DNA from: a virus
Virus record (IMG/VR): IMGVR_UViG_3300008952_000004
Span: 1 to 64,000 of that record
Length of the DNA stretch: 64,000 bases
Direction: 5' to 3' (one strand)
Shown: piece after piece, positions 1-64,000 of the stretch
Position numbering within the stretch: the first letter of the stretch is position 1
Layout of the letters: every line of letters starts with the position of its first letter
Notes under the pieces: generated by a model
Told to the model about the DNA's origin: nothing
The model's database searches: none
Seen by the model: only the letters and a program-made list of their open reading frames with translations
Translations under genes and position numbers: made by a program

Positions 1-2
1 TA

Positions 3-182
3 GTATCGGAGAGGCTTGATTGGCTGGAAGACAGAATGGCACCAGAAAATGCAGGAAAATCATTTGTGATTGAACTTTGTGATGATTATCGAGATAGGTT
101 TTTCGAAATCAAAGAAGATACCATTCAATTCCCACCCAACAGAAAATCCAGACCAGCAAAAACTGCGAGGATAAAGAAATGA
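3..182 (+). CDS. 3' end of an unidentified protein (truncated by window edge)
   Basis: An open frame enters from the left edge and stops with TGA at 180-182, giving 59 visible residues. The product is charged (LDWLEDRMAPENAG near the visible start) and ends in a basic tail (RPAKTARIKK). I do not recognise the family. Its stop overlaps the next gene's start (ATGA), so the two are probably translationally coupled. An internal ATG at 36 could be the true start of a 48-residue protein, but the frame is open upstream of it. Confidence 0.55.
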   Translation, partial: VSERLDWLEDRMAPENAGKSFVIELCDDYRDRFFEIKEDTIQFPPNRKSRPAKTARIKK

Positions 183-331
183 CTGCTTTTCGTCGTGACG
201 AAACTGTATTTATCCAAATTGATAAACTCCGAGAACAAAATCGGGATCTAAAAAAAGAACTAGATAAGTGTTTATGTTTGTGTGCAAATTGCCACAGGGA
301 AGAGCATGCCATAACAAAAGGAATATTATAG
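179..331 (+). CDS. Small coiled-coil protein with HNH-like Cys/His cluster
   Basis: A 50-residue ORF starts at the ATG of an ATGA overlap with the preceding gene. The middle (DKLREQNRDLKKELDK) looks like a short coiled coil. The end, CLCLCANCHREEH, resembles the C-terminal half of an HNH/zinc-finger nuclease, in which a CxNCHR...H element follows the active site. With only this fragment it is unlikely to be a nuclease on its own; it could be a remnant or a small zinc-binding protein. The stop codon overlaps the first base of the tRNA-like terminator. Confidence 0.6.
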   Translation: MTAFRRDETVFIQIDKLREQNRDLKKELDKCLCLCANCHREEHAITKGIL

Positions 332-375
332 CCCTAGGGTCGCACGTTCGAGTCGTGCCTGGGGCGCTTTTTTTT
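331..375 (+). terminator. tRNA 3'-end fragment acting as an intrinsic terminator
   Basis: The bases form a 7-bp acceptor-like stem (GCCCTAG 331-337 with CTGGGGC 359-365, one G-U pair). It encloses a perfect T arm (GCACG 342-346, loop TTCGAGT, CGTGC 354-358). GC and eight T residues (368-375) follow. The 3' half matches the layout of a bacterial tRNA ending CTGGGGCGC, as many tRNA-Arg do, but D and anticodon arms are missing and CCA is replaced by the T run. It reads as a tRNA remnant or att-type core that now works as a rho-independent terminator between the small upstream genes and the HNH gene. Confidence 0.7.
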
Positions 376-393
376 CTTGCTCTCATTTTAGAA

Positions 394-404
394 ACTATTT
401 AGTA
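394..404 (+). promoter_or_regulatory. Recurrent ACTATTTA motif, copy 1 (candidate late promoter)
   Basis: ACTATTTAGTA lies 15 nt before the GTG start of the HNH gene and directly downstream of the terminator. It resembles copies at 5142, 5554 and 13342 that precede other genes. With a gp55-type sigma factor encoded in the window, a late -10-like element is plausible. This copy is weaker (G instead of T after ATTTA). Confidence 0.3.
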
Positions 405-418
405 CTGGGAGGATTCTT

Positions 419-952
419 GTGCGAAACTGGAGTGTTTTAAAACTGGACAGTTCGTTTAAACCAGTACAAATAATTGACTGGCAGAAAGCTTTTTCTATGA
501 TTTTCTCCGGTCGGGCATTTTTAATTGAAATTCGAGATGGCGAGTATATACGATCCGCATATGAAGAGTATCCTGTACCATGTGTTATAGCCTCAAAAAG
601 ATATATTAAGCGAGGCTCCATACAAATAAATTGTAATCGAGCAAATGTGTTTTGGAGAGATTCGCATACGTGTTTATACTGCAACAAAGTTTTTACAGAG
701 TCAAGTCTAACTTTAGATCACGTGATGCCGAAATCTAGAGGAGGTAAGAAAGTCTGGGAAAATATTGTTACCTCTTGTCACAATTGTAACCAAAAAAAGG
801 GTAATCGGTTGCCGCACGAGGCGGGCATGAAATTAAATAAACAACCATCTAGACCAACCGCAAAGATGTTTCGTTTTTGCAAAAATGGGAAAATACATTC
901 AAAATGGCTACCCTATTTAAATTTTAAACAGGGTGCCGTTATATATGAATAA
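419..952 (+). CDS. HNH endonuclease
   Basis: This is a 177-residue HNH-family nuclease. The HNH core is complete: C85-x2-C88, D100-H101 in LTLDHVMPKSRGG, N115, and C120-x2-C123-N124. A structural zinc (four Cys) and catalytic His/Asn are therefore all present. The N-terminal 80 residues resemble those of stand-alone HNH proteins found in many bacteria and phages (SSFKPVQIIDWQKAFSMIFSG). A GTG start at 419 is chosen because GGGAGG lies at 408-412 with good spacing. It may be a homing-type or DNA-processing nuclease. It follows a terminator and overlaps the next small gene by 8 nt. Confidence 0.9.
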   Translation: MRNWSVLKLDSSFKPVQIIDWQKAFSMIFSGRAFLIEIRDGEYIRSAYEEYPVPCVIASKRYIKRGSIQINCNRANVFWRDSHTCLYCNKVFTESSLTLDHVMPKSRGGKKVWENIVTSCHNCNQKKGNRLPHEAGMKLNKQPSRPTAKMFRFCKNGKIHSKWLPYLNFKQGAVIYE

Positions 953-1166
953 AAAAAGTACCATAAGTATCGGGGATTTGGTTTTAGATAAAGGGCGCAA
1001 TGTGAAGGTTTATGGTATAAACACTAGAGATCAGGTTGGGATAGTCATTGATATTTTAGAGCCTCAAATTTATGATAGAGGAGAGCGTATCTTAGTTCAC
1101 TGGACAGGTGGACACCGTTCTTATGAAAAAGAGTTTAATTTAAAAAAAATAAAAAATGAAAATTGA
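945..1166 (+). CDS. Small SH3/KOW-like protein 1
   Basis: A 73-residue protein. An ATG at 945 is preferred to the GTG at 933, and it overlaps the HNH gene's end. It begins ISIGDLVLDKGRN, then has a GIVIDI strand and an ILVHW strand, the alternating pattern of a small beta-barrel (KOW/Tudor/SH3-like). The next three genes share this layout: an opening G-(D/N/T)-x-V, a central G-x-V, and an aromatic-ended strand. The set looks like diverged paralogues or convergent small barrels. Function is unknown; nucleic-acid or protein binding is a guess. Confidence 0.7.
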   Translation: MNKKSTISIGDLVLDKGRNVKVYGINTRDQVGIVIDILEPQIYDRGERILVHWTGGHRSYEKEFNLKKIKNEN

Positions 1167-1353
1167 TATTGGCACATATGTTAAGCATTGTGTATACGAT
1201 GATGTTTATCGTTATGGAATAGTTGTGGCTATGGGTCATGGTCCTCTGTTCAATTATGCGAAAGTTGTTTGGACAGCTAGGAAAGAACATCCTGTCGCTA
1301 AAGGAGTATATGTCGAGAAGATCGATATTATGAAGTTAGAGGCAGTGGTTTAA
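1156..1353 (+). CDS. Small SH3/KOW-like protein 2
   Basis: A 65-residue protein whose ATG overlaps the end of the previous gene by 11 nt. It starts KIDIGTYVKH, has a GIVVAMGHG turn and an AKVVWTA strand, and ends with KIDIMKLEAVV. This is the same beta-barrel-like plan as its neighbours at 945, 1356 and 1635. No catalytic residues are evident. It is probably co-translated with the other three. Confidence 0.7.
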   Translation: MKIDIGTYVKHCVYDDVYRYGIVVAMGHGPLFNYAKVVWTARKEHPVAKGVYVEKIDIMKLEAVV

Positions 1354-1355
1354 TT

Positions 1356-1583
1356 ATGCATACTGGCGACTTGGTAAGATGTTGGGATTTTAACGGACAG
1401 TCCTATTCATTAATTGGACTGGTGTTAGAATATGATATTATTAACAAAGTCGCGACTGTGTGCTTTCAGCAAACGGGCGAGGTTAAGCGCATTGCAGTTA
1501 GAGATCTGGAATTATTCCGACGGTCCCCGGTAAATATAAGAAAATTAAAAGAAAAATATCTAAAAGATAAAGAAAAGACTTGA
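1356..1583 (+). CDS. Small SH3/KOW-like protein 3
   Basis: A 75-residue protein starting two bases after the preceding stop. HTGDLVRCWDF is the opening strand, then LIGLVLEYD and ATVCFQQTGEVKRI, ending in VRDLELF and a basic tail (RKLKEKYLKDKEKT). The fold prediction is by pattern only. It belongs to the tandem group of four small barrel proteins. Its last codons overlap the -35 element of a candidate promoter for the fourth member. Confidence 0.7.
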   Translation: MHTGDLVRCWDFNGQSYSLIGLVLEYDIINKVATVCFQQTGEVKRIAVRDLELFRRSPVNIRKLKEKYLKDKEKT

Positions 1584-1608
1584 CTTTAGCTCCCATATTT
1601 GTTATTCT
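1580..1608 (+). promoter_or_regulatory. Candidate sigma70-type promoter
   Basis: TTGACT at 1580-1585 and TATTCT at 1603-1608 are separated by 17 nt. This is the right spacing for a host-sigma promoter reading into the gene at 1635. The -35 overlaps the end of the upstream CDS. Confidence 0.45.
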
Positions 1609-1634
1609 TATTATGTGAGTTAGTGAGTGAGGTT

Positions 1635-1844
1635 ATGAAAAAAGGTAATTTGGTTGAATGGACGCCCCGCATGCTGACACCACCATATGAACAAGGCAAT
1701 ATTGGCATTGTGACTGAGCTTGATAAGCTATTGAAGAAAGCTAAAGTCCACTGGATCAAAAAACCACACTGTTTTGAAAAAAATGGCGTCTGGGTTTATC
1801 TACGAAATATAACTTTAATTGGAGAAAAAGTAACAAAGATTTGA
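1635..1844 (+). CDS. Small SH3/KOW-like protein 4
   Basis: A 69-residue protein. The ATG at 1635 is chosen because MKKGNLVEW matches the start pattern of the three preceding small proteins and GAGTGAGG lies just upstream. The frame is also open to a TTG at 1599. The body has GIVTELD, a lysine turn, then AKVHW and VWVYLRNITLI. The fold is probably a small beta-barrel; function is unknown. A candidate promoter lies 30-55 nt upstream, so this gene may be transcribed separately. Confidence 0.65.
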   Translation: MKKGNLVEWTPRMLTPPYEQGNIGIVTELDKLLKKAKVHWIKKPHCFEKNGVWVYLRNITLIGEKVTKI

Positions 1845-1878
1845 TTTTAAAGGTCCTAGTTACTTATAGGAGTACGTT

Positions 1879-2472
1879 TTGAAAAAATTATATTGCGATA
1901 TGGACGGAGTGTTAGTTGACTTCGCTGCCGGTGCATTAGAGTTAGTCAATAACGCTTTAGACAAAGAACAATATTTAACGTGGAAGGAGCACAAAGCTCT
2001 CAAAAAACGACTTGAACTAGAGGGTCGAAAAGCGATCGAACTGGCAGATCTTGAGAAGCCAGAATATCGAGGTCGCGACGAAGAAGAGGTAATGCCAGAA
2101 GCACGTGCCTTTATGAAAGTCCTTATTGAAGAAGCTGGTGAAGAATGGTGGGCAAATTTGCCTTGGATGCCGGGTGGCGAAGAGTTGTGGAAGGCAATTG
2201 CTGTTTACAATCCAACTATCCTCACGGCACCTATGGCAAATGCCAACGGATGTGAAGCTGGAAAAGCCACGTGGGTCGAGAACAATCTTGGTAAATATAA
2301 CGTTATTTACGAGGACGAAAAATATAACTATGCACACAGCGGTGCAGTACTGGTCGACGACTTTGAGATTAATATTATTCCTTGGACCAAAGCCGGTGGA
2401 GTCGCTGTGCACCACCACCATGAAAACGTAACTTGGACAATTAATAAAATTAACAAGGAGGTCGCCGCTTGA
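1879..2472 (+). CDS. HAD-superfamily 5'(3')-deoxyribonucleotidase-like phosphatase
   Basis: A 197-residue HAD hydrolase. Motif I is CDMDGVLVDF with nucleophile D7 and acid/base D9. A Thr/Ser motif II sits in TILTAPMA, a motif III Lys at about K129 (EAGKATWV), and motif IV acids at D160-D161 (LVDDF). The short size and the DGVLVDF start fit phage and bacterial NT5C-type nucleotidases, which dephosphorylate (deoxy)nucleoside monophosphates. Such an enzyme would adjust nucleotide pools. The start is TTG at 1879, with TAGGAG at 1867-1872. The helical insert between residues 20 and 95 would be the cap. Substrate is inferred. Confidence 0.85.
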   Translation: MKKLYCDMDGVLVDFAAGALELVNNALDKEQYLTWKEHKALKKRLELEGRKAIELADLEKPEYRGRDEEEVMPEARAFMKVLIEEAGEEWWANLPWMPGGEELWKAIAVYNPTILTAPMANANGCEAGKATWVENNLGKYNVIYEDEKYNYAHSGAVLVDDFEINIIPWTKAGGVAVHHHHENVTWTINKINKEVAA

Positions 2473-2666
2473 CATACGATGGAAACAAAGAAAGTTTGGT
2501 AAACTTTATGCCAGATGAAATCCTCGAAGATAATAATGTAATCTATGAGCAATACGAAACATATGCACAACCGTATCTTGAATTGCCCACTTATCTTCCC
2601 CCGCCAGCAGTAAAAGAAGTAGTTGAACCAGAGGAGTCCCCGTGTGTCATTATAATTGATATATGA
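2469..2666 (+). CDS. Small Tyr/Pro-rich hypothetical protein
   Basis: A 65-residue ORF with a TTG start that overlaps the nucleotidase stop (TTGA). A strong AAGGAGG lies at 2455-2461, which supports this start. The product is acidic and rich in Tyr and Pro (YLELPTYLPPPAVKEVVEPEE) and ends in a hydrophobic VIIIDI. There is no recognisable domain. The next gene overlaps its last 4 nt, so all three are translationally coupled. Confidence 0.6.
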   Translation: MTYDGNKESLVNFMPDEILEDNNVIYEQYETYAQPYLELPTYLPPPAVKEVVEPEESPCVIIIDI

Positions 2667-2947
2667 GGTTTTTATTATTTTTAGTTTTACTATTAAACAT
2701 TCTAGATGCTAGTGCAACTATATGGTTTGTTGAGCAATCTGTAGCAGTTGAAGCTAATCCTTTGATGAAATATTTTCTAGATATGGGAATATTTCCTTTT
2801 TTAGCTGCAAAGCTATTAGTTGTAATAGTCAGTCTTAGAATCCTGTGGGTGTATAGAGACAGAAAAATAGCATTGTTTGGCGCTGGCTTATGTGCCATGG
2901 CATATTTATTGTTAGCGTCATATGTCGTTTACTCGCTTCAAAGCTAG
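2663..2947 (+). CDS. DUF5658-like membrane protein
   Basis: A 94-residue protein with three predicted membrane helices (residues 2-12 and onward, 44-62, 70-90). The signature LLNILDASATIWFVE followed by EANPLMKYFLD matches DUF5658, a family of small membrane proteins of unknown role with an N-x-x-D-x-x-T helix and an E-x-N-P-L loop. It overlaps the previous gene by 4 nt. Membrane location is supported by hydrophobicity; function is unknown. Confidence 0.75.
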   Translation: MRFLLFLVLLLNILDASATIWFVEQSVAVEANPLMKYFLDMGIFPFLAAKLLVVIVSLRILWVYRDRKIALFGAGLCAMAYLLLASYVVYSLQS

Positions 2948-2985
2948 TTATTATTAGTATATATGTAAAGAGCAATGCTTATAAG

Positions 2986-5097
2986 ATGAAATGGATAAAA
3001 AGACTATCTTTAATATTATTTGTTATCCTTTCAGTTGTGTTATGGCTTTCTGGTTGTAGCACTACGACAAATGGAGGGGAATCAAAAGATGTGGTATACC
3101 CAATTCCCGATGTCACAGATAAGATTAATGATATTCAACCGACTGAGGACACTCCGTCTGAACCAGATACTTGGTATCAAGACTGTGTTGAGTGTCAGTA
3201 TTATTTTTGTCCTCCATTAGACGCCATATGGCAAAAACAGATTTGTTTTGATAATTGTACTGATCCTCCAACACTAGTTCATGAGGGTGAATGTGTTGAA
3301 TACTTAGAATGTGATCCTCAAGACCCTATTATAGATGTTGACCTACCTTGTATCACAGCGAGTGGTTTTCCCGGCACTCAAGATAAAATCTGTAGCAAGG
3401 GAAAAATATATTATACTGATTGTGTCACAGAGTGTAAGGAAGAAATCTGTGACGGCATAGATAACGACTGTGACGATGAAATTGATGAAGGTTTTGATGA
3501 TATCCAAGAACTGTGCAATAATATTGACGATAACTGCAATGGCGTTGTAGACGAGGGAGAATGGGAGTGCGATAATGGGTGTGGTCCCGGTCCAAATCTG
3601 TGCGTAGCCGGAGAATTTGTTTGCATGGCACCTTTACCAGAAGAGGAAGTTTGCGACGGCATCGACAACGACTGTGATGGGGACATCGACGAAGGACAGT
3701 TAAATGCTTGTTTACAATGCGGTCCTGTACCAGAAGAGGTTTGCAATGGAATTGACGATGATTGTGATGGCGAGACAGATGAGGAATTAATTACCCCTTG
3801 TAGTACCGCATGCGGCGCAGGGTATGAAACTTGCGTCGGCGGCAATTGGGTATCTTGTAATGCACCGCCTGTATTTGATGAAATATGTGATGGTCTAGAC
3901 AACGATTGTGATGGACAGATTGATGAAGACTTACAATGTGTGTGCACAATACAAGATGTTGGCACTCTGTTTCCTTGTCAAGATAGCCCGCTAGTATGCG
4001 GACAAGGTTTTAAAACTTGCGAGTGTCTAGACCCAGAATGTAAGACAATTGTAACAACTCAATGTTATGCTCCTTGTTATTGGATGTCACAACCATATGG
4101 TTCAGACCCTAATTGTGATCCAACTATGGGAATGATATTGCAGCAAGAACAATGTAATAATTTTGATGATAATTGTAACCAAATGATTGACGAAAATCTT
4201 TTTGCAGCTTGTTATACCGGTCCTGAAGGTACGATCGGAGTCGGAATTTGTATACCGGGAGAGATGACTTGTGAGGCAGGCTCTTGGGGGAATTTTAATA
4301 ATAATACTGGATTATTCACTCCCGGTTTTTGTAAAGATGAAGTAACTCCACAAACAGAAATTTGCGATGGTGTTGATAACAATTGCGATGGTATTACAGA
4401 CTATGGTGAAGAACTAGAAGATACAGACATATTGTTTATTATCGACTGGTCCGGTTCGATGATCGATGAGATCGATGCGGTATTGATTGCCCTGAACCAA
4501 TTTGCGGCAACGTACTCAGACGAAACTGTGTTACAATGGGCAACCATCTTAGGTCCTCGTGATGAACCGGGTCAGGCTTGGGGCGACGATATTTTAGAAC
4601 TTTATCATAATATGAGTGGGTTTACTGATTTCCTGAATGCAATGAGCAATTTGACTGGAAATCCAAATGGCGGAAGTGAAATGCTTCTTGATGCGATTTA
4701 CCTAGCGATCCAAAATATCACAGCAGTACTCCCTGTATCAATTGCTGATCTCGATTGGAAAGATTGGAGCGTTGCCGAGTCAGTTCCTCATCATGACAAT
4801 TTTAATATTAATTGGCGCGGTGCCGCAGATAAAATTATAATTGTTTTTACAGATGAGAATCCTCAATCATATTTGAAAACCGAAGAGGGTATTGCGCTTA
4901 AAATGTTGGATATTATGCAAGCAGCACAAGGCACTCCACAATTAAAAATATATATATTTTCTACCAATGAAAACTGGGAGTGGGATGAGCTAGCAGTTTT
5001 AAGCGGCGGTAAGTATTATAATTTATCTAACAATCCTACAGAGGTTTATAATAGTTTAATGGAAATATTAGATGAAATCTGTAAGCCAAAACCATAA
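2986..5097 (+). CDS. Lipoprotein with seven MopE-type repeats and a von Willebrand A domain
   Basis: A 703-residue protein. The start at 2986 gives a clean lipoprotein signal: MKWIKR, a hydrophobic helix, then lipobox LSGC. From about residue 152 to 475 there are seven copies of a Cys/Asp motif of the form CDGIDNDCDGxIDEG (putative metal-binding motif, MopE family, common in myxobacteria and relatives). The C-terminal third starts DILFIIDWSGSM, a vWA domain with MIDAS residues D487-x-S489-x-S491. It is expected to be lipid-anchored and exposed at the host envelope, binding Ca2+ or other metal. This is unusual cargo for a phage; surface adhesion, exclusion or host interaction are possibilities, unproven. 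The many cysteines imply disulfides. Confidence 0.85.
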   Translation: MKWIKRLSLILFVILSVVLWLSGCSTTTNGGESKDVVYPIPDVTDKINDIQPTEDTPSEPDTWYQDCVECQYYFCPPLDAIWQKQICFDNCTDPPTLVHEGECVEYLECDPQDPIIDVDLPCITASGFPGTQDKICSKGKIYYTDCVTECKEEICDGIDNDCDDEIDEGFDDIQELCNNIDDNCNGVVDEGEWECDNGCGPGPNLCVAGEFVCMAPLPEEEVCDGIDNDCDGDIDEGQLNACLQCGPVPEEVCNGIDDDCDGETDEELITPCSTACGAGYETCVGGNWVSCNAPPVFDEICDGLDNDCDGQIDEDLQCVCTIQDVGTLFPCQDSPLVCGQGFKTCECLDPECKTIVTTQCYAPCYWMSQPYGSDPNCDPTMGMILQQEQCNNFDDNCNQMIDENLFAACYTGPEGTIGVGICIPGEMTCEAGSWGNFNNNTGLFTPGFCKDEVTPQTEICDGVDNNCDGITDYGEELEDTDILFIIDWSGSMIDEIDAVLIALNQFAATYSDETVLQWATILGPRDEPGQAWGDDILELYHNMSGFTDFLNAMSNLTGNPNGGSEMLLDAIYLAIQNITAVLPVSIADLDWKDWSVAESVPHHDNFNINWRGAADKIIIVFTDENPQSYLKTEEGIALKMLDIMQAAQGTPQLKIYIFSTNENWEWDELAVLSGGKYYNLSNNPTEVYNSLMEILDEICKPKP

Positions 5098-5141
5098 TCT
5101 AAGATAATCGTACCTCATATATGATAAGTTGTATGAGAGAG

Positions 5142-5152
5142 ACTATTTATAG
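5142..5152 (+). promoter_or_regulatory. Recurrent ACTATTTAT motif, copy 2
   Basis: ACTATTTATAG lies within a perfect inverted repeat GACTA-TTTA-TAGTC (5141-5154). It sits only 6 nt before the ATG at 5158, so if it is a -10 element the transcript would be nearly leaderless. See the copies at 394, 5554 and 13342. Confidence 0.35.
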
Positions 5153-5157
5153 TCACT

Positions 5158-5358
5158 ATGATAAACATATTTAATAAACATCCCCGCGAACGTGGGATTA
5201 GTTATTTTACACACTTTAAAAGAGCAATCAGCCTAGGCTTTCGCTTATTAATAAGCGGAAGTTTTTTTATTATACATTCTATATTTCCATTTGTTCCAAT
5301 CCCAGCGAGATACAATTGCCACGATATGGTGCACGCGCTGGTGGGCATTTCGAAATAA
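5158..5358 (+). CDS. DUF6356-like small membrane protein
   Basis: A 66-residue protein resembling DUF6356: NIFNKHPRERGISYFTHF, then a hydrophobic segment AISLGFRLLISGSFFIIH, then SIFPFVP and a polar tail. The family has the same H-P-x-x-x-G-x-S-Y-x-x-H-x opening and an I-H-x-x-x-P-F loop. It is probably a single- or double-helix inner-membrane protein of unknown function. No strong ribosome-binding site is visible. A terminator-like palindrome lies inside the coding sequence. Confidence 0.75.
   Translation: MINIFNKHPRERGISYFTHFKRAISLGFRLLISGSFFIIHSIFPFVPIPARYNCHDMVHALVGISK
5242..5269 (+). terminator. Terminator-like hairpin inside the DUF6356 gene
   Basis: The perfect palindrome CGCTTATTAATAAGCG (5242-5257) is followed by GAAG and seven T residues. 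It has the form of an intrinsic terminator but lies inside an ORF that has family support, encoding the LLISGSFFII segment. It may be a partial attenuator or chance. Confidence 0.25.
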
Positions 5359-5376
5359 AAAGATATAAAGGAAGCT

Positions 5377-5550
5377 ATGTGTATTATTTGTATAGAATAT
5401 GAGAAAGATAAACTTACAATCAATGAGGCATACAGAGCGCTGCACGAAATGAGAAAAGACTTAGATGAGGAGCACGTCCAAGAGCTTTTAACAAAACTGG
5501 ATGCAGATTGGTGGGTTCAATGGCTGGAAAATATGCCTCAAACCGATTAA
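5377..5550 (+). CDS. Small helical hypothetical protein
   Basis: A 57-residue ORF starts at ATG 5377, 8 nt after AAGGAAG. It opens MCIICIEYEKDKLT, continues with a charged helix (NEAYRALHEMRKDL) and ends DWWVQWLENMPQTD. It has the layout of small phage proteins with a CxxC-like opening and a Trp-rich end. I do not recognise a family. It lies between the DUF6356 gene and the motif that precedes the large protein at 5584. Confidence 0.65.
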   Translation: MCIICIEYEKDKLTINEAYRALHEMRKDLDEEHVQELLTKLDADWWVQWLENMPQTD

Positions 5551-5553
5551 AAG

Positions 5554-5567
5554 ACTATTTATAATAC
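5554..5567 (+). promoter_or_regulatory. Recurrent ACTATTTAT motif, copy 3 (candidate late promoter)
   Basis: ACTATTTATAATAC lies just after the stop of the small gene at 5550 and 16 nt before the ATG at 5584, with CGGAG between. Position between two + strand genes favours rightward use. It matches the copies at 5142 and 13342 over ACTATTTATA. Confidence 0.45.
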
Positions 5568-5583
5568 AAACGGAGAACCCATA

Positions 5584-8500
5584 ATGAGATTTGGAAAACC
5601 TAGAAAAAATAAAAGACGAGTTAACCCCCGTTATCATCTAAATGAGACTGCGAAGATTGAGAACAATTCTTCCAAGAATATGCATGATGTGCAATTCTAC
5701 CTTGAAGAATTTTATCCCTTCGCCAAAGAAGCACTTGGCTTTGATCAGGATGCGACCATTGTCTTTGAATCTGATTTCAGCAATGCTAAAAACCCTCTAG
5801 GTAAAACCGCTCATTACGACCCGACCAATTCCACAGTTACTGTATACGTTGATAAGCGACACCCAAAAGATGTTATGCGCTCTGTCTCCCACGAACTCGT
5901 ACACCACGCCCAGAACGTGCGTGGTGACCTTCAGAGAGGCTCTATGGAGGAAGGTTATGCCCAAAACGACGATCACCTCAGAGAAATGGAAAAAGAGGCT
6001 TATACGAAGGGAAATATGCTGTTTCGGGATTGGACTGACAGTCGCAACAACCCCAACAACCAGAAAGACATTATGGCACGTATTATGCAAGAGTGGGGCT
6101 ACGATGAAGCTGCTCTGACAGAAGAAGGTGGTGGTTTCGAAGAAGGGCAACTTGTAAAGGTTGTTGCTAGCGCTCTTGCTGTTGATGGCGAGAAGAATGG
6201 AACTGTTGTTTCATACGAAGACCCCGCAGTTACAATTAAACTTGACGACGATCAGGAAGGCAAGTATGTTCCTGATGATAAAATGGTCAAAGTTAAAAAA
6301 GATTATGTTGAGCCCCGAGCAGAGGCAGGTTTTGATGATGTTATGGGCGAAGGTGGAGAGGGCGTTGATAGAGAATTTAATGTTGGCGATGAAATTATAG
6401 CTAACGGCTACCCCGGTTATATCACTGATTTAAGTATCCCCGGAATGGCAACGGTGAAATTAGGTAGAGGGGAGACTACCGTATCACTGAAATATGTACA
6501 TAAGAAAGACGACAAAGACAACCAGATGAGCGAGATGTACGACGACGATGATTTCGGAGACGACGATCTTGATATGGCTGCTTTGGAAAAAGAATTTCCT
6601 TGGCTTGCTAAAGATGTAAAGACCCGTGAGGCTCCCCCCGAGGTCGCAGCAGACCTTGCTGACGAATTCGGCAACAAGGGCGAGCCCGAAGATGAAGAAG
6701 AGCCTCTTGATGAAGGGGGCAAAAGATGGGCAGACTATGGAACGTCAGATGCGGAGACGGGACGCCCGCCAAGCCCACCGATGGAACGAACAAATCCGAC
6801 TGGCTACAATGAATATATGGAAGCCTATATGATGGCGATGGCAGACGCGAAAGCGAAACAGGGTACGTGGCATGACGATGAGCACGAGACATTGGCTGAT
6901 CGTAAATTTACTGACAGTATGAGAGAAAAACTTTCCGACGAAGAAGAAAAAGAAATAACAGCCAAAATGTCTAACAAAGAATTCGTCAAATATATGACAC
7001 ACGATAAGCACGTTGTACCCAATCTTAAAGGTGATATGGGAGAGATTCCCGGTATGGAAGGTCCGTTCCAATATAAGTCTGGTGCGGTTCTTTATTATGA
7101 CCCCAAGGAGGGCAAGTACTACGACAGGGGCAAAGACATGTATATTGACCATGAGGAAGCTTCACGACTTATTGCAGAAGATGATTTTGATCTATTTGAG
7201 CCCGAAGGTTTTGATTCAGATTATGATGAAGAAATAGTAACTCTCGTTCATGTCTTTTCTGGAAAAGAAATTGCTGTTGATGCATTCGCCGCTGAAGAAA
7301 AGTTGGCAACAGGAGAATGGGAACTGGTTCGAACGGTTGATGAGGAAGCTGTTTTAAATTTAGAAATGTCTGATACCGGCTCGGCTGAAGGCGATGAAGC
7401 GGGTAACTGTGAAGCAAAGGGCGGTAAATGGGACCCCGCGCAAGGAAAATGTGTTTATGAGGAAAAAAATATCATAGGAGATAATGAAATGAACATCGAA
7501 GAGATCGTGCGCGCCGCCGTAAGGCGAGCGCTTAAAGAGAAAAAGTATCGCCGCGAGGACGTGGGCGAAGAAGCTGAAGAAAAGAACGAAGCACATCAGC
7601 CATGGCGTGGCAAGAGAACTATGGCAGATCTTGACAAGGACGCCAAAACCAGAGAAACGGACCACCTCAAGAAAGACGACGATAAAAAGAATGTCGAAGA
7701 AGCAACAGAGGAAACAACCGAAGAGACGGTAACCGAGGGAAATTTTGCTGAGTATGGTAAGATTGATGCGGAAGATGGCAATCCTCCTTCAAAGATTGGT
7801 CGCGGGGACGAAGCATATATGGCAGCGTACAACGATGTTCTTATTGCAAGAGGTGAAGAGCCTCTTGACATTCAGAAGCCAGACCAAGCATATCTTGATG
7901 CTCTCGGACGTGGGCAGTTATCCAACGACTACGCCAAGAGAGAAGAACTTTCTGCTGGACAGGAAGAACTTGACCTTGATGACGATGGAAAAATCGAGCC
8001 CTCTGATTTCGCTGGGCTTCGTGCTGGAAAGACCGACGATGAGGTTGGCGAAGAAGCTGAAGAGAAAGAAAAGAAGGATGAATCTCTTATGGGAGAACAA
8101 AGCAATCCGCTTGAGTGGGCTGACACGAACGGCTTGTCGCACGATGTTGATAATGATCACAATATAATTGTGTATGCAACTGAAGAACAAGCAAATTCTA
8201 TTAGTCTACCACCCGGTTCAGAAGAGTGGTCTGTTGAACGAGACAACGACGGCGGATATATAATTTATACAAATCAATCTGTTGTGACAATGAAAGAAGA
8301 CACTCCAACTCCTGTTGCTCTTAAAGGACCATTTGATCCCTCGCAAATCCAATCAGTTGAAGATCCTGAGTATGGTGGCTTGATCCACACACTTCCTAAC
8401 GTTGAACTAACTGGTGATTTAGAGCAAGATGTATATGACATGATCGGTGGTGACGAAGAACTTTATAGCTGGCTTTGGGGCGAAATGGAAAGCGGCGACT

Positions 8501-8676
8501 CTATTACAGACGCAGCAGGACAGCATGTTTATTCTGGATCGGATGTACAAGACGTCATTAAAGCGCACGAAGAGAGCGGTCCCGGCGGCTCACATCACTA
8601 TCAAGAAAATATTTCTGACAAAGAATGGTATGATTCCAAGCTGTTCGAAAGTCTCAAAAGAAATTGGGCAAAATAG
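5584..8676 (+). CDS. Large acidic multidomain protein with N-terminal zinc metalloprotease
   Basis: A 1030-residue protein. Residues 35-165 form a zincin-like domain with H103-E104-x-x-H107 (SHELVHHAQN) and a downstream REMEKEAY helix that could supply the third ligand. KOW/SH3-like segments follow at about 190-240 (EEGQLVKVV...GTVVSYED) and 265-310 (FNVGDEIIANG). Two diverged repeats, (W/F)A(D/E)YG..DAE.G.PPS, sit near 380 and 720. An EF-hand-like loop, DLDDDGKIEPSD, lies near 800. The protein is very acidic. Similar metalloprotease-headed proteins occur in T4-like marine phages; a role inside the virion or in head maturation is inferred. A second strong start lies at codon 636. Residues 19-21 (LNE) fit a T4 prohead-protease cleavage pattern. 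Confidence 0.75.
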   Translation: MRFGKPRKNKRRVNPRYHLNETAKIENNSSKNMHDVQFYLEEFYPFAKEALGFDQDATIVFESDFSNAKNPLGKTAHYDPTNSTVTVYVDKRHPKDVMRSVSHELVHHAQNVRGDLQRGSMEEGYAQNDDHLREMEKEAYTKGNMLFRDWTDSRNNPNNQKDIMARIMQEWGYDEAALTEEGGGFEEGQLVKVVASALAVDGEKNGTVVSYEDPAVTIKLDDDQEGKYVPDDKMVKVKKDYVEPRAEAGFDDVMGEGGEGVDREFNVGDEIIANGYPGYITDLSIPGMATVKLGRGETTVSLKYVHKKDDKDNQMSEMYDDDDFGDDDLDMAALEKEFPWLAKDVKTREAPPEVAADLADEFGNKGEPEDEEEPLDEGGKRWADYGTSDAETGRPPSPPMERTNPTGYNEYMEAYMMAMADAKAKQGTWHDDEHETLADRKFTDSMREKLSDEEEKEITAKMSNKEFVKYMTHDKHVVPNLKGDMGEIPGMEGPFQYKSGAVLYYDPKEGKYYDRGKDMYIDHEEASRLIAEDDFDLFEPEGFDSDYDEEIVTLVHVFSGKEIAVDAFAAEEKLATGEWELVRTVDEEAVLNLEMSDTGSAEGDEAGNCEAKGGKWDPAQGKCVYEEKNIIGDNEMNIEEIVRAAVRRALKEKKYRREDVGEEAEEKNEAHQPWRGKRTMADLDKDAKTRETDHLKKDDDKKNVEEATEETTEETVTEGNFAEYGKIDAEDGNPPSKIGRGDEAYMAAYNDVLIARGEEPLDIQKPDQAYLDALGRGQLSNDYAKREELSAGQEELDLDDDGKIEPSDFAGLRAGKTDDEVGEEAEEKEKKDESLMGEQSNPLEWADTNGLSHDVDNDHNIIVYATEEQANSISLPPGSEEWSVERDNDGGYIIYTNQSVVTMKEDTPTPVALKGPFDPSQIQSVEDPEYGGLIHTLPNVELTGDLEQDVYDMIGGDEELYSWLWGEMESGDSITDAAGQHVYSGSDVQDVIKAHEESGPGGSHHYQENISDKEWYDSKLFESLKRNWAK
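7489..8676 (+). CDS. Nested in-frame product of the 5584 gene (candidate internal start)
   Basis: Inside the large ORF, AGGAG at 7476-7480 sits 8 nt before an in-frame ATG at 7489 (codon 636). The predicted 395-residue product begins MNIEEIVRAAVRRALKEKK, which looks like a natural N-terminus. It resembles the starts of the proteins at 8878, 11092 and 12303. Upstream, the sequence GNCEAKGGKWDPAQGKC ends a Cys-bounded module. The junction therefore looks like two genes fused in frame, with the second ribosome site kept. Separate expression is not proven. Confidence 0.45.
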   Translation: MNIEEIVRAAVRRALKEKKYRREDVGEEAEEKNEAHQPWRGKRTMADLDKDAKTRETDHLKKDDDKKNVEEATEETTEETVTEGNFAEYGKIDAEDGNPPSKIGRGDEAYMAAYNDVLIARGEEPLDIQKPDQAYLDALGRGQLSNDYAKREELSAGQEELDLDDDGKIEPSDFAGLRAGKTDDEVGEEAEEKEKKDESLMGEQSNPLEWADTNGLSHDVDNDHNIIVYATEEQANSISLPPGSEEWSVERDNDGGYIIYTNQSVVTMKEDTPTPVALKGPFDPSQIQSVEDPEYGGLIHTLPNVELTGDLEQDVYDMIGGDEELYSWLWGEMESGDSITDAAGQHVYSGSDVQDVIKAHEESGPGGSHHYQENISDKEWYDSKLFESLKRNWAK

Positions 8677-8800
8677 ACTTAACAGGGATACTCTTTCCTG
8701 CTATAACTAATAGTGTAGATCTACTCACTGCGTGTTGCAGCACGTGCCAAAATATTCAGGCTTATTAAGTCAACGCACTGGTTTATTCTTTTAATGGGTG

Positions 8801-8828
8801 TTGACTAGTTTCGGGCTATTATTAAAAT
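8801..8828 (+). promoter_or_regulatory. Candidate sigma70-type promoter in the 8677-8877 gap
   Basis: TTGACT at 8801-8806 and TAAAAT at 8823-8828, 16 nt apart, would start transcription about 45 nt before the ATG at 8878. The rest of this 201-nt gap holds a weak hairpin (CAGGGA...TTCCTG, near 8684) and no ORF or tRNA that I can see. Confidence 0.5.
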
Positions 8829-8877
8829 AAATAACTAATTATTGAGAATAGAATTATATTCTGGAGATTATATTAAA

Positions 8878-9174
8878 ATGAAAAACACACTGGATAAAAT
8901 TACAAAAAGATTTTTACTGAATGAAGAATATGATCCTACCACATTAAGTTCTATTCAAACTATTTTCGAAATGCTTTCATCTCTGAGAATTGCTACTCAA
9001 AGAGATACTAATAGAGTTGAAATTGCTAAAGAACAATTGGTTAAAGTTAGAAGACAAATTAAAAGACTTCAAGAAAGAAATAAAAATTTAGAAGAACAAG
9101 TAACCACCTTAGAAGAACAACTTAAAGTATTAGAAGAAACAAAAACATCTAAGAAAAAGAAAGGAAAGAAATAA
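8878..9174 (+). CDS. Small coiled-coil protein
   Basis: A 98-residue protein. The start at 8878 is chosen because CTGGAG lies at 8861-8866; the frame is open further upstream but without a good ribosome site. The N-terminus, MKNTLDKITKRFLLNEE, contains an LNE site like other proteins in this block. Residues 40-90 form a heptad-like coiled coil (VRRQIKRLQERNKNLEEQ), then a Lys-rich end (SKKKKGKK). It is probably virion-associated or scaffold-like by context; no family is recognised. The next gene starts immediately after its stop. Confidence 0.7.
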   Translation: MKNTLDKITKRFLLNEEYDPTTLSSIQTIFEMLSSLRIATQRDTNRVEIAKEQLVKVRRQIKRLQERNKNLEEQVTTLEEQLKVLEETKTSKKKKGKK

Positions 9175-12100
9175 ATGGGTGGTGCTGCTGGGCATATGAA
9201 CCATCTTTATGACAATCCAGATTTGTCATTTGATGAAATGTTCTCAATCATGAAGGCTGCTAGCAGAGGAAAGCTTCAGGGTACTGAAAAGCTTGATGGG
9301 GTAAATGTATTCTTAGGATTCAATGCAGGCGTAGCCAAAGCAGCAAGAAACGAAAATGATATTGCCAAAGGTGGTAAAGATCTTGAAGCTATTCTCGCAA
9401 GAGACTTTAAAGGTGGAGATAAGATTAAACAAGTCTATGCTAATGCTGTCAGGGCTTTTAATCTAGCTGTTGAATCACTAAGTGATGAAGAAAGAATACA
9501 AATATTTGGAGAAAGTGGTCAGAAGTTTTATAATGCTGAAATTCTCCACACAGACGCAAAGAATATTGTAAGTTACTCAGGAGATATGATCTCTATTCAT
9601 CGTCAAGGTCATAAAGAACTAAACCCAGAAACAGGAAAAGTAGAAGAATTTGACGCCAGTTCTACAGCAGAATCTTTAGATATGGCAATTAATAAATTTG
9701 AAATACAACTTTCAGATAAAGATACAAACTATAAATTCCGCAGAGCGGCTATTCAAAATCTCAAAGAATTAACAAACAAAGAAGATTTACAGATTGCCAT
9801 GGCAAAGGTCAACAAAGCTCTGAGCAGTGCCGGTGTTGATTCTGGTGACACTGTTGGTAATTATCTTAAAGCTGTTATTTCAAATCAATTAACAGAAATT
9901 CCAGAAGAATATTTAGATATTGCTGCCAGAAGAATGACTGGTGGGTTAGCTTGGAGATCTCCGGAGATTAATAGTCTCCCAAAAGATGTTAAAAAAACTT
10001 TATCTCAATATTGGAGACAAGCCAAGCCCATGTTAGAAAAGGCTATATATCCAATTGAAGAAGCTATTCATGAATTCTCAGTAGCGATGCTGGAGGGGAT
10101 GGAATCTGCATTTATTATTGATAATAGCGCAGAAGTAAAAAGTATAAAGAAGCAAGTAGATCAAGCTATTAAACAAATTAAGTCTTATGTTTCTCAGGGT
10201 CTTCCAGGGTCTGAGAGAGCAAATGAGATTCTTGTTAAGCAGCTTTCGAAATTAAAAGGTGTAGAAAACATTACAACTGCCTCAGAAGGATTTGTTTTCG
10301 AACACGAAGGTATACTTTATAAATTTACTGGTAATTTCGCTCCCATTAATCAGATTGTTAATCTTTATAAATGGGGTCGCGGCAAACAAGTTCCTCCCAT
10401 TAGTCAACAGTTGGAAGATACACCAGAAGAAGAATTGCAAGAGGTCGAGGCTCCCCTTGGGGATCTAGCAAGGGTTGCGATTGTGCCCGGTGGCTTCAAG
10501 CCTCCACACGCTGGTCATTTTCAAGGGGCTGAATGGTTCCTGCAAGGAAAGAAACAAGACGAAAAAGATAGTGTTATCGAACCAGCCGACATAGTATATG
10601 TTCTGATCTCGCCAAAAAGTCGTATGGGTCACTCTAAGGATGGTCGCGACGGACGAGGTGTTGAGGTTACAAAGGAAATGTCAAAGCAGCTTTGGGAACT
10701 TTATATAAAAGAGAACGGGCTCGCCGGAAAGATGAAAGCAATAGTTGTTAAAGACGACTCTCCGGTTAAAGCGGCATACGACTTCATGCAGAACCTCCGT
10801 CCCGGTCAAACACTCTTGCTCGGCTGCGGAGCCAAAGATGCTTGCGATAATCGTTTCGCAAATGCTCAAGCTTGGTCAGATAAGAATGGGTACGAATTAA
10901 ATATAGAAATTGTCAATACCCCAATGATGGCAGGCGGCGTAGATGGTACAACAATGCGTCGTTATATTGCAGATAATGATTTCGAAAGTTTTGCAAAATA
11001 TATTCCCCTTAAAGATGCGACTCAAGCTTGGAATATAGTTAGACCGGATCAAGAAGTATCAGCAGTAGAGCCAGAGGCAGAGGAGGCAGTGATGGAATCT
11101 TTTATGCCCTTTCTTCGTGGGGTGATTAGAAAACTCATCGTAGAAAAAGCTAAGTCAAAATCTCAGCAACGATTTATGGGCATGGTCAAGAAGTGTCAAG
11201 ACACGGGAGATTGCGCCAGTGACGCAGTAGAGAAGGCAGCAGGAAGTATGTCTAAAGAAGATACAGACGATTATGCTAGCACAAAACACAAAGGGCTTCC
11301 CGAGAAGGTAAAAGAAGAAGATGAACTGGAAGAACTTTCCGCGATGTCCTTGGGTTCTGTTGAGGGCGCAGCTTCTGCCTCCGGTAAGAAGAAAAAACCA
11401 TATAACGTCTGGAGTCCTTCTTCGCTTGAACAAGAATTAATTAATGAACTTAAACAAGAAACAAGTGATATTATTAATTTAGACTATGGCATGCAGTTAA
11501 CAAGACAAGATTTGCCACAAATTAAGTCGACAGACGTACCTGATTTTATGGAATGGCTTCGAGATGTGCACGGAATATCCACAGAAACGGATACGATTAA
11601 CCCAAGCGGGTTAGTGCCTACTCAAAAAGAAATTAATTTAGATAAGGTAGCAGGTATGGTTGCTAAAAAAGGATTAGAATCATTGGCGACGTCTAAACCT
11701 GTTATGGTTTCATCTGACGATTATTTGATCGACGGTCATCATCGATGGTACGCACTTATCGATGCTGAATATCCCTCTATTGATGTTATAAAAATTAATA
11801 TAGAAGCAGAACAACTTATCCCTTTAATGAAAAGCTGGGACAAGGCATCCTTTAAAAGTACGGTGGAAAAGAAATTATATGAGATGGTATTAGGATATAT
11901 TGAAGAAGCTCAATCATATGAAACGTTTAAGGGCGAAAAATTTGTTTTGGATCTCAAGGACTTGTCTGTTGTTCCAACCAAACACGGTGAGGAACGCCGA
12001 TTTAGACATAAGCAAGGGGGTCGAGGAATGACAATCTCGAAAGATAGTATTGTAAAAGCCTTAGATAAAGCTATGGGTCCAATTATGAACGATTATATGA

Positions 12101-12291
12101 ACGGCGAACTAGATAATAATGAAGCATTTCTAGTTAGAGCAATTCAAGGGAAACAACCAGCATTAAATGTTGTTGCTGCACTTAAAATGCAGAAGGGACC
12201 GGATTCTGTTAATATTATAACAGTTATGAGAAAAGACGACTTTAAAACGGATAATTTTGGAGCACAAAAAAAATACGAAGTAAGTATTTGA
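9175..12291 (+). CDS. Mosaic protein: ligase-like + nucleotidylyltransferase + DUF3008 + ParB-like
   Basis: A 1038-residue protein. Residues 5-420 have the layout of an ATP-dependent RNA/DNA ligase-type nucleotidyltransferase: motif I EKLDG (Lys about 39), a YNAEIL segment, and EGFVFE with YKFTG late in the domain. Residues 430-620 are a nucleotidylyltransferase of the NMNAT/cytidylyltransferase fold (PGGFKPPHAGHF with the HxGH site, then DGTTMRRYI). Residues 655-720 match DUF3008 (KSQQRFMGMVKKCQDTGDCAS...TKHKGLPEKV). Residues 790-910 contain a ParB/Srx-like IDGHHRWYA motif. The last 115 residues are unassigned. The enzyme set suggests RNA/nucleotide or NAD chemistry, possibly packaged in the virion. 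An internal start is noted at 11092. Confidence 0.8.
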   Translation: MGGAAGHMNHLYDNPDLSFDEMFSIMKAASRGKLQGTEKLDGVNVFLGFNAGVAKAARNENDIAKGGKDLEAILARDFKGGDKIKQVYANAVRAFNLAVESLSDEERIQIFGESGQKFYNAEILHTDAKNIVSYSGDMISIHRQGHKELNPETGKVEEFDASSTAESLDMAINKFEIQLSDKDTNYKFRRAAIQNLKELTNKEDLQIAMAKVNKALSSAGVDSGDTVGNYLKAVISNQLTEIPEEYLDIAARRMTGGLAWRSPEINSLPKDVKKTLSQYWRQAKPMLEKAIYPIEEAIHEFSVAMLEGMESAFIIDNSAEVKSIKKQVDQAIKQIKSYVSQGLPGSERANEILVKQLSKLKGVENITTASEGFVFEHEGILYKFTGNFAPINQIVNLYKWGRGKQVPPISQQLEDTPEEELQEVEAPLGDLARVAIVPGGFKPPHAGHFQGAEWFLQGKKQDEKDSVIEPADIVYVLISPKSRMGHSKDGRDGRGVEVTKEMSKQLWELYIKENGLAGKMKAIVVKDDSPVKAAYDFMQNLRPGQTLLLGCGAKDACDNRFANAQAWSDKNGYELNIEIVNTPMMAGGVDGTTMRRYIADNDFESFAKYIPLKDATQAWNIVRPDQEVSAVEPEAEEAVMESFMPFLRGVIRKLIVEKAKSKSQQRFMGMVKKCQDTGDCASDAVEKAAGSMSKEDTDDYASTKHKGLPEKVKEEDELEELSAMSLGSVEGAASASGKKKKPYNVWSPSSLEQELINELKQETSDIINLDYGMQLTRQDLPQIKSTDVPDFMEWLRDVHGISTETDTINPSGLVPTQKEINLDKVAGMVAKKGLESLATSKPVMVSSDDYLIDGHHRWYALIDAEYPSIDVIKINIEAEQLIPLMKSWDKASFKSTVEKKLYEMVLGYIEEAQSYETFKGEKFVLDLKDLSVVPTKHGEERRFRHKQGGRGMTISKDSIVKALDKAMGPIMNDYMNGELDNNEAFLVRAIQGKQPALNVVAALKMQKGPDSVNIITVMRKDDFKTDNFGAQKKYEVSI
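11092..12291 (+). CDS. Nested in-frame product of the 9175 gene (candidate internal start)
   Basis: AGGAGG at 11081-11086 precedes an in-frame ATG at 11092 (codon 640). The 399-residue product would begin MESFMPFLRGVIRKLIVEK and contain the DUF3008 and ParB-like parts without the two nucleotidyltransferase domains. The AGGAGG could be a by-product of a Glu-rich stretch (EAEEAV), so this is tentative. The domain border at this point favours a fused former gene. Confidence 0.4.
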   Translation: MESFMPFLRGVIRKLIVEKAKSKSQQRFMGMVKKCQDTGDCASDAVEKAAGSMSKEDTDDYASTKHKGLPEKVKEEDELEELSAMSLGSVEGAASASGKKKKPYNVWSPSSLEQELINELKQETSDIINLDYGMQLTRQDLPQIKSTDVPDFMEWLRDVHGISTETDTINPSGLVPTQKEINLDKVAGMVAKKGLESLATSKPVMVSSDDYLIDGHHRWYALIDAEYPSIDVIKINIEAEQLIPLMKSWDKASFKSTVEKKLYEMVLGYIEEAQSYETFKGEKFVLDLKDLSVVPTKHGEERRFRHKQGGRGMTISKDSIVKALDKAMGPIMNDYMNGELDNNEAFLVRAIQGKQPALNVVAALKMQKGPDSVNIITVMRKDDFKTDNFGAQKKYEVSI

Positions 12292-12302
12292 GGGGAAACT
12301 AG

Positions 12303-13331
12303 ATGTTTACAAACAGAGAAGAGTTTATAAAAGAATTAACACTGCGAGAGCACATAAGAAGTGTCGCTAAAACACTTCTTAAAGAAAAATGGTTTGGTAA
12401 AAATAAAAAATCAATCAAAGCCCCACAGCTAAGTACGGCGGATAAGCTCGAAAAAGCTTATGAAATTATGACTAGCCCGTCACCAAACTTTAAAGAGATG
12501 AATGGCTTGAACTATATCATCTGGGGACCAAATGATGAACCCATCGATCCAGAGTTACATGAATTGGGTAAAAAGTTTACTGCTAAACTTAAACAAGTAG
12601 CGGCTGAACACAGGAAGAAAGAATCGGAAAGCCCGGAACAAGTCCAAGAAGCCAACAACGAAGAGGCAGCGCTGCGTAAAATTATTAAAGAAATAATCAC
12701 TGAGGCTGCTGAGGAAATGGCGCCTCATGAAAATACTGGAATTAATGTTTTGGCAGATCTGCTCAAAAAGATTATCCCTCAAATTGAACAAGAATATAAA
12801 ATGCTTACGACCGATGCAGAACAGAGAGAATCATTTAGGGCACATGTGATCAATGCAACACAGAACTCACTATCCACCTCACAAAGTATGGATTCCTCAG
12901 ATGAAATGGATATGGCACTTCCAGAACTTGAAGAGCAAGAAGAAGAAGTAGATATTAACCTAGACGTTGAAGCCGGTGAAGACAAGTTTATTGATATTGA
13001 TGAAAAGCCGCCCGAGGAAGAAGAGGAAGAGGAGGACACATTTGGACTAGATAACGAGGATGAAACCGGTCGCAACTTTGCCCAACGTGCCTTTGAGAAG
13101 GTCGAGAAACAGATTGTTGAGGCATATGCCCTCCTTTCAAACGAAGAAGACAAACAGCTTTTCTACGATTATTTGATTACCAACTTAAAATTATATTTTG
13201 ACCGCTTTGAGGAAGAGCTTGCATCTACAACAGAAGAACCTACAACAGATGAGTATGAAGCAGAGTCTGAGGGCACCGAAGAAGGGGATTTAGAACTTGA
13301 TACCGAAGATGAAGAAGAATTGGAACTTTAG
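12303..13331 (+). CDS. Highly acidic phage protein, probably virion assembly
   Basis: A 342-residue protein with an N-terminus (LREHIRSVAKTLLKEKWFG) like those of its neighbours. A second similar helix, LRKIIKEIITEAAEE, lies near residue 125. The middle and end are extremely acidic (EEEEEEEDTFGLDNEDE; final EEELEL). Between acidic tracts is an ordered segment, ARNFAQ-like (GRNFAQRAFEKVEKQIVEAYALLS), followed by LFYDYLITNLKLYFDRFEEEL. I recall similar proteins in T4-like marine phages but no defined function. A scaffold or head-internal role is inferred from acidity and context. Confidence 0.65.
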   Translation: MFTNREEFIKELTLREHIRSVAKTLLKEKWFGKNKKSIKAPQLSTADKLEKAYEIMTSPSPNFKEMNGLNYIIWGPNDEPIDPELHELGKKFTAKLKQVAAEHRKKESESPEQVQEANNEEAALRKIIKEIITEAAEEMAPHENTGINVLADLLKKIIPQIEQEYKMLTTDAEQRESFRAHVINATQNSLSTSQSMDSSDEMDMALPELEEQEEEVDINLDVEAGEDKFIDIDEKPPEEEEEEEDTFGLDNEDETGRNFAQRAFEKVEKQIVEAYALLSNEEDKQLFYDYLITNLKLYFDRFEEELASTTEEPTTDEYEAESEGTEEGDLELDTEDEEELEL

Positions 13332-13341
13332 CGTAGAGCAT

Positions 13342-13367
13342 ACTATTTATAAGCAGACATTAATGTC
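13342..13367 (+). promoter_or_regulatory. Recurrent ACTATTTAT motif, copy 4, plus 12-bp palindrome
   Basis: ACTATTTATAAG (13342-13353) is followed by the perfect palindrome GACATTAATGTC (13356-13367) and then by GCAGGAGG before the ATG at 13386. The first part matches the copies at 5142 and 5554. The palindrome could be an operator or a 5' hairpin on the structural-gene mRNA. Confidence 0.45.
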
Positions 13368-13385
13368 GCAGGAGGAAACGAAAAA

Positions 13386-14540
13386 ATGCCAAGCCCAAGA
13401 AAAAGAGCCGTAAGAGCCGCATGCGGGAATATCCTTTCAGGAGAGCCCACCGTAACCCAAATCGCATATTCTAATGCGTGGTGGAACACGGTGCTCACAG
13501 AACATAGTAATAACTATGCTTCCAGTGACAAGCCATTTGAAAATGGAGCCTCAGTTCTCATTAACGGCGGTCACGTTGATTATGATGGATTAATTTCCGA
13601 CGGAGAAGTAGGTACTGCATTTGCGATCCCAGCAACGGCAAGATTAACAGTCACCAACGCTGGTGAGATCACAGCTAACGGTCAGATATCGTTTGTTACG
13701 GCTGGTGGGCATACAGTCACAATCACTGGTCATGCTAGCGCCAACGCCATGACTACAACGTCTGGTGCATCCTCGGATGGTACCTTCGATGCTAGTACGG
13801 ACTCAAATTCTACCGCACACAACAAGGCTCAAGCCCTCGCAATTGCCGCAGCTATCAGCCTCCACGACGATTTTACTGCAACGGCTGTCAATACCAATGT
13901 GGTAACAATACAACAGAACACCGCAGGCGCTTCAGGCAATACAACCGTTACTCTAGCCAGAAACGGCGCAGCCGGGAATATGTCTGCCTCCGATCTCGGC
14001 GTCGGGGATTCCTTTAAAGGTGGTGTTGATGCACTCTCCGGAGGTGGAACTGCTCCTCACTATTGGTGTGACACGGTTAATGGAAGTTCCGTTGACGTCG
14101 CGACAGCGTATGGAAAGGCGATTACCACCGCCACGGGTGTACTCTATGACCCCTCTGGACCGCATTCAAAATATATCCCAGTTTTGGAAACTGTTAGTGC
14201 TGGTGCTGCACATTATGTTGTTATCAAACCAGACGGCTGGAACGCAAACGACTATATTACTTGGGAACTCGTTGGCGACACTGAAGGCACCAATGATAAG
14301 CTTTCTATGAAGCAAATCAACGGAAGTAACGTCGCGGCAACGCTGGACGGCATCTTAGCTAATGGGACAATTGAAGCTGTGACCGACAAGGCTGGCACTG
14401 TCGCATATACAGGTAGAACGATGTATGACTCCGCAAACGAAAACGGCATTGCCGTTGTGTGGGAGGCTGACGGCACAGGCGCAGACGATAGCAGTATGAA
14501 AAATGGCTGGTATTTCCGCTGGAGCCACACGGCAGTATAA
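13386..14540 (+). CDS. Putative structural (head/tail decoration) protein
   Basis: A 384-residue protein with an AGGAGG ribosome site. The N-terminus is basic (PSPRKRAVRAACGN). The middle (about 80-220) is a Gly/Thr/Ala-rich beta domain with TITGHASANAMTTTSG, HNKAQALAIAAAI and GASGNTTVTLARNGAAGN. This layout recurs in marine phage structural proteins, and a shorter version is in the gene at 14825. The C-terminus has alternating beta strands and ends GWYFRWSHTAV. No enzyme motifs are present. An abundant virion protein is a reasonable guess given the strong leader, but the specific role is unknown. Confidence 0.65.
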   Translation: MPSPRKRAVRAACGNILSGEPTVTQIAYSNAWWNTVLTEHSNNYASSDKPFENGASVLINGGHVDYDGLISDGEVGTAFAIPATARLTVTNAGEITANGQISFVTAGGHTVTITGHASANAMTTTSGASSDGTFDASTDSNSTAHNKAQALAIAAAISLHDDFTATAVNTNVVTIQQNTAGASGNTTVTLARNGAAGNMSASDLGVGDSFKGGVDALSGGGTAPHYWCDTVNGSSVDVATAYGKAITTATGVLYDPSGPHSKYIPVLETVSAGAAHYVVIKPDGWNANDYITWELVGDTEGTNDKLSMKQINGSNVAATLDGILANGTIEAVTDKAGTVAYTGRTMYDSANENGIAVVWEADGTGADDSSMKNGWYFRWSHTAV

Positions 14541-14553
14541 TAAGGAATAAACA

Positions 14554-14820
14554 ATGTCTAAATTATTAGAAGCTTTAGAACAAAAGGCAAAGAAAAAAGG
14601 AGCGCCGCTTCAAGAAGCGGTTGCCTCCCTACCTTGCCTTTCCAAAGACTCTTTGACTGAAGCCGAAGCCAACGAAGCTTGCGAAGTACTCGCTCCCATT
14701 ATTGGCGAAGGTTCTTTTATAATGGATCTGATCCGAGCCAAGGTTGGCAAAGCCAAACCCAAAGCTAAACCAAAGAAGAAAGCCAAACTCAAAATTGTAA
14801 AAGATTCTGACGAGGAATAA
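14554..14820 (+). CDS. Small protein with Lys/Pro-rich tail
   Basis: An 88-residue protein with a helical N-terminal half (LLEALEQKAKKKGAPLQEAV; two Cys) and a histone H1-like basic stretch (KAKPKAKPKKKAKLKI) ending in an acidic SDEE. It lies between two structural genes, 13 nt after the first and 4 nt before the second. DNA or capsid association is possible. No family is recognised. Confidence 0.65.
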   Translation: MSKLLEALEQKAKKKGAPLQEAVASLPCLSKDSLTEAEANEACEVLAPIIGEGSFIMDLIRAKVGKAKPKAKPKKKAKLKIVKDSDEE

Positions 14821-14824
14821 ATAA

Positions 14825-15496
14825 ATGTCCACCGTAGGCGAAGATGAAGATCGCTCCTTAACCACTGAATTGCTTCCGGCAGAGCCTAAGACAGTTGTGC
14901 ATTCAGATTTCACTTTAAATCATTATGATATAGCTCACAGTCACGCTAATTTTGATGTAGCTGGCGATGGGTCGGAAGGTAAAGCATTTGGCTCATTCAC
15001 ACTTACAGGTACATCTCTGGGTGACTATAGCACTGATGACTACTTTACATTACAAGACGCAAAGGGTAACCAAGTACGGTTTATAATTAATAAATCATCC
15101 TCTGACGTAACCGGAGCGCAAACCGGCGTCGTATCAGGTACGAATACACCAACCGTAACTATAGGTTTAGTAGGCTGTTCTGATAAAGCAGACGTCACCA
15201 GTCGATTTCACGGTGCAATTAACGCATGTCAACCCACACTACATATTATGGCTTCATACCAAGGAGGACCTGGCACTGGAGTAATAGTTTTATTTCAATT
15301 AATACCAGGGGTCCTGGGAAATTGGAACCTGAGCCACTCTAACTGTAATATAAGCAGCGTCGATGGATCCGGTACTCTCGTCGGCATGACAGGTGGTACG
15401 CCAACTGGTCAAGCTCCATTCTCCAGCCGATTTCAATTAGTAAGATCTCCACAATCAAGCGGCATCACCAGCGGCGAAAGTAAACTAGAAGGTTAA
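14825..15496 (+). CDS. Putative structural protein sharing a domain with the 13386 product
   Basis: A 223-residue, beta-rich protein. Residues 50-210 include DYFTLQDAKGNQVRFII, a VTIGLVG strand, a helix FHGAINA and GGPGTGVIVLF with a late GMTGGTP. This is the same order of elements (a strand pair, a helix of index type, then a G-x-G-N-T-like loop and an FTGG-type end) as in the gene at 13386. Its position in the same mini-operon supports a virion role. No catalytic motif is seen. Confidence 0.6.
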   Translation: MSTVGEDEDRSLTTELLPAEPKTVVHSDFTLNHYDIAHSHANFDVAGDGSEGKAFGSFTLTGTSLGDYSTDDYFTLQDAKGNQVRFIINKSSSDVTGAQTGVVSGTNTPTVTIGLVGCSDKADVTSRFHGAINACQPTLHIMASYQGGPGTGVIVLFQLIPGVLGNWNLSHSNCNISSVDGSGTLVGMTGGTPTGQAPFSSRFQLVRSPQSSGITSGESKLEG

Positions 15497-15498
15497 TC

Positions 15499-15867
15499 TT
15501 GACTTGGAAAAGTAAAAAGAAACTTTATGGTTCAAATCCTGAGTATAGTGTCGTAAGAAAACTTCGAAAGGACGGCAAGTCTAATGAGCAGTTAGAACTT
15601 ATGATAGGCGCCTTGAGTTTGGAAGAACTGATTGCCCTTAAACTAGATCTTGCCACAAAAGCAACAGGCGGCAAAATGTATGGATTCCCATTATGGTATT
15701 CGGTACCAGAGATATGTCGTGCTGCTGTATTAAAATACACTCTGTCAGCAGCTAGGACTAAGATGGAAGCTGCGAGATTTTTAGGTATCAATACAGAATA
15801 TCTGTACCGTTTGATAAAAAAATATGGTACAGATACATTTTTTAGCGAAAAAGAGCTTGACAAATGA
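15499..15867 (+). CDS. Helix-turn-helix (Fis-like) DNA-binding protein
   Basis: A 122-residue protein. The last 50 residues form a HTH: LKYTLSAARTKMEAARFLGINTEYLYRLIKKYG, close in pattern to the Fis-type C-terminal HTH (x-x-K-x-x-A-A-x-x-L-G-I-x-x-x-x-L-Y-R-x-I-K-K). The middle (LSLEELIALKLDLATKATGGKMYGFPLW) resembles a conserved segment seen in T4-like marine phages. A TTG start at 15499 is chosen because AGAAGG lies 11 nt upstream. It may regulate transcription; targets are unknown. The stop overlaps the -35 region of a candidate promoter for the RNA genes downstream. Confidence 0.7.
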   Translation: MTWKSKKKLYGSNPEYSVVRKLRKDGKSNEQLELMIGALSLEELIALKLDLATKATGGKMYGFPLWYSVPEICRAAVLKYTLSAARTKMEAARFLGINTEYLYRLIKKYGTDTFFSEKELDK

Positions 15868-15885
15868 GTATTGTGCTGTTAGTAT
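15857..15885 (+). promoter_or_regulatory. Candidate promoter upstream of the RNA genes
   Basis: TTGACA at 15857-15862 and TAGTAT at 15880-15885 are 17 nt apart. The -35 overlaps the end of the HTH gene. It could drive the structured RNA and the tmRNA. Confidence 0.4.
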
Positions 15886-15934
15886 TGTATATAGAATCTA
15901 GTGAGAGGGTCCGTTATAACGTATTGGAAAATAA

Positions 15935-15961
15935 TTAACAAATGAAATAAAATACTATATA
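15935..15961 (+). promoter_or_regulatory. Second candidate promoter just before the structured RNA
   Basis: TTAACA at 15935-15940 and TATATA at 15956-15961 are 15 nt apart, slightly short. A start about 7 nt downstream would fall at about 15968, near the 5' end of the predicted RNA fold at 15981. Confidence 0.35.
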
Positions 15962-15980
15962 TTGAGAGTAAGACCTGCGC

Positions 15981-16132
15981 CTGTGGGGGTGCTAAACGTG
16001 GGAAAAGAAATTAATACAATGGACTTTACACCCTTCAATGGTTCTCGAATGAAGGTGGCTACACTGGAGCCAGTTAAAAGGAACCTAGCCTTATTGGAGC
16101 GAAGATCCAATCCCCTCCACAGTTTTTGTTCT
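15981..16132 (+). ncRNA. Unidentified structured RNA upstream of the tmRNA
   Basis: No convincing gene lies between 15868 and 16141. Bases 15981-15991 pair with 16112-16122 (eleven positions, one mismatch, one G-U), closing a multibranch fold. Inside are hairpins at 16029-16037/16050-16057 (one bulge), 16056-16060/16068-16072 (TGGCT/AGCCA) and 16093-16098/16106-16111 (ATTGGA/TCCAAT). The last stacks directly on the closing stem. TTTTTGTTCTTT (16123-16134) follows, as at an RNA 3' end. It lacks the hallmark bases of 4.5S RNA, RNase P RNA and 6S RNA that I know. I infer a small phage RNA of about 140-165 nt, processed with or separately from the tmRNA. Confidence 0.55.
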
Positions 16133-16141
16133 TTACAGTAT

Positions 16142-16449
16142 GGGGGCGAACTGGTATCGACAGTGTGCCGAAAATTATTTGTGCAAGGCTGTGTGAGTGT
16201 ACACAGTAAAAACACTCAACTTTTTAACTGCAAACGATAACGTTGAAGTTGATTACGCCTTAGCTGCGTAATCTGGGGAAGCCATTCCTTATTAATCAAA
16301 ATGGCATATTGGGATTCCTACTTCCTTATAAGGTAGGTGGTTAGCGGGGGCATGTAGAGTTTGTCAGAGTACATAAACTGACTAACCTTGTGAATGACAA
16401 ATAAATGGAAACATATTGGACCGGGGTTCGACTCCCCGCGCCTCCACCA
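16142..16449 (+). ncRNA. ssrA: tmRNA (transfer-messenger RNA), tag ANDNVEVDYALAA
   Basis: This is a complete one-piece tmRNA of 308 nt. The 5' end GGGGGCG (16142-16148) pairs with CGCCTCC (16439-16445), including the conserved third-position G-U. A T arm (CGGGG TTCGACT CCCCG) and encoded ACCA (16446-16449) end it. The 5' side has the tmRNA D-loop-like CTGGTATCGACAG. The tag frame starts at GCA 16230 and stops at TAA 16269-16271, giving ANDNVEVDYALAA, which ends in the YALAA degradation signal used by proteobacteria. It rescues stalled ribosomes with SmpB (presumably the host's) and tags the products for proteolysis. It suggests the phage supports translation quality control or host-mRNA clearance late in infection. 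Confidence 0.96.
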
Positions 16450-16472
16450 TAAATTATTAAAGGAAAACATTA

Positions 16473-16793
16473 ATGGCAAATCCAAGAAAAAGAAAAGCAG
16501 CAATTATCCAAGCATTGCAAGCAATGGAAGAAGTTCAGTCAACAACTCGTCCAGAAGCAGAAGAAAGGGTCAGCGCAGTAATCGATAATATTGTTGCAGC
16601 TACTGACGAAGAAATCTCGCAAGAAGATTGGTTGGAGAAAAGGGCAGCAGAATTGGCATCAGCGCTCGAAACAGATCCAGTTGCTCCAGTTGTTAAACCA
16701 AAAAAAACAACAAGCACTAAGAAGAATCCTCTTGCCTCTGCAAAGAAGAAATTAACCAAAAAGTCTAAGCGCAAGAAAAAGGTTAAAAAATAA
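16473..16793 (+). CDS. Small helical protein with Lys-rich tail
   Basis: A 106-residue protein with an AAAGGAAAA ribosome site 23 nt after the tmRNA end. The N-terminus is basic (ANPRKRKAAIIQAL), the middle is acidic-helical (EERVSAVIDNIVAATDEE), and the end is a long lysine tract (KKKLTKKSKRKKKVKK). It resembles the 14554 product in overall plan. DNA or RNA binding is possible. No known family is recognised. Confidence 0.65.
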   Translation: MANPRKRKAAIIQALQAMEEVQSTTRPEAEERVSAVIDNIVAATDEEISQEDWLEKRAAELASALETDPVAPVVKPKKTTSTKKNPLASAKKKLTKKSKRKKKVKK

Positions 16794-16794
16794 C

Positions 16795-17862
16795 ATGCCA
16801 AAAAAGGTATTGATAGTTGGAACCGGCACCATTGGGGAACCGTTGATAGGGCTGTTTTCGGTGCTTAAAAAAGATATGGGAATCGATGATGTCTATTTTC
16901 ATAAAAGAACTCCGTTGAGATATGAAATCGCAAAGGTTAATAGTTTGATTAACCGGGGTGCCAAACTTGTGGTAAATAACGACTGTATCAGTCAGTTCGA
17001 ACAGTTAGGACATTCAGTACATTGTGAATATGAGCAAGCACTAGAAGAGTGCGATGTTATTGTTGATTGCACTCCGGCAGGTAACAATAACAAAGCCGCT
17101 TCTTATTTAGATTTATCAGAGACATATCCACATAAGACTTTTATCGCACAGGGCAGTGAAAATGGCTTCGGATTACCCTATGCTTACGGTATTAATGACT
17201 CCATTCTTACCTCTAAAGAAAATAAATTTATTCAAGTTGTAAGCTGCAATACACATAGTATTGCCTGTCTTGTTAACAACCTTCACCACTCCTTTGGGGT
17301 TGTAGGTGGAGATTTTGTGTGTATAAGAAGAGCCAATGATTTAAGTCAGGACGGAGGGTTTATAGCATCTCCTTATTTATCTCTACATTCTTCTATCAAT
17401 GGGACTCATCATGCTAAAGACGTGGTTGATCTCTTTAAAACCAAAGACATATCGTTTAAAGACAGTCTATATTCTAGTGCTATGAAGACCAACACTCAAT
17501 ATATGCACGTCATAAGATATAATATTGAGACAACCGGTCAGCATAGTTACAATAAGATCTTAGATACACTGAAAGAAAATCATATGATTTCTTTAACAAG
17601 ACATCGATCGGCGAATCGAGTTTTTTCATTCGGCAGAGATCACGGGTTTTATGGTAGAATATATAATCAAACGGTAGTTTCAATACCCGCTTTAGAGGTC
17701 CACACAAAGAGGGAAACCACTATGGTTACCGGATTTTCTTTTACTCCTCAAGATGGTAATTCTTTATTGTCCAGCGCGGCAGCAACTCTGTATGGCTTAC
17801 ACGGAAAAAAGTATCTATCTTGGATGTCTTGTTTTTCGAAATTTTTGCACAAAGAAATATAA
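16795..17862 (+). CDS. Type II (archaeal-type) glyceraldehyde-3-phosphate dehydrogenase-like enzyme
   Basis: A 355-residue dehydrogenase. The Rossmann start is VLIVGTGTIGEPL. VDCTPAGNNN and FIAQGSENG mark the nucleotide-binding half. The active site is VVSCNTHS with C151-N152-T153. H205-H206 in NGTHHAKDVV aligns with the HHGPDV catalytic His motif of archaeal GAPDH. Length is near the family's usual 335-345. Reaction: oxidative phosphorylation of glyceraldehyde 3-phosphate, or a related aldehyde, with NAD(P). Bacterial GAPDH is normally the other (type I) family. As phage cargo it could reroute carbon or supply NAD(P)H, or act on a sugar aldehyde; the latter is inference. It starts one base after the previous stop. 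Confidence 0.85.
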   Translation: MPKKVLIVGTGTIGEPLIGLFSVLKKDMGIDDVYFHKRTPLRYEIAKVNSLINRGAKLVVNNDCISQFEQLGHSVHCEYEQALEECDVIVDCTPAGNNNKAASYLDLSETYPHKTFIAQGSENGFGLPYAYGINDSILTSKENKFIQVVSCNTHSIACLVNNLHHSFGVVGGDFVCIRRANDLSQDGGFIASPYLSLHSSINGTHHAKDVVDLFKTKDISFKDSLYSSAMKTNTQYMHVIRYNIETTGQHSYNKILDTLKENHMISLTRHRSANRVFSFGRDHGFYGRIYNQTVVSIPALEVHTKRETTMVTGFSFTPQDGNSLLSSAAATLYGLHGKKYLSWMSCFSKFLHKEI

Positions 17863-17880
17863 GAAATTAATTTTTTTTAT

Positions 17881-17908
17881 TTGACTTTTGAGCGTTTAAT
17901 GGTATACT
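17881..17908 (+). promoter_or_regulatory. Strong sigma70-type promoter
   Basis: TTGACT (17881-17886) and TATACT (17903-17908) are separated by 16 nt. Downstream is an AT-rich leader with AGGAG at 17940-17944, then the ATG at 17951. This is one of the best host-type promoters in the window and serves the lipoprotein gene. Confidence 0.65.
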
Positions 17909-17950
17909 TATAACCATTATTTATTCACCATCACATTTTAGGAGAAAAAG

Positions 17951-18238
17951 ATGAGAGTATTAGTTTTTATTACAGCGGTAGCTTCACTATTTTCAATGTT
18001 TGCGTTTGTCCCGCTTTTTCAGGCTTGTAACAGCGCCACAAAAACAGAGGTTGTTACTAATATCGACGCAGCGGCGGCAGACGCCACGGAGGTAGAAATT
18101 AAAGATGCTACAATTTTAGAAGTTGTTAAAACCGAGGATCTACATAGTAGCCAAGGGGTTGAAGTAGAATATATTGACATTTCAGTCGAAGATTCTAAAG
18201 CCATCATGGATGCAGGTAATGGTGATCATAACGATTAA
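17951..18238 (+). CDS. Small lipoprotein
   Basis: A 95-residue protein with a lipoprotein signal (MRVLVFITAVASLFSMFAFV, then a C preceded by LFQA) and a good TTAGGAG ribosome site. The mature part is short, acidic and low-complexity (IDAAAADATEVEIKDATI...VEYIDISVED). It has its own promoter upstream and a bidirectional terminator downstream, so it is a single-gene unit placed between phage operons. The protein is expected to be anchored in the host envelope. The role is unknown; superinfection exclusion is a possibility by analogy with other small phage lipoproteins. Confidence 0.7.
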   Translation: MRVLVFITAVASLFSMFAFVPLFQACNSATKTEVVTNIDAAAADATEVEIKDATILEVVKTEDLHSSQGVEVEYIDISVEDSKAIMDAGNGDHND

Positions 18239-18258
18239 CCAGAAAAAAGCATATTAAG

Positions 18259-18280
18259 AAAAAAGCCAGCTGGCTTTTTT
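18259..18280. terminator. Bidirectional intrinsic terminator
   Basis: A 22-nt perfect palindrome: an A run, GCCAGC/TGGC core, and a T run. It separates the + strand lipoprotein from the convergent - strand protease gene and has a T tail in both directions. The protease stop (TAA on the - strand, 18282-18280) lies inside its flank. Confidence 0.85.
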
Positions 18281-19062
18281 TATCTAATTATAGCATTTAA
18301 AAAAACATTGACAATTCTAGAAGCTGCGTGAGTTTCAATTGTTCTATTAATAAATGCGCGCATTGCTTTATAGTTAGGAGAAATTGCAATTTCTGGGAAG
18401 TATCTTAATGTCGAGTGAATCATTCCCACCAACTCACCACGATGGTTAAGTATCGGAGAACCGGAGCTACCACCAAATGCGGGAATAGAATATATGGCAA
18501 CGTTGCGCTTATCAATGCCGTTGTAATATCCTGAAAAAATAGGCACCATATTATCTGAGTGAACGCCTAACGGCGCAGCCATATTAAAAACTTTGTCACC
18601 TGGGACGGGATGCCTTGGCGAAATTGTTAGCGCTGGTTCAAAAAGATTATCGACCCAGAGCATACACATATCATTTTTAAAATCCATATCAATAATTTCT
18701 ACCGGCAGTCGCTGTCCATCCAAGGTGATTACAGTGAAAGAAGATTTTATTTTAGTGTTCGGAGGCTGATCTCGCTTTATATGCTCGATGACATCGGAAT
18801 CATCACAAACATGTGCCGCAGTTAAAACATAAGCCCCCCAAAAGTTCGTTTTGACGACCGCCCCAGATCCAGAGGATCCAAGTCTCTGCTTACTACATTC
18901 CCCTTCGGACAAGCAACTTTCGACGATTATACTTTTTTCAATTTTTAGAAATGATTCTCTTTGAAGAATCTTCTTTTGGTAATTTAGGTTATTGTTGTGG
19001 GCACAGCTAGACGCAACTAAAAAAAATAAAAAACAAACAATTGTTCTTGATATTTTGTTCAC
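18280..19062 (-). CDS. Trypsin-like serine protease lipoprotein
   Basis: The only clear minus-strand gene. It encodes 260 residues: a hydrophobic signal ending in the lipobox VASSC (C20), then an S1-type protease domain. The triad is H84 (VLTAAHVC), D131 (NDMCML) and S200 in GGSSGSP. A GTG start is used with TTGGAGG upstream on its strand. The protein should be lipid-anchored outside the inner membrane and cut envelope or external proteins. In a phage this is unusual; possible roles are host-surface remodelling, exclusion or lysis support. The gene faces the small lipoprotein gene across a shared terminator, like an acquired accessory island. Confidence 0.9.
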   Translation of the reverse strand: MNKISRTIVCFLFFLVASSCAHNNNLNYQKKILQRESFLKIEKSIIVESCLSEGECSKQRLGSSGSGAVVKTNFWGAYVLTAAHVCDDSDVIEHIKRDQPPNTKIKSSFTVITLDGQRLPVEIIDMDFKNDMCMLWVDNLFEPALTISPRHPVPGDKVFNMAAPLGVHSDNMVPIFSGYYNGIDKRNVAIYSIPAFGGSSGSPILNHRGELVGMIHSTLRYFPEIAISPNYKAMRAFINRTIETHAASRIVNVFLNAIIR

Positions 19063-19112
19063 ATCGCTGCCTCCAAAATAAACCTTTTACATTAATAACT
19101 AGGAGATAAAAG

Positions 19113-19157
19113 ATGATTTCCACTCTATTTATTATAGAAATGATGGTTTGTATATAA
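19113..19157 (+). CDS. 14-codon leader peptide coupled to the next gene
   Basis: ATG at 19113 is preceded by TAGGAGATAAAAG, a strong ribosome site. The peptide is MISTLFIIEMMVCI and its TAA overlaps the next ATG (TAATG). The downstream gene has no ribosome site of its own, so coupling is likely. The ATTTATTATA stretch, a relative of the late motif, lies inside it. Confidence 0.4.
   Translation: MISTLFIIEMMVCI
19123..19136. promoter_or_regulatory. Variant of the recurrent CTATTTA motif (copy 5)
   Basis: CTCTATTTATTATA lies between the divergently oriented protease and small membrane-protein genes. On the minus strand it reads TATAATAAATAG, close to the T4 late -10 (TATAAATA). It could therefore serve the protease instead. 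Direction is unresolved. Confidence 0.3.
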
Positions 19158-19363
19158 TGCAAATAAAGATAAAACTGTTGATTGTTATCGTTTGGCTTGT
19201 TGGGATCCCTGCATCATTTGTTTTACTACATCAAAAAAATGCTGATTTTAACCCCGAAACAGCTAAGAATAGAGCTTCCCTTCCTTCGTATAACGAGACT
19301 GAGGTTGAAAGATGTTTTTGGTGGATCGTAAAAGAACAAAAAGAAATATATGAAAAAAAATAA
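19157..19363 (+). CDS. Small single-pass membrane protein
   Basis: A 68-residue protein with an N-terminal membrane helix (LLIVIVWLVGIPASFVLL) and a soluble tail (ETEVERCFWWIVKEQKEIYEKK). The ATG at 19157 is preferred to the upstream TTG. It appears to be translated by coupling to the 14-codon ORF. No family is recognised; spanin-like or inhibitor functions cannot be judged. Confidence 0.55.
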   Translation: MQIKIKLLIVIVWLVGIPASFVLLHQKNADFNPETAKNRASLPSYNETEVERCFWWIVKEQKEIYEKK

Positions 19364-19389
19364 TTTATTTAACGGACGGGCATAAAACC

Positions 19390-20718
19390 ATGGCTAAGAA
19401 ATCATTTTTATTAGATACTAGCGTGTATCTGACAGACGCTAACGCGATATATTCGTATGGAACAAATGATGTAATTGTTCCTTTAAAAGTGTTAGAAGAG
19501 ATAGACAAGCACAAGAAAAGACAAGATGGCGTAGGCGCCAATGCTCGAAAAATAATTCGAATATTTGATGAGCTTAGAGAAAGGGGCAATCTCAATAGGG
19601 GAGTGCGGATCCGCAAAGGTAAGGGTATTGCATATGCTAAAACTTTCCAACCAGAAGATCTACCAATTAGTTTTGCTCCAACTGATCCAGATAATCAAAT
19701 AATCGGTACAGCGTTAACTGAGATAAGCAATAATAATAAAAGAAAGGTTGTTGTTGTATCCCGTGATATTAATATGCGGGTTAAATGTGATGCCGTTGGG
19801 CTTAATAGCGAAGATTATCTTACCCAGCAAATCGTTCGAGAAAGATCAGAATTATATACTGGCTTCACAACACACTTGGTTGATGAACAAATAATCGATC
19901 GCTTTTACGAAGGTAAAGAAGATGTGGTGTTGGATGAGCCAGACGGAAGATTTTATATAAACCAGTTTGTTATGTTAGTATCAAGTACAAATGAAAAGAA
20001 GACTGCTCTAGCTCGATACGAAGGACATAATTTACCGTTGAAAAAAATTATTAATTATCGTAATGGGGTTTGGGGTGTTAAGGCACGGAATAAAGAGCAA
20101 ACGTTTTCTTTGGAACTGTTAATGGACCCTCGCGTATCTGTAGTATCTTTAATTGGAAAGGCAGGGTCTGGTAAAACTTTACTAGCTATTGCAGCGGGCT
20201 TAGAACAGGTAATGGAACAGGGAAACAACAGTAATAACCAATACAAGCGGGTTATAGTATCTCGCCCTATACAACCTATGGGGAAGGATATTGGCTTTTT
20301 GCCCGGTACCTTAGAAGAAAAAATGCTTCCTTGGCTTGCCCCAATCCAAGATAATTTGCAATTTTTAATGGGAAACGATAAAGCAACGCTTGACATGTAT
20401 CTTGAAAATGGTACCATCGAGATGGAAGCGCTAACTTATATAAGAGGAAGATCAATAACAAACGCATATATTGTTATTGACGAGGCACAGAATCTTACAG
20501 TGCATGAAATGAAAACGATCTTAACAAGAGTTGGAGAAGGTACTAAAATAGTCTTAACTGGTGACATTGAACAAATAGATAATGTATATGTTGATGAAAC
20601 TTCAAACGGTCTTACACACGCTATTGAAAGAATGAAGGAATATTCTTTAACCGGTCATGTGACCTTACAGAAGGGTGAACGTTCAAAAGTTGCCGATCTA
20701 GCAGCAAAAGCATTATAG
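19390..20718 (+). CDS. phoH: PIN-PhoH protein (PhoH-family ATPase with N-terminal PIN domain)
   Basis: A 442-residue protein. The first 150 residues are a PIN-like nuclease domain (LLDTSVYLTD start; GVGANARKI; PDNQIIGTAL; VVVVSRDINMRVK). The rest is a PhoH ATPase with Walker A G256-K-A-G-S-G-K262-T, a VSRPIQPMGKDIGFLPG motif, and Walker B YIVIDEAQN, ending SKVADLAAKAL. PhoH2-type fusions are reported to have RNA helicase and RNase activity. Phages commonly carry PhoH, but often without the PIN domain. The exact phage role is unknown. It begins a run of six tightly spaced genes. Confidence 0.95.
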   Translation: MAKKSFLLDTSVYLTDANAIYSYGTNDVIVPLKVLEEIDKHKKRQDGVGANARKIIRIFDELRERGNLNRGVRIRKGKGIAYAKTFQPEDLPISFAPTDPDNQIIGTALTEISNNNKRKVVVVSRDINMRVKCDAVGLNSEDYLTQQIVRERSELYTGFTTHLVDEQIIDRFYEGKEDVVLDEPDGRFYINQFVMLVSSTNEKKTALARYEGHNLPLKKIINYRNGVWGVKARNKEQTFSLELLMDPRVSVVSLIGKAGSGKTLLAIAAGLEQVMEQGNNSNNQYKRVIVSRPIQPMGKDIGFLPGTLEEKMLPWLAPIQDNLQFLMGNDKATLDMYLENGTIEMEALTYIRGRSITNAYIVIDEAQNLTVHEMKTILTRVGEGTKIVLTGDIEQIDNVYVDETSNGLTHAIERMKEYSLTGHVTLQKGERSKVADLAAKAL

Positions 20719-20725
20719 GAAAAAA

Positions 20726-21016
20726 ATGGAAATTAAGTTTACAGACAAAAAAGAAGAAGAGAACACCTCTTTGAAAGAGATTGTATCAGGAGATAACGCT
20801 CTAAAAGAGTATATTGTAGAATACACGGGCACAAAGCATACACCTGAAAGTGGAGAAGTGACTGTTGAAATGATAGTCGAGACACTCTCGGAAGACTTTT
20901 CCGAACTTGTATTGGCTATAGCTGAGGAGAATTGGGTCCGAGGTTATCAGCAAGCTTTTCAGGATATAGAAAAGACGTCTGAGCACCTGTTCTCTGAAGA
21001 AAACAAAGATGCCTAA
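20726..21016 (+). CDS. Conserved phage hypothetical protein
   Basis: A 96-residue acidic protein. The segment MIVETLSEDFSELVLAIAEE followed by NWVRGYQQAFQDIE is the kind of conserved helical block I associate with T4-like marine phages next to phoH. No enzymatic motif. It starts 7 nt after phoH and overlaps the next gene by 8 nt. Confidence 0.7.
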   Translation: MEIKFTDKKEEENTSLKEIVSGDNALKEYIVEYTGTKHTPESGEVTVEMIVETLSEDFSELVLAIAEENWVRGYQQAFQDIEKTSEHLFSEENKDA

Positions 21017-21692
21017 CAATATCAAAGAATATATTTCTTCTAAGTTAGAAGAAAGTAAAGAACACTTATTATTTAATTCTATTTCTGTAATTGTACAAGA
21101 TCCTTTAATTGGTGAAACTAATATTAAAAATGTTTTATACGAAATAGAGAGTCGGATTCCTCAAAGATTTTTTCAAGCTGTGGATATAATCTATATCGGA
21201 CAGTTCGAAATCCTTCAACAAAGAGAGGTCGAGGCGCTTTATGAGTCTGGTGCAATCTTTCTTTCTAATACACTGCAAACGACCGAGGATTATATCGAGT
21301 CCATTGGTCACGAGGTCGCGCATGCTCTCGAAACAATATATCCAATGGATATATACGCTGACGGAGAATTAGAGAGAGAGTTCATTAGCAAGCGACGACG
21401 ACTACGGGATATTTTGATAGCTTATGGACATCAATATACTGATGGTAATCGCAACAGCTTTCTTAACCCCGAATATGATGAAAAAATTGATATGTTTTTA
21501 TATCAGGACGTTGGATACCCAGTATTAACGTCTTTAGCCTCTGGATTATTTATGTCGCCATATGCGGCAACCTCACTGCGAGAATACTTTGCTAACGGAT
21601 TTGAATGGTATTTAATCAAGGGTGAAAAAGAAACACTTAAAAAAATTAGCCCAATGTTGTATTATAAACTTGACAAATTGTTTTACATGTAA
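21009..21692 (+). CDS. Zincin-like metallopeptidase
   Basis: A 227-residue protein with the zinc motif H101-E102-V-A-H105 (SIGHEVAHALE). A later REYFANGFEW helix could supply the third ligand (Glu). The N-terminal half is mixed alpha/beta (DIIYIGQFEIL). The layout, HExxH then about 85 residues to an EYFANxFE helix, matches a group of small phage metallopeptidases found near phoH in T4-like marine phages. The substrate is unknown; virion maturation or lysis are options. It overlaps the preceding gene by 8 nt. Confidence 0.8.
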   Translation: MPNNIKEYISSKLEESKEHLLFNSISVIVQDPLIGETNIKNVLYEIESRIPQRFFQAVDIIYIGQFEILQQREVEALYESGAIFLSNTLQTTEDYIESIGHEVAHALETIYPMDIYADGELEREFISKRRRLRDILIAYGHQYTDGNRNSFLNPEYDEKIDMFLYQDVGYPVLTSLASGLFMSPYAATSLREYFANGFEWYLIKGEKETLKKISPMLYYKLDKLFYM

Positions 21693-21716
21693 TATTCTAT
21701 TAGATAGGAGAAAAAA

Positions 21717-22070
21717 ATGGTTAAATTAAAACACTGTAATGTGGAAACTAAAACAAACAAGCTGGGTACCACGGTTCAAGTCAATGTTACTTTAGTCCCT
21801 GCGGCGGTTGCCCAAAGACTTAAAGTTCGTTACGACTTTAACGACGTGGCAACAGCGCTTTCAAAAGCCGGGTATTTAGTAGAGGACGTGTTGTTAGGGA
21901 AAACAGAAATCCTGAATAGCAGATTCGAAGAACAAAGAACTGCACAATATGCGTTTTCTTTAAAACCCAAGTCTAAGACGAAACGAAAAACTTCGTCTAA
22001 ATCTGATACAAATAAAACTCAGCGGACAAAAACCAAAAACCTTCAGGAAAATACAGAAAAAGAGGGATAG
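21717..22070 (+). CDS. Hypothetical protein with basic tail
   Basis: A 117-residue protein with a good TAGGAG site. Residues 1-85 look ordered (VQVNVTLVPAAVAQRLKVRY; FNDVATALSKAGYLVEDVLL). The end is Lys/Thr/Ser-rich (KPKSKTKRKTSSKSDTNKTQ). The downstream nuclease gene begins directly after its stop. No family is recognised; the pairing with a PD-(D/E)XK nuclease hints at a nucleic-acid role. Confidence 0.65.
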   Translation: MVKLKHCNVETKTNKLGTTVQVNVTLVPAAVAQRLKVRYDFNDVATALSKAGYLVEDVLLGKTEILNSRFEEQRTAQYAFSLKPKSKTKRKTSSKSDTNKTQRTKTKNLQENTEKEG

Positions 22071-22859
22071 ATGTCTCATATATCATTTTCAGAGTTGAAA
22101 AATTGGGATCATTGCGCTCACTATCACAAACTGGTGCATATTGATAAACTGAAGGGGTTTGAGGGCAACGAATATACAGCCTTCGGCTCAGCAGTTCATG
22201 ACGTATGTGAATATGCATTGTTAGCTGATGACTCTCCGGTAGAAGATTATAAACTGCTTTTTGAAAAAAGTTTTTTAGCTAATCTGAAGTCTCTTTCAAA
22301 AGAGGATTTAAATAAAAAATTAGTAACTTCGATGCGGACTCAAGCAACAAAAATAATTCCTGAGATTTTGCCTGCGGTAAAAGAATACTTTGGGGAATAT
22401 AGTGTTGTTTCAGTAGAAGAAAACATCTATGTTCCAATTCGTGAATTCGACGATGCCGATTATTCATTTAAAGGGTATATTGATCTGGTTGTTAAAACGA
22501 GCGATGGAAAATATCATGTCATCGATTGGAAAACTTGTTCTTGGGGATGGGATTCTAAGAAGAGAACAGATCCAATGATTAATTATCAATTAACTTTTTA
22601 TAAGCACTATTTTGCTATTAAGCACGGCATTGAACCAGCAAACATCGAAACACATTTTGCCTTGTTGAAGAGAACTGCAAAAAGTAATCTTGTAGAGATA
22701 TTCCGTGTTACTTCCGGTAAGAAAAAAACTTCAAACGCTATTAAATTATTAGTAAAGGCGTTATATAATATAACAAATAAGAAGTATGTAAAAAATCGCT
22801 TGGCTTGCCATGGCATATATGGTGACTGCGACTTTTACAACACAAAACACTGTAGGTAA
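22071..22859 (+). CDS. PD-(D/E)XK-superfamily nuclease (Cas4/RecB-like)
   Basis: A 262-residue protein. It opens with ISFSELKNWDHC, the start typical of RecB-family nucleases. FGSAVHDVCEYAL supplies the His/Glu segment. GYIDLVVKTSDGKYHVIDWKT contains the D-(x)-D-x-K-type active site (D in GYIDLV; D-W-K in VIDWKT). MINYQLTFYKHYF is the QxxxY-like motif. The end has a Cys cluster (CHGIYGDCDFYNTKHC), which with C16 could form an Fe-S or zinc site as in Cas4/AddB. It probably acts as an exonuclease in phage DNA processing or repair. Confidence 0.85.
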   Translation: MSHISFSELKNWDHCAHYHKLVHIDKLKGFEGNEYTAFGSAVHDVCEYALLADDSPVEDYKLLFEKSFLANLKSLSKEDLNKKLVTSMRTQATKIIPEILPAVKEYFGEYSVVSVEENIYVPIREFDDADYSFKGYIDLVVKTSDGKYHVIDWKTCSWGWDSKKRTDPMINYQLTFYKHYFAIKHGIEPANIETHFALLKRTAKSNLVEIFRVTSGKKKTSNAIKLLVKALYNITNKKYVKNRLACHGIYGDCDFYNTKHCR

Positions 22860-22863
22860 AAAA

Positions 22864-24120
22864 ATGAACAATAAAAAGAAAATTTTAACAATGTCAGACC
22901 ACCCCCTGTCGCCATCCGGCGTTGGAATTCAGACGAAATACTTTATTGAGGCTCTTTTGGATACAGGTCGATATAGCTTTGTAAGTTTAGCGGGTGCAAT
23001 GCAACACGCAGACTATACTCCGCAAAAAACTGAAAAGTACGGCGATGATTGGGTTATTTACCCCGTTGATGGTTATGGTAATCCCGAGATAGTGCGCTCT
23101 CTTATGAGAACTTACAAGCCGGATATTGTGTGGTTTATGACTGATCCTAGATTTTATGGTTGGCTCTGGGAAATGGAAGACGAGATTAGATGTCATGCAC
23201 CAATGATCTATTATCACGTCTGGGATAACAAGCCATATCCAACATTCAATAAAAAGTATTATGATTCGAATGATCTTGTTGTAACTATTTCGAAGGTTAC
23301 AGATGATATTGTTAGAAATGTTTCTCCTGATGTTAACACAACCCATTTACCACACGCTGTTGATGAGGAAGTATACAAGCCGTTAACTCAGGAAGAGATT
23401 GCAACTTTGAAAGATAATTTAAATGTAGACCCTGATAAATTCATTTTTTTCTGGAATAATCGTAACGCACGCCGGAAACAAAGCGGATCACTGATTTTTT
23501 GGTTTAAAGAGTTTCTTGATAAGGTTGGTCATGATAAAGCAACTCTTATTATGCACACAAGCACGACTGATCCAGCAGGGCAGGACCTTAAAGCAATTGC
23601 AGCACATTTAGATATGCTGGAAGGTCAAGTCCAATTTTCCGAAGAAAAAGTCGCACCAGAACAGATGTCAGTAATGTATAACATTGCTGATTGTACAATA
23701 AACGTCGCCGATGCAGAAGGTTTTGGGTTAGGCACTTTAGAATCCTTGTATTGTGAAACACCAATTATTGTAACAATGACTGGCGGCTTACAAGAACAAG
23801 TCACAGACGGTGAAAACTGGTTTGGCATTGGACTAGAGCCAGCATCTAAATCAATTATTGGCTCCCAACCAATTCCTTGGATCTATGAGGATAGAGTTGA
23901 CGGCAACCAAGTTGTTGAGGCTATGCAAGAGATGTATAATAAAACAAAAGAAGAACGAAAAGCCCTTGGTCAAGCCGGTCGACAACACGCGCTAAAAAAT
24001 TATAACTTCGAAGGGATGAAAAGTCGCTGGGTTGAAATTATTGATAAGATGTGTGAGGAAAATGGCTCTTGGGAAACACGAAAAAACTATGATCGTTGGG
24101 AGTTGACGGAGGTATCATGA
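22864..24120 (+). CDS. GT-B glycosyltransferase (GT4-like)
   Basis: A 418-residue protein. ATG 22864 is preferred to an upstream ATG inside the nuclease gene. The N-terminal half has ILTMSDHPLSPSGVGIQTKYF, the donor-side glycine loop of GT4-type enzymes. The C-terminal half has INVADAEGFGLGTLESLYCETPIIV, the E-x7-E-like motif that binds the nucleotide sugar. It begins the glycan operon (to about 39.5 kb). It transfers a sugar from a nucleotide donor in the cytosol; donor and acceptor are unknown. Confidence 0.85.
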   Translation: MNNKKKILTMSDHPLSPSGVGIQTKYFIEALLDTGRYSFVSLAGAMQHADYTPQKTEKYGDDWVIYPVDGYGNPEIVRSLMRTYKPDIVWFMTDPRFYGWLWEMEDEIRCHAPMIYYHVWDNKPYPTFNKKYYDSNDLVVTISKVTDDIVRNVSPDVNTTHLPHAVDEEVYKPLTQEEIATLKDNLNVDPDKFIFFWNNRNARRKQSGSLIFWFKEFLDKVGHDKATLIMHTSTTDPAGQDLKAIAAHLDMLEGQVQFSEEKVAPEQMSVMYNIADCTINVADAEGFGLGTLESLYCETPIIVTMTGGLQEQVTDGENWFGIGLEPASKSIIGSQPIPWIYEDRVDGNQVVEAMQEMYNKTKEERKALGQAGRQHALKNYNFEGMKSRWVEIIDKMCEENGSWETRKNYDRWELTEVS

Positions 24121-25394
24121 AAAAAAGAATCTTAGTAAGAGGACCTGCACTGAGCAGGAGTGGTTATGGAGAACAGACACGCTTTGCTCTGAGGGCGCTT
24201 AAACATCATCAGGATAAATTTGATATTTTCCTTCAGGCAACGAATTGGGGTGCAACCTCTTGGGTGACCGAAGATGACGAAGAAAGGCAGTGGATCGATA
24301 ACCTGCTTCAAAAGACAATTGTCCACACTCAACAAAATGGCACTTATGACATATCTTTACAAGTGACAATTCCAGGCGAATGGCAAAAAATAGCCCCAGT
24401 TAACATTGGATACACTGCTGGAATAGAAACAACAAAAATATCTCCGAATTGGCTGGAGAAAACTTATTTGATGAACAGAATTGTTGTTCCGTCGACTCAC
24501 GCTAAAGAGGCGTTTGTGACAACATCTTGGAAAGCTCGGACACCATCTGGCGAAGAAATCGACGTTGGTTGTACAACTCCGATAGAGCCTGTATCTTTTC
24601 CTGCAAAAGAAACGGAACCTGAGCCTTTGTCCATCGAACTTCCAACTAAATTTAATTTTCTTACCGTCGCACAATTAAGCCCTAGGAAGAATTTTGATAA
24701 AACCTTAAAATGGTTTGTCGAGGAATTCCACGACCAAGAAGATGTTGGGCTAGTCGCAAAGGTAAATTTAGCAAAAAATTGTATTATCGATCGACAAGCG
24801 ACATTGATGAGATTAAGGATTATGCTGCACGAGTACCCAAATCGAAAGTGCAAAGTTTATCTTCTGCATGGTGCTTTATCTGAGGGCGAGATGCTTTCTT
24901 TGTATTCAAACCCAAGAATCAAGGCTTTGGTATCGACGTCTCATGGAGAGGGTTTTGGTTTGCCTATGCTAGAGGCTGCACAGTCAGGACTCCCGGTAGT
25001 TGCCCCGAACTGGAGCGGATACTTAGACTTTTTATCTATGCCAATTAAAAATAAAAAGACGAAAAAGGAAAAAATCAAACCTAGGTTCTTGAAAGTCGAT
25101 TACGAGCTAAAGCTTGTACAGAAGGAAGCCGTGTGGAATGATGTCATTATTCCGGAATCGATGTGGTGTTATCCAAAAGAACATTCATTTAAATCGGCAC
25201 TTAGAAAAGTGTATAATGAGCAAAATATAGTGATAGCTCAAGCTAAAAAACTACAAACCCATATTAATAAAACCTTGACAAACGAGGCACAATATGATAA
25301 ATTCATATCAGCGATGGGGTTACATTTTGAACCAACCACTGTGGAGGTTGACGTGTTTGCTCCAACGGAAGACACAATTCAAGAGCACAAATAG
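24117..25394 (+). CDS. GT-B glycosyltransferase (GT4-like)
   Basis: A 425-residue protein starting at the ATG of an ATGA overlap with the first transferase. It opens KKRILVRGPALSRSGYGEQTRF. The second domain has FNFLTVAQLSPRKNFDKTLKWF and STSHGEGFGLPMLEAAQSGLPVV, the nucleotide-sugar-binding E-motif. The two neighbours are the same fold and may have arisen by duplication, but differ strongly in sequence. It adds a further sugar to a phage-specified glycan, by context. Confidence 0.85.
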   Translation: MKKRILVRGPALSRSGYGEQTRFALRALKHHQDKFDIFLQATNWGATSWVTEDDEERQWIDNLLQKTIVHTQQNGTYDISLQVTIPGEWQKIAPVNIGYTAGIETTKISPNWLEKTYLMNRIVVPSTHAKEAFVTTSWKARTPSGEEIDVGCTTPIEPVSFPAKETEPEPLSIELPTKFNFLTVAQLSPRKNFDKTLKWFVEEFHDQEDVGLVAKVNLAKNCIIDRQATLMRLRIMLHEYPNRKCKVYLLHGALSEGEMLSLYSNPRIKALVSTSHGEGFGLPMLEAAQSGLPVVAPNWSGYLDFLSMPIKNKKTKKEKIKPRFLKVDYELKLVQKEAVWNDVIIPESMWCYPKEHSFKSALRKVYNEQNIVIAQAKKLQTHINKTLTNEAQYDKFISAMGLHFEPTTVEVDVFAPTEDTIQEHK

Positions 25395-25397
25395 AGA

Positions 25398-27044
25398 ATG
25401 AAATATGTTTTAATATCCGATTATCTGCCCCGCGAAGTAATCGGGGGCTGCGAAATAAATAATCAAGAGCTAGTTCTCTTATTAAAAAAGAGACAAAGAG
25501 ACATTTTTGAGATAAAATCATCCCAAGTGGACTTAGAATTTATTTCCAAGAACAAAGAATCTTTTTTCATTGTTTCTAATTTTATCGAACTCTCTGAGGC
25601 TTCGCGTGCTGAATTATTAAAATATAAATACATAATCTATGAACATGACCACAAATATTTGGTTAATAGAAACCCCGCCATCTTTTCAGGTTGTCGCGCT
25701 CCAGTTAGCCACATAGCAAATGAGTATTTTTATGCTGGAGCACAAGCGGTATTATGTCAGACCAATTTTCACGCTGAAATATTATACAGAAATTTAGCGT
25801 TGCCAAACGTTATTTCTTTGGGTGGTAATCTTTGGTCTGATGACATATTGGATTTGTTGGAGGAATGTGCTTCTTGTGCAAAGAGTACAGGGGCAACGGT
25901 TATGTCCTCTCCTATTGCTCATAAAAATACGATTGGAGCTATTAACTATTGCGAAGAGCAGGGCTATTCTTATAATTTAATTGCATCAAACAATCAAAAA
26001 GTTTTTCTTAAAGATTTAGCGAAACAGGAAAAGTTTATCTTTTTGCCCAAGACTCCGGAAACCCTTTCTCGTGTTGTCTGTGAAGCCCGAATGATGGGGG
26101 TTAACGTTGTGACCAATGGTCTGGTCGGCGCCACAAAAGAACCTTGGTTTTCTCTTAAAGGAAAAGAATTGGTTAATTTTATGAGACAGAAAAAACAAGA
26201 GATAGTGGACCTAGTTGAAGGAATTTTTCTCGAAACCGCTAACAAGGGTGAATTCGCTCTCAAGAACAAACTTGTGTCTGTTGTCATGCCAGCTTATAAT
26301 GATCAAGAGTATGTTTCACAGGCTATAGAAGATTTGATTAAACAAACATATTCGAATATCGAAGTTATTATTGTTGATGATGGATCCACAGATTCAACAG
26401 CAGAAATTTGCCAAAAATATGCAGAGGAATATGATTTCATCAGATTTTATAAAAAAAACAACGGCGGCACGGGCAGTGCCTTGAACTTTGGATTCGAAAA
26501 AGCTACGGGTGATTATGGGACTTGGGTTTCGTCTGATGACAGAAGACCGGCTAACTGCATAGAAAGAATGGTACGTGCCTTGGAAAATAATAATGTTGAG
26601 TTGGTTTTTGCTGCGTATCTTAGTGAGAGATTTAATAGAGCGTGGCGCTCTTATACACCGTCTAATAATGCTTTAGGATACCAGTGGGCAGAAAATGGTT
26701 TTACTTGGGAGGGCACACCATCAAAAGAAACATTTGTTGTCGACAACTGGGTCGATCTCAATCTACATCATTGTCACTCTGGTGTTTCTTTTTTGTTTAC
26801 CAAGGATTTAAAAAAACGCTCTGGTGAATATCTTAATCTCCCAGGTGAAGATTATCATATGGAAGTAAAGATGGGGATGTTAGCAAAAGAAAACAAAGTG
26901 GCTTACATTGATGAGGTCCTTGGCTGGCACAGGTTTCCACCAACCTCTTTGACGTCGACAGATGCCAGTTGTGTATTTGAGGCGGAAAAAATAACTAAAA
27001 ATATGATCTTAGAATGGAAAGAAACAGGCGTGGTTAATGGGTAA
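25398..27044 (+). CDS. Two-domain glycosyltransferase (GT-B-like + GT2)
   Basis: A 548-residue protein. Residues 1-290 are GT-B-like (KYVLISDYLPREVIGGCEI start; a late E-motif-like FLPKTPETLSRVVCEARMMG). Residues 290-540 are a GT2 domain: VSVVMPAYNDQEYVSQAI, EVIIVDDGSTDST and an SSDDRR loop (DXD-like, SDD). Two transfers by one polypeptide are suggested, as in polysaccharide synthases. It follows the previous gene by 3 nt and overlaps the next by 8. Confidence 0.8.
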   Translation: MKYVLISDYLPREVIGGCEINNQELVLLLKKRQRDIFEIKSSQVDLEFISKNKESFFIVSNFIELSEASRAELLKYKYIIYEHDHKYLVNRNPAIFSGCRAPVSHIANEYFYAGAQAVLCQTNFHAEILYRNLALPNVISLGGNLWSDDILDLLEECASCAKSTGATVMSSPIAHKNTIGAINYCEEQGYSYNLIASNNQKVFLKDLAKQEKFIFLPKTPETLSRVVCEARMMGVNVVTNGLVGATKEPWFSLKGKELVNFMRQKKQEIVDLVEGIFLETANKGEFALKNKLVSVVMPAYNDQEYVSQAIEDLIKQTYSNIEVIIVDDGSTDSTAEICQKYAEEYDFIRFYKKNNGGTGSALNFGFEKATGDYGTWVSSDDRRPANCIERMVRALENNNVELVFAAYLSERFNRAWRSYTPSNNALGYQWAENGFTWEGTPSKETFVVDNWVDLNLHHCHSGVSFLFTKDLKKRSGEYLNLPGEDYHMEVKMGMLAKENKVAYIDEVLGWHRFPPTSLTSTDASCVFEAEKITKNMILEWKETGVVNG

Positions 27045-28104
27045 AAAAATAATAGTGACGGTCACCGGGATACGACCAGATTTCATTCGTATGTCAGAGG
27101 TGTTTCGAAAATTGGACAATGACGATGCATTCGAACACATATTAATACACACGGGACAACACTACGATGATCTTTTATCCGGTGTGTTTTTTAAAGATCT
27201 TGAAATAAGAGAGCCTGATTATAACTTGTCTATTGGCGGGGAAGGTCGATCACATCACCACCAACAGGCAGAACTTTCAGTAAGAATACTTGAGCTATTC
27301 GAACAACGAAAGATTAATCCAGATATTGTGTTATTTTTAGGAGACAGTAATTCAGTATTAGCATCAGTGCCGGTGCGTAAGCAGGGCTTTAAAGTTGGAC
27401 ATATTGAAGCAGGGATGCGTAGTTATGATGAAAGAATGCTAGAGGAGATCAATAGAAAAGTATGTGATCACGTTAGTAACTTCTTGTTTGTTTATCATGA
27501 AAACTATAAGAAAAAAGCCCTTAGAGAAGGAATTCCGGAGGGTAGAATATATGTTGTAGGAAACACAATTGTTGAGCCATTGCGTAAGATAGCGGACTTA
27601 GAATATAGAGGCACAAAAAAACATATCCTTTTAGATATTCATAGACCAGAAAACTTTTTATACCCCAAACGTCTTAAAGCAATAATTGAATATGCAAACA
27701 GATATTCGAAGATATTCACCACTCCGGTTAAAATGCTTTCATTTGGAAGAACAGAAGAAGCCCTGAAAAAAAATAATATAGATTTAGGGGAAATTCAAAC
27801 GGTACCATTAATGGGATATAAAGATTATGTTAGAGCACAGCAAGATAGTCGGTTTATCATAAGCGATAGTGGTACTGCACAAGAGGAACCAGCGCTTCTT
27901 GGCGTTCCTGTGATAGTACCAAGGGAATTTACAGAGCGTCCGGAATCCGTTGAAAACGATTGTAGCTTTATGCTAAAGTTTAATGAGAATTCGTTTATTG
28001 ATTCAGTTGATTGGGTTATGACACACATAAGAGCACATACCGATTGGCTTGGGAATGGCGATGCTTCACAGATGATTGTTGATATATTAAGGGAGCAGCT
28101 ATAA
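27037..28104 (+). CDS. wecB: UDP-N-acetylglucosamine 2-epimerase (WecB-type)
   Basis: A 355-residue non-hydrolysing epimerase. Landmarks: VTVTGIRPDFIRMSEV, HTGQHYDD, VGHIEAGMRSYDERMLEEINR with the catalytic Asp/Glu region, VVGNTIVEPL, and ISDSGTAQEEPALLGVPVIV with TERPES. It interconverts UDP-GlcNAc and UDP-ManNAc, the first step to ManNAc/ManNAcA or bacillosamine-like surface sugars. The usual GTRPE is GIRPD here. It is followed by glycosyltransferase and deacetylase genes with 1-nt overlaps, consistent with one translation-coupled operon. Confidence 0.92.
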   Translation: MGKKIIVTVTGIRPDFIRMSEVFRKLDNDDAFEHILIHTGQHYDDLLSGVFFKDLEIREPDYNLSIGGEGRSHHHQQAELSVRILELFEQRKINPDIVLFLGDSNSVLASVPVRKQGFKVGHIEAGMRSYDERMLEEINRKVCDHVSNFLFVYHENYKKKALREGIPEGRIYVVGNTIVEPLRKIADLEYRGTKKHILLDIHRPENFLYPKRLKAIIEYANRYSKIFTTPVKMLSFGRTEEALKKNNIDLGEIQTVPLMGYKDYVRAQQDSRFIISDSGTAQEEPALLGVPVIVPREFTERPESVENDCSFMLKFNENSFIDSVDWVMTHIRAHTDWLGNGDASQMIVDILREQL

Positions 28105-28862
28105 TGAAAATTATTGGATTTTCCCAACTCCGTAATGAATTATCGAATGGAAATTTAGAAAATTGGTTTCGTTGTATGAACTTTTGCGATTATATATACA
28201 TATATGACCAAGCATCAGACGATGGAAGTAAAGAGTACTATAAAAAATATAAAAACACTGTTGTGATTGAATCACCAGTTAACGACTTTGAACGAGAAAT
28301 AACTTGTAAAGATATTCTTCTAAGGCGCGTCTTAAATGACCACCCAGATACAGATTGGATTTATTGGATCGACGGGGATACCATATTAGACGGAAGGATG
28401 TTGAGAAATGGTCATAGAGAGATATACAATATTCTAGAACAAGCTTCAGCCCAAAAAATTGACGCGATAGTTATGGGGCATTATAATTTATGGCGAAGTG
28501 ACATATATCATCGTGTAGACAACGATTATGATTGGTTTCACAGAAACGGTCGCCGTGTTTTTTGGAGGAACAACGGGCTGCTAAAGTTTGTCGATAATGG
28601 CGGGCTACACCAACCTCAATTTCCGCAGGGGTTATTAAAACAAGTCCGAATTGATAGAGATTTAATCCACCGTGGTTTTGCAACTGACGAACAAATCATG
28701 AATAGATACAATTTATATAAATCAAAGGGGCAAACTGGTCCAATGTTAGAAAGGTTGATTGACGAGACAGGATTACAGGTTAAAAGTATCCAGAGCGACA
28801 TATTTCCCGATTGGTATAAAACTGATGATGTACTCAACCCTTCAGAGAAAAAGAGGCTTTAA
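28104..28862 (+). CDS. GT2-family glycosyltransferase-like protein
   Basis: A 252-residue GT-A-type protein. It opens KIIGFSQLRNELSNGNLENW; IYIYDQASDDGSKEYY and WIYWIDGDTILDGRM carry the DXD-like metal/nucleotide site (D-G-D). It overlaps its neighbours by single bases. It resembles the glycosyltransferase family 2 'Glyco_tranf_2_4' group. Specificity is unknown. Confidence 0.8.
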   Translation: MKIIGFSQLRNELSNGNLENWFRCMNFCDYIYIYDQASDDGSKEYYKKYKNTVVIESPVNDFEREITCKDILLRRVLNDHPDTDWIYWIDGDTILDGRMLRNGHREIYNILEQASAQKIDAIVMGHYNLWRSDIYHRVDNDYDWFHRNGRRVFWRNNGLLKFVDNGGLHQPQFPQGLLKQVRIDRDLIHRGFATDEQIMNRYNLYKSKGQTGPMLERLIDETGLQVKSIQSDIFPDWYKTDDVLNPSEKKRL

Positions 28863-29479
28863 TGTATGATAAAATCATTATTTCGCCACATGTGGATGAT
28901 GATGTACTTGGTTGTGGTGGTATATTAGACGAGAAATCATTAGTATTATATTGCGGTATTGATGATTTCCACGTTGTGAGTCGCGAGGAACGCATAAAGG
29001 AAGCAGACGCTGCCTCAGAAGTCTTGGGACACTCTTATATCATACTCCACGGAAATAAGGTTAATAGATATTTAGCAAATGATCTTATTGATGACTTTTC
29101 GAACTTTATTAATATGCATAAACCACAGCAGATTTTTATACCCTATCCTTCATATAATCAAGACCACCGGGCGGCATATGAGGCAGCGCTCATCGCGTTA
29201 CGACCTCACGATATAAATTTTTTTGTTAAAGAGGTGCTGGTATATGAACAGCCACATGTATTTTTTTGGGATCATACTCATACAATAGGTTCTGGATTTA
29301 AACCGAACTATTATGTGCCTATCAATATAGAAAGAAAAAAAGATGCATATAAAATGATGGCATCACAGAATAGAACATTTCGCAGTGTAGAACATATTGA
29401 TGCTTTAGCAACGTTACGCGGCGGTCAATCTGGGTGTACACACGCAGAAGCATTTCAAGCAATTAGGGTGGTGAAATAG
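28862..29479 (+). CDS. PIG-L/LmbE-type N-acetyl-sugar deacetylase
   Basis: A 205-residue protein with the zinc motif ISPHVDDDVLGCGG (H10-x-D12-D13, the HPDDE-type site) and a later NQDHRAAY His that completes the site. The family removes acetyl groups from N-acetylglucosamine-type sugars. The next gene is a formyltransferase, so the pair could swap N-acetyl for N-formyl on a hexosamine. It is slightly short for the family but has all core motifs. Confidence 0.85.
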   Translation: MYDKIIISPHVDDDVLGCGGILDEKSLVLYCGIDDFHVVSREERIKEADAASEVLGHSYIILHGNKVNRYLANDLIDDFSNFINMHKPQQIFIPYPSYNQDHRAAYEAALIALRPHDINFFVKEVLVYEQPHVFFWDHTHTIGSGFKPNYYVPINIERKKDAYKMMASQNRTFRSVEHIDALATLRGGQSGCTHAEAFQAIRVVK

Positions 29480-30160
29480 ATGTCAAAAATTTTATTTTGT
29501 GGATATCGCCCATGGGCAAAAGAAATATATTATAATATAACCCATGGGAACCAATATAAAATTAAATCTTCTATAAAATTAATAGAATCGATAGACGAGT
29601 TAGAAAAAGAAATGGAACTTGAGAAGCCAGAAGCTATATTTTTTGTTGGTTGGAGTTGGATTGTGAAAAAAAATATTGTTGATAATCATTTATGTATTTG
29701 TTTACATCCTTCGCCGCTGCCAAAATATAGAGGCGGTTCTCCGATACAACATCAAATAATCAATGGCGAAACAAAAAGCGCAGTCACTCTGTTTAAAATG
29801 GATGAACACATAGACCGTGGTGATGTGTTATTTCAATATCCTTTCTCATTAAATGGCAACCTAAAAGATATATTCCGTCGAATTGTCGACGTTGGTCAAT
29901 ACGGTATAAGAAGATTGATTAAACAGATCGACAGTCCATCAACACTTCAAGGGGCTGCTCAGGACAAAAAAGAGGCAACATATTTTAAGAGAAGAACGCC
30001 AGACATGAGTGAAATAAAAGTTGAAGATCTTCTTAACTGTTCAGCAAAACAGATATATAATAAGATACGAGCGTTACAAGATCCTTACCCAAACGCATAT
30101 ATTGTTTGCGGAGACGGGTCTAAACTTTATCTACAATACGCAGAGGTGGATGATGAATAA
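29480..30160 (+). CDS. Sugar/methionyl-tRNA formyltransferase-family enzyme
   Basis: A 226-residue protein with the formyltransferase core LHPSPLPKYRGGSPIQ (H76) and KMDEHIDRGDVL (D112), the catalytic His and Asp of FMT/ArnA/sugar N-formyltransferases that use N10-formyl-tetrahydrofolate. The usual Asn two residues before the His is Cys here, as in some distant members. It is too short for a Met-tRNA formyltransferase and lies in a glycan operon directly after a deacetylase, so N-formylation of an amino sugar is the likely role. Confidence 0.8.
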   Translation: MSKILFCGYRPWAKEIYYNITHGNQYKIKSSIKLIESIDELEKEMELEKPEAIFFVGWSWIVKKNIVDNHLCICLHPSPLPKYRGGSPIQHQIINGETKSAVTLFKMDEHIDRGDVLFQYPFSLNGNLKDIFRRIVDVGQYGIRRLIKQIDSPSTLQGAAQDKKEATYFKRRTPDMSEIKVEDLLNCSAKQIYNKIRALQDPYPNAYIVCGDGSKLYLQYAEVDDE

Positions 30161-30920
30161 AAATGTAGAAGTAGTTACTCTTGTATATAAATCTGTAAAA
30201 TATTTGCACTTCATATGCGATCAACTACAGAGCGATCTTTGTAAGGTTGATGGATGGGATGTTGGCGTCCGTGTTGTAGCAAATGATGCTACACCAGAAG
30301 TATTAAAAGAGTTGGAGAATGTGGACATTAAATATTCTATATTTGATAACCCCGATCCAAACGAATTTTATTTAAACAGGGTATATCGTGCGTACAACTA
30401 TGCTGTCACCTCAAGCGAATATGACAATGTATGCTTGGTTAATTCGGACGATGTTTTTTGTAAGGACTGGTTGGCTAACCTGTTAAAACATCATGATGGG
30501 GTCAATATTCCTTGTAGCCGATTAATTGAGAGTGGTAAAATGGATAGCGGGATGCACGGCGTTAACCTCATGAGGGTGGAGGGAGAACATTTTGGTCGCC
30601 ATCCAGATGAATTTGATATGGAGCGCTGGCTTTCATATGCTGAAAAAATAAAAGAAAACCGCATTGAACCACGTGGATTGTATATGCCCTGTGTTTTAGA
30701 AAAAGATCGGGTCATCGAAAGCGGACTATACCCGGAAGGAAACGTATTTCTTGAACCACCCAACAAATTGATGATTGGATATCCTAATGACAGACCCGTG
30801 TGGCGCGCAGGAGATGATTTTTATTTTCATTATGTTCTAGAGCCGAAATACGGTATGAAACACATAACTGTTTTTGATTCACCGGTATATCATATTATTG
30901 AAGGAGAAAAGGACGAATAA
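30153..30920 (+). CDS. GT-A glycosyltransferase-like protein (paralogue of the next)
   Basis: A 255-residue protein. ATG 30153 or 30150 are both possible within the GAGGTGGATGATG context; it overlaps the formyltransferase end. NVEVVTLVYKS opens a GT-A fold; NVCLVNSDDVF holds a DXD-like SDD. CKDWLANLLKHH and SRLIESG match the next gene's HKDWLANMYKHA and CKLIEPG. The two adjacent genes are thus tandem duplicates or close relatives that diverged. Donor and acceptor are unknown. Confidence 0.7.
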   Translation: MNKNVEVVTLVYKSVKYLHFICDQLQSDLCKVDGWDVGVRVVANDATPEVLKELENVDIKYSIFDNPDPNEFYLNRVYRAYNYAVTSSEYDNVCLVNSDDVFCKDWLANLLKHHDGVNIPCSRLIESGKMDSGMHGVNLMRVEGEHFGRHPDEFDMERWLSYAEKIKENRIEPRGLYMPCVLEKDRVIESGLYPEGNVFLEPPNKLMIGYPNDRPVWRAGDDFYFHYVLEPKYGMKHITVFDSPVYHIIEGEKDE

Positions 30921-30921
30921 A

Positions 30922-31719
30922 ATGTATTATAACGGAAAATGGGACAACCCAAAAGTTGTGATGTACTGTCAAATTGGTGGTGCGTTAGATATGGCTAAAT
31001 TTGCAGTTGAAAGCGCAATCGAGAATAGTGGCATGCCGGATGAAGATGTGGATATTGTCTTTATTTGCTGGAAGACAGCACCAGAGGTGTATGAATGGCT
31101 GGAGAAAAAAAACTTTAAGTATGTTGATATTGGATATGACGAAGGGAAGGGCTTCTTGTGGAATCTGTATCGTGGCTGGAATGCTGGGTATGAGATAGCA
31201 TACGAGTATACAGATTATATCTGCCCTATTGCTACGGATCATTACTTTCATAAAGACTGGTTGGCTAATATGTATAAGCACGCCAAGTCAAATCGAATTG
31301 TTAATTGCAAACTGATTGAGCCGGGAACCTTGCCCTCTTTGCACACTTGTAGAGATTTTGGTCTGACCCTTCATAATAGTTTTAAGAAAGAAGAGTTTCT
31401 TGAGTTCGCGAACAAATTTTGTGAACTGAGCAAGGACCAGCTTGCGACTGATGAAATAGAGTATGGACATCGATTTGATGCGATGCCTTTTATTTGCGCT
31501 AAAGATGTTTGGCAAAGATTTGGACCAATGTCCAAAGTACTCGTACATGGAAGTCCAGACCCAGAGGGGGTTTTCATACACAATGTTACCGGTGACACAG
31601 ATTTTTTCAATCGTTGTAAATTTAATAACGTTGAGGTAGTAAAGGCGCTGGACGCTCTGAGTTACCACTGTGGCGGTCTAGAAACACAGATTAACAAACA
31701 ACGCGGAGTGTACACGTGA
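30922..31719 (+). CDS. GT-A glycosyltransferase-like protein (paralogue of the previous)
   Basis: A 265-residue protein with ATG at 30922 just after the previous stop; the frame is open upstream but this start follows GGAGAAAAGG. PKVVMYCQIGGALDMAKFAV opens the fold; YICPIATDHYF replaces the SDD with a TDH in the metal-site position. The paralogous DWLAN-x-x-KH and LIE-x-G blocks are kept. The altered site may mean different activity or an inactive partner. Ends in QINKQRGVYT. Confidence 0.65.
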   Translation: MYYNGKWDNPKVVMYCQIGGALDMAKFAVESAIENSGMPDEDVDIVFICWKTAPEVYEWLEKKNFKYVDIGYDEGKGFLWNLYRGWNAGYEIAYEYTDYICPIATDHYFHKDWLANMYKHAKSNRIVNCKLIEPGTLPSLHTCRDFGLTLHNSFKKEEFLEFANKFCELSKDQLATDEIEYGHRFDAMPFICAKDVWQRFGPMSKVLVHGSPDPEGVFIHNVTGDTDFFNRCKFNNVEVVKALDALSYHCGGLETQINKQRGVYT

Positions 31720-32513
31720 GAATCGGCATAGTCGGCGTTGGCGTTGTGGGTTCCGCCATTAAATATGGTTTCGAGAAACTGGGGCACGATATATTTGTGC
31801 ATGATATTCGCCTAGGTACAACCCTAGAAGACGTACTACCCTCGGAGATATGTTTTTTGTGTTTACCAACACCATCTGATGAATTTGATCGCTGTGATAT
31901 CTCCATTGTAGAGGAGACAGTTTCTAGATTGTGCGATCTGAAGTATCAGGGTATCGTGGCTATTAAATCAACTGTATCACCGGGAACTACACAATCCCTT
32001 ATAAAAAAACATAAGTGGTATAATATTTGTTTTGTACCAGAATTTCTTAGAGAAAGATGTGCTTCTATTGATTTTGTCGAGAACCATGATGTATGTATAA
32101 TCGGCACAAATGAAGATTGGATATATGATAAGGTAGTATCCGCCCATGGAAAGTACCCGCAGACCTTTTGTCGCTTGACTCCGACAGAAGCTGAATTGTC
32201 TAAGTATTTTAATAACATTTATAATGCAACTCTGATCACATTTGCAAATAGTTTTTTTGAAGTGTGTGAGGCAGTCGGCGCCGATTATACTAATGTAAAA
32301 AATGCGATTACAACTCGAACACATATTCAGGATATATATCTTGATTGTAATAAAAACTTTAGGGGCTTTGGCGGCATGTGCTTACCCAAGGATACTAAAG
32401 CTATAGCCGCACTTTGTAAAGAAAGAAACATCAGTGTGAACTTTTTCAAATCACTTTTGGAAGAAAATAACAAATATAAAATAACAGTGTTTGAAGGGAT
32501 GAGGTTAAAATGA
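31716..32513 (+). CDS. Short UDP-sugar 6-dehydrogenase-like protein
   Basis: A 265-residue protein with a GTG start overlapping the previous TGA. It has the NAD-binding start IGIVGVGVVGSAIKYG, CLPTPSDE, AIKSTVSPGTT, VPEFLRE, SKYFNNIYNATLI and the catalytic Cys in GFGGMCLPKDTKA. These are the motifs of UDP-glucose/UDP-ManNAc dehydrogenases. Usual length is 390-450, and the C-terminal UDP-binding domain is missing here. It could be a shortened functional form or a degenerate one. Expected product would be a uronic-acid nucleotide sugar, following the WecB-type epimerase. Confidence 0.8.
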   Translation: MRIGIVGVGVVGSAIKYGFEKLGHDIFVHDIRLGTTLEDVLPSEICFLCLPTPSDEFDRCDISIVEETVSRLCDLKYQGIVAIKSTVSPGTTQSLIKKHKWYNICFVPEFLRERCASIDFVENHDVCIIGTNEDWIYDKVVSAHGKYPQTFCRLTPTEAELSKYFNNIYNATLITFANSFFEVCEAVGADYTNVKNAITTRTHIQDIYLDCNKNFRGFGGMCLPKDTKAIAALCKERNISVNFFKSLLEENNKYKITVFEGMRLK

Positions 32514-33238
32514 GTAGAGAAAAAAAGATGAAAATTTTGATTCCGTTAGCAGGCGCCGGTTCTCGATTCTTTAAGGAAGGGTATACAGATCCGAAACCTC
32601 TTATTGATGTTGCAGGAAAGCCAATGATACGTCGGGTTATTGAAAATATTGACATGCCAGAAATGGAACACATCTTTATTGTTCAAAAGTCACACATTGA
32701 AAAGTATCCTAAAATTAAAGAATATCTTAGTGGCTGCGTCCGACGGGCTACGCTAGTTGAGATTGATGGTTTGACTGAAGGGGCAGCTTGCACAACCTTA
32801 TTAGCAGAAGAATACCTAGATGACAGTCCGCTCCTTATTGTGAATTCGGATCAATGGGTTGACTGGGTACCATCACACTTTGTTAACTTTTGCAAAGATT
32901 TGGACGGCTGCATTCCTTTCTTTTTATCAGACAGTCCAAAGCACTCATACTCTAGAGTGAACTACGAAACGGGTTTGGTAACTCAGGTCGCAGAAAAGCA
33001 GGTTATAAGTAATTTTGCCACAGTCGGGATATATTATTGGAAAAGTGGAAAAGAATATATCGATTGTGTTAAAGAGATGATTCGCAAAGACATCAGATTC
33101 AACAATGAATTTTACATTTGTCCCGTCTATAACATTTTGATAAATTCTAGAGGCGGGCAGGTAAAACCTTATCCAGTGTTTGAAATGAGGGGAATGGGAA
33201 CTCCCCAGGAACTAGAAAAATTTATAAATAAACTTTAA
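32510..33238 (+). CDS. Sugar nucleotidyltransferase (NTP-transferase family)
   Basis: A 242-residue protein with KILIPLAGAGSRFFKEGY followed by DPKPLIDVAGKPMI, the signature of nucleotidyltransferases that make NDP-sugars (G-x-G-x-R and the K-P-x-x-x-x-G-K-P-M-I segment). LIVNSDQWVDW holds the catalytic Asp. It activates a sugar phosphate to a nucleotide sugar. The ATG at 32510 overlaps the previous stop; the ATG at 32528 would remove six residues. It supplies donors to the many transferases in the operon. Confidence 0.88.
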   Translation: MSREKKMKILIPLAGAGSRFFKEGYTDPKPLIDVAGKPMIRRVIENIDMPEMEHIFIVQKSHIEKYPKIKEYLSGCVRRATLVEIDGLTEGAACTTLLAEEYLDDSPLLIVNSDQWVDWVPSHFVNFCKDLDGCIPFFLSDSPKHSYSRVNYETGLVTQVAEKQVISNFATVGIYYWKSGKEYIDCVKEMIRKDIRFNNEFYICPVYNILINSRGGQVKPYPVFEMRGMGTPQELEKFINKL

Positions 33239-33252
33239 TTAAGGAGAAATAG

Positions 33253-34443
33253 ATGCGCTTGTTTAAGAGCCTTAAAGAAATTGATTTAGACAAATATATT
33301 ATTTGCACTTATTATTTGCAATCAAGCACTACGCTTCGTGACGCGGCTTGGGCTCTGGCAATCGGACAAAGTGTGGGCAATCCAAATGTAAGAAATCGCT
33401 GGGAAACAGATAAATTGTTTGAAGAACATTCTTGTCTGATCGTTGGGACAGAGGAATCCCTTGCATCCGTCAAAGCGGGCACAATCCAAATCGCTTTTCC
33501 TATTGTGAACACGGATTTCAGAACTGATGGCGTTTCACATCTACTCTGTCAGTTTATGGGTGGACAAATGGACATTGATATAGTTGAAAAGTGTCATCTA
33601 AATAAAGTTGAAATACCAAAAAGAATAGAACAGAAATATTTTCTTAAACCAAAATATGGAATTGACGGTATTAGAAAGTTTACTGGCGTCGGCGAAAAAC
33701 CACTACTTGGCGGCATCGTCAAGCCAAAAATTGGTGTAGATAGCAGGGTATTATTAGAGATGGTCAAAGAGATGGTTCAGGGCGGAGTGAACTTCATTAA
33801 AGAGGACGAAATAATGTCAAACCCTGCTTGTTGCCCGATAGAAGAAAGAGTGCCTCTGATCATGGAATATATTAAAGATAAAAATGTAATTTATTCAGTT
33901 TGTGTTAATAGCGACCCGGCACAGGTAATTGAACGGGTCAAAAAAGTTCACAGTATGGGAGCTAATTCGATCCATATAAATTTTTGGAGCGGCTTGGGAG
34001 TATATAAATCAATTCGAGAATTGGACTTACCCTTATTCATACATTTTCAAAAAAGCGGCGACAAAATTTTAACAAACAAAGAACACGCTTATCATATTTC
34101 TTGGGATGTTATTTGTGATTTGGCTGGACTAATGGGTGTTGATTTTATACATGCCGGTATGTGGGGTGGGTATATGTCAGACAACGAAACCTCACTTAGA
34201 CAAACATTACAAATTTTACATAATAGACAGGTGATGCCAGCGCTAAGTTGTGGGATGCATCCCGGTCTTGTGCAAGCAATTAATGAAAAGTTTGGTGTGA
34301 ATTACCTTGCCAATGTCGGCGGCGCCCTCCACGGTCATCCGAAAGGAACACTTGGCGGGGCAATGGCAATGCGGCAAGCAATCGATAATACTCCATCAGA
34401 GGAATATAATATTGCAATTGATAAGTGGGGCTTGATCAAATGA
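33253..34443 (+). CDS. RuBisCO-like protein (large-subunit family, form IV-like)
   Basis: A 396-residue RuBisCO-fold protein. The N-terminal domain has TYYLQSSTTLRDAAWALAIG. The barrel holds GGIVKPKIG (K157, K159), GGVNFIKEDEIMSNP (K183, D185, E186: carbamate Lys and metal ligands), LFIHF (H264), FIHAGMWGG and SCGMHPG plus GHPKGT. These align with RuBisCO K175/K177, K201/D203/E204, H294, H327 and S379. The loop-6 Lys (K334) is absent (GMWGGYMSD) and R295 is Phe, so true CO2 fixation is unlikely. Such RuBisCO-like proteins carry out enolisation, decarboxylation or isomerisation of sugar or sulfur compounds. Strong AAGGAG site. Lies in a glycan operon and is coupled (4-nt overlap) to a phosphodiesterase-like gene. 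Function is unknown. Confidence 0.9.
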   Translation: MRLFKSLKEIDLDKYIICTYYLQSSTTLRDAAWALAIGQSVGNPNVRNRWETDKLFEEHSCLIVGTEESLASVKAGTIQIAFPIVNTDFRTDGVSHLLCQFMGGQMDIDIVEKCHLNKVEIPKRIEQKYFLKPKYGIDGIRKFTGVGEKPLLGGIVKPKIGVDSRVLLEMVKEMVQGGVNFIKEDEIMSNPACCPIEERVPLIMEYIKDKNVIYSVCVNSDPAQVIERVKKVHSMGANSIHINFWSGLGVYKSIRELDLPLFIHFQKSGDKILTNKEHAYHISWDVICDLAGLMGVDFIHAGMWGGYMSDNETSLRQTLQILHNRQVMPALSCGMHPGLVQAINEKFGVNYLANVGGALHGHPKGTLGGAMAMRQAIDNTPSEEYNIAIDKWGLIK

Positions 34444-34880
34444 TCGTGATTTCCCATAGGGGATATGAAAGTGGGGAAAATGATAAGTTGGAGAATAACC
34501 CTCTCCAGATAAGAAGGCTTTTGAGTATGGGCATAGATGTAGAGATAGATGTGTCATATGACGGTCGTTTTTTCCTGGGACACAATAGTGGCAAGTATGA
34601 AATCGATATTGATTTTTTAAAACAGGACGGGCTCTGGTGTCACGCAAAAGATAGTCTGGCATTTGAACTGATGCTGCAAAGCGGTGTGCACTGTTTTTGG
34701 CATCAGTGTGACGACTATACTTTGACCAGCCGAGGCATAATCTGGGCTTATCCCTCAAAAGACTTGCACAATCTGCATCAATCGGTGTTATTATTTCCAG
34801 AAAATATCCCCGGTGGATTAACAAGTGCTCAGCGGGAAAATCTTTACGCGATATGTACTGATTTTCCGTTTCTATATTAG
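34440..34880 (+). CDS. Short GDPD/PI-PLC-like phosphodiesterase
   Basis: A 146-residue protein starting at the ATG of an ATGA overlap with the RuBisCO-like gene. VISHRGYESGENDKLENNP and DVEIDVSYDGRFFLGH give the H-R-G, E-N and E-x-D metal/catalytic motifs of the glycerophosphodiesterase/PLC TIM-barrel family. LWCHAKDSLA and FWHQCDDYTLTS..IWAYPSK complete the pattern of a short version found in polysaccharide clusters. It may act on a phosphodiester-linked sugar or lipid. Tight coupling to the RuBisCO-like gene suggests a shared substrate. Confidence 0.75.
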   Translation: MIVISHRGYESGENDKLENNPLQIRRLLSMGIDVEIDVSYDGRFFLGHNSGKYEIDIDFLKQDGLWCHAKDSLAFELMLQSGVHCFWHQCDDYTLTSRGIIWAYPSKDLHNLHQSVLLFPENIPGGLTSAQRENLYAICTDFPFLY

Positions 34881-34892
34881 GAGTAATTTTTT

Positions 34893-35633
34893 ATGAAAGT
34901 TGGAACAGTAATAACAATGTATGACGAACATCCGATTGCTCTTAAAAGCGTGACGGAAATAAAAAAAACGATACCAGATAGTACAATCATACTGGTGCAC
35001 TCAGATGATTGTCAAGAAACATCAGAATTAATAGCCCTCAAGGAGATGGTTACTGAATATATAATATTACCGGACATGTCTAAGGTGTTGACTAATCAAC
35101 AAGCACTGGGCGCCAATTGTATTGCTAGAAATTATAGTGCTGGATTTAAATCCCTTTATTCGTTGGGAAAACAATATGACCTAGTTGTGGCTTTGACAGC
35201 GGACACTCTTATAACCGACGGGGAATCATTTTCTAGGCGTCGGGAGGAAATGCTCCGCACCGAGCGTACAGCCTTGGTGTCACAGGCTATAGGACAGAAT
35301 TTCCATGCAGTAGCCAAGGATGGAAGTCGAATTGTTGAGGGTCGCCATCAGAGTCCTGAAATAACTGACTTTATGCCGCAGCTTTTTTTTCTTGACGGCA
35401 GTTTTGCAGCGAAACAAAGGGCGTTCGAAGACGTTGAAGTTACAAATCCGTATGCGTCGGAACAGTGTCTGGGCGATAACTTAGTTAATTGCTTGACAAA
35501 AGAAGATAAAACGTTCTATAATAGTGTTGGTAGATTAAACTGGTTCTCTCCTACATTCGCATATGCTTATGCAGATGGCGCGGAGTATCATGCATTGCAC
35601 GGCGGCATTCCAGCGGGAAGAGAAATAAAATGA
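34893..35633 (+). CDS. GT2-like glycosyltransferase
   Basis: A 246-residue protein with a good TAGGAG site. VGTVITMYDEHPIALKSV opens a GT-A fold; STIILVHSDDCQE is the first DXD-like region and LVVALTADTLITDG carries a second acidic loop. The end (YADGAEYHALHGGIP) is family-like. It overlaps the next gene by 4 nt. Acceptor unknown. Confidence 0.7.
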   Translation: MKVGTVITMYDEHPIALKSVTEIKKTIPDSTIILVHSDDCQETSELIALKEMVTEYIILPDMSKVLTNQQALGANCIARNYSAGFKSLYSLGKQYDLVVALTADTLITDGESFSRRREEMLRTERTALVSQAIGQNFHAVAKDGSRIVEGRHQSPEITDFMPQLFFLDGSFAAKQRAFEDVEVTNPYASEQCLGDNLVNCLTKEDKTFYNSVGRLNWFSPTFAYAYADGAEYHALHGGIPAGREIK

Positions 35634-36664
35634 AAAAAGTAATTATTACCGGTAGTCAAGGGTTCATAGGTTCTTATCTATGTACAGAATTTTTAGAAAG
35701 AGGATATGAAGTTGTGGGTATTGACAACTATTCCAAATATGGGGTGGTTAAAAGAGCACACGACAATCATCCAAACTTTTCTTTGTTTGAAATGGACATA
35801 TGTGAGCTAAATTCTAAAAAGGTGCAACCCCACCCATCATTTGCCGACGCTGATTATATTATAGCCAATGCAGCAATGATTGGCGGCATTAGTTACTTTC
35901 ACAAATATGCATACGACTTGTTGGCTACTAATGAGAGAATTTTAGCCTCGACATTTGATTTGGCTATCAGGCTTCATAAAGAATATAATTTAAAAAGAAT
36001 TCTTGTCTTGTCTAGTAGTATGGTATTCGAAAACACTAACAGATACCCAACTCCGGAGTACGAAGTGGAGACTTGCTCTCCACCCGCAAGTACATATGGC
36101 TTTCAGAAACTGGCATCGGAGTATTTTTGCCGAGGGGCTTATGAACAATATAAATTACCATATACAATTATAAGACCCTTTAATTGTGTCGGTATAGGCG
36201 AAGAAGAAGCAGTTGGCGAAGATGTCGTTATGTCGGGGAACATTAAAATGTTAATGAGCCATGTTCTCCCTGATCTGATTCATAAATCATTATTGTTAAG
36301 CCCCAACGATGCTTTGCCAATCCTTGGGGATGGTACACAGATTCGTCATTATACAAACGGTAAAGACATTGCAAAGGGGGTTAGAATTGCCCTAGAATCA
36401 GAAAAAGCAGTTAATGAGGATTTTAATATTTCATCCCCAGAGGCAACCACGGTTGCAGAATTAGCTGATCTTGTTTGGCAAAAAATTCACAATACAAAGG
36501 TTAAGTTTGAACATTGCCAGCCGTTTGAATATGATGTACAAATTAGAAGTCCGGACGTCAATAAAGCTAAAGATATTTTAGGTTTTATAACAGAAGTGAC
36601 TTTAGAGGAAAGTGTTGATGAGGTCATAGAATGGATGAGGAAACAAAATGAAAAATCTAGTTGA
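35630..36664 (+). CDS. NAD-dependent nucleotide-sugar epimerase/dehydratase (extended SDR)
   Basis: A 344-residue SDR. GSQGFIGSYL is the NAD-binding glycine motif, LSSSMVF the catalytic Ser strand, and STYGFQKLASEYF gives the Y-x-x-x-K pair (YGFQK). IIRPFNCVGIG follows. It has full SDR length. It interconverts a nucleotide sugar (4-epimerase, dehydratase or decarboxylase type); exact reaction unknown. It lies two genes after the RuBisCO-like protein, together with a second SDR, which points to the synthesis of an unusual sugar. Confidence 0.88.
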   Translation: MKKVIITGSQGFIGSYLCTEFLERGYEVVGIDNYSKYGVVKRAHDNHPNFSLFEMDICELNSKKVQPHPSFADADYIIANAAMIGGISYFHKYAYDLLATNERILASTFDLAIRLHKEYNLKRILVLSSSMVFENTNRYPTPEYEVETCSPPASTYGFQKLASEYFCRGAYEQYKLPYTIIRPFNCVGIGEEEAVGEDVVMSGNIKMLMSHVLPDLIHKSLLLSPNDALPILGDGTQIRHYTNGKDIAKGVRIALESEKAVNEDFNISSPEATTVAELADLVWQKIHNTKVKFEHCQPFEYDVQIRSPDVNKAKDILGFITEVTLEESVDEVIEWMRKQNEKSS

Positions 36665-36995
36665 TAAAATTATTAAAGAAGCAATACATAAATATGATGG
36701 AAGCTATACTTTGGATAACCCATTTGAAGAAATGATGAGCTTTGGGGAGTTGGTTGACCGATTATCAATTGTTAATTTCAAACTTTTTACTCTAAAAGAT
36801 GAGGTTATGAAACGTCCCGAAGATGACGACTTTAAGTCTTGGGCATCCGTTGAAGACGTTAAACTCGTTAAAGAACGTTCCCGACTTAAAAGATGCATTG
36901 ATGAGAAGATGGTTGCTATGATTACGCGAATCTCAGATGGAGACGCAAGTGGAGGATTTAATCCAGAAGTTAAAAAATATGGGGATAAAATATGA
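36648..36995 (+). CDS. Small helical protein of glycan clusters
   Basis: A 115-residue all-helical protein with FGELVDRLSIVNFKLFTLKDEV, a segment I associate with small proteins of polysaccharide clusters (LIDKLSIVN-type). Two basic/acidic helices follow, with RSRLKRCIDEKMVAM. It sits between two SDR genes, overlapping both. No enzyme motif; a partner or regulator of the neighbouring enzymes is possible. Confidence 0.6.
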   Translation: MKNLVDKIIKEAIHKYDGSYTLDNPFEEMMSFGELVDRLSIVNFKLFTLKDEVMKRPEDDDFKSWASVEDVKLVKERSRLKRCIDEKMVAMITRISDGDASGGFNPEVKKYGDKI

Positions 36996-37933
36996 AAATT
37001 TTAGTCGTAGGCGGCGCCGGTTACGTCGGTGGACATATGGTTGACCTCTTATCAAAGAATCATGATGTTACGGTATACGACCTTCTCTTATTCGAGAAGA
37101 GGTTTATGAAGCGAGTTAATTTTATTTATGGAGATGTGAGGGACACAGAAAAGCTAGGTACCATAATTAATGATTACGGTACTGTGGTGTGGCTAGCAGG
37201 TATGGTCGGCGACGGCGCATGCGCTGTAAATCCTGCCTTGACAACAGCAGTTAATTATGATTCAGTTAAGTGGCTTGTTGATAACTATAATGGAAGGATC
37301 GCTTTTCCATCAACTTGTTCAATCTATGGTATTAACAACGAACTTATTAATGAAGAGGCAAAACCAAATCCTTTGTCACTTTATGCCGCTACAAAACTTA
37401 AAGCAGAAAAATATATTCGAGCGAATGCGTCTGGTGAATATATTATCTTCAGGCTTGGTACTCTGTTTGGTTTAGGTGACGAGCATTCGCGTATACGACT
37501 GGACTTAGTAGCTAACATTCTTTCTATGCGCGCAGCTAAGGGACTTCCATTGACAGTATTTGGCGGCGAACAATGGCGACCCTTATTACATGTTAAAGAT
37601 GCTGCCCGAGCCTTTGTGTATGCAATAGAGAATAATGTTGCAGGTTATTATAATCTTTCGTACAAAAATTATACGATACAAAGTTTGGCAGAAGAAATAT
37701 CAGATTATATACCGAATACTGAGATTAAATATGTAGATATGCCGTTTGAGGATTTAAGAAATTACAAAGTTAATAATTCTAAGTTCTCGGAATATGATTG
37801 GAAACCCAAATATTCCCTTAAAAACGGGGTCGAAGAAGTGTATAATCTTATTATCCAACAAAGAATTAAGGATACAAACGATATGATATATTCAAATGCT
37901 AGATATATAAAGGAAATCGAGGGAGACAAATAA
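36992..37933 (+). CDS. NAD-dependent nucleotide-sugar epimerase/dehydratase (extended SDR)
   Basis: A 313-residue SDR with VGGAGYVGGHMV, AFPSTCSIYG, and SLYAATKLKAEKY (Y-x-x-x-K). FRLGTLFGLG and WRPLLHVKDAARAFVYAI follow, all typical of UDP-sugar 4-epimerase-type enzymes. The 4-nt overlap with the previous gene and 1-nt overlap with the next fit one operon. Substrate unknown. Confidence 0.88.
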   Translation: MKILVVGGAGYVGGHMVDLLSKNHDVTVYDLLLFEKRFMKRVNFIYGDVRDTEKLGTIINDYGTVVWLAGMVGDGACAVNPALTTAVNYDSVKWLVDNYNGRIAFPSTCSIYGINNELINEEAKPNPLSLYAATKLKAEKYIRANASGEYIIFRLGTLFGLGDEHSRIRLDLVANILSMRAAKGLPLTVFGGEQWRPLLHVKDAARAFVYAIENNVAGYYNLSYKNYTIQSLAEEISDYIPNTEIKYVDMPFEDLRNYKVNNSKFSEYDWKPKYSLKNGVEEVYNLIIQQRIKDTNDMIYSNARYIKEIEGDK

Positions 37934-38355
37934 TGGGTATTCAATTGATTGAAGGTGGAATGTTCGCTGATGATCGCGGCAAATTGAGGTTTGTGAATGG
38001 GTTTGATTTTTCTAATGTGAAAAGATTTTATCAAGTGGAAAATCATCGTCAAGGGTTCATACGGGCTTGGCACGGACATGTAAAAGAGGGGAAGTATGTT
38101 TATGTGGCTAGCGGTACCGCTCTGGTTGGCGCCGTCCCACTGGACGATGATACTGTCACACCTAAGAAATATGTTTTAACTTCTGAAAAGCCACAGGTTT
38201 TGTGGATTCCTCCGAATCACGCTAATGGGTTTATGAATCTTGAAGAAGGTACAGTTATATTGTTCTTCTCAACTTCTACCTTAGAAGAGAGTAAGGGGGA
38301 CGATATTAGATTTCCTTATGACAAGTGGAACATTTGGGAGGAGGATTATCGATAA
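37933..38355 (+). CDS. RmlC-like cupin (sugar 3,5-epimerase or sugar isomerase type)
   Basis: A 140-residue cupin. FADDRGKLRFVNGFD, KRFYQVENHRQGFIRAWHGHVKEGKYVYVASG and IPPNHANGF are the beta-barrel motifs of RmlC/WxcM-type enzymes (the H of HGH and the R of FIRAW in the active site). They epimerise or isomerise dTDP-4-keto-6-deoxy sugars. Its RmlD-type partner is two genes downstream. Confidence 0.8.
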   Translation: MGIQLIEGGMFADDRGKLRFVNGFDFSNVKRFYQVENHRQGFIRAWHGHVKEGKYVYVASGTALVGAVPLDDDTVTPKKYVLTSEKPQVLWIPPNHANGFMNLEEGTVILFFSTSTLEESKGDDIRFPYDKWNIWEEDYR

Positions 38356-38645
38356 TGACTTTTAAACAATACTATGATTATTATTTAAGCTTACACCAAA
38401 ACAAATGGACCCGTCGCTTACACGTTATGGGGCAGGCGGCAACAGTCTTATTTGTTATTTTGTGTGTATCTAAAGGCGCTTGGTTAGCACTCTTATTTGC
38501 CCCTTTTGTTGTGTATCCTTTCGCTTGGAGCGGTCATTTCTTTTTTGAGAAAAATATACCGGCTGCTTTTTCTAAACCCATCTGGGCTAAAGCGTGTGAT
38601 TGGCTAATGTTAAGAGATATTATTTTTGGGAGAATAAAATGGTAA
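38355..38645 (+). CDS. Mpo1-like (DUF962) membrane protein
   Basis: A 96-residue protein. ATG 38355 overlaps the previous stop (TAATG) and is preferred to an upstream start. YYLSLHQNKWTRRLHVMG, a membrane-like middle (LFVILCVSKGAWLALLF), GHFFFEKNIPAAFSKPIW and DWLMLRDII match the Mpo1/DUF962 family. It has the conserved H, E-N-x-PA and D-x-M elements. Yeast Mpo1 is a 2-hydroxy fatty-acid dioxygenase, so a lipid role in the host membrane is possible. It is short of full family length (about 150-200). Confidence 0.7.
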   Translation: MTFKQYYDYYLSLHQNKWTRRLHVMGQAATVLFVILCVSKGAWLALLFAPFVVYPFAWSGHFFFEKNIPAAFSKPIWAKACDWLMLRDIIFGRIKW

Positions 38646-39469
38646 AAGTACTAATTCTTGGAAGCACCGGCATGCTCGGCAATGCTGTTGGCAAGTGGTT
38701 TTCTAAACAGTCTGACCGGTATGAAGTGACATTCACTCACAGGGATTATGATTTAGCTAGCACATATTATGAAGACAAAAATCTTCTTCATTTTGATTGT
38801 TTGGAGGATAAGTTAGTTGATCTTGATTTATCTGGGTATGATTATGTCATTAATTGTATTGGTACAATTAAACCATTTATGTCCTCAAACCCACTATCTG
38901 CAATTAAAATAAATTCTGTTTTTCCCTGGACACTGGCTTGTGTCTGCAAGGGCGCAGGCGCAAAGCTGATTCACATTACAACTGATTGCGTATATTCAGG
39001 GGCGGTAGGACAGTATACTGAAGATGATGAGCACGATGCGCGAGATGCATATGGAAAAAGTAAGTCTCTCGGCGAACCAGATAACTGTATGGTACTGAGA
39101 ACGAGTATTATTGGCGAAGAAGTTCATAAAAACGCTAGCTTGATTGAGTGGGTAAAAAGTCAACGAGGCAACACAGTCAATGGCTATATTAACCACGACT
39201 GGAATGGAATCACAACCACTCAGTATGCGAAGACCTGCGACTATATCATTTCGAACGATATGTATGTTGAGGGTACGTACCACGTGATGTCGCCGAAACC
39301 AGTCAATAAATATGAGCTTGTTACTCTGCTCGGACAGAAATATAATTTAGATCTAACGGTCAATGAATTCGAAGCATCGATTAGAGTTGATCGCACACTT
39401 GGAACTGTAAAGAGTTTGTGTGGGGATTTGAACATACCATCCATCCAACAACAAATAGCGGAGATGTAA
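38639..39469 (+). CDS. rmlD: dTDP-4-dehydrorhamnose reductase-like SDR (RmlD)
   Basis: A 276-residue SDR. VLILGSTGMLGNAVG is the NAD(P) site; VINCIGTIKPF, HITTDCVYSG and DAYGKSKSLGE (Y-x-x-x-K) match RmlD. Reduces a 4-keto-6-deoxy sugar nucleotide (dTDP-L-rhamnose route or similar). ATG 38639 overlaps the previous gene by 7 nt. Together with the cupin this gives the last two steps of a deoxysugar pathway; RmlA/RmlB-type enzymes could be the 32510 transferase and one of the SDRs. Confidence 0.82.
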   Translation: MVKVLILGSTGMLGNAVGKWFSKQSDRYEVTFTHRDYDLASTYYEDKNLLHFDCLEDKLVDLDLSGYDYVINCIGTIKPFMSSNPLSAIKINSVFPWTLACVCKGAGAKLIHITTDCVYSGAVGQYTEDDEHDARDAYGKSKSLGEPDNCMVLRTSIIGEEVHKNASLIEWVKSQRGNTVNGYINHDWNGITTTQYAKTCDYIISNDMYVEGTYHVMSPKPVNKYELVTLLGQKYNLDLTVNEFEASIRVDRTLGTVKSLCGDLNIPSIQQQIAEM

Positions 39470-39471
39470 AG

Positions 39472-39666
39472 GTGAATTTAGATTTATCAAAGCAAGAATT
39501 AACAGTACTCAGAAACCACTTAGCGAAGGAGTTGAAATATTTTTATCAAACTCCCACTGAGTGGGATTTTTGGAAAGAAACTTGCCATTTAGAAGAAATG
39601 GACTTAATCTTAAAAAAGATCGATTATCATTTAGATTTAATGAAAAAACATACAGGAGAAAAATAA
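39472..39666 (+). CDS. Small helical phage protein
   Basis: A 64-residue protein with a GTG start two bases after the previous stop, chosen because GGAGATGTAAAG lies just upstream. LSKQELTVLRNHLAKELKYFY and LEEMDLILKKIDYHLDLMKKH are two amphipathic helices. No family is recognised. The next ATG overlaps its final base. Confidence 0.6.
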   Translation: MNLDLSKQELTVLRNHLAKELKYFYQTPTEWDFWKETCHLEEMDLILKKIDYHLDLMKKHTGEK

Positions 39667-39869
39667 TGAAATTATCAGATCAAGCAATTACTTGCCTTAT
39701 GGGCGCTTTACAAAAATGTATTTTAGAACAAACAGATATCACAAACCTTTTGAGGAATTTTGATTTTGATAAGGCTCCGGAAAATAAAAGGTGGGGTGGG
39801 AACGGCGCCCTAGTGGTTACAAATCCGCCTACAATCCAGATGCAAGTACCACAAAAAGAAGATAAATAA
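39666..39869 (+). CDS. Conserved small phage protein
   Basis: A 67-residue protein beginning KLSDQAITCLMGALQKCILEQ and ending NPPTIQMQVPQKEDK. Similar proteins with an LSDQA start and an NPP-type end are, from memory, common in T4-like marine phages near the tail/late-sigma region. Function unknown. It overlaps the previous gene by one base. Confidence 0.65.
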   Translation: MKLSDQAITCLMGALQKCILEQTDITNLLRNFDFDKAPENKRWGGNGALVVTNPPTIQMQVPQKEDK

Positions 39870-40129
39870 TGCCAGAGTACGCTTACAAGTGCAAATCTTG
39901 TGAGATAGTGTTTGAAATCTATCACTCAATAAAAGAGAAGTTGGAGGATTGTGATCACTGTGGAGAAAATTCTTCGTTAGAGCGAATCCCCTCTTTACCA
40001 TTAATCTTAAAAAGAAATAATAATAATGGTATAATGGGAAAGCCCGGAGAGATAGTGAAAGACTTTATATCTGACGCAAAAGAAGAAATGAAAAGAGAAA
40101 AGAAAAGACTCTCTGAGAGGGAAAAATAA
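39869..40129 (+). CDS. FmdB-like zinc-ribbon protein
   Basis: An 86-residue protein. PEYAYKCKSCEIVFEIYHS and EDCDHCGENS give two CxxC pairs, the signature of FmdB-type zinc ribbons (also frequent in phages before late genes). The rest is a charged helix (KEEMKREKKRLSEREK). Probably a transcription-associated or structural zinc protein. It lies four genes before gp55. Confidence 0.8.
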   Translation: MPEYAYKCKSCEIVFEIYHSIKEKLEDCDHCGENSSLERIPSLPLILKRNNNNGIMGKPGEIVKDFISDAKEEMKREKKRLSEREK

Positions 40130-40130
40130 A

Positions 40131-40319
40131 ATGGAATATACACAAGAATTTTATATTATGGTCACAAGCTTGGTATTGAATGTGATTTTGGGATTTATTA
40201 TTTATACTTTAAAATCGAGAGAAAAATATATTTTAAGAACATCCCAAGACATGATTCAGATATCAGAATCGTTTTCAAAAGAATTGCAAAAACTAAAACA
40301 TGAGGTTGATGAATCCTGA
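40131..40319 (+). CDS. Small single-pass membrane protein
   Basis: A 62-residue protein with one membrane helix (IMVTSLVLNVILGFIIYTL) and a charged helical tail (SFSKELQKLKHEV). It is followed by a second small membrane protein with the same plan, starting inside its stop (TGATG). Confidence 0.65.
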   Translation: MEYTQEFYIMVTSLVLNVILGFIIYTLKSREKYILRTSQDMIQISESFSKELQKLKHEVDES

Positions 40320-40633
40320 TGCTTGTTTTAGTTTCTTTTCTGTTAATCATTAGTTTGGCTTTAAACATTATATTGGTGTGGTATGTTCGACGGTTGATAC
40401 AAAGTATGCTACCCCTGCATGATGATGCGACGGAAGTTCAAGGAGTGTTGCGAGACTTTTTAGAACACGTACAAGGGGTATATGAACTGCCTCTGTTCTA
40501 TGGCGATCCGACTTTGAAAGCCCTACTGGAACATTCCAGAGAAGCAACTAATCAATTGGAGAGCTTTCGAAGCAGCTTTGTATTTGAAGAAGAAAAAAAG
40601 GAAATAGAAGAATATGACGAAGAAGGGACGTAG
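40319..40633 (+). CDS. Membrane protein of phage late region
   Basis: A 104-residue protein with an N-terminal helix (LVLVSFLLIISLALNIILVW) and a soluble domain EVQGVLRDFLEHVQGVYELP followed by LFYGDPTLKALLEHS, of a type I remember from T4-like marine phages. The end is acidic (EEKKEIEEYDEEGT). Overlaps the sigma-factor gene by 20 nt. Role unknown. Confidence 0.65.
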   Translation: MLVLVSFLLIISLALNIILVWYVRRLIQSMLPLHDDATEVQGVLRDFLEHVQGVYELPLFYGDPTLKALLEHSREATNQLESFRSSFVFEEEKKEIEEYDEEGT

Positions 40634-41306
40634 CCGTAAGGGAAATTATTATTTTACCCAAGAGCATGAAGATGCCGTGATTAAGTATGCCATATCGGAC
40701 AACCGCCGCGAAAAAGAGCAAATTTATATACAATATATTGGACCAGCGTTTGGAGAAATGGTTGATAAAATTGTATACACTTATAAATTTACCACTCTTC
40801 CAAATATTGATGTACTTAAAGACGAATGTAAAATATGGTTGACCACAATCCTTGATAAATATGATCCGAACAAAGGGTCGAAAGCATTTTCATATTTTAG
40901 CGTAATTACGAAAAATTGGTTTATTCATAAAGTCAAAAAACATTCTACTCGTCTCCGCCGAGAAATTCAACTCGATAAAGTTACTAAAGAGGTTGAACAA
41001 CAACACATTTCCAATACTAATTTTTACGATGAGCGCCGAGAGGAGCAAGAGTTTTGGCAATACTTGTGGAGCGAAATTGAAGTATGGGAAGAAGAACTTT
41101 TAAAGCCAAACGAACAAAAAGTTCTAAATGCGGTTAAACACCTTTTATCTAATTCAGAAGATATAGAAATTTTTAATAAAAAAGCTATTTATCTATATCT
41201 ACGGGAGTTAACAGACTTGAACACAAAACAGGTGGTCAATAATCTTAACAAGCTCAGGACCAGATATAGGAGTTTTAAAAACAGATGGATGGACGGAGAA
41301 ATATAG
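40614..41306 (+). CDS. Late-transcription sigma factor (T4 gp55-like)
   Basis: A 230-residue protein with the gp55-type order: YYFTQEHEDAVIKYAISDNRR, IYIQYIGPAFGEMVDKIVYTY and LDKYDPNKGSKAFSYFSVITKNWFIHKVKK. It corresponds to sigma region 2, which recognises the late -10 element in T4-like phages with gp33 and the sliding clamp. Expected to redirect host RNA polymerase to structural genes. It precedes the tail module directly and overlaps genes on both sides. Candidate late-promoter motifs are listed separately. Confidence 0.88.
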   Translation: MTKKGRSRKGNYYFTQEHEDAVIKYAISDNRREKEQIYIQYIGPAFGEMVDKIVYTYKFTTLPNIDVLKDECKIWLTTILDKYDPNKGSKAFSYFSVITKNWFIHKVKKHSTRLRREIQLDKVTKEVEQQHISNTNFYDERREEQEFWQYLWSEIEVWEEELLKPNEQKVLNAVKHLLSNSEDIEIFNKKAIYLYLRELTDLNTKQVVNNLNKLRTRYRSFKNRWMDGEI

Positions 41307-41608
41307 AGAATCTAGAGTCTTATCTAGAAGAAGCAATAAAGAACATTCGTGACGATCGAGCAATTACATCAGCTTTGTTAGCAGAAGCTGTTTCATATAT
41401 TAAGAAGAATGAAAGCCACCATAAAGATGTTGGACCGGTTGCAGCAAAATATGTAGAAACACTTCAACGCTCGAACGAACAATTAGTAAAAATTTCCAGC
41501 CTTTTACAAAAAAAAGAGCAAGCCAGACATCAGGGCTTATCTGAAGAAGACAGAAAAGATATTTTTGATTTGATTGGTAATGGCGAAGGAACAGCCGATG
41601 AGCGGTAA
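41285..41608 (+). CDS. Coiled-coil phage protein following gp55
   Basis: A 107-residue protein with long helices: LEEAIKNIRDDRAITSALLA, GPVAAKYVETLQRSNEQLVK and KKEQARHQGLSEED. The AAKYVETLQRSNEQLVK block is one I recall after gp55 in T4-like marine phages. Function unknown; terminase-small-subunit-like or a gp33-like partner are guesses without evidence. It overlaps gp55 by 22 nt. Confidence 0.65.
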   Translation: MDGRRNIENLESYLEEAIKNIRDDRAITSALLAEAVSYIKKNESHHKDVGPVAAKYVETLQRSNEQLVKISSLLQKKEQARHQGLSEEDRKDIFDLIGNGEGTADER

Positions 41609-44600
41609 AACCCCGCCAACTACCGGTGCAAAAGGAAGTGAAACTCCACCCGTTGGCGCCCGGTCAGAACAAAAGCCCCCCACTGCGGGCGCACCATCCG
41701 GCGTTGCTACAGATCGTGTTTCACACGACTTTGCACCGGGAGAACTCAACGACCTTCCTGTACCTGACTTTATGCCCAGATATGAGGGTGGTAAAGATGA
41801 TGTGTTTAGCGCTTGGCGCAAGATGGCAAGAGATTTTTATACTCCAGATACATTTTCCAAGCTTGGTCCAATGAGGGGGGTCGTTTTAAGAATCGAGGAA
41901 GTTCCACACAAACCTGTTGAAGAAGGGTTCATGGGTTGGACATGGATGGACTTTTTGGATATGGAACAGGCGACAGTTAAAAAGATGCGAGTGCGGATCC
42001 CTGAGATACATTCGATGATTCCTTGCCCCGCAACTATCGGAAAAGAAGCCACAGAAGCAGACAACAAAATAATAGATTTATATGATTTATTTCCACCCAA
42101 AGATCTTGATATTAACGCAGATGCAGTTGTTGAGGGAGATATCGTTTGGGTGGATTATGGAAATAAACTAAATTGGAAGGACCCAGTTTACCTCGGCGCA
42201 GTTAACAAAAAACCATCAGCGGGCGCAGGCGGCATGCCCCCTGGTGGCGCCAATGCCCACGCCAATGGGTGCGGAGGGCAATACCAAAGAACCTCTACCA
42301 CTGCCACTGGAGGCGGCGGAACTGCAATGCCAGCAGCCAACGCTCCGCAGCAACCATATCAAGGGCTCCCCAGAATAGCAAGAGTAGATTTGGAAAAAGG
42401 ACAATGGGGGGACATTAGCAATGCAGCAGCATCAGCCACTGGCGGCTCAAGTGCTACAATGTCGCTTGACGCAAAATGGGTGGTGAATGAAGCAGCGCCC
42501 TACGGAAAGGGTACATATAATGGTTTTAAAAAGGCAGCAAAAGCCTGTCCATATCAACTTAGAGTATATTATGGACATATCCCCGGCAACGGAGAGGCAG
42601 ATAAAAAGAATAGACCCAATGCGCGAACAAGCATAGTCGCTGCCCCTTGGTATTTTGATGCGACCCAACCTTGGGAATTAATATACTTTTTTCACGGGCT
42701 GGGAGGATTTCAATCAAAATCTTTTTCAAATAGAATTATTCCTAATATAAAAAAGCTGATTAAAGAAAAAAGAAATTTTGTTTATGTTAAACCACAATTA
42801 GGTCACGGAGCTTTCGGTCACCGGGATGGACAAACTGATTCTTTTAATCCGGAAAAACACCCTGGTCGCGGAGGGGATTTTGCAATTTACCATAACAATA
42901 TTATAATGACAATTCAGAAACACATTACGTCAACAAAGACTCCCATAGCTAAAACGATGCAAGTGTCTATGTACGCTTGGTCCGCAGGCGGCGCCACAAT
43001 TGGTCGAATTGCCGCATCCGGTGCCATGGCAAAAATAAAGCCTAGCAGAATCTTTTTTGCTGATGCCGAATACCTTTGGGGATATGGAGATGTAAAAGAT
43101 GCCGATGGCAATAGTCAAGGCAAGGCTACTTCTGCACTTACGGCCGTTTGGAAGGGGTATGTTAAAGATAATCCTAAAGTGTGGTTAACTTGCATGACTG
43201 GGACTAAGAAAGTAGATGGATACACAAAAAGAAAATTTAATAGTATAAAGAAAAAAAATGATATATCAAAAAGACCGGTGTATTATTGGGCTACTGGAAA
43301 AAGTCATGGTTGGTGTGGAAAAAACGCCCTCTTTCTTATCTGCCCAGAACACAAGAGTAGAACTTTAAACCCACCTTCCGCCACCACAGCGGCTAAAGCC
43401 GCAGCGCCACCAAAAGTAGAAAGTAATGATAAACAAGCAGAGACAGAAGAAAACAAGAATACAGGTGTAAAACCAGAAGAGGAAAAGACAGGAGCCGAAG
43501 AGGACCAGGGCTTTGTACCCAAGCTTCCACCACAAAAAGAAACGACTGAGACTCCAAAGGAAAACAAACCAAAAAAGTCAGCTAGCGAAAAGCCAAAGGA
43601 TAAAGAGGAGAAAACGTCTGGCGGTGGTATTATGGGGAAGATGAAAGCTGCGGTTTCCGACGCTAAAGACAAGGCAGTGACTTCTGCTAAGGTCGCCTCG
43701 GCAAAAAAGAAATGGACTGTCGTTCCCTCAGGTCCGGACACCTCTTGGAAAGAGAATCGTGTACGAATTAGACATTATGGCGGAACAATTAAAAATAAAA
43801 AAGATAAATTATTGGCTAAAATTAAGGGTCCAAATGAGCGCGGGTATCTGAAGGCACACTTATTAGTTGTCAAGCGTTATCAAGCTATGAAAGCCGCCGC
43901 TGCTGCCGCTGGCGTACAAATGAAGGTCGTATCCGGATGGCGAAAACATAAATACAAATCATTCGAAGATTACGAAGCAAAAATGCTAGCCAAAGGTTAT
44001 GCATCAGCAAAAGCAGCTAGCAAGTGGATTGCCTTTAATTCTCCTCATGAGACGGGAATGGCTCTGGATATTAATTCAGTTGGTGAAGAAAAAGGGATGA
44101 TTTGCCAGAATCGCGCCGAAACATCTGGACGCAATAAAAACTCTGTTTTGGGAAAGTGGTTAATAGCAAATGCTTGGAAGTTTGGATTTGCGCCATATAA
44201 GAACGAGACTTGGCACTGGGAAGTTAGATTACCGGTTTATTCTTGGGTTACAGGTGAGGAATTTACCGACAACTTTGCTGTTCGAGTTACGAAAGTAGGT
44301 CCCAAAGTAAAAGGGTTTACTGGTTCTGGCGAATTTGGAAACACTAATATAGCGCCGGGAGCACAAGCAGGCGGTGGCAGTGTTGGCTCAGCTACCGGCG
44401 CCGGTCCTTGCATTCATGTACCATCCAATGTAGCTGGGATGGGCGAGCCATTACAGGTAACCAATGCTGCGCCAGTCTCAGGGCTTGGGGATAAATTAGT
44501 AATGGGCACACCGGGATCTGACGCGGTAGGCGACGATAAATATTTACGTAAATTAGTAGCTTTCTGTGTACACGAAACTGCCGGTTGGCCAACGAATATT

Positions 44601-45578
44601 CGTCAGAGAAAAAGAAATCAGGATTCCTATGCAGATAAAGGGGGGCATCCCTGTGGCGTGCACTTTTGGGGCACTTCAGATGGCGGCATATTACAAACAA
44701 CCCATCCTGCAAAGCGCATATGGCATGCCCAGGGCGGTTCAATGTTTTCTACATCGATAGAGACTTGTACCATGGGTCCGACTCATCCACGTTATCACGG
44801 AATGATAAAATATTTTGCCAATATGGGATTTCATTTTGTTAGCACGACCAAAGGTAAAGGGGATATTCTTACAGATGAAGGTTGTACTGCTGGCAACGCT
44901 AAAACTTGGCAAGTTATGATGCTTCCGACTCCCCAAATGCAGGAATCGCTCTATAAACTAATATACGGCTTGTCTAAAAACCCTCCGTCAAATGAAGGAA
45001 CTAAATGGAGCTATGGCGGCAAATCAGGTAAAACAGAAATTAATATTCCGATGGCTTTTCCAGCCGTTAACGCAAATGAAGGAAAAATGTGGTGGGGACC
45101 TTGGTATGGAAAGCCGGGGAGTGTTCATTGGGGCAAAGCTGATTTCGCCGCGAACAGTAGTGAGTGGTTTAAGAAAAATCAACCCCCCGGTGTTTTCTGT
45201 CACTGGAACGTGGGTCACCACGCCGATGGATGTATGGGGGTATTTTATACTATGGCACGTGCCCTTGGTATGAATTCGTCCGATGCTTTTTATGCGATGG
45301 TTGGTGCTGTCTGTACTACAAAATATGATTCGACTGTTAAAAACTTTTGGACCCCTCTTCCAAAAGGCGCTGACGGCAAAGAATTAATAAAAAAGGGGAA
45401 AGCCAAGTATCCCTGGCCATTGGATGCTAAGACATTTGTCGACACCCCCGGTGTCACTAGCCAGCCGCTTGCCATATGGAAAAATTTCCCACACAAGTGG
45501 AAAAAAGTAAAAACAGCGTGGGAACAACTAAAGGAAGAAAAGAAAGTACATTTTGGCGATTTTGATAACCCCACATAA
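41598..45578 (+). CDS. Tail lysin: alpha/beta hydrolase + M15 peptidase + amidase_2
   Basis: A 1326-residue protein. The ATG at 41598 is preferred for its GAAGGA site; ATG 41580 is in frame. After a Pro/Gly-rich N-terminus comes a baseplate OB-like segment (residues 80-210). An alpha/beta hydrolase follows: FFHGLGGF near 363, WSAGGATIG near 460, and H in KSHGWCG near 568. A Lys/Glu linker (600-700) leads to an M15 D-Ala-D-Ala/L-Ala-D-Glu peptidase: SGWRKHKYKSF near 778, HETGMALDI near 816, WHWEV near 871. An N-acetylmuramoyl-L-alanine amidase follows: CVHETAGW near 988, GVHFWGTSDGG near 1019, HADGCMG near 1208. It probably acts in the tail to open the cell wall at infection. Confidence 0.85.
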   Translation: MSGKTPPTTGAKGSETPPVGARSEQKPPTAGAPSGVATDRVSHDFAPGELNDLPVPDFMPRYEGGKDDVFSAWRKMARDFYTPDTFSKLGPMRGVVLRIEEVPHKPVEEGFMGWTWMDFLDMEQATVKKMRVRIPEIHSMIPCPATIGKEATEADNKIIDLYDLFPPKDLDINADAVVEGDIVWVDYGNKLNWKDPVYLGAVNKKPSAGAGGMPPGGANAHANGCGGQYQRTSTTATGGGGTAMPAANAPQQPYQGLPRIARVDLEKGQWGDISNAAASATGGSSATMSLDAKWVVNEAAPYGKGTYNGFKKAAKACPYQLRVYYGHIPGNGEADKKNRPNARTSIVAAPWYFDATQPWELIYFFHGLGGFQSKSFSNRIIPNIKKLIKEKRNFVYVKPQLGHGAFGHRDGQTDSFNPEKHPGRGGDFAIYHNNIIMTIQKHITSTKTPIAKTMQVSMYAWSAGGATIGRIAASGAMAKIKPSRIFFADAEYLWGYGDVKDADGNSQGKATSALTAVWKGYVKDNPKVWLTCMTGTKKVDGYTKRKFNSIKKKNDISKRPVYYWATGKSHGWCGKNALFLICPEHKSRTLNPPSATTAAKAAAPPKVESNDKQAETEENKNTGVKPEEEKTGAEEDQGFVPKLPPQKETTETPKENKPKKSASEKPKDKEEKTSGGGIMGKMKAAVSDAKDKAVTSAKVASAKKKWTVVPSGPDTSWKENRVRIRHYGGTIKNKKDKLLAKIKGPNERGYLKAHLLVVKRYQAMKAAAAAAGVQMKVVSGWRKHKYKSFEDYEAKMLAKGYASAKAASKWIAFNSPHETGMALDINSVGEEKGMICQNRAETSGRNKNSVLGKWLIANAWKFGFAPYKNETWHWEVRLPVYSWVTGEEFTDNFAVRVTKVGPKVKGFTGSGEFGNTNIAPGAQAGGGSVGSATGAGPCIHVPSNVAGMGEPLQVTNAAPVSGLGDKLVMGTPGSDAVGDDKYLRKLVAFCVHETAGWPTNIRQRKRNQDSYADKGGHPCGVHFWGTSDGGILQTTHPAKRIWHAQGGSMFSTSIETCTMGPTHPRYHGMIKYFANMGFHFVSTTKGKGDILTDEGCTAGNAKTWQVMMLPTPQMQESLYKLIYGLSKNPPSNEGTKWSYGGKSGKTEINIPMAFPAVNANEGKMWWGPWYGKPGSVHWGKADFAANSSEWFKKNQPPGVFCHWNVGHHADGCMGVFYTMARALGMNSSDAFYAMVGAVCTTKYDSTVKNFWTPLPKGADGKELIKKGKAKYPWPLDAKTFVDTPGVTSQPLAIWKNFPHKWKKVKTAWEQLKEEKKVHFGDFDNPT

Positions 45579-45593
45579 TAGGAGATAAGATAT

Positions 45594-46547
45594 ATGTCAT
45601 CATTCTGGAAAAAGTTAACAACAAAGACTCCAGCAGTTAATAAACTAGGTCGCAATCCCATGTCGGACTTGGTGGAATCAACCGCTGGAAAAATTTTACA
45701 AGTTGATAATTTGGGCATCAACGGTGATAATATTGCCGAAGGTGTTCCCAACGTTGTTGCTGCGCCAAGCGAAAAAATATTAAGAGGAAGGAACAATAGT
45801 TTTATTATTTTAGGTCGCGACAGACCATCGACATTAAGCAGTGGATACGGCGGAATTGGGGACACACATGCAGGTAGAATAGACATTGTTGTCGGGATGT
45901 TAGCTCACAAAGCTGCCAGTCATGGCACTCTGGGTGAACCAATACACGCAGATCCAAATATGTCAAAAGATGCCGCTCGAATATACATGAGTCAAAAAAC
46001 AGACGTCGACAAGAATTTTAAACTTGCTAGGGGTCGGGTTGGTACCTCACGAGCCAAATCTGGAATTGCCATAAAGGCGGACGCGGTTAGAGTTATCGGA
46101 CGTGAGGGTATTAAACTTGTTACTCGCAGCGAAAGGATTAATTCGCAGGGTTCGAATATAATTTCTGTCCCCGGTGTCGATATTATTGCGGGAAACGACG
46201 ATTCCGATTTGCAGCCAATGGTCAAGGGTGACAATTTGAGTCAGTGCTTGGACCGACTTGCAACACATTTGGTAGCTTTAAACGGTATACTTGATACTTT
46301 TCTTATTACTCAGATGAGGTATAACAAGGCTTTGGCTAACCATTTTCACAATTCTCCGTTCTTTGCCGCACCTACAACACCAGCTTTTAGGGCTCAACAA
46401 GAGGGCATTAGAACCGTAATTAAACAACTAACGAAGGTAAAACGCTCCCTTTTGACCCATAAAGACAATGTTGGAAAATGGAATACAACCTATTTACAAC
46501 AAGGCGGCGGTCGCTATATTAATAGCCGCTATAACAATGTTAATTAG
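45594..46547 (+). CDS. Putative baseplate/tail-spike structural protein
   Basis: A 317-residue protein with a GGAGATAAGA site. The middle (HAGRIDIVVGMLAHK; SKDAARIYMSQKTDVDKNF; SGIAIKADAVRVIGREGIKLVT) is beta-rich and repetitive, like a beta-helical spike or tip. The N-terminus, FWKKLTTKTPAVNKLGRNP, is basic. The C-terminal half is helical and ends YINSRYNNVN. It sits between the lysin and the giant protein, so a hub or spike role is probable but unproven. Confidence 0.65.
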   Translation: MSSFWKKLTTKTPAVNKLGRNPMSDLVESTAGKILQVDNLGINGDNIAEGVPNVVAAPSEKILRGRNNSFIILGRDRPSTLSSGYGGIGDTHAGRIDIVVGMLAHKAASHGTLGEPIHADPNMSKDAARIYMSQKTDVDKNFKLARGRVGTSRAKSGIAIKADAVRVIGREGIKLVTRSERINSQGSNIISVPGVDIIAGNDDSDLQPMVKGDNLSQCLDRLATHLVALNGILDTFLITQMRYNKALANHFHNSPFFAAPTTPAFRAQQEGIRTVIKQLTKVKRSLLTHKDNVGKWNTTYLQQGGGRYINSRYNNVN

Positions 46548-46555
46548 GAGATCTA

Positions 46556-49500
46556 ATGTCTCACGAGGAAGAAAAGAAACAACAGCAAGAAGAAGAGGCT
46601 GGGACAATGTATCTCAAGGGAATTCCTATTGTCTCAGGTTCAATGCTCGCTGTACAGGCTCTGAAAAATTATAATTTTAAGAATTTAGAGGAGAAAACCA
46701 CAGCGTTGCTCGATGAGGCTAAAGGCTCTAAGGGTAGTGATACGTCTATGGCTGCAACATTAGCTCCATATCTTGGTGCGGCAGCAGCACTGGCTAAAGC
46801 AGCCATCCCGCAGTATATGACGGTTCTTGGCGGTATAAGTAAAGAATTTCCAGCCGCAACGCATTACATACGGGATCAAACGATTGGTGTACCAGGCGCA
46901 CGGGAAGAGGCGGTACCCGCCGATGCTGACGCAGCAGTTAAAGAAGCTGAAAAGGTAGCTGATCAAGCAGCAGGCGGTGGAGATCAGGCAGCAGGCGGTG
47001 GAGAGATTGTTTTTACAGATGAAGAAGCAGGCACCATATACGCTAATGAACCAGATGAGAACACCGACAGTTCGGAAGTCGCCGGAGAGGACAAGAAAGA
47101 CGACGCCCCCGCAGGCGCCCAAGAAATTGAACTACCTTTGCAGGGCACCGAAGTAGAAAAGAATCCATTTCACCATTATGCAGAACCATGGCTAAAACCA
47201 AAAAAATATTCACTATACAGCAAACCATCCAGAGACTCTCGTTGGGAAGTAGGGCATATTTTTTCTCACATGGGCACAGACCCACAAAAACCGAGCGACC
47301 TCACTTTAGTGAGGGTGCTTAAACCATTCTTGGGTACCAAAAGAGATGTACATCGTATAGAAGTTATTAATCCGAAGCCAATAATGAGCGCTGTATTCAG
47401 CGCGTACAAAGGTCCTTTATATATAGAGTCTAGTGCTTGTCATCCCTTGCCGGGAATTCCAGAGTTTGAGCCAATCTCTGCGGCAGGCGCCTCCAGCGCA
47501 CACGGTTATCCCTGGCCATACGATTGGAAAGAACTAGGTCCAATTGGGACCGGAGAATGGTGTTATTTAGAAGAAAAGCAACAGATGTATTACGCAAGGT
47601 TATACCAACCAGGGCTTAGGACGAAACCAATTAAATTGGAGGAGGGTTCATCTTGGATCACTGGCGCAAGTGCAGAAATAGAATTACCATTACCAAACCC
47701 AGAGGATGGATACGATGGTGCGAAATATGACGTACCAGAACCGGATAATGAAAAGCCATTCAAAACACTAAAAGAATTTGTTGAATTTGCAGATGAAAAA
47801 GCTATACTACAACGCGGAGTCACACAAATATTACACTTTTATGGAAGGATAAATGCATATGAAAGTCCGCCCAAAGACCTGTTGGATATGATTGTTGACA
47901 CCGAAATGGCATATATCCCATCGCCACCACACGGATTTTATCTAGATCCGAGAACCGGATATATTGACATTGCAGTTGCTCTACGTGCTTCGTATGTAAA
48001 TGCCATTCCACGATATCTATACAGTGATGACGATTTAAATAAATATTTTAGCAATACCGATGGATATTCTTATAGTTTCGCCTATAGCACACTACAGGCA
48101 AAAATAGACTTTATAACGAAACATACTACTGACCGCGCAACAGAACTACAGCCTAAATTTCCAAAGCAAGCAGCAAAACTTATTCGGGTTGTGCAATATT
48201 TGAACTCTTTCCCGGCAAGGTTTAAAAGATTTGTTTTATTAAATGAGGTACCTGAAGAAGAATTAACTGGCACAGACCCACACTTCGAGCTTGGTTTTTC
48301 AAAAGATTTTCAGATATCGTATGTGTTGATGGGGAAAGCGGACAAGCGCTCAACCCCCCTCACCATTGCTTTACCGATGCTGACAAGTGTAAATCAGCGT
48401 CCCGGCACAACGGCAATTGCATCTCACCACTTTCTTTATTCGTTTGAAGATATGGAAAAGAAGGTGCAAGATCCTGCCTTGACAGCAATTGAGTTCGCTC
48501 AAAGATATTACTATCCAGTTACTGCAATAGTTTTTAAACCAACAGAAGCAGAATCAGAAGAAAATCCTCGAACCACGACCCCAGCTATAGCGCAAGCTGC
48601 CGCTGTTTCGAAACACGAAGATCCCGCTGGAGTCGGAAAGTCCACATCCCAAATAATGAGGGAAAAACAAAGTTTAGACAATGTAGATCATAAAATTCAA
48701 CTTTCAAAGTCTCGTGAAAAAGAACAAGAGTTTACAGGCGATAATATAATCGAAGACATAGAATTTTTGAAGGCTCAGGCAAAGGATCCCGAAGGCATTT
48801 ATAAACATGTTCTTAACAAAACAAGTATCAAGGAGTTGTCTGCAATCGCCCTTGCTGATCTGACAAAAGATTTTGGCTTTGCTGATCAGCAAAAAATGGT
48901 GCTTGATTCGGTAATAACAAAAGCTACCGGTGCTCAAATAGAAAAAATGGCAAGCATTATACAGGAAAAATATCCAGGCGAATATTCCAAAGCTCTCGCT
49001 AAAGAATTGGATGCTGCACAAGAATATTTTGAAACCACTGGTACCCCAAAAGAAGGCACAGTTCCACCGGCTATAAAAAACTCAGATGGTAGCATCAACG
49101 ACGTTAAATTAGCACGGGCAATAGAAACTAATATGGCACTATCAGGGTGGCATAAAAATATTCAGTCACCTCAACAAAACCAAGGACAACAAATCTCTGA
49201 AGAAATGAGCCCGGACCAAAAGAAACAAATGAGATATTTCTCTGGTTTCGAATATGGTTCGGGGTTAAAATTTGGTGAAGGATATTCTTTGCCAACAGTC
49301 GATGGTATATTATCAGATAACACAACCATTAGCTCTCCAGCAAGAAAGGCAGATATTTTAAAACGCCTTACTAACAATTCCGGCAATGAGTTTAAATTGC
49401 CAATATCGATATTGGAAAAAACCATTCTGCCGATTGTTCCATACGCAGACGTAAGGAGTACTTTGTCTCAATATATGGGGAATGTTAATGACGTTATGGA

Positions 49501-52500
49501 AGAAATTCAAGAACCGACATCCCTTAAAGAACTTGCACCTCCGACAGTGACACTTCCTGATAATTCATTCACCTCCGACCCTACACCGGGTGTTGTTGAT
49601 GCCGTGGTTGCTGGCATTCGAGAAGCAATTGCCAAAGGTCTGATTGCAACTATAACGATGGTGCTGGATCGAATCAAAAAATCGGCTGCCGACGCATTTG
49701 GAGAAAGATTCGGCGCCATGGTGGGAAAAATTCCACTAGATATGATCAAAGCAGCGTTCCACAACGCGGGTGTGCCCCCCGGCACAGGTGCGGAATTTTT
49801 TGAGAATCTAGCCAAGCAGGCTACCGTTTCTGAAATGGAAGATCTTTTCGCTGGAAGAACCAGCGAAGAAACGGATTCTTTGGTAATGGTTACCGCAGGC
49901 ATGACTCCCGGCATGTTCGAGCATCTTCAAAATATTTCTAATGCGTTTGACAATTTATCAGATTTAGTCGAGCCAGACATTTTTCGCAAGGCGAGAGAGT
50001 CAGAAGCAGAGGCAGAAGTAGAAGATGCGCCTTGGTCTGGACTTCTTTGTGAAGATGATGATTTTCCAGATGAAGACAACCGCGACCGAACAGGGCTAGA
50101 GGAGGCACAACACGAGCGTGACCGGGATTTGGCTAATCGATTAAAAGATCTTATCGATGGGGCAAATAATTTATTGTCGGATATTCCAAGTACAATGTCC
50201 GATTGTGGTGAACAGGGGTTGATTTCTCGTGATCCACCATCAATGCAGATGGCTAATAAATTAGCACTGGATACAATATTTGAATCTGTTGAAATGGCGT
50301 TTTCTCAAGATGCAACCGGATTCATGGATAGTTTATTGTTGAAGAAGTCAAGAGATGCCAAAAAGGGTGATCCTGATTGGATTCCAACATATGGAAAAGA
50401 ACTTGGTATCGATCAGATGACAGGTGCGAAGATCGATCCTAATCCAACAAAAAAGATGGCAGTGGCTCACAATAAGAAAAATTCTAAAATCGAAGTATCA
50501 GTACTACCCTCTTTGAAAAAAAATCTTAGCGACGTTCATAAAAAGAATTTTAAATTATATTCTGAATATGTCGGCGATGAAGAAAAGGGAGAAGGTATTA
50601 CTTGGATTTCGATGAGCGGAGAAGTCGATCCTAAAAAAACTAAACTACCAATTACATTTGCTGCTGAAGAAGCTCAACTCGCACAGGCTAAAGCCACTGT
50701 AAAAAAAATACAAAATAAAATGTCGGACCTGAATTCTTCAGGTTTAGGTCTTGGGGCAGATGCCCTTCACCATCTTCTAAATGATATGGAGAAAGCCGAT
50801 AACGCATTTACCGCAGCCAAAGAAGTACTCGACCAAGCAATAAAAGCAGCACCATCTAAAATTAAAAAAGATAAGTCGTTCGATTTGTCAAACAAGGTTG
50901 AAGAAAAGCTGCTCGAATTTTCTATGACCTGGCCAGAATCCAGCGGTCCCGTTGTCGATAGACATTCTGTCACCTTGGGAGACGGCGACCAAAAATATGT
51001 TTTAGCAAATAAAACAAAATCCCCTTCAAATAATTTGAGCGAAACGACGTTTTATAAGATTTTGCCAGGTTCGACCGGTGAACTCGGGGTTTACAGAACT
51101 GCCCAGTCTCAAGCATTTGCAAACTATATAACCAACAGGTTTACCAACGCTGGATATGCTCTTGCTGGTATACCAGAAGATTTTGAAATGTCAACCGGCT
51201 TTCAAGAATATGCATTAAACTGGGAACAAGTATTTTTCAGATTGTTCAAAAAGACTGCACGACAGGCGAGCCTATCCAACCTTTTTGAACTAGAGGAATT
51301 GTTGGAGGTATCATTATCAAAGAAATATGAAAAAACATTATGCGCCCCAGATCCGGAGGCGTTTGATCTACTTTCAGTTTCTGAAACCAAGGAAGAAGTG
51401 GAGGATGATTATGAACAATCTTGTAAGCCATCTAACAAGAGCGATGCCGCAGGCTCCCCGTTCGAAGAGGCAGCACTAGGAGGTGTACTTAAAGTATATT
51501 TAAGATTATGTGTTGCCGAGGTGTTATTGCGTTCTATATTTATATATTCTCAATTTAATCCCGAAGAAGTATTCGAAGATGGTCTGTTTATGGATTATGT
51601 TGTAGACATGCTTCGAAAAGATCTTGAAAATTCAGATCCAGATTTTTTTTCAAGATTGAAAAAACAAGCTCAAATCATAATCTCAAATAAAAGGAAGAGT
51701 GGAGATCTCAAAAATATATACAATATAAACGATATGACCTTATTAGATGATTTAGATGAGACAGGTTATCAAGAGGAGCGAGCCAATGCTGCATTTAAAT
51801 ATATTGTTTTGGAACAAGCGGCAGACCTATCATATAAATTACAACAGGCACTTGGCACCCAAGCGCCAAAAATATATAAAAGGTTTTTAAACAGCACCGG
51901 CACTCCTGAACCTTTTAATATTGTCACCCCTCAAACGAGTCTAGGTTCAGGCTGGATTCGCACCATAGATGCTCCAAAGGCAAGTGTCGTTGGTACCGGC
52001 GACCAGCGCTTCATTGCTAGAAATGAAGATAAAGTAAAGAACTTAGGAGGTAATCAATCGACTGGAACCAGTCAAACCACCTGGGAGGGCGAGATTACTT
52101 ATGATACTGCGCGTCTAATGTACCCAGATTTAGCCATGGTTGGCGGCACTTTCGTTCTAGAAAAATATGTGCGTGTTGAAGATCTGGACAGGCTCCCTGA
52201 TGATTTCAAAGATCCCTATGGATTTCGCCTCCGGCACGGTGGACCGGACGCACCGGATGAAGGACCCGGAGAGCCCGACACACTAGCCTCGTGGTGTAAA
52301 ACGACACCACATCTTTCTGGCGTTGTAAATATTTCGGCTTTTCGCCAATATCTTGATCAGGTGTTTGAGATACATCCAGCAGACGCAAAGGTTTCTAGCT
52401 TTTTCAAACCATTGAAGTTTGGAATGCGTCTGATGTGGATACCCCCGACCAATCAAAACTTCAAGGCGCAACTTTATGCGTCGGAAACTTCTGAGGTAGT

Positions 52501-53617
52501 AGGCGACATCAAAAAAGAGCAAAAGCACGAAGGCAAAGCTGACGCTACCTTTGGTTCTTTAGGGTTGAGTCCGAGCCAGACTGCTTTATATGAAGAGACA
52601 TTTGGGCAAGGTGCCGCGACTCATGACGATGTAAAAGGGACTATTCTCACAGGTGGACAGACGGATATAGAATATAGCATAAAGGATACTTATAAAGATC
52701 TGTCAGCAAAGAGCCCAATTGCAAAAAAAGAAAAAGCTTTTTGCATCATAGAGAAAGACTTGGCAGAGAGTAAACTCACACTTGGAGGCAAAATCCAAGC
52801 CAGTCCGGACGCAAAAGTGGAACAATACGACTATAAACAGGAGCACACACGAGGATACAGCAAAGAATTATATCCAATACCGCTTGTATCTGTTGAGCGC
52901 CCGCTCTCCGCAACAACTATGAAGGAGGCTCGCAAAGCATATTATGATGAAGAATATTTTCGGGGATTAATAGAAGGATCCGCCGAATTCAAATTTTTAT
53001 TTAAATATGTTTTTCCGCTTCCAAGAATGTTATCCCTTTTGACTATTTATAATTCAGAGTCAGTACTTAAAAATTCAGATGAAGTCGCTGGCGCTTTCGA
53101 TGGTACAAAGGGGGCATTGAGGAATTTGTTTTATACTCTTGATGTTGACGAGGGCGACTTAGCAACAAGCTGGTGGCAAGAAGAAAGTAAACTAGAAGAA
53201 GAAGGTAAAGATGCCCGCCATGAATTGGAACGTCAAGAAGCAGGTCTTTCACCTTTTAGCGCTCCCGGTTTAACCGCTATGGCAATGAGAACGGTTCCGT
53301 TGTTTGTTAGAGGTTATGCTGAGTACAGCGATCCGCATTATAAATTTGTTAGTCGCTTATCCGACCAAGGGGTTTTACCAACTGGAAAGACATGGGCTTC
53401 AGTACCTTTATTATGGCCCGTTAATTGGAGCATCGGTGGCATTCCCGGTTGGGGACCACCACTTGGTCCTTGGGGCATCGCGGCATATAGTATGCCACAG
53501 TTACCCGGTGATAGAAAACAACAAAATATTACCAAGCAAGAACAAGCAGCCGAAGTAGAAATGTTTAAACAAGCGTATACCGATAAAGAGTTAGACTGTG
53601 ATGAAGAGGAGAACTAA
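46556..53617 (+). CDS. Giant baseplate/tail structural protein
   Basis: A 2353-residue protein with a TAGGAGATCT site. No clear domain is recognised. It starts with a Gln/Glu-rich head (EEEKKQQQEEEAG) and contains a short tandem repeat (DQAAGGGDQAAGGG near residue 145). It has many Pro/Asp-rich and helical segments, and helical linkers such as LAQAKATVKKIQNKM near 1375. The end is Pro/Trp-rich (GIPGWGPPLGPWGIAAYS). Its size and position before gp25 fit a tail-tip or baseplate hub protein, or a tail-length or linker function. The length is exceptional for a non-fibre protein. Confidence 0.65.
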   Translation: MSHEEEKKQQQEEEAGTMYLKGIPIVSGSMLAVQALKNYNFKNLEEKTTALLDEAKGSKGSDTSMAATLAPYLGAAAALAKAAIPQYMTVLGGISKEFPAATHYIRDQTIGVPGAREEAVPADADAAVKEAEKVADQAAGGGDQAAGGGEIVFTDEEAGTIYANEPDENTDSSEVAGEDKKDDAPAGAQEIELPLQGTEVEKNPFHHYAEPWLKPKKYSLYSKPSRDSRWEVGHIFSHMGTDPQKPSDLTLVRVLKPFLGTKRDVHRIEVINPKPIMSAVFSAYKGPLYIESSACHPLPGIPEFEPISAAGASSAHGYPWPYDWKELGPIGTGEWCYLEEKQQMYYARLYQPGLRTKPIKLEEGSSWITGASAEIELPLPNPEDGYDGAKYDVPEPDNEKPFKTLKEFVEFADEKAILQRGVTQILHFYGRINAYESPPKDLLDMIVDTEMAYIPSPPHGFYLDPRTGYIDIAVALRASYVNAIPRYLYSDDDLNKYFSNTDGYSYSFAYSTLQAKIDFITKHTTDRATELQPKFPKQAAKLIRVVQYLNSFPARFKRFVLLNEVPEEELTGTDPHFELGFSKDFQISYVLMGKADKRSTPLTIALPMLTSVNQRPGTTAIASHHFLYSFEDMEKKVQDPALTAIEFAQRYYYPVTAIVFKPTEAESEENPRTTTPAIAQAAAVSKHEDPAGVGKSTSQIMREKQSLDNVDHKIQLSKSREKEQEFTGDNIIEDIEFLKAQAKDPEGIYKHVLNKTSIKELSAIALADLTKDFGFADQQKMVLDSVITKATGAQIEKMASIIQEKYPGEYSKALAKELDAAQEYFETTGTPKEGTVPPAIKNSDGSINDVKLARAIETNMALSGWHKNIQSPQQNQGQQISEEMSPDQKKQMRYFSGFEYGSGLKFGEGYSLPTVDGILSDNTTISSPARKADILKRLTNNSGNEFKLPISILEKTILPIVPYADVRSTLSQYMGNVNDVMEEIQEPTSLKELAPPTVTLPDNSFTSDPTPGVVDAVVAGIREAIAKGLIATITMVLDRIKKSAADAFGERFGAMVGKIPLDMIKAAFHNAGVPPGTGAEFFENLAKQATVSEMEDLFAGRTSEETDSLVMVTAGMTPGMFEHLQNISNAFDNLSDLVEPDIFRKARESEAEAEVEDAPWSGLLCEDDDFPDEDNRDRTGLEEAQHERDRDLANRLKDLIDGANNLLSDIPSTMSDCGEQGLISRDPPSMQMANKLALDTIFESVEMAFSQDATGFMDSLLLKKSRDAKKGDPDWIPTYGKELGIDQMTGAKIDPNPTKKMAVAHNKKNSKIEVSVLPSLKKNLSDVHKKNFKLYSEYVGDEEKGEGITWISMSGEVDPKKTKLPITFAAEEAQLAQAKATVKKIQNKMSDLNSSGLGLGADALHHLLNDMEKADNAFTAAKEVLDQAIKAAPSKIKKDKSFDLSNKVEEKLLEFSMTWPESSGPVVDRHSVTLGDGDQKYVLANKTKSPSNNLSETTFYKILPGSTGELGVYRTAQSQAFANYITNRFTNAGYALAGIPEDFEMSTGFQEYALNWEQVFFRLFKKTARQASLSNLFELEELLEVSLSKKYEKTLCAPDPEAFDLLSVSETKEEVEDDYEQSCKPSNKSDAAGSPFEEAALGGVLKVYLRLCVAEVLLRSIFIYSQFNPEEVFEDGLFMDYVVDMLRKDLENSDPDFFSRLKKQAQIIISNKRKSGDLKNIYNINDMTLLDDLDETGYQEERANAAFKYIVLEQAADLSYKLQQALGTQAPKIYKRFLNSTGTPEPFNIVTPQTSLGSGWIRTIDAPKASVVGTGDQRFIARNEDKVKNLGGNQSTGTSQTTWEGEITYDTARLMYPDLAMVGGTFVLEKYVRVEDLDRLPDDFKDPYGFRLRHGGPDAPDEGPGEPDTLASWCKTTPHLSGVVNISAFRQYLDQVFEIHPADAKVSSFFKPLKFGMRLMWIPPTNQNFKAQLYASETSEVVGDIKKEQKHEGKADATFGSLGLSPSQTALYEETFGQGAATHDDVKGTILTGGQTDIEYSIKDTYKDLSAKSPIAKKEKAFCIIEKDLAESKLTLGGKIQASPDAKVEQYDYKQEHTRGYSKELYPIPLVSVERPLSATTMKEARKAYYDEEYFRGLIEGSAEFKFLFKYVFPLPRMLSLLTIYNSESVLKNSDEVAGAFDGTKGALRNLFYTLDVDEGDLATSWWQEESKLEEEGKDARHELERQEAGLSPFSAPGLTAMAMRTVPLFVRGYAEYSDPHYKFVSRLSDQGVLPTGKTWASVPLLWPVNWSIGGIPGWGPPLGPWGIAAYSMPQLPGDRKQQNITKQEQAAEVEMFKQAYTDKELDCDEEEN

Positions 53618-53624
53618 TTAAAAT

Positions 53625-54062
53625 ATGAGCGGAATGTCACCAAAATTGCCTTTACATAAAAGCCCTGAAGATGGTTATTATGCACTAACGAAGACCCACC
53701 ATGAAGTAATAAGACAAAATTTAAAAAATTTAATTTTAACTGTTCCCGGTGAAAGAATCATGATTCCCGATTTTGGTGTGGGGCTAAAAAAATTACTCTT
53801 TGAACAAAGGGATCCGGATATATATGCTAGCATATGCGCGAGAATCGATCAACAGACGACTCAATATATGCCGTTCGTTACTATTGAGGATGTAGAAATT
53901 ATAGACTCGGAAATCCGCTGGACCCTTTCTGGTGGGGAACCCGAATTCCACTCATCAGACTATTTGAAACAAAATTCTATGAACAGTAATACTATTAAGA
54001 TCCGGATTATGTTTTTTATACGTGCATTAAATTCGCGAGCAATCTTATCTTTTAGGGTATAA
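53625..54062 (+). CDS. Baseplate wedge subunit (gp25-like)
   Basis: A 145-residue protein of the GPW/gp25 family. QNLKNLILTVPGERIMIP followed by DFGVGLKKLLFEQ and ICARIDQQTTQYMPFVTIEDVEI are the family core (the ERxMxPxFG motif). gp25 nucleates the T4 sheath/wedge. It lies directly upstream of the gp6-like gene, the order found in contractile systems. Confidence 0.92.
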   Translation: MSGMSPKLPLHKSPEDGYYALTKTHHEVIRQNLKNLILTVPGERIMIPDFGVGLKKLLFEQRDPDIYASICARIDQQTTQYMPFVTIEDVEIIDSEIRWTLSGGEPEFHSSDYLKQNSMNSNTIKIRIMFFIRALNSRAILSFRV

Positions 54063-54073
54063 ATGGGCGAAAG

Positions 54074-54085
54074 TTCTATTTAATA
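54074..54085 (+). promoter_or_regulatory. Weaker CTATTTA motif upstream of the gp6-like gene (copy 6)
   Basis: TTCTATTTAATA lies 15 nt before the ATG at 54101 and just after the gp25-like stop, with GGGGG next to it. It departs from the others in the last bases. Confidence 0.25.
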
Positions 54086-54100
54086 GGGGGAAAGAACTAT

Positions 54101-55924
54101 ATGGTAGATAAGAAAAAGAAGAAGAGTCAAAGGGTACCAATCGAATACACTAGCCGCGATTATAATTCTATTAAGAATGATTTGTTGGAGCATGCAAAAC
54201 GCTATTACCCTGATACCTACCAAGATTTTAATGATGCATCATTTGGTTCCTTAATGTTTGATACTGTTGCCTATGTTGGTGACATACTTTCTTTTTATTT
54301 GGATTATCAAGCCAACGAGACTTTTCTTGATACAGCATCTGAGTACTCAAACATTATTAGACATGCTCGGCGAATGGGATATGATCCATATGCCAGCGCC
54401 GTAGCTACAACTGGAAGGTGTCAATTTTTTATAACTGTACCTGCGAATGCAGCCGCCACCGGACCAGACGAAGCATATATGCCAATTTTACAAAGAGGTG
54501 CCAAATTAATTTCTAAATCTGGTGCCTTTTTTACCCTAGAGGAAGATGTTGACTTCGGTGCAAATAACACAGAAATTATTGTAGCATCGTCAGATGTTAA
54601 CGGATCACCGACATTTTATGCTATTAAAGCAACTGGTCTTGTCTTATCTGGAATAGAATATCAATCAGAGATACCTGTGGGAGATTTCAAGCCATTCCGG
54701 CGAGTCCAAATTCAAGAACCTGATCTAGTTGAGGTGACAAGTGTCGTGGACTCACAGGGACACATATGGCATGAAGTAGAATATCTTTCACAAGATGTAG
54801 TATATATTCAGATTAACAATCAAGACTACGACCACACCTTTGGATCCCCGCCGAAAATACTAAAGCCTATATCAGTACCTAGACGATTTATCATAGAGAG
54901 GAATCGATCAGGTGTTGCGCTACAGTTCGGCTCAGGCGAGTCTCTTGACGAATCGGATAGAACAATTGATCCTTCAAAAGTAGCAATTGCACAATATGGA
55001 CGAAATCACGTATCAGATCGTTCGTTTGATCCACATAAGTTGGTACGGCAAGACACCCTTGGGGCGGTCCCGGCAAACACTCATCTTACTGTAACATACC
55101 GATCAAACAATGTCGGTTCCGATAAAATTAACGTAGGGGTTGGGCAGATTTCTGAGATTGCAGCAAGTAGGTTTGTCTTTAAAGATCCGTCCACACTGAG
55201 CGCAATTCAAAAAAGCAAAGTAATTACTAGTCTGGAAGTAACTAATGAATACCCAATTACGGGTGAATTATTTAAGCCAACTGCTAAAGAAATTAGACAA
55301 AGAGCAAAAGGCGCACACGCAGCACAGTATAGGGCTGTTACTGCTCAAGACTATGAGTCATTATCATATGCTATGCCTCCAAAATATGGAAAAATTAAGC
55401 GTTGCTGTATTCTTCTAGACACAAACTCCTTGAAAAGAAATTTAAACTTATATGTGATATCGGAGGACGAAGACGGCAGATTCTTTCGGACAAACGATAT
55501 TGTTAGTTATAATCTGAAGTCTTGGCTAACAGATAAAAAAATGATGAATGATTATATTGACATCATTCCGGCAAGAATCGTTAATCTTGGGGTAAACTTT
55601 ACCGTGATAGCATCCGATAATACAAATAAATCTGATTGTTTAAGTCGATGCTATGTGGCTCTCAGTCAATATTTTGCACACAATAAACCAAATATAGGCG
55701 AACACTTTGACATTTCTATTCTTTATAAAATATTGAATGCTGTAGTGGGTGTTGATGATACTCTAGACATTGACGTAGAAGTAAAGGAAGGGGGCATATA
55801 TGCAAGCACCAAGTTTGATATTTGGACTCAAACCTCAGCCGACGGGCGCAAAATAAGAATGCCCGAGGATACTGTTTGGGAAATTAAGTTTACTGCTGAT
55901 GATCTTAGTGGGGCGGTGAAATAA
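54101..55924 (+). CDS. Baseplate wedge subunit (gp6/baseplate J-like)
   Basis: A 607-residue protein. YTSRDYNSIKNDLLEHAK opens the gp6 family, followed by FGSLMFDTVAYVGDILSFYL and DYQANETFLDTA. AAQYRAVTAQDYESLSYAMP is the J-type C-terminal motif. The gene follows gp25 as in T4-like baseplates. gp6 forms the wedge ring that links to the tail tube and sheath. The end is DDLSGAVK; the next gene overlaps by 1 base. Confidence 0.92.
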   Translation: MVDKKKKKSQRVPIEYTSRDYNSIKNDLLEHAKRYYPDTYQDFNDASFGSLMFDTVAYVGDILSFYLDYQANETFLDTASEYSNIIRHARRMGYDPYASAVATTGRCQFFITVPANAAATGPDEAYMPILQRGAKLISKSGAFFTLEEDVDFGANNTEIIVASSDVNGSPTFYAIKATGLVLSGIEYQSEIPVGDFKPFRRVQIQEPDLVEVTSVVDSQGHIWHEVEYLSQDVVYIQINNQDYDHTFGSPPKILKPISVPRRFIIERNRSGVALQFGSGESLDESDRTIDPSKVAIAQYGRNHVSDRSFDPHKLVRQDTLGAVPANTHLTVTYRSNNVGSDKINVGVGQISEIAASRFVFKDPSTLSAIQKSKVITSLEVTNEYPITGELFKPTAKEIRQRAKGAHAAQYRAVTAQDYESLSYAMPPKYGKIKRCCILLDTNSLKRNLNLYVISEDEDGRFFRTNDIVSYNLKSWLTDKKMMNDYIDIIPARIVNLGVNFTVIASDNTNKSDCLSRCYVALSQYFAHNKPNIGEHFDISILYKILNAVVGVDDTLDIDVEVKEGGIYASTKFDIWTQTSADGRKIRMPEDTVWEIKFTADDLSGAVK

Positions 55925-57375
55925 TGGCAATCAAACGTTACATTGCAACTAAAGACACTACGATAGCAAATAGTTATCAAGCGAATCTATCGACAACAGC
56001 CTCTGGGTCAAACATGGGCGCCGCCGATGTAACTGAAGTATTCTCTATATATGGTCAAGTATCATCTAGTACATCAGGAAATTCACTTGAAGCTTCCCGC
56101 GCTCTATACTACTTTGATGTTGCCGATATTACCACGGACAGGACTAATGGAGACATTCCTAAATCCGGATCAGTGGATTTCGTATTAAAGTTAACAAATG
56201 CAGAACACCATAAGACAACTCCACAAAATTATGATATGCGAGTGATCGCAGTTTCAGAAAGTTGGACTGAGGGGTCCGGTTTAGATTTAGATAATTATAG
56301 AGATATTGGAGAATGTAATTGGAATTATCGCACATCTGCTAACGCTTGGGGAAATGGTAACGCAGCAGCAAAGGGCGGCGTTTTCCATACAGGAAGTGTG
56401 GAAGCGTGGTCTAATGAAATACAATTCAAACAAGCGTTTGGAGAAGACGTGACAGAAGATCTAGAAATAGTTATTACTCCTTTGGTTGAACACTGGATCG
56501 CAGGCACTGTTTCTAATAATGGAATAGGTGTCTTATTGTCTGGCTCATATGAGGATGGTACTAGCCTTCGGTCTTATTATACTAAAAAGTTCTTCGCTAG
56601 GAATAGTGAGTATTTCTTTAAAAGACCGAGAATCGAAGCTCGTTGGGATTCTTCTAAAAAAGATGACCGCGCAAATTTTTATGCCAGCAGTTCTCTGGGG
56701 GACACTGAAAATACAAATACAATATATCTATATAATAATCTTCGAGGACAGCTTACCAATATCCCAGGCTTGCATGCCCGCAACACACTAGTTGTTAAAC
56801 TTTATCGCGATGCTCTTACTGACAGTGCGCCTGTGGAAGTCACAGGTGGTTTGACATCAGACACTGGAATTTATACCGCATCGTTAGCCATGGACACGTC
56901 GGCTTCCGTATTGTATGATGTATGGTCGACTGGCTCGATACAGTTTTATACTGGTTCCATCACTGTTAAAAGTTTTGCAGCTACTGCCGAAAATCCTAAC
57001 AGCACTTACAACACATCTATTGTAAATTTAAAACCTTCGTATTCAACAAAAGAAACGGCGCGATTTCGCTTCTTTGTTAGAAAACAAAATTGGACTCCCA
57101 CTATTTATAATAAGGCTACAGAAACTTTAAATAGCGAAGTAATAAGCTCTGCGTATTATAAAATTTTCAGGATTTCAGACAACTATGAGGTAATGCCATA
57201 TGGGACAGGAAGCGAACAGCACACTAAAATGTCATACGATCAGAGCGGAAGTTATTTTGATTTAGATATGAGTATGCTTCAGAAGGACTATGCTTATGGT
57301 TTATCATTAACATATTATTTGAATGGAAAATATGTAGAACAACCAGAGGTATTTAAATTTAGAGTAGAAGGATAA
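55924..57375 (+). CDS. DNRLRE-type tail structural protein
   Basis: A 483-residue beta-rich protein with a DNRLRE-like domain (disaggregatase-related; IKRYIATKDTTIANSY; ALYYFDVADI; KLTNAEHHKTT). Several beta-sandwich blocks follow (GLTSDTGIYTASLAMDTS; SITVKSFAA). It may form a wedge cap, fibre or decoration in the baseplate. It is located between gp6 and a giant LamG protein. Confidence 0.7.
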   Translation: MAIKRYIATKDTTIANSYQANLSTTASGSNMGAADVTEVFSIYGQVSSSTSGNSLEASRALYYFDVADITTDRTNGDIPKSGSVDFVLKLTNAEHHKTTPQNYDMRVIAVSESWTEGSGLDLDNYRDIGECNWNYRTSANAWGNGNAAAKGGVFHTGSVEAWSNEIQFKQAFGEDVTEDLEIVITPLVEHWIAGTVSNNGIGVLLSGSYEDGTSLRSYYTKKFFARNSEYFFKRPRIEARWDSSKKDDRANFYASSSLGDTENTNTIYLYNNLRGQLTNIPGLHARNTLVVKLYRDALTDSAPVEVTGGLTSDTGIYTASLAMDTSASVLYDVWSTGSIQFYTGSITVKSFAATAENPNSTYNTSIVNLKPSYSTKETARFRFFVRKQNWTPTIYNKATETLNSEVISSAYYKIFRISDNYEVMPYGTGSEQHTKMSYDQSGSYFDLDMSMLQKDYAYGLSLTYYLNGKYVEQPEVFKFRVEG

Positions 57376-57376
57376 A

Positions 57377-60300
57377 ATGGGCGGCGGAATAAAGGATTTA
57401 TTTGGGAATTCGGATAGTGTTTTATCAAAGACACATATCAGAGATATAGCTAATGCTGATTCACCAGTTGAGTCATCAGAATATATTGAAAAATATCTTT
57501 TGGAAAAAGAGAGATTTCTTCCGACTGCCGATTTTTCTACAGCTAGTAATTTTGCTATGTATGGTTCCGCAGAACAATACGTAACAGATGCTTTACAAAA
57601 TATATACCAATACTACCCATATGATGGTTCTTTGACGGAGAAGATTGAGTGGATCAACACAGCGAATTATTATGATATATATATGTTCCAATTTTTGTAT
57701 CCGCGAACTTGTGGTTACGCCGTGTTTTCTCCCGACGGCTGGGGCACGCAAACTGATTTAATTGCTGATGCTGGGCTGACACCACAGCACGTATTTGGAT
57801 TGTCAAACAATCCGGAGTATATTCAGCTTAAAGCCGGTCCACACCCAGATCCAGATGCTGCCGCAAAAACTTTATCAAAACAATTTCCAGAACCTTGGGA
57901 CGGCACAGCCAATATATGGGACGATACCACAGGGGTTAATCGTGTTTCTAATATTGTTTTAGATCCTGCAAAGGGGGTTACTACTGAGTTTTGGTTTAAA
58001 AAAGATGGTTATGTTTCCTCGTCCGCAACAACAAGATTTGAATATTTGTTTGACGTATGGAATGGACAGAAGGGGACAGCAGAGGGGGAAACCTATGGAC
58101 GCTATTCTATTTTACATGACGGAACATCTACCGGAGCCATTAAATTAGGAGTGATGTCTGGGTCACAACTTCTTACGTGCGATTCCGGCTTAACAACCGC
58201 CGAGGTGTTTGATAATAAATGGCACCATATCGCGATTGCCTTTCAAAGTGGCTCGGATTGGGTTGAGGTTAATACTTTTTTCGACGGACAACACCATACT
58301 CGACAAACCAGTGTTGATCAAGCCAACGTTGTTATTGGAGAAATAACCGGCTCTCTGATCGCAAATATTGGCGCTGCGCGAATACCTACCATTTCTCAGG
58401 CAGGTACTGCTGCGCTCGCCTCGGCTAAAATAAAAGATGGCTATGGAAAACTATCCGGCTCCATTGACGAGTTTAGGTTTTGGAAAACAGCTAGGACTCC
58501 AAAACAGATCGGTCGTTTCTGGTTTACTCAAATTGCCGGTGGTACAAACACAGATAATAATAAATTCTCAGGATCCGCCGCACCGGTAGATTTAGGTTTT
58601 TATTATAAATTTAACGAGGGAAATACCGGGGACAATACAGTTGATTCGACCGTCTTGGACTATTCGGGACGCATATCGAATGGTACTTGGACCGGGTTTA
58701 TTTCTGACAAGTCGCGTGTTGCTGGGGCAATGAAATCTGCGATGATAGAATCTTCAGCTTCGGTATCTGAGTTTAAAGATCCGATCATTTATTCGACACA
58801 TCCAGACGTCACCGCTCTATCTGATCGATTATTATCAGAAGGAAAAGAGTGGGATTTAAACAACAATTCATCACTATATCATACAATGCCAGAGTGGATT
58901 ATTTCTGAAGATGCTGACGAAAATGGAAATACACTCAAAAAGTTGGCACAAATGCTCGGTGTATATTTTGATACGCTACACATGCAGATAAACAGTTTGC
59001 CTTCATTAGCTGAGAAGCGATACCCAGTAACCGATTTTATTGTACACGATCCAAATTTCATAGATTATAACCTTGGTGGTCCGAATACCGGTAAGACTAG
59101 AGAATACACATTTTTTCAGAAGCCGAAACCTACTGCAAAAATGTCGGTAGAACATTCTGGTATGGAAGCTTCAGAATTGTTTTCCGACGTCACTATCTTG
59201 AACCAACTGGCTAGTCGTGATGAACATCGGGAATTCGAATCTAAACTATATGATATTAAAAATACGATATATCAAAACATATATAATAATCTAACTTATA
59301 TCTACAAAACAAAAGGTACATTTAAAAGCTTCCGGAATCTTATGCATTGCTTTGGGATTGATGAGGATCTAATCGCCATTAACTTATACGCCAATGATGA
59401 ATCTTTTAAATATGATGATTCGCGCTATCGTTCTAAAACATTGCGGAAAAATTATATAGATTTTGCGACTTCCGATAGACAACAATCTACGGTGTTTCAA
59501 TCATCTAGTGTTTCCATATCTGATTCTCTTAGCTATATCCCCGGTGCTTATGATAAGCCCATGACGGTTGAGGCAAACATAATTTTCCCACTGAAGAAAG
59601 ATGAAAATGACACAAACTATTATGAATATAATTATTATTCTAGTTCATTGTTTGGTTGTCATGAAGCACTCCCGTCCGCGCCTACCAATTATACTTGGCA
59701 CTCAAACGATTCAGCGTCTTTTCAAGTCTATGTGGTAAGGCAAGAATTTCGCGGTAAAGATGCAAAATTTATTCTTTCTTCAAGTAATGGATATTTTCCA
59801 ACGTTAACAACACCCACGTTTAAAGATGTATATAACAATACTAATTGGCATTTTGCTGTACGCTTAGCTCCATCACAAGATGCGGTCAGTGGTTCGGTAA
59901 TCACAGGCTCATCTCCCGATCATTGGGATCTGGAGTTTTATGGTGTTAATACAGCACTAGATCAAATCGATAAAAAGTTTCACGTGTCGGGAAGTATATC
60001 GACTGTTGACGCACAAAATAATTTTGCCGCTCTAGCAAAAAGATTTTATCTTGGTGCCCATAGAACAAATTTTACTGGCAGTACTGTGTTAACAAACACA
60101 GATATTAAGGTGGGTTCCTTCTCTGTCTGGCAAGATCGTTTGTCGGACGAAGAAATAAATTCACATGCAAAAGATCCGAACAACGTCGGTCGAGATTATC
60201 CTTATGAAAACGCATATATGTTTGAGGGCGTAGACCCAAATATTGACATCACATATATTCCTAGGATTAAAACACATATTTTAAATTGGCAATTCGCAAC

Positions 60301-63300
60301 GATCACTGGCTCCACTGATGGAGTATATGGTGTTGATTATTATGGAGGCTCGGCGTGGAATTCCTCTTTTGAGGTCTTGGACATGACTTCCGGTTCTGAT
60401 GATAAATGGGACGTCCCATCGTTGTATAAAACGCACTACCCCGCTCGCGGTGATTGGTTCCTTCCAAATGATACAGTTGTCGAAACTGAATATCTATATA
60501 CAGCCAATCAAATTCTCCCAGAGACACTGACGGGTGACGATAACATCAAAATTTTAGCAGCAGACCGAGAAACGTTTGTAAGAGATACCATTCCAACAAA
60601 TCAGTTTTTTGCTATTGAAAAGAGTATGGCTCAGACAATTTCAAAAGAAATGCTGGATGTGTTAGGGGCGGTCACTGCTTTTAATAATCTTGTTGGTGAA
60701 CCGGTTAATAGATATCGACAAGAGTACAAGTCTCTAGAAAAGATGAGGGAAATATTCTTTCGTCGGGTTTCTGGGGAAATCGATTTCGACAGGTTTATGA
60801 ATTTTTATAGTTGGGTCGATGGAACCCTATCAGAAATGTTAGTGAGTCTGGTACCGGCTACTGCCAATGTATCGGACGGTATACGAAATGTTATTGAAAG
60901 TCATATCTTAGAAAGAAATAAATATTGGAATAAGTTTCCGACATTGGAAATGAAAGACAAGCCAATTATTGGGTTTGTTAAGGGTATTAAAGAATTAACA
61001 TATGACTGGAAACACGGTCACGCACCTCTTAACCCGACCCAATTCGTTAATGAAGACACAAATTGTCTTTGGTGGAAGGAGCGCGCTGAAGCTAGTGGGT
61101 CCGCAGGAGCACTTGGTTGGCAGGGCGCGTCTACGTCTGGAGATTCTTATGTAGATTCGGATCGTAACACTATACGACGTATTATAACTTCTGATATTTC
61201 AACAAACAAAATTCTTGCAACTGGAGAATATACAGATCCGATTGATTATCCAAACAGTGGAATTCCAAATGCGGCTCAAATAGAACTAGCACAGAGCGGA
61301 AGCAATTCTGCCGGAAGACAAGAATACAAGGGTAGTACATATGCTTTAAGAAGATTTACTAGACCTTATAAATTAAACTTAGATAATTCTAAAGAAGTCC
61401 GTTCAGGTCACAACCCTGCAAGAAACAATAAGGGTATTGATGTCTTCTGGGCTCAAGCTCGACGCGGAGGATCGACTTATGTAAATATGGATTTTGATTC
61501 CACTCTTGCAGGGTTTGATGGTCCAGAACCAAGCTGTGATGACGCCAAAATCCCAGTTCCGTTGCGTAAGGTGAGAAGACATGCTGCTTGGGAAGGCGCA
61601 GCAGGACAGCAACCCTTGGTTGGTATAGAGCCTATTAAAGCGAGAATAGTTGCACCATTTGTATATCTTTCTCAGTCATCTGATATAACCACGGCACGCT
61701 CATTAACTTTTTTTAATAATTCGGCAGACACAGCATATGCGGGGCTGCACGTTGATACATACGGACCTTCACAAGAAACCCCAATGCAGGGTCCATTTAC
61801 AGAGAAAAATGTCGGAGGACGTCAATACCGTCACGCTCCACTAAGCACCGGAGAAGACAATGTGACTAATCGGACTGAAGGATTCCGAATCTATAAATAT
61901 GGAGAATTCTTGTTTACACCACTCCGTGACGATAGCGGTACTTCCTTCCAACCGAGTTTGATACCTCGTGGATGGTATTACCGTGACGAAGTGGCAAAAA
62001 GACCGGTTAATATTAGAAACATCCAAACTGTGACATCTTCGAATGATCTTGGTAACTATTCAAATGTATTACAGCTTGTTAACACTCAGGACACGAATAC
62101 AAGTCCATGGTTTGTAAAGTTGCAGGCAGCAACAGGCTCTCAAGGGCTTTCTACTCTTATGTCGGGTAAGGCGAGTGATTTCGGTATTAGCGACGTCCCA
62201 GATAGACCAAAATTAAAATATTTTGCTAAACATTTAATGGGTGAAGAAAATTTAGCTGCCCCATTTACTGAAGAAGAAGTAACTGCATCTTTATCAAAAC
62301 ATAAAATAATTGAAAGATTCTCTGCTCCTGGCGGTCCCGACACAGCAGGTGATGCATATGGTGGGTTTGGGTTAAGCCAGATTACAACAATGTATTCTCC
62401 AAATAACTCTATCAACTATAGAAATCTTTCTGTAAGGACACCTTTAAACGCTTTATTAAAATCGCCCATGGGCAACTATGGTTCTTTTTCCGGAAGCACC
62501 TTGTCGATTTTAGGTGAAACGACTGCCCTGTCAGCATCTTATCATAAGGTAAATCGTAATGCAAGACTTCGCACAGAACTAGTTGGAGACTCACCATTTT
62601 CTTCTTCTTTGCACGGCTTTGACCGCGCCATTGTTCATTGCACTTCTTCGTATGACAACTGGTTTGTACAGCATGCAATCCCTGCAACTGACTTTGCTTA
62701 TGCTTGGATTACAGCCTCGACAAACAGAACCGATTATTGCACTTCGCTTGGCACCTCATCATTCATTAGCGCAAGTGAATATATGTCTTATATCAACACC
62801 GAAGAAGATAATGTCCGCTTGTGGGGCGCTACACCGAACGGTATAGCAGCTTGGTCTACTTATTTGGGTGAATATACAGTTACAACACAAACAGATTTTG
62901 TTGGTTTGAATCATCATATATATGCACCGGTTTCAGCAAGTACCAACATGTTTGGGTATGCATCGAGTCCTGAACAGGCATATTTGAATGATAGTTTCGT
63001 TGATCACCCGTCAGGTTTTGAACCACAAGATACAACACCTCCTGCAACACTGAATTCTATTCTTCTCAACCGGGATGGTCCTTACGGGTATCCTTCTTGG
63101 AAACAAATTCGAACTGGGGAACACCCAATTGTGAGATCTCACAAAAAGAACAATATTCTTTCTATAGGAGAAAAACCAAAGACGATTAATTTTGTTGTTG
63201 CAGGCGCACTCACTTCTAGCACAGAGTTACGCTCATCGCGGTTTACAAATTACACTGAACCGCCTGTATCATCAAAATATTACTCAATGATCCATCGTAT

Positions 63301-64000
63301 TGATACACATAAATCAAAAGGCGGCAGCAAACAATTTCCGCCTCTTACACTGCTTCATACGTATGCAAACAATTTAGGGATGTTTGCAAACACAGAAATA
63401 ACAGAAAAGTTGGATGTAGAAAAAACAGATGAGCAAATGTATGATACATTACTTTATAAATACACCATTGGAAATGCCCAGGCTAAAAAACCGCTCGAAT
63501 TTTTTAAATCCCTTCTTTATAAGGAAACAATATATCCGAAAGAAGTTAATACTTACCTGTCTGGCGCCCGAGGGCGGACTGCCTTTAGTGAAACGACGGA
63601 AGAACTCTCTGCGAGTTCTCGCGTTTGGGAGCGCACTTTTTGGAGAACTAGAGCAGAAAATCGTGCCCGTGAAGAAGGCGCAGTTAACTCAATGGGGTAT
63701 AGAATTTATAATTCCTCGAATAGATCAAGTCGTGACTTTATGGCTTCCGATAAGCTTTCCGGCTCGTGGTTTTTACCATCAGGTTCATTAAGTATCTGGC
63801 CACTAGATACGGGTAATAGTGAAATAGAATACGTCACTCCATCACCGAGCACGGGTGTCCAAAGTACTCATGCAACGCAAAATACAATCCGCCCCGGCGG
63901 CTCCCAATGGGGCGGACCATCCGTTGGTGAATTGTATATGGATCCAATCGGAACTCTGTATGGAAGCTTATCGACTGCCGATCTGACTGGTATGCAGCCT
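57377..64000 (+). CDS. Giant tail protein with LamG-like domains (runs off the window)
   Basis: The frame opens at ATG 57377 and stays open to the right edge where I checked it, giving at least 2208 residues. Residues 1-190 start GGGIKDLFGNSDSVLS and include a YLLEKERFLPT segment. Residues 198-418 form a concanavalin/LamG-like sandwich (KWHHIAIAFQSG; GSIDEFRFWKTARTP). A second LamG-like region lies at about 723-935 (NTNWHFAVRL; IKVGSFSVWQDRLSDEE). The tail appears structural. It may bind host glycans or serve as a tape/linker in the tail. The true length and end are not visible. Confidence 0.75.
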   Translation, partial: MGGGIKDLFGNSDSVLSKTHIRDIANADSPVESSEYIEKYLLEKERFLPTADFSTASNFAMYGSAEQYVTDALQNIYQYYPYDGSLTEKIEWINTANYYDIYMFQFLYPRTCGYAVFSPDGWGTQTDLIADAGLTPQHVFGLSNNPEYIQLKAGPHPDPDAAAKTLSKQFPEPWDGTANIWDDTTGVNRVSNIVLDPAKGVTTEFWFKKDGYVSSSATTRFEYLFDVWNGQKGTAEGETYGRYSILHDGTSTGAIKLGVMSGSQLLTCDSGLTTAEVFDNKWHHIAIAFQSGSDWVEVNTFFDGQHHTRQTSVDQANVVIGEITGSLIANIGAARIPTISQAGTAALASAKIKDGYGKLSGSIDEFRFWKTARTPKQIGRFWFTQIAGGTNTDNNKFSGSAAPVDLGFYYKFNEGNTGDNTVDSTVLDYSGRISNGTWTGFISDKSRVAGAMKSAMIESSASVSEFKDPIIYSTHPDVTALSDRLLSEGKEWDLNNNSSLYHTMPEWIISEDADENGNTLKKLAQMLGVYFDTLHMQINSLPSLAEKRYPVTDFIVHDPNFIDYNLGGPNTGKTREYTFFQKPKPTAKMSVEHSGMEASELFSDVTILNQLASRDEHREFESKLYDIKNTIYQNIYNNLTYIYKTKGTFKSFRNLMHCFGIDEDLIAINLYANDESFKYDDSRYRSKTLRKNYIDFATSDRQQSTVFQSSSVSISDSLSYIPGAYDKPMTVEANIIFPLKKDENDTNYYEYNYYSSSLFGCHEALPSAPTNYTWHSNDSASFQVYVVRQEFRGKDAKFILSSSNGYFPTLTTPTFKDVYNNTNWHFAVRLAPSQDAVSGSVITGSSPDHWDLEFYGVNTALDQIDKKFHVSGSISTVDAQNNFAALAKRFYLGAHRTNFTGSTVLTNTDIKVGSFSVWQDRLSDEEINSHAKDPNNVGRDYPYENAYMFEGVDPNIDITYIPRIKTHILNWQFATITGSTDGVYGVDYYGGSAWNSSFEVLDMTSGSDDKWDVPSLYKTHYPARGDWFLPNDTVVETEYLYTANQILPETLTGDDNIKILAADRETFVRDTIPTNQFFAIEKSMAQTISKEMLDVLGAVTAFNNLVGEPVNRYRQEYKSLEKMREIFFRRVSGEIDFDRFMNFYSWVDGTLSEMLVSLVPATANVSDGIRNVIESHILERNKYWNKFPTLEMKDKPIIGFVKGIKELTYDWKHGHAPLNPTQFVNEDTNCLWWKERAEASGSAGALGWQGASTSGDSYVDSDRNTIRRIITSDISTNKILATGEYTDPIDYPNSGIPNAAQIELAQSGSNSAGRQEYKGSTYALRRFTRPYKLNLDNSKEVRSGHNPARNNKGIDVFWAQARRGGSTYVNMDFDSTLAGFDGPEPSCDDAKIPVPLRKVRRHAAWEGAAGQQPLVGIEPIKARIVAPFVYLSQSSDITTARSLTFFNNSADTAYAGLHVDTYGPSQETPMQGPFTEKNVGGRQYRHAPLSTGEDNVTNRTEGFRIYKYGEFLFTPLRDDSGTSFQPSLIPRGWYYRDEVAKRPVNIRNIQTVTSSNDLGNYSNVLQLVNTQDTNTSPWFVKLQAATGSQGLSTLMSGKASDFGISDVPDRPKLKYFAKHLMGEENLAAPFTEEEVTASLSKHKIIERFSAPGGPDTAGDAYGGFGLSQITTMYSPNNSINYRNLSVRTPLNALLKSPMGNYGSFSGSTLSILGETTALSASYHKVNRNARLRTELVGDSPFSSSLHGFDRAIVHCTSSYDNWFVQHAIPATDFAYAWITASTNRTDYCTSLGTSSFISASEYMSYINTEEDNVRLWGATPNGIAAWSTYLGEYTVTTQTDFVGLNHHIYAPVSASTNMFGYASSPEQAYLNDSFVDHPSGFEPQDTTPPATLNSILLNRDGPYGYPSWKQIRTGEHPIVRSHKKNNILSIGEKPKTINFVVAGALTSSTELRSSRFTNYTEPPVSSKYYSMIHRIDTHKSKGGSKQFPPLTLLHTYANNLGMFANTEITEKLDVEKTDEQMYDTLLYKYTIGNAQAKKPLEFFKSLLYKETIYPKEVNTYLSGARGRTAFSETTEELSASSRVWERTFWRTRAENRAREEGAVNSMGYRIYNSSNRSSRDFMASDKLSGSWFLPSGSLSIWPLDTGNSEIEYVTPSPSTGVQSTHATQNTIRPGGSQWGGPSVGELYMDPIGTLYGSLSTADLTGMQP

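Follow-up and report, generated by a model that had tools for sequence, protein, structure and literature searches.

Comparative analysis supports a pseudoknotted RNA with a conserved predicted fold in diverse uncultured large phages of the ocean

The stretch of DNA analyzed here, referred to below as the window, comprises 64,000 nucleotides of an IMG/VR virus record that contains 189,713 bases in total. Between an HTH gene and a tmRNA, the window contains a non-coding stretch for which an initial annotation had proposed a closed multi-branch RNA fold followed by a T-rich tail. The RNA has a length of approximately 110 to 160 nt and in the window corresponds to positions 15972–16122 plus a leader and a U-tail. 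The features of the locus are listed in Table 1. The structure model of the HTH protein obtained with AlphaFold2 had a mean pLDDT of 79.7, and its matches in PDB were nearly all to Fis, with E values of approximately 0.5 and above; the weak likeness of the predicted model to Fis is a lead, not an identification. A good match (E = 1.9e-8, 40% identity) was found to an unnamed viral model, A0A516LBV8.

Table 1 Features of the RNA locus in the window.
Feature	Position	Strand	Remarks
HTH gene, 122 aa	15499–15867	+	Usual 5' neighbor of the RNA; weakly Fis-like predicted fold
Sigma70-like promoter: TTGACA, 17 nt, TAGTAT	15857–15885	+	-35 element overlaps the end of the HTH gene
P0, 5' strand CCTGCG	15974–15979	+	Restricted to close relatives; forms a knot with P1 or excludes it
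P1 closing stem, 5' strand	15981–15989	+	Covariation in 9/9 pairs
P0, 3' strand CGTGGG	15997–16002	+	
P3 hairpin, CCTTCA/TGAAGG, loop of 12 nt	16032–16055 (16032–16037/16050–16055)	+	Letters nearly invariant
Pseudoknot strand 1, GGTTC	16040–16044	+	Inside P3 loop
P3b, optional hairpin	16056–16072	+	Seen in the sequence; variable part between P3 and pseudoknot strand 2
Pseudoknot strand 2, GAACC	16081–16085	+	A-rich GTTAAAAG 5' of the strand, TAG 3' of it
P4 hairpin, ATTGGA/TCCAAT, loop GCGAAGA	16093–16111 (16093–16098/16106–16111)	+	Covariation in 6/6 pairs
P1 closing stem, 3' strand	16114–16122	+	Pairs with 15981–15989
U-rich tail	16123–16134	+	
tmRNA, tag ANDNVEVDYALAA	16142–16449	+	ARAGORN and Rfam; downstream neighbor, outside the RNA

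The closed multi-branch fold was borne out by comparison with related sequences, and the T-rich tail is present after the closing stem. The closing stem itself had been drawn with 11 pairs; comparison supports nine, and the MFE structure also contains nine. The two outer members of the three inner hairpins described initially, P3 and P4, were found to be conserved, whereas the middle one, P3b, was not, the region between P3 and pseudoknot strand 2 ranging from absent to long across relatives. The earlier sketch had also missed both the pseudoknot and the interleaved helix P0. The loop of P4 follows a family consensus that, as judged by eye, is approximately NYGARRA.

The folding energy of the stretch was no better than that of shuffled sequences (z = -0.28; 66 of 200 shuffles folded as well), so that the window alone would provide a weak observation, and the evidence for the reality of the RNA is comparative, not energetic. 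With the HTH gene as query, seven viral-contig loci were obtained, five of which carry the stretch after the HTH gene, either before a tmRNA (L003, L004, L005) or without one (L006, L007); the stretch is absent from the remaining two (L008, L009). It was also found in four loci obtained with a PhoH-gene query (L016, L024, L025, L044). We constructed a covariance model, R1, from five relatives without the window, in which only P1, P3, and P4 are represented. Such a custom model had been suggested as a check by the initial annotation, and R1 matched the window at 15972–16122 with an E value of 5.4e-23 and had no other match at E ≤ 1 in the 64 kb. The match to the left-out window is an independent test of the finding. 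When applied to an additional 70 HTH loci, R1 identified 22 members at E < 1e-3, and 37 members at E < 0.005 were obtained among 50 chosen sources; two of its matches (L024 8834 and L217 5017) were judged to be due to chance and were dropped before preparation of a 38-row alignment.

Conservation of the helices was assessed in alignments of increasing size. A structure-blind MAFFT alignment of five relatives, with the window left out, was compared with a structure consisting of P0, P1, P3, the pseudoknot, and P4: 15 of 32 pairs were changed on both sides, 98.1% of cells were paired, and none of 500 shuffles had covariation as high, whereas the number of further pair types in this small set was not above that of shuffles (373/500). 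In the 38-row alignment, two-sided change was apparent for 21 of 25 pairs. The 44-row alignment, from which L301 was left out as nearly identical to L230, likewise shows change on both sides in 21 of 25 pairs, the kind of pair preservation in relatives for which the initial annotation had asked, and none of 500 shuffles was as high. In the 44 rows, 96.2% of cells pair, and the covariation score was 0.716, compared with 0.178 for shuffles and no more than 0.138 for slid partners. For P3, three of the five modeled pairs showed change on both sides. The 38- and 44-row alignments were fitted by cmsearch to the P1/P3/P4 model, which favors those helices and not the pseudoknot. All five pairs of the pseudoknot were nevertheless present in 38 of the 44 rows, even though the pseudoknot is contained in no model, and they occurred in eight letter combinations: GACTC/GAGTC, GGCTC/GAGCC, GGTTC/GAACC, GTCTC/GAGGC (four rows, including a G-U pair), GATTC/GAATC, GGCTT/AAGCC, GCCTA/TAGGC, and GCCTC/GAGGC.

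These alignments show a predicted fold in which the closing stem P1 encloses an H-type-like pseudoknot, formed by the P3 loop and a strand preceded by A-rich bases, together with the P4 hairpin and its purine-rich loop. Conserved letters are concentrated in hairpin P3 with its loop, in the A-rich strand, in the TAG that follows the pseudoknot, and in the loop of P4, whereas linker letters vary freely. The window RNA possesses the features by which membership was judged, namely P1, P3, the pseudoknot, and P4 with covariation. The covariation identifies the stretch as a genuine structured RNA. Helix P0 shows covariation in the five-row alignment and has support in approximately ten close relatives; in the window it contains two G-U pairs and singly was not above chance (p = 0.31), p values of ≤0.02 were obtained singly in 5 of the 44 members, all close relatives, and the helix was not seen in the more distant members of this set. 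Given that the 3' strand of P0 lies beyond the 5' strand of P1, with which it is interleaved, the two helices either form a second knot or are mutually exclusive.

Two further models were built for searches. R2, constructed from the 38 rows, of which only two (L221 and L291) belong to a divergent "type B" group, recovered members of this group that had first been spotted by eye, such as L005 (1.7e-10) and L213 (6.8e-7). R3, constructed from the 44 rows, detected one member in the genome of the window, with an E value of 2.3e-20 for a sequence that is itself among the R3 rows. R3 missed two members recognized by eye (L176 and L178) and matched another, L161, only at E = 0.26, so that absences by R3 are weak. 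Matches to R3 were obtained in 18 of 31 records, and the other 13 had none at E ≤ 0.01, including the two (G039, with L176, and G040, with L178) that on visual inspection resemble members. Even phages that bear the HTH gene do not all carry the RNA. In a tmRNA search of 23 long records, 18 passed the cut-off. Simple patterns were less selective. The pattern AGTTAAAAGGARYCTA was present in 50 stretches, four of which were members by eye (L102, L114, and L137, which repeat contigs already in the set, and L126, which was new), and the remaining 46 were attributed by eye to chance. Matches to P3 patterns (52 and 22 stretches) were not all members, many of them having no pseudoknot partner.

Across 274 bacterial genomes of one class, R3 at E ≤ 0.001 matched only L221, a 15-kb phage-like contig of a MAG, and G194; the latter match was taken as a false positive, given that it falls inside a reading frame that looks like one for a Tex-like protein. 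The chromosome of a WOR-3 MAG (CP070664.1; L222 and L223) carries two HTH homologs, one of them with the RNA and a tmRNA, and this locus represents either a prophage or a phage sequence that was incorporated into the MAG during assembly. A blastn search of 50,697 phage records with three RNA members revealed no relative, yielding short chance matches with E values of about 1 or more, and a tblastn search of the same records with three HTH proteins yielded no match. The nearest PhoH protein in that collection showed 37.6% identity, so that the lineage is without a close representative there. According to the alignments, the predicted fold is kept across many uncultured bacterial viruses while its letters change.

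At gathering score, Rfam 15 returned only tmRNA, tRNA, and an overlapping match to RF04321 (permuted tmRNA), and permissive scans revealed nothing else credible. The initial designation "unknown structured RNA" is thus strongly supported, both by the failure of gathering and of permissive thresholds to assign an Rfam family and by compensatory change throughout. None of the papers listed in literature searches describes such an RNA, as judged from titles and the openings of abstracts. Protein coding was rejected: a fully open sense frame is present in only 4 of the 44 members and an open antisense frame in 14, in two phases, and the distance from P3 to the pseudoknot occurs in all three phases rather than in multiples of three. 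The stems are conserved and a reading frame is not, the opposite of what the initial annotation had named as grounds for refutation. A Shine-Dalgarno decoy, AAAAGGAG, was also considered and was dropped because its sequence is not conserved, reading AAAAGGAACC in the window and AAACGAGCC in L184.

With regard to genomic neighbors, an HTH homolog lies upstream of the RNA in 31 of the 44 members, and the RNA gene that comes next, within a limit of 160 nt, is a tmRNA for 15 members and a tRNA for 5, with the other 24 having neither. The proximity to tmRNA noted initially holds for the window, in which the tmRNA begins 19 nt after the closing stem, but it is not the defining context. Of 13 records in which the RNA does not adjoin an HTH gene, the three longest were found to contain this gene at another site. 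In these three (G003, G004, and G007), the HTH gene adjoins the tmRNA and the RNA is located 34 to 44 kb away, and in G015 the HTH gene and tmRNA are together (L034) and the RNA is elsewhere. Two members 153 kb apart were detected in G031, one (8681–8823) at the HTH-tmRNA position and the other (161782–161923) beside another gene. G037 also has two (18622–18761 and 149835–149993), of which the 18.6-kb copy was recognized by eye and had a model E value of only 0.26. Downstream genes differ between members, and no protein partner was adjacent in all of the contexts compared. The RNA is not part of the tmRNA, given that a tmRNA follows in only those 15 members and that the RNA is far from the HTH-tmRNA pair in three genomes. 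In L027 (5968–6011), the HTH gene and tmRNA adjoin without the RNA and, by eye, a promoter-like sequence is still present at the HTH stop codon; a unit of promoter and tmRNA may therefore have either gained the RNA by insertion or lost it.

Promoters were scored as TTGACA with at least 5 of 6 matches, a gap of 16 to 18 nt, and TATAAT with at least 4 of 6 matches, no more than 130 nt upstream. After omission of L256, for which upstream sequence was lacking, a sigma70-like promoter was found in 27 of 43 members, compared with 4.1 expected from first-order shuffles, and, for several members, approximately 10 nt or less separates the end of the -10 element from the first position of the model. Of the promoter-like elements noted initially, that at 15857–15885 was confirmed, its position being conserved among relatives. 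The other 16 members, most of them distant from the HTH gene, lack a strong promoter over these 130 nt, and some of them may be cut from longer transcripts. The 12-nt tails after P1 contain 280 T in the 44 members, compared with 152 expected.

Several other features of these regions were apparent. The sequence GTTCTTT, located at 16128–16134 just 5' of the tmRNA and also present in L003, L005, L143, L150, L016, L272, and L242, is conserved while the letters of the RNA itself change; we take it to resemble a boxA antitermination site. Between the promoter and the RNA, a Shine-Dalgarno-like sequence is followed by an ATG and, within two to eight codons, a stop in L003, L005, L006, L007, L213, L214 (by eye only), L221, and L257. 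A script found this arrangement in 12 of 43 members, compared with 3.5 expected, with some of the 12 possibly falling in the end of the HTH gene. An element CCTANGGGTGGA...GGNTGGG occurs in leaders at L160 3533 (the same contig as L005), L166 968, and L015 11620 (minus strand), and is possibly another structured RNA; in L160 it precedes a gene whose beginning resembles that of the tubulin-like gene in L006 (a weak PhuZ match).

We consider there to be an even chance that the stretch encodes a small, independently transcribed, trans-acting phage RNA that is probably bound by protein. Host RNA polymerase would transcribe it from its own sigma70-like promoter; in the window, it would probably be co-transcribed with the tmRNA and released from it by subsequent processing. 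It would act in trans, given that its genomic place changes and its fold does not; the changing neighbors, the HTH-tmRNA pairs without the RNA, and the two copies in G031 argue for a free-standing trans-acting gene. The clustering of conserved letters in the P3 loop, A-rich strand, TAG, and P4 loop suggests, as the most likely step, a putative protein-binding surface, through which one phage or host protein might be bound, with the RNA serving as a scaffold, cofactor, or decoy. The earlier proposal that it may be a phage regulatory RNA is plausible.

Other explanations account for parts of the same data. The RNA might act in cis as a leader of the stable RNA that follows it, controlling through processing or attenuation the tmRNA or tRNA output from the promoter at the HTH stop codon. 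Its position before a tmRNA or tRNA in 20 of the 44 members, the gap of only 19 nt in the window, the GTTCTTT sequence in several relatives, and the possibility that interleaved P0 and P1 alternate are consistent with such a role, which we regard as unlikely given the 24 members with neither RNA nearby and the HTH-tmRNA pairs that have no such RNA between them, with the RNA tens of kilobases away. A leader with a constant downstream gene is likewise not compatible with these counts. Different downstream genes also speak against a riboswitch or attenuator that senses a small molecule; the combination of an H-type-like pseudoknot and an A-rich strand is reminiscent of small aptamers, and a U-tract follows P1, and we nonetheless hold this explanation to be very improbable.

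Nearly invariant unpaired bases in a compact pseudoknotted fold that often adjoins stable RNAs in need of trimming speak for a putative ribozyme, such as a self-cleaving RNA that frees itself or its neighbor, but the RNA matches no Rfam ribozyme family and we judge this possibility improbable. There is similarly little likelihood that it is a putative small RNA with an antisense action on mRNA of the phage or host: it has the U-rich 3' end common to many Hfq-bound small RNAs, whereas its linker letters vary freely, its conserved P3 loop is already engaged by the pseudoknot, and its P4 loop is short. A permuted or degenerate tmRNA piece is virtually untenable and already largely refuted. The match to RF04321 at 16069–16271 scored 60 bits, above the gathering score of 47 bits, and CCCCTCCAC resembles an acceptor strand, but the part upstream of the tmRNA alone scored only 14.3 bits, the supposed acceptor strand covaries with its own 5' partner in P1 across relatives, and a complete one-piece tmRNA follows. 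RF04321 passes gathering mostly by reuse of the tmRNA's own 5' half, and this match would mislead automatic annotation.

Returning to a trans-acting, probably protein-bound RNA, we tentatively propose, with somewhat less than even confidence, an undescribed class of virus-encoded, independently transcribed pseudoknotted RNAs of diverse uncultured large phages, sometimes present as two paralogs, whose action in trans would be directed at a conserved component of the bacterial cells that are infected. To our knowledge, few phage RNAs beyond tRNAs and tmRNAs are kept by selection on shape. With 44 aligned members, strong covariation, changing neighbors, and two copies in at least one genome, the RNA provides a concrete starting point for studying what uses phages make of non-coding RNA, in that it can be searched for with a model and its mutants can be defined. 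Its newness is that of an RNA family that matches no family searched; a new mode of action is not claimed.

Among known systems, RNA C and RNA D of T4 are unassigned small stable RNAs from the stable-RNA region of a large phage and may be analogous to the window RNA, as the initial annotation had suggested. The tmRNA and permuted tmRNA families (RF00023 and RF04321) correspond to the neighboring gene and to the partial, misleading match, respectively; unlike RF04321, the window RNA has a P1 that covaries with its own partner, and its upstream part is below the gathering score. The manA and wcaG motifs, as described in PMC2864571, are structured RNAs of marine origin, in part phage-borne, that were discovered by comparative genomics and are presumed to be cis elements of metabolic genes, whereas the window RNA changes neighbors and matches no Rfam family. 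It also has no match to the Rfam families of GOLLD and ROOL, which are described in PMC12286853 as RNAs of phages or prophages with complex folds, an unknown function, and frequently a location close to tRNA genes. On that account, the window RNA is like GOLLD and ROOL in its phage origin and complex fold, and it is far shorter than GOLLD, many members of which exceed 800 nt.

Follow-up and report, generated by a model that had tools for sequence, protein, structure and literature searches.

RuBisCO-like proteins (RLPs) are regarded as clues to the origin of RuBisCO, and few of them have a known function. The question raised by the present locus is what an RLP does in a viral genome, among genes for glycan synthesis. 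The window (the whole stretch of DNA that was analyzed, 64,000 nt) is the first 64 kb of the 189.7-kb IMG/VR record IMGVR_UViG_3300008952_000004.

The RLP Gene and Its Phage Genome

A T4-type gp23 capsid gene is located at 99.6–101.2 kb of the record, and genes for a baseplate wedge protein and a late sigma factor were found at 54101 and 40614 of the window; the DNA is therefore of phage origin and T4-like. The RLP gene lies in a glycan island (Table 1), whose genes encode glycosyltransferases, a UDP-GlcNAc 2-epimerase-like protein, a PIG-L deacetylase, a formyltransferase, epimerases, RmlC/RmlD-like proteins, a UDP-glucose dehydrogenase-like protein and an NTP transferase. The setting among nucleotide-sugar enzymes and glycosyltransferases, described in a first-pass annotation of this DNA, is thus real according to the profile matches. 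In the relatives L002–L006, genes following the island are conserved, including the sigma-factor-like gene, and the content of the island varies. The phage also carries a tmRNA gene (window 16142–16449) with the tag ANDNVEVDYALAA.

Table 1. Positions of the RLP gene and associated features in the window.
Feature	Position	Strand	Remarks
Glycan island around the cassette	22810..39469	+	about 17 kb
UDP-glucose/GDP-mannose dehydrogenase-like gene	31716..32513	+	265 aa; profile match
Sugar-phosphate nucleotidyltransferase (NTP_transferase) gene	32510..33238	+	242 aa; Pfam 1e-10
Shine-Dalgarno-like AAGGAG before the RLP start	33241..33246	+	sequence
RuBisCO-like protein (RLP) gene	33253..34443	+	396 aa; ATG start
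Short GDPD-superfamily-like protein gene	34440..34880	+	likely ATG 34440; listed ORF from GTG 34425

The nucleotidyltransferase gene ends 14 bases upstream of the RLP gene, and the RLP stop codon TGA overlaps the likely start of the next gene as ATGA. The encoded protein matched the catalytic-domain family RuBisCO_large of Pfam (PF00016; E = 4.3e-32, 112 bits versus a cut-off of 30 bits). Among the NCBIfam models, type III RuBisCO (6e-49) and MtnW (1e-46) were matched, and the score was far under the curated cut-off of every RuBisCO or RLP model. A sequence search of the PDB matched 99 sequences, the closest being MtnW (2oej). The AlphaFold model, built from a 59-sequence alignment, had a pLDDT of 95.1 and a pTM of 0.92; its best Foldseek match was the form III RuBisCO 8dht (TM 0.89), and MtnW 2oem was matched with a TM of 0.85. 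By profile match and by fold, the RLP is a member of the RuBisCO superfamily; Pfam, NCBIfam, PDB and Foldseek all agree with the homology first proposed. The dN/dS ratio of 55 pairs of relatives (median 0.067, maximum 0.12) is low, so the gene is under purifying selection.

Active-Site Residues

Residues were compared among 30 sequences of the clade, unless another count is given, in spinach RuBisCO numbering (residues of the window protein in brackets). K175 (K157), K177 (K159), K201 (K183), D203 (D185), E204 (E186), S379 (S332) and G381 (G334) are kept, and H327 (H300) is kept in 29 of the 30 members. The metal and lysine residues, including K183, D185 and E186, are invariant in 59 diverse sequences. 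The changed positions comprise E60 (G38), T65 (N43), G380 (C333) and, in 29 members, H298 (D270). N123 (G104), H294 (Q266) and K334 of loop 6 (Y307) are replaced in all 30. R295 is Lys (K267) in all members except one, which has Arg. Q266, K267, Y307, C333, G104 and N43 are signatures of the lineage.

In this alignment, the metal site K201/D203/E204 is present as K183/D185/E186, and the residue set for enolization is intact, with that for carboxylation (N123, H294 and K334) gone. The P2 phosphate site retains a basic residue, His and Ser, and the P1 site is rebuilt. Previously known RLPs differ in these positions: OiaX-like proteins keep H294, R295 and K334, and MtnW is without R295 and K334. 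The residues of the present lineage at N123, H294, R295 and K334 fit none of the RLP types compared.

Most markers named in the first-pass annotation (K157/K159, K183, D185, E186 and S332) were confirmed by the alignment, as was the missing loop-6 Lys. H264, which had been listed with them, aligns with H292 and not with the catalytic H294, and it is Phe in 10 of the 30 members. The claim that R295 is lacking holds insofar as the Arg is replaced, but the change is a conservative one to Lys and not a simple loss.

Phylogenetic Position

In a maximum-likelihood tree of 45 sequences, whose reference types were MtnW, 3qfw-type and OiaX-like RLPs and RuBisCO forms I, II and III, the viral and cellular members formed one group with 100/100 support. 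This group is separate from two others, of which one holds MtnW with the 3qfw-type RLPs and the other the OiaX-like proteins with the three RuBisCO forms. The same group was recovered in a quick tree of 59 sequences, and in whole-genome searches its members scored above 430 bits, with all other RuBisCO homologues below 160 bits. The NCBIfam scores of the RLP stay below the MtnW/YkrW cut-offs (132 versus 513.6 bits; 159 versus 409 bits) and the cut-off of the OiaX equivalog (115.5 versus 700 bits). The 3qfw protein is probably the DeepYkr Rlp1 of R. palustris, and the 3qfw-type RLPs are probably DeepYkr; the lineage branches apart from 3qfw and its relatives.

By residues and by tree position, the RLP is not a carboxylating RuBisCO of forms I–III. 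It belongs to form IV in the broad sense, that is, a RuBisCO fold with the carboxylation residues substituted. The phylogeny proposed earlier therefore upheld the view that the protein is RuBisCO-like and no carboxylase: the lineage is distinct from forms I–III, MtnW, the OiaX-like proteins and the 3qfw-type RLPs, and Tyr307 stands where a true RuBisCO has its loop-6 Lys. The GOS survey (PMC1821046) described RuBisCO homologues that group with none of the known forms. These may include members of the present lineage, sampled earlier without function or host.

Distribution in Viruses and Cells

A profile-derived scan of IMG/VR yielded about 296 candidate contigs that encode a relative of the RLP. 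The best 80 of these (≥57% identity) were inspected, and at least 80 IMG/VR contigs carry the lineage. No match to the RLP was found in the 50,697 phage records searched. A motif scan of 84,980 species genomes revealed 22 loci, some of them on short contigs of possibly viral origin. The bacterial loci belong to SAR11, other Alphaproteobacteria, Azospirillum, Legionella, Elusimicrobia, Verrucomicrobia, Patescibacteria, Crocinitomicaceae and a Sphingobacteriales MAG, and the archaeal (DPANN) loci to Pacearchaeota, Nanoarchaeia and Woesearchaeota. Of 385 genomes sampled in the class of Azospirillum, one had the gene, that one being the seed; of 140 sampled in the family of Legionella, 4 had it. 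The lineage is rare in cells. The plasmid matches had less than 60% identity, and those with an annotation were OiaX-like proteins, MtnW or other RuBisCO homologues.

A Conserved Cassette Around the RLP Gene

Neighboring genes were counted in 76 non-redundant RLP loci (85% identity). Relatives of the nucleotidyltransferase occur in 70 of these, in 66 of them within three genes of the RLP gene; a small cupin (107 aa) was found in 56 loci and a GDPD-like protein (150 aa) in 55. The commonest gene order is NTP-cupin-RLP-GDPD, and the recurrence of these partners across RLP loci means that a related neighborhood does exist in other phage contigs, where the first-pass annotation had proposed to look for it. 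The window has the nucleotidyltransferase, RLP and GDPD-like genes but lacks the cupin, and a search of the whole 189.7-kb record found none. All four genes are found together in Azospirillum (L029; GDPD at 3942, RLP at 4486, cupin at 5647, NTP at 6000) and in Elusimicrobia (L028). A full-length GDPD gene adjoins the RLP gene in Verrucomicrobia (L018) and lies near it in Nanoarchaeia (L027). The variable neighbors are glycan genes (methyltransferases, glycosyltransferases, epimerases and WavE). The specific unit is thus the cassette of NTP transferase, cupin, RLP and GDPD-like genes, which also occurs in cells, and not the whole glycan operon. The UDP-glucose dehydrogenase-like gene was rejected as a cassette partner, since few other RLP loci have it as a neighbor and it is not conserved. 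Its product in the window is without the C-terminal substrate-binding domain.

The nucleotidyltransferase showed weak matches to IspD and to a structure from the 6-deoxy-heptose pathway. The GDPD-like protein matched phrog_34507 (3e-17) and, by alignment, keeps the H-R, E-N, E-x-D, H-D and K motifs. For its AlphaFold model (pLDDT 94), Foldseek found no PDB match at E ≤ 0.001; the best of the weaker matches included GDPDs. A PDB sequence search with the cupin gave no match. The GDPD-like family carries all GDPD metal and catalytic motifs in about 60% of the usual length. Its relatives occur in about 586 IMG/VR contigs, nearly always near a nucleotidyltransferase gene, whether the RLP is present or not.

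Cassettes Without the RLP

In a converse scan, the cupin and GDPD-like genes were also found without the RLP. The GDPD-like gene was accordingly rejected as specific to the RLP, which is present in 5 of its 80 best viral loci. In RLP-less cassettes, the nucleotidyltransferase is often fused to RpiB (PF02502, 2.9e-29) or to a HAD phosphatase domain; the NTP::RpiB gene is followed by the same cupin family, with the GDPD-like gene next in most loci. Co-occurrence was tested among 66 non-redundant cupin cassettes. The NTP::RpiB fusion was found in 0 of 50 cassettes with the RLP and in 3 of 16 without it (Fisher p = 0.012), and an RpiB or C-terminal HAD fusion in 3 of 50 versus 11 of 16 (p = 1e-6), both values being uncorrected for phylogeny and for the choice of queries, and the RpiB cassettes representing few lineages. 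RpiB fusion and RLP never occur together among the 66, and in sister cassettes an RpiB fusion stands where the RLP would be.

The cyanophage Bellamy carries an NTP::RpiB protein annotated as 'phosphatase'. Genes that are likely misannotated lie at 5835–6992 and 11359–11667 of Synechococcus phage Bellamy (NC_047838, L338) and at 6693–7004 of S-SM2 (L337). A cyanophage 'phosphoheptose isomerase' (102–103 aa, beside the GDPD-like gene) was considered as an isomerase replacement and rejected, as it reads as a short HAD-type protein.

Proposed Function and Alternative Readings

Previous work has shown that the DeepYkr RLP of R. rubrum is a 1,3-isomerase of methylthioribulose-1-P, the product of which passes to a cupin (PMC4958253, PMC5893883). 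Because of this precedent and because the RpiB fusions exclude the RLP, the phage protein may be a Mg-dependent enzyme that isomerizes or epimerizes a sugar phosphate by way of enolization and would thereby help to supply a phage glycan with a nucleotide-activated sugar; we regard this as an even call. The reading is also favored by the conservation of the cassette in viruses and in several bacterial phyla, by the invariant enolization residues and by the low dN/dS ratio. A role of the RLP in the cassette is well supported, and we infer the reaction itself, including the isomerase chemistry, the substrate, the order of steps and the glycan as end use. In the proposed mechanism, Lys183, probably carbamylated, would bind Mg2+ together with Asp185 and Glu186, and Lys157 and Lys159 would serve as acid/base. 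The metal would stabilize the enediolate of a mono-phosphorylated keto-sugar, the phosphate of which would be held at the RuBisCO P2 position (K267, H300 and S332), and reprotonation elsewhere would give an isomer or epimer. The cupin would then rework the product of the RLP before its activation by the nucleotidyltransferase, and the GDPD-like protein may carry out some phosphodiester step. The end product would be a nucleotide-activated sugar or sugar-alcohol phosphate for the phage-encoded glycan. One point against this reading is the H294 position, which is Gln in the present lineage and His in MtnW and the 3qfw-type RLPs, and another is the window's lack of the cupin.

Replacement of the RLP by RpiB need not mean that the same reaction is catalyzed. 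The HAD fusions show the same alternation, so the slot may change the product, and with it the sugar, instead of repeating one reaction. With a product-changing slot possible, we hold the isomerase or epimerase reading at no better than an even chance, and a different metal-enolate reaction in the same activated-sugar cassette is a lesser, tentative possibility. This could be a retro-aldol, lyase or dehydration reaction or a branched-chain rearrangement, and the sugar would be unlike that of the RpiB version. The alternation of both HAD and RpiB modules with the RLP, and residues at N123, H294, R295 and K334 that match no RLP type compared, agree with such a reaction; on the other hand, the RLP chemistry in the cited papers (PMC4958253, PMC5893883) is isomerization or enolization.

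The first-pass annotation had suggested a branched or decarboxylated sugar; the latter would call for an OiaX/OiaT-like enzyme, a decarboxylase or transcarboxylase by which a keto-acid sugar phosphate is shortened. According to the NCBIfam family name, sugar-acid phosphates are the substrates of OiaX-like RLPs, and a UDP-glucose dehydrogenase-like gene is nearby in the window. The dehydrogenase, however, is not a conserved neighbor, the score of 115 bits is far short of the OiaX cut-off (700), and the lineage is separate with 100/100 support. Decarboxylation is improbable because the residues kept by OiaX-like proteins (H294, R295 and K334) are Q, K and Y in the present lineage, and the replacement of the RLP by RpiB fusions likewise speaks against the sugars suggested earlier.

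Salvage of methionine or of a 5-deoxy-sugar, of the MtnW or DeepYkr type, is very unlikely. One of the closest relatives of known structure is MtnW, and DeepYkr RLPs pair with a cupin (PMC4958253), but the scores (132–159 bits) are far from the MtnW cut-offs (409–514 bits), the branch is another one than that of MtnW and the 3qfw-type RLPs, and the recurring neighbors are glycan genes. A methionine-salvage or Calvin role was ruled out by scores, tree and context, as the earlier reading of the neighborhood had held. The many differing catalytic residues could point to an inactive or regulatory protein that retains the RuBisCO fold, which is hard to credit given metal and lysine residues invariant in 59 sequences and strong purifying selection. 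A true RuBisCO fixing CO2 for the phage has next to no probability: the closest fold is a form III RuBisCO (TM 0.89), but N123, H294, K334, T65 and E60 are all replaced and the protein falls outside the form I/II/III branch.

Comparison With Known Systems

MtnW (form IV YkrW, 2,3-diketo-5-methylthiopentyl-1-phosphate enolase) shares the full fold, K175, K201, D203 and E204 with the RLP, and both have lost the loop-6 Lys and R295. MtnW differs in having about 27% identity, a separate branch, Lys at N123, a retained H294 and a methionine-salvage context. The R. rubrum system resembles the cassette in that an RLP and a cupin, namely the DeepYkr isomerase of MTRu-1P and a methylsulfurylase, work side by side on keto-sugar phosphates, with isomerase chemistry that is known (PMC4958253); that system, however, serves sulfur salvage without a nucleotidyltransferase, and the present lineage is separate from the 3qfw-type RLPs (probably DeepYkr). 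OiaX and OiaX-like sugar-acid RLPs also employ the RuBisCO fold in carbohydrate metabolism, but in the plasmid records examined the OiaX-like genes are found with acid-sugar kinases, whereas the present lineage is found in biosynthetic cassettes. Form III RuBisCO (8dht, 1geh) is the best fold match (TM 0.89), whereas the RLP is without N123, H294 and K334 and outside the carboxylase branch. The cyanophage NTP::RpiB-cupin-GDPD cassettes (Bellamy and SynMITS9220M01) share their cupin, nucleotidyltransferase and GDPD-like families with the RLP cassettes and likewise lie in phage glycan islands, but they have an RpiB domain in place of the RLP. Heptose activation (HddC-type nucleotidyltransferase, GmhA and HAD phosphatase) follows a like logic of isomerase, phosphatase and nucleotidyltransferase, but it has no RLP and uses a different isomerase family.

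The RLP represents a lineage that is new within a known superfamily, and the sugar-activation cassette to which it belongs is conserved and undescribed. In agreement with the statement that no such phage system was known, no description of one was found in the open-access literature, subscription journals being mostly outside the search. We think it rather probable that this third deep RLP lineage, mostly of phages, is a dedicated activated-sugar enzyme and the first use of the RuBisCO fold for making a glycan precursor, itself probably undescribed, in a portable cassette of phages, SAR11, other bacteria and DPANN archaea. As the lineage belongs neither with the methionine-salvage RLPs nor with the branch of OiaX and RuBisCO, its reaction bears on the role of the ancestral fold. 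If it does make sugar precursors, hundreds of phage contigs would form a reservoir of chemistry based on the RuBisCO fold, and phage glycan islands would be linked to a pathway of four enzymes that can be tested. The small size of the cassette would allow its reconstruction in vitro.

Cellular Variants of the Cassette

Legionella maceachernii, L. drozanskii and L. nautarum (L031–L033) carry the RLP with a nucleotidyltransferase. A LicD-family gene (PF04991), divergent to the RLP gene, adjoins it in four Legionellaceae genomes (L031–L033 and L154), at whose RLP loci no GDPD-like or cupin gene was seen; no LicD was found at viral loci. Together with the weak IspD matches of the nucleotidyltransferase, LicD faintly hints at activation by CDP. 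The RLP loci of SAR11 (Pelagibacteraceae, L019–L026), where no cupin was detected, mostly have two flanking nucleotidyltransferase genes in the order GDPD-NTP-RLP-NTP. In Azospirillum oleiclasticum (L029), genes downstream of the cassette (6771–9568) read as subunits of a CysD/CysN-type sulfate adenylyltransferase, which suggests that a surface glycan of this bacterium may be sulfated.
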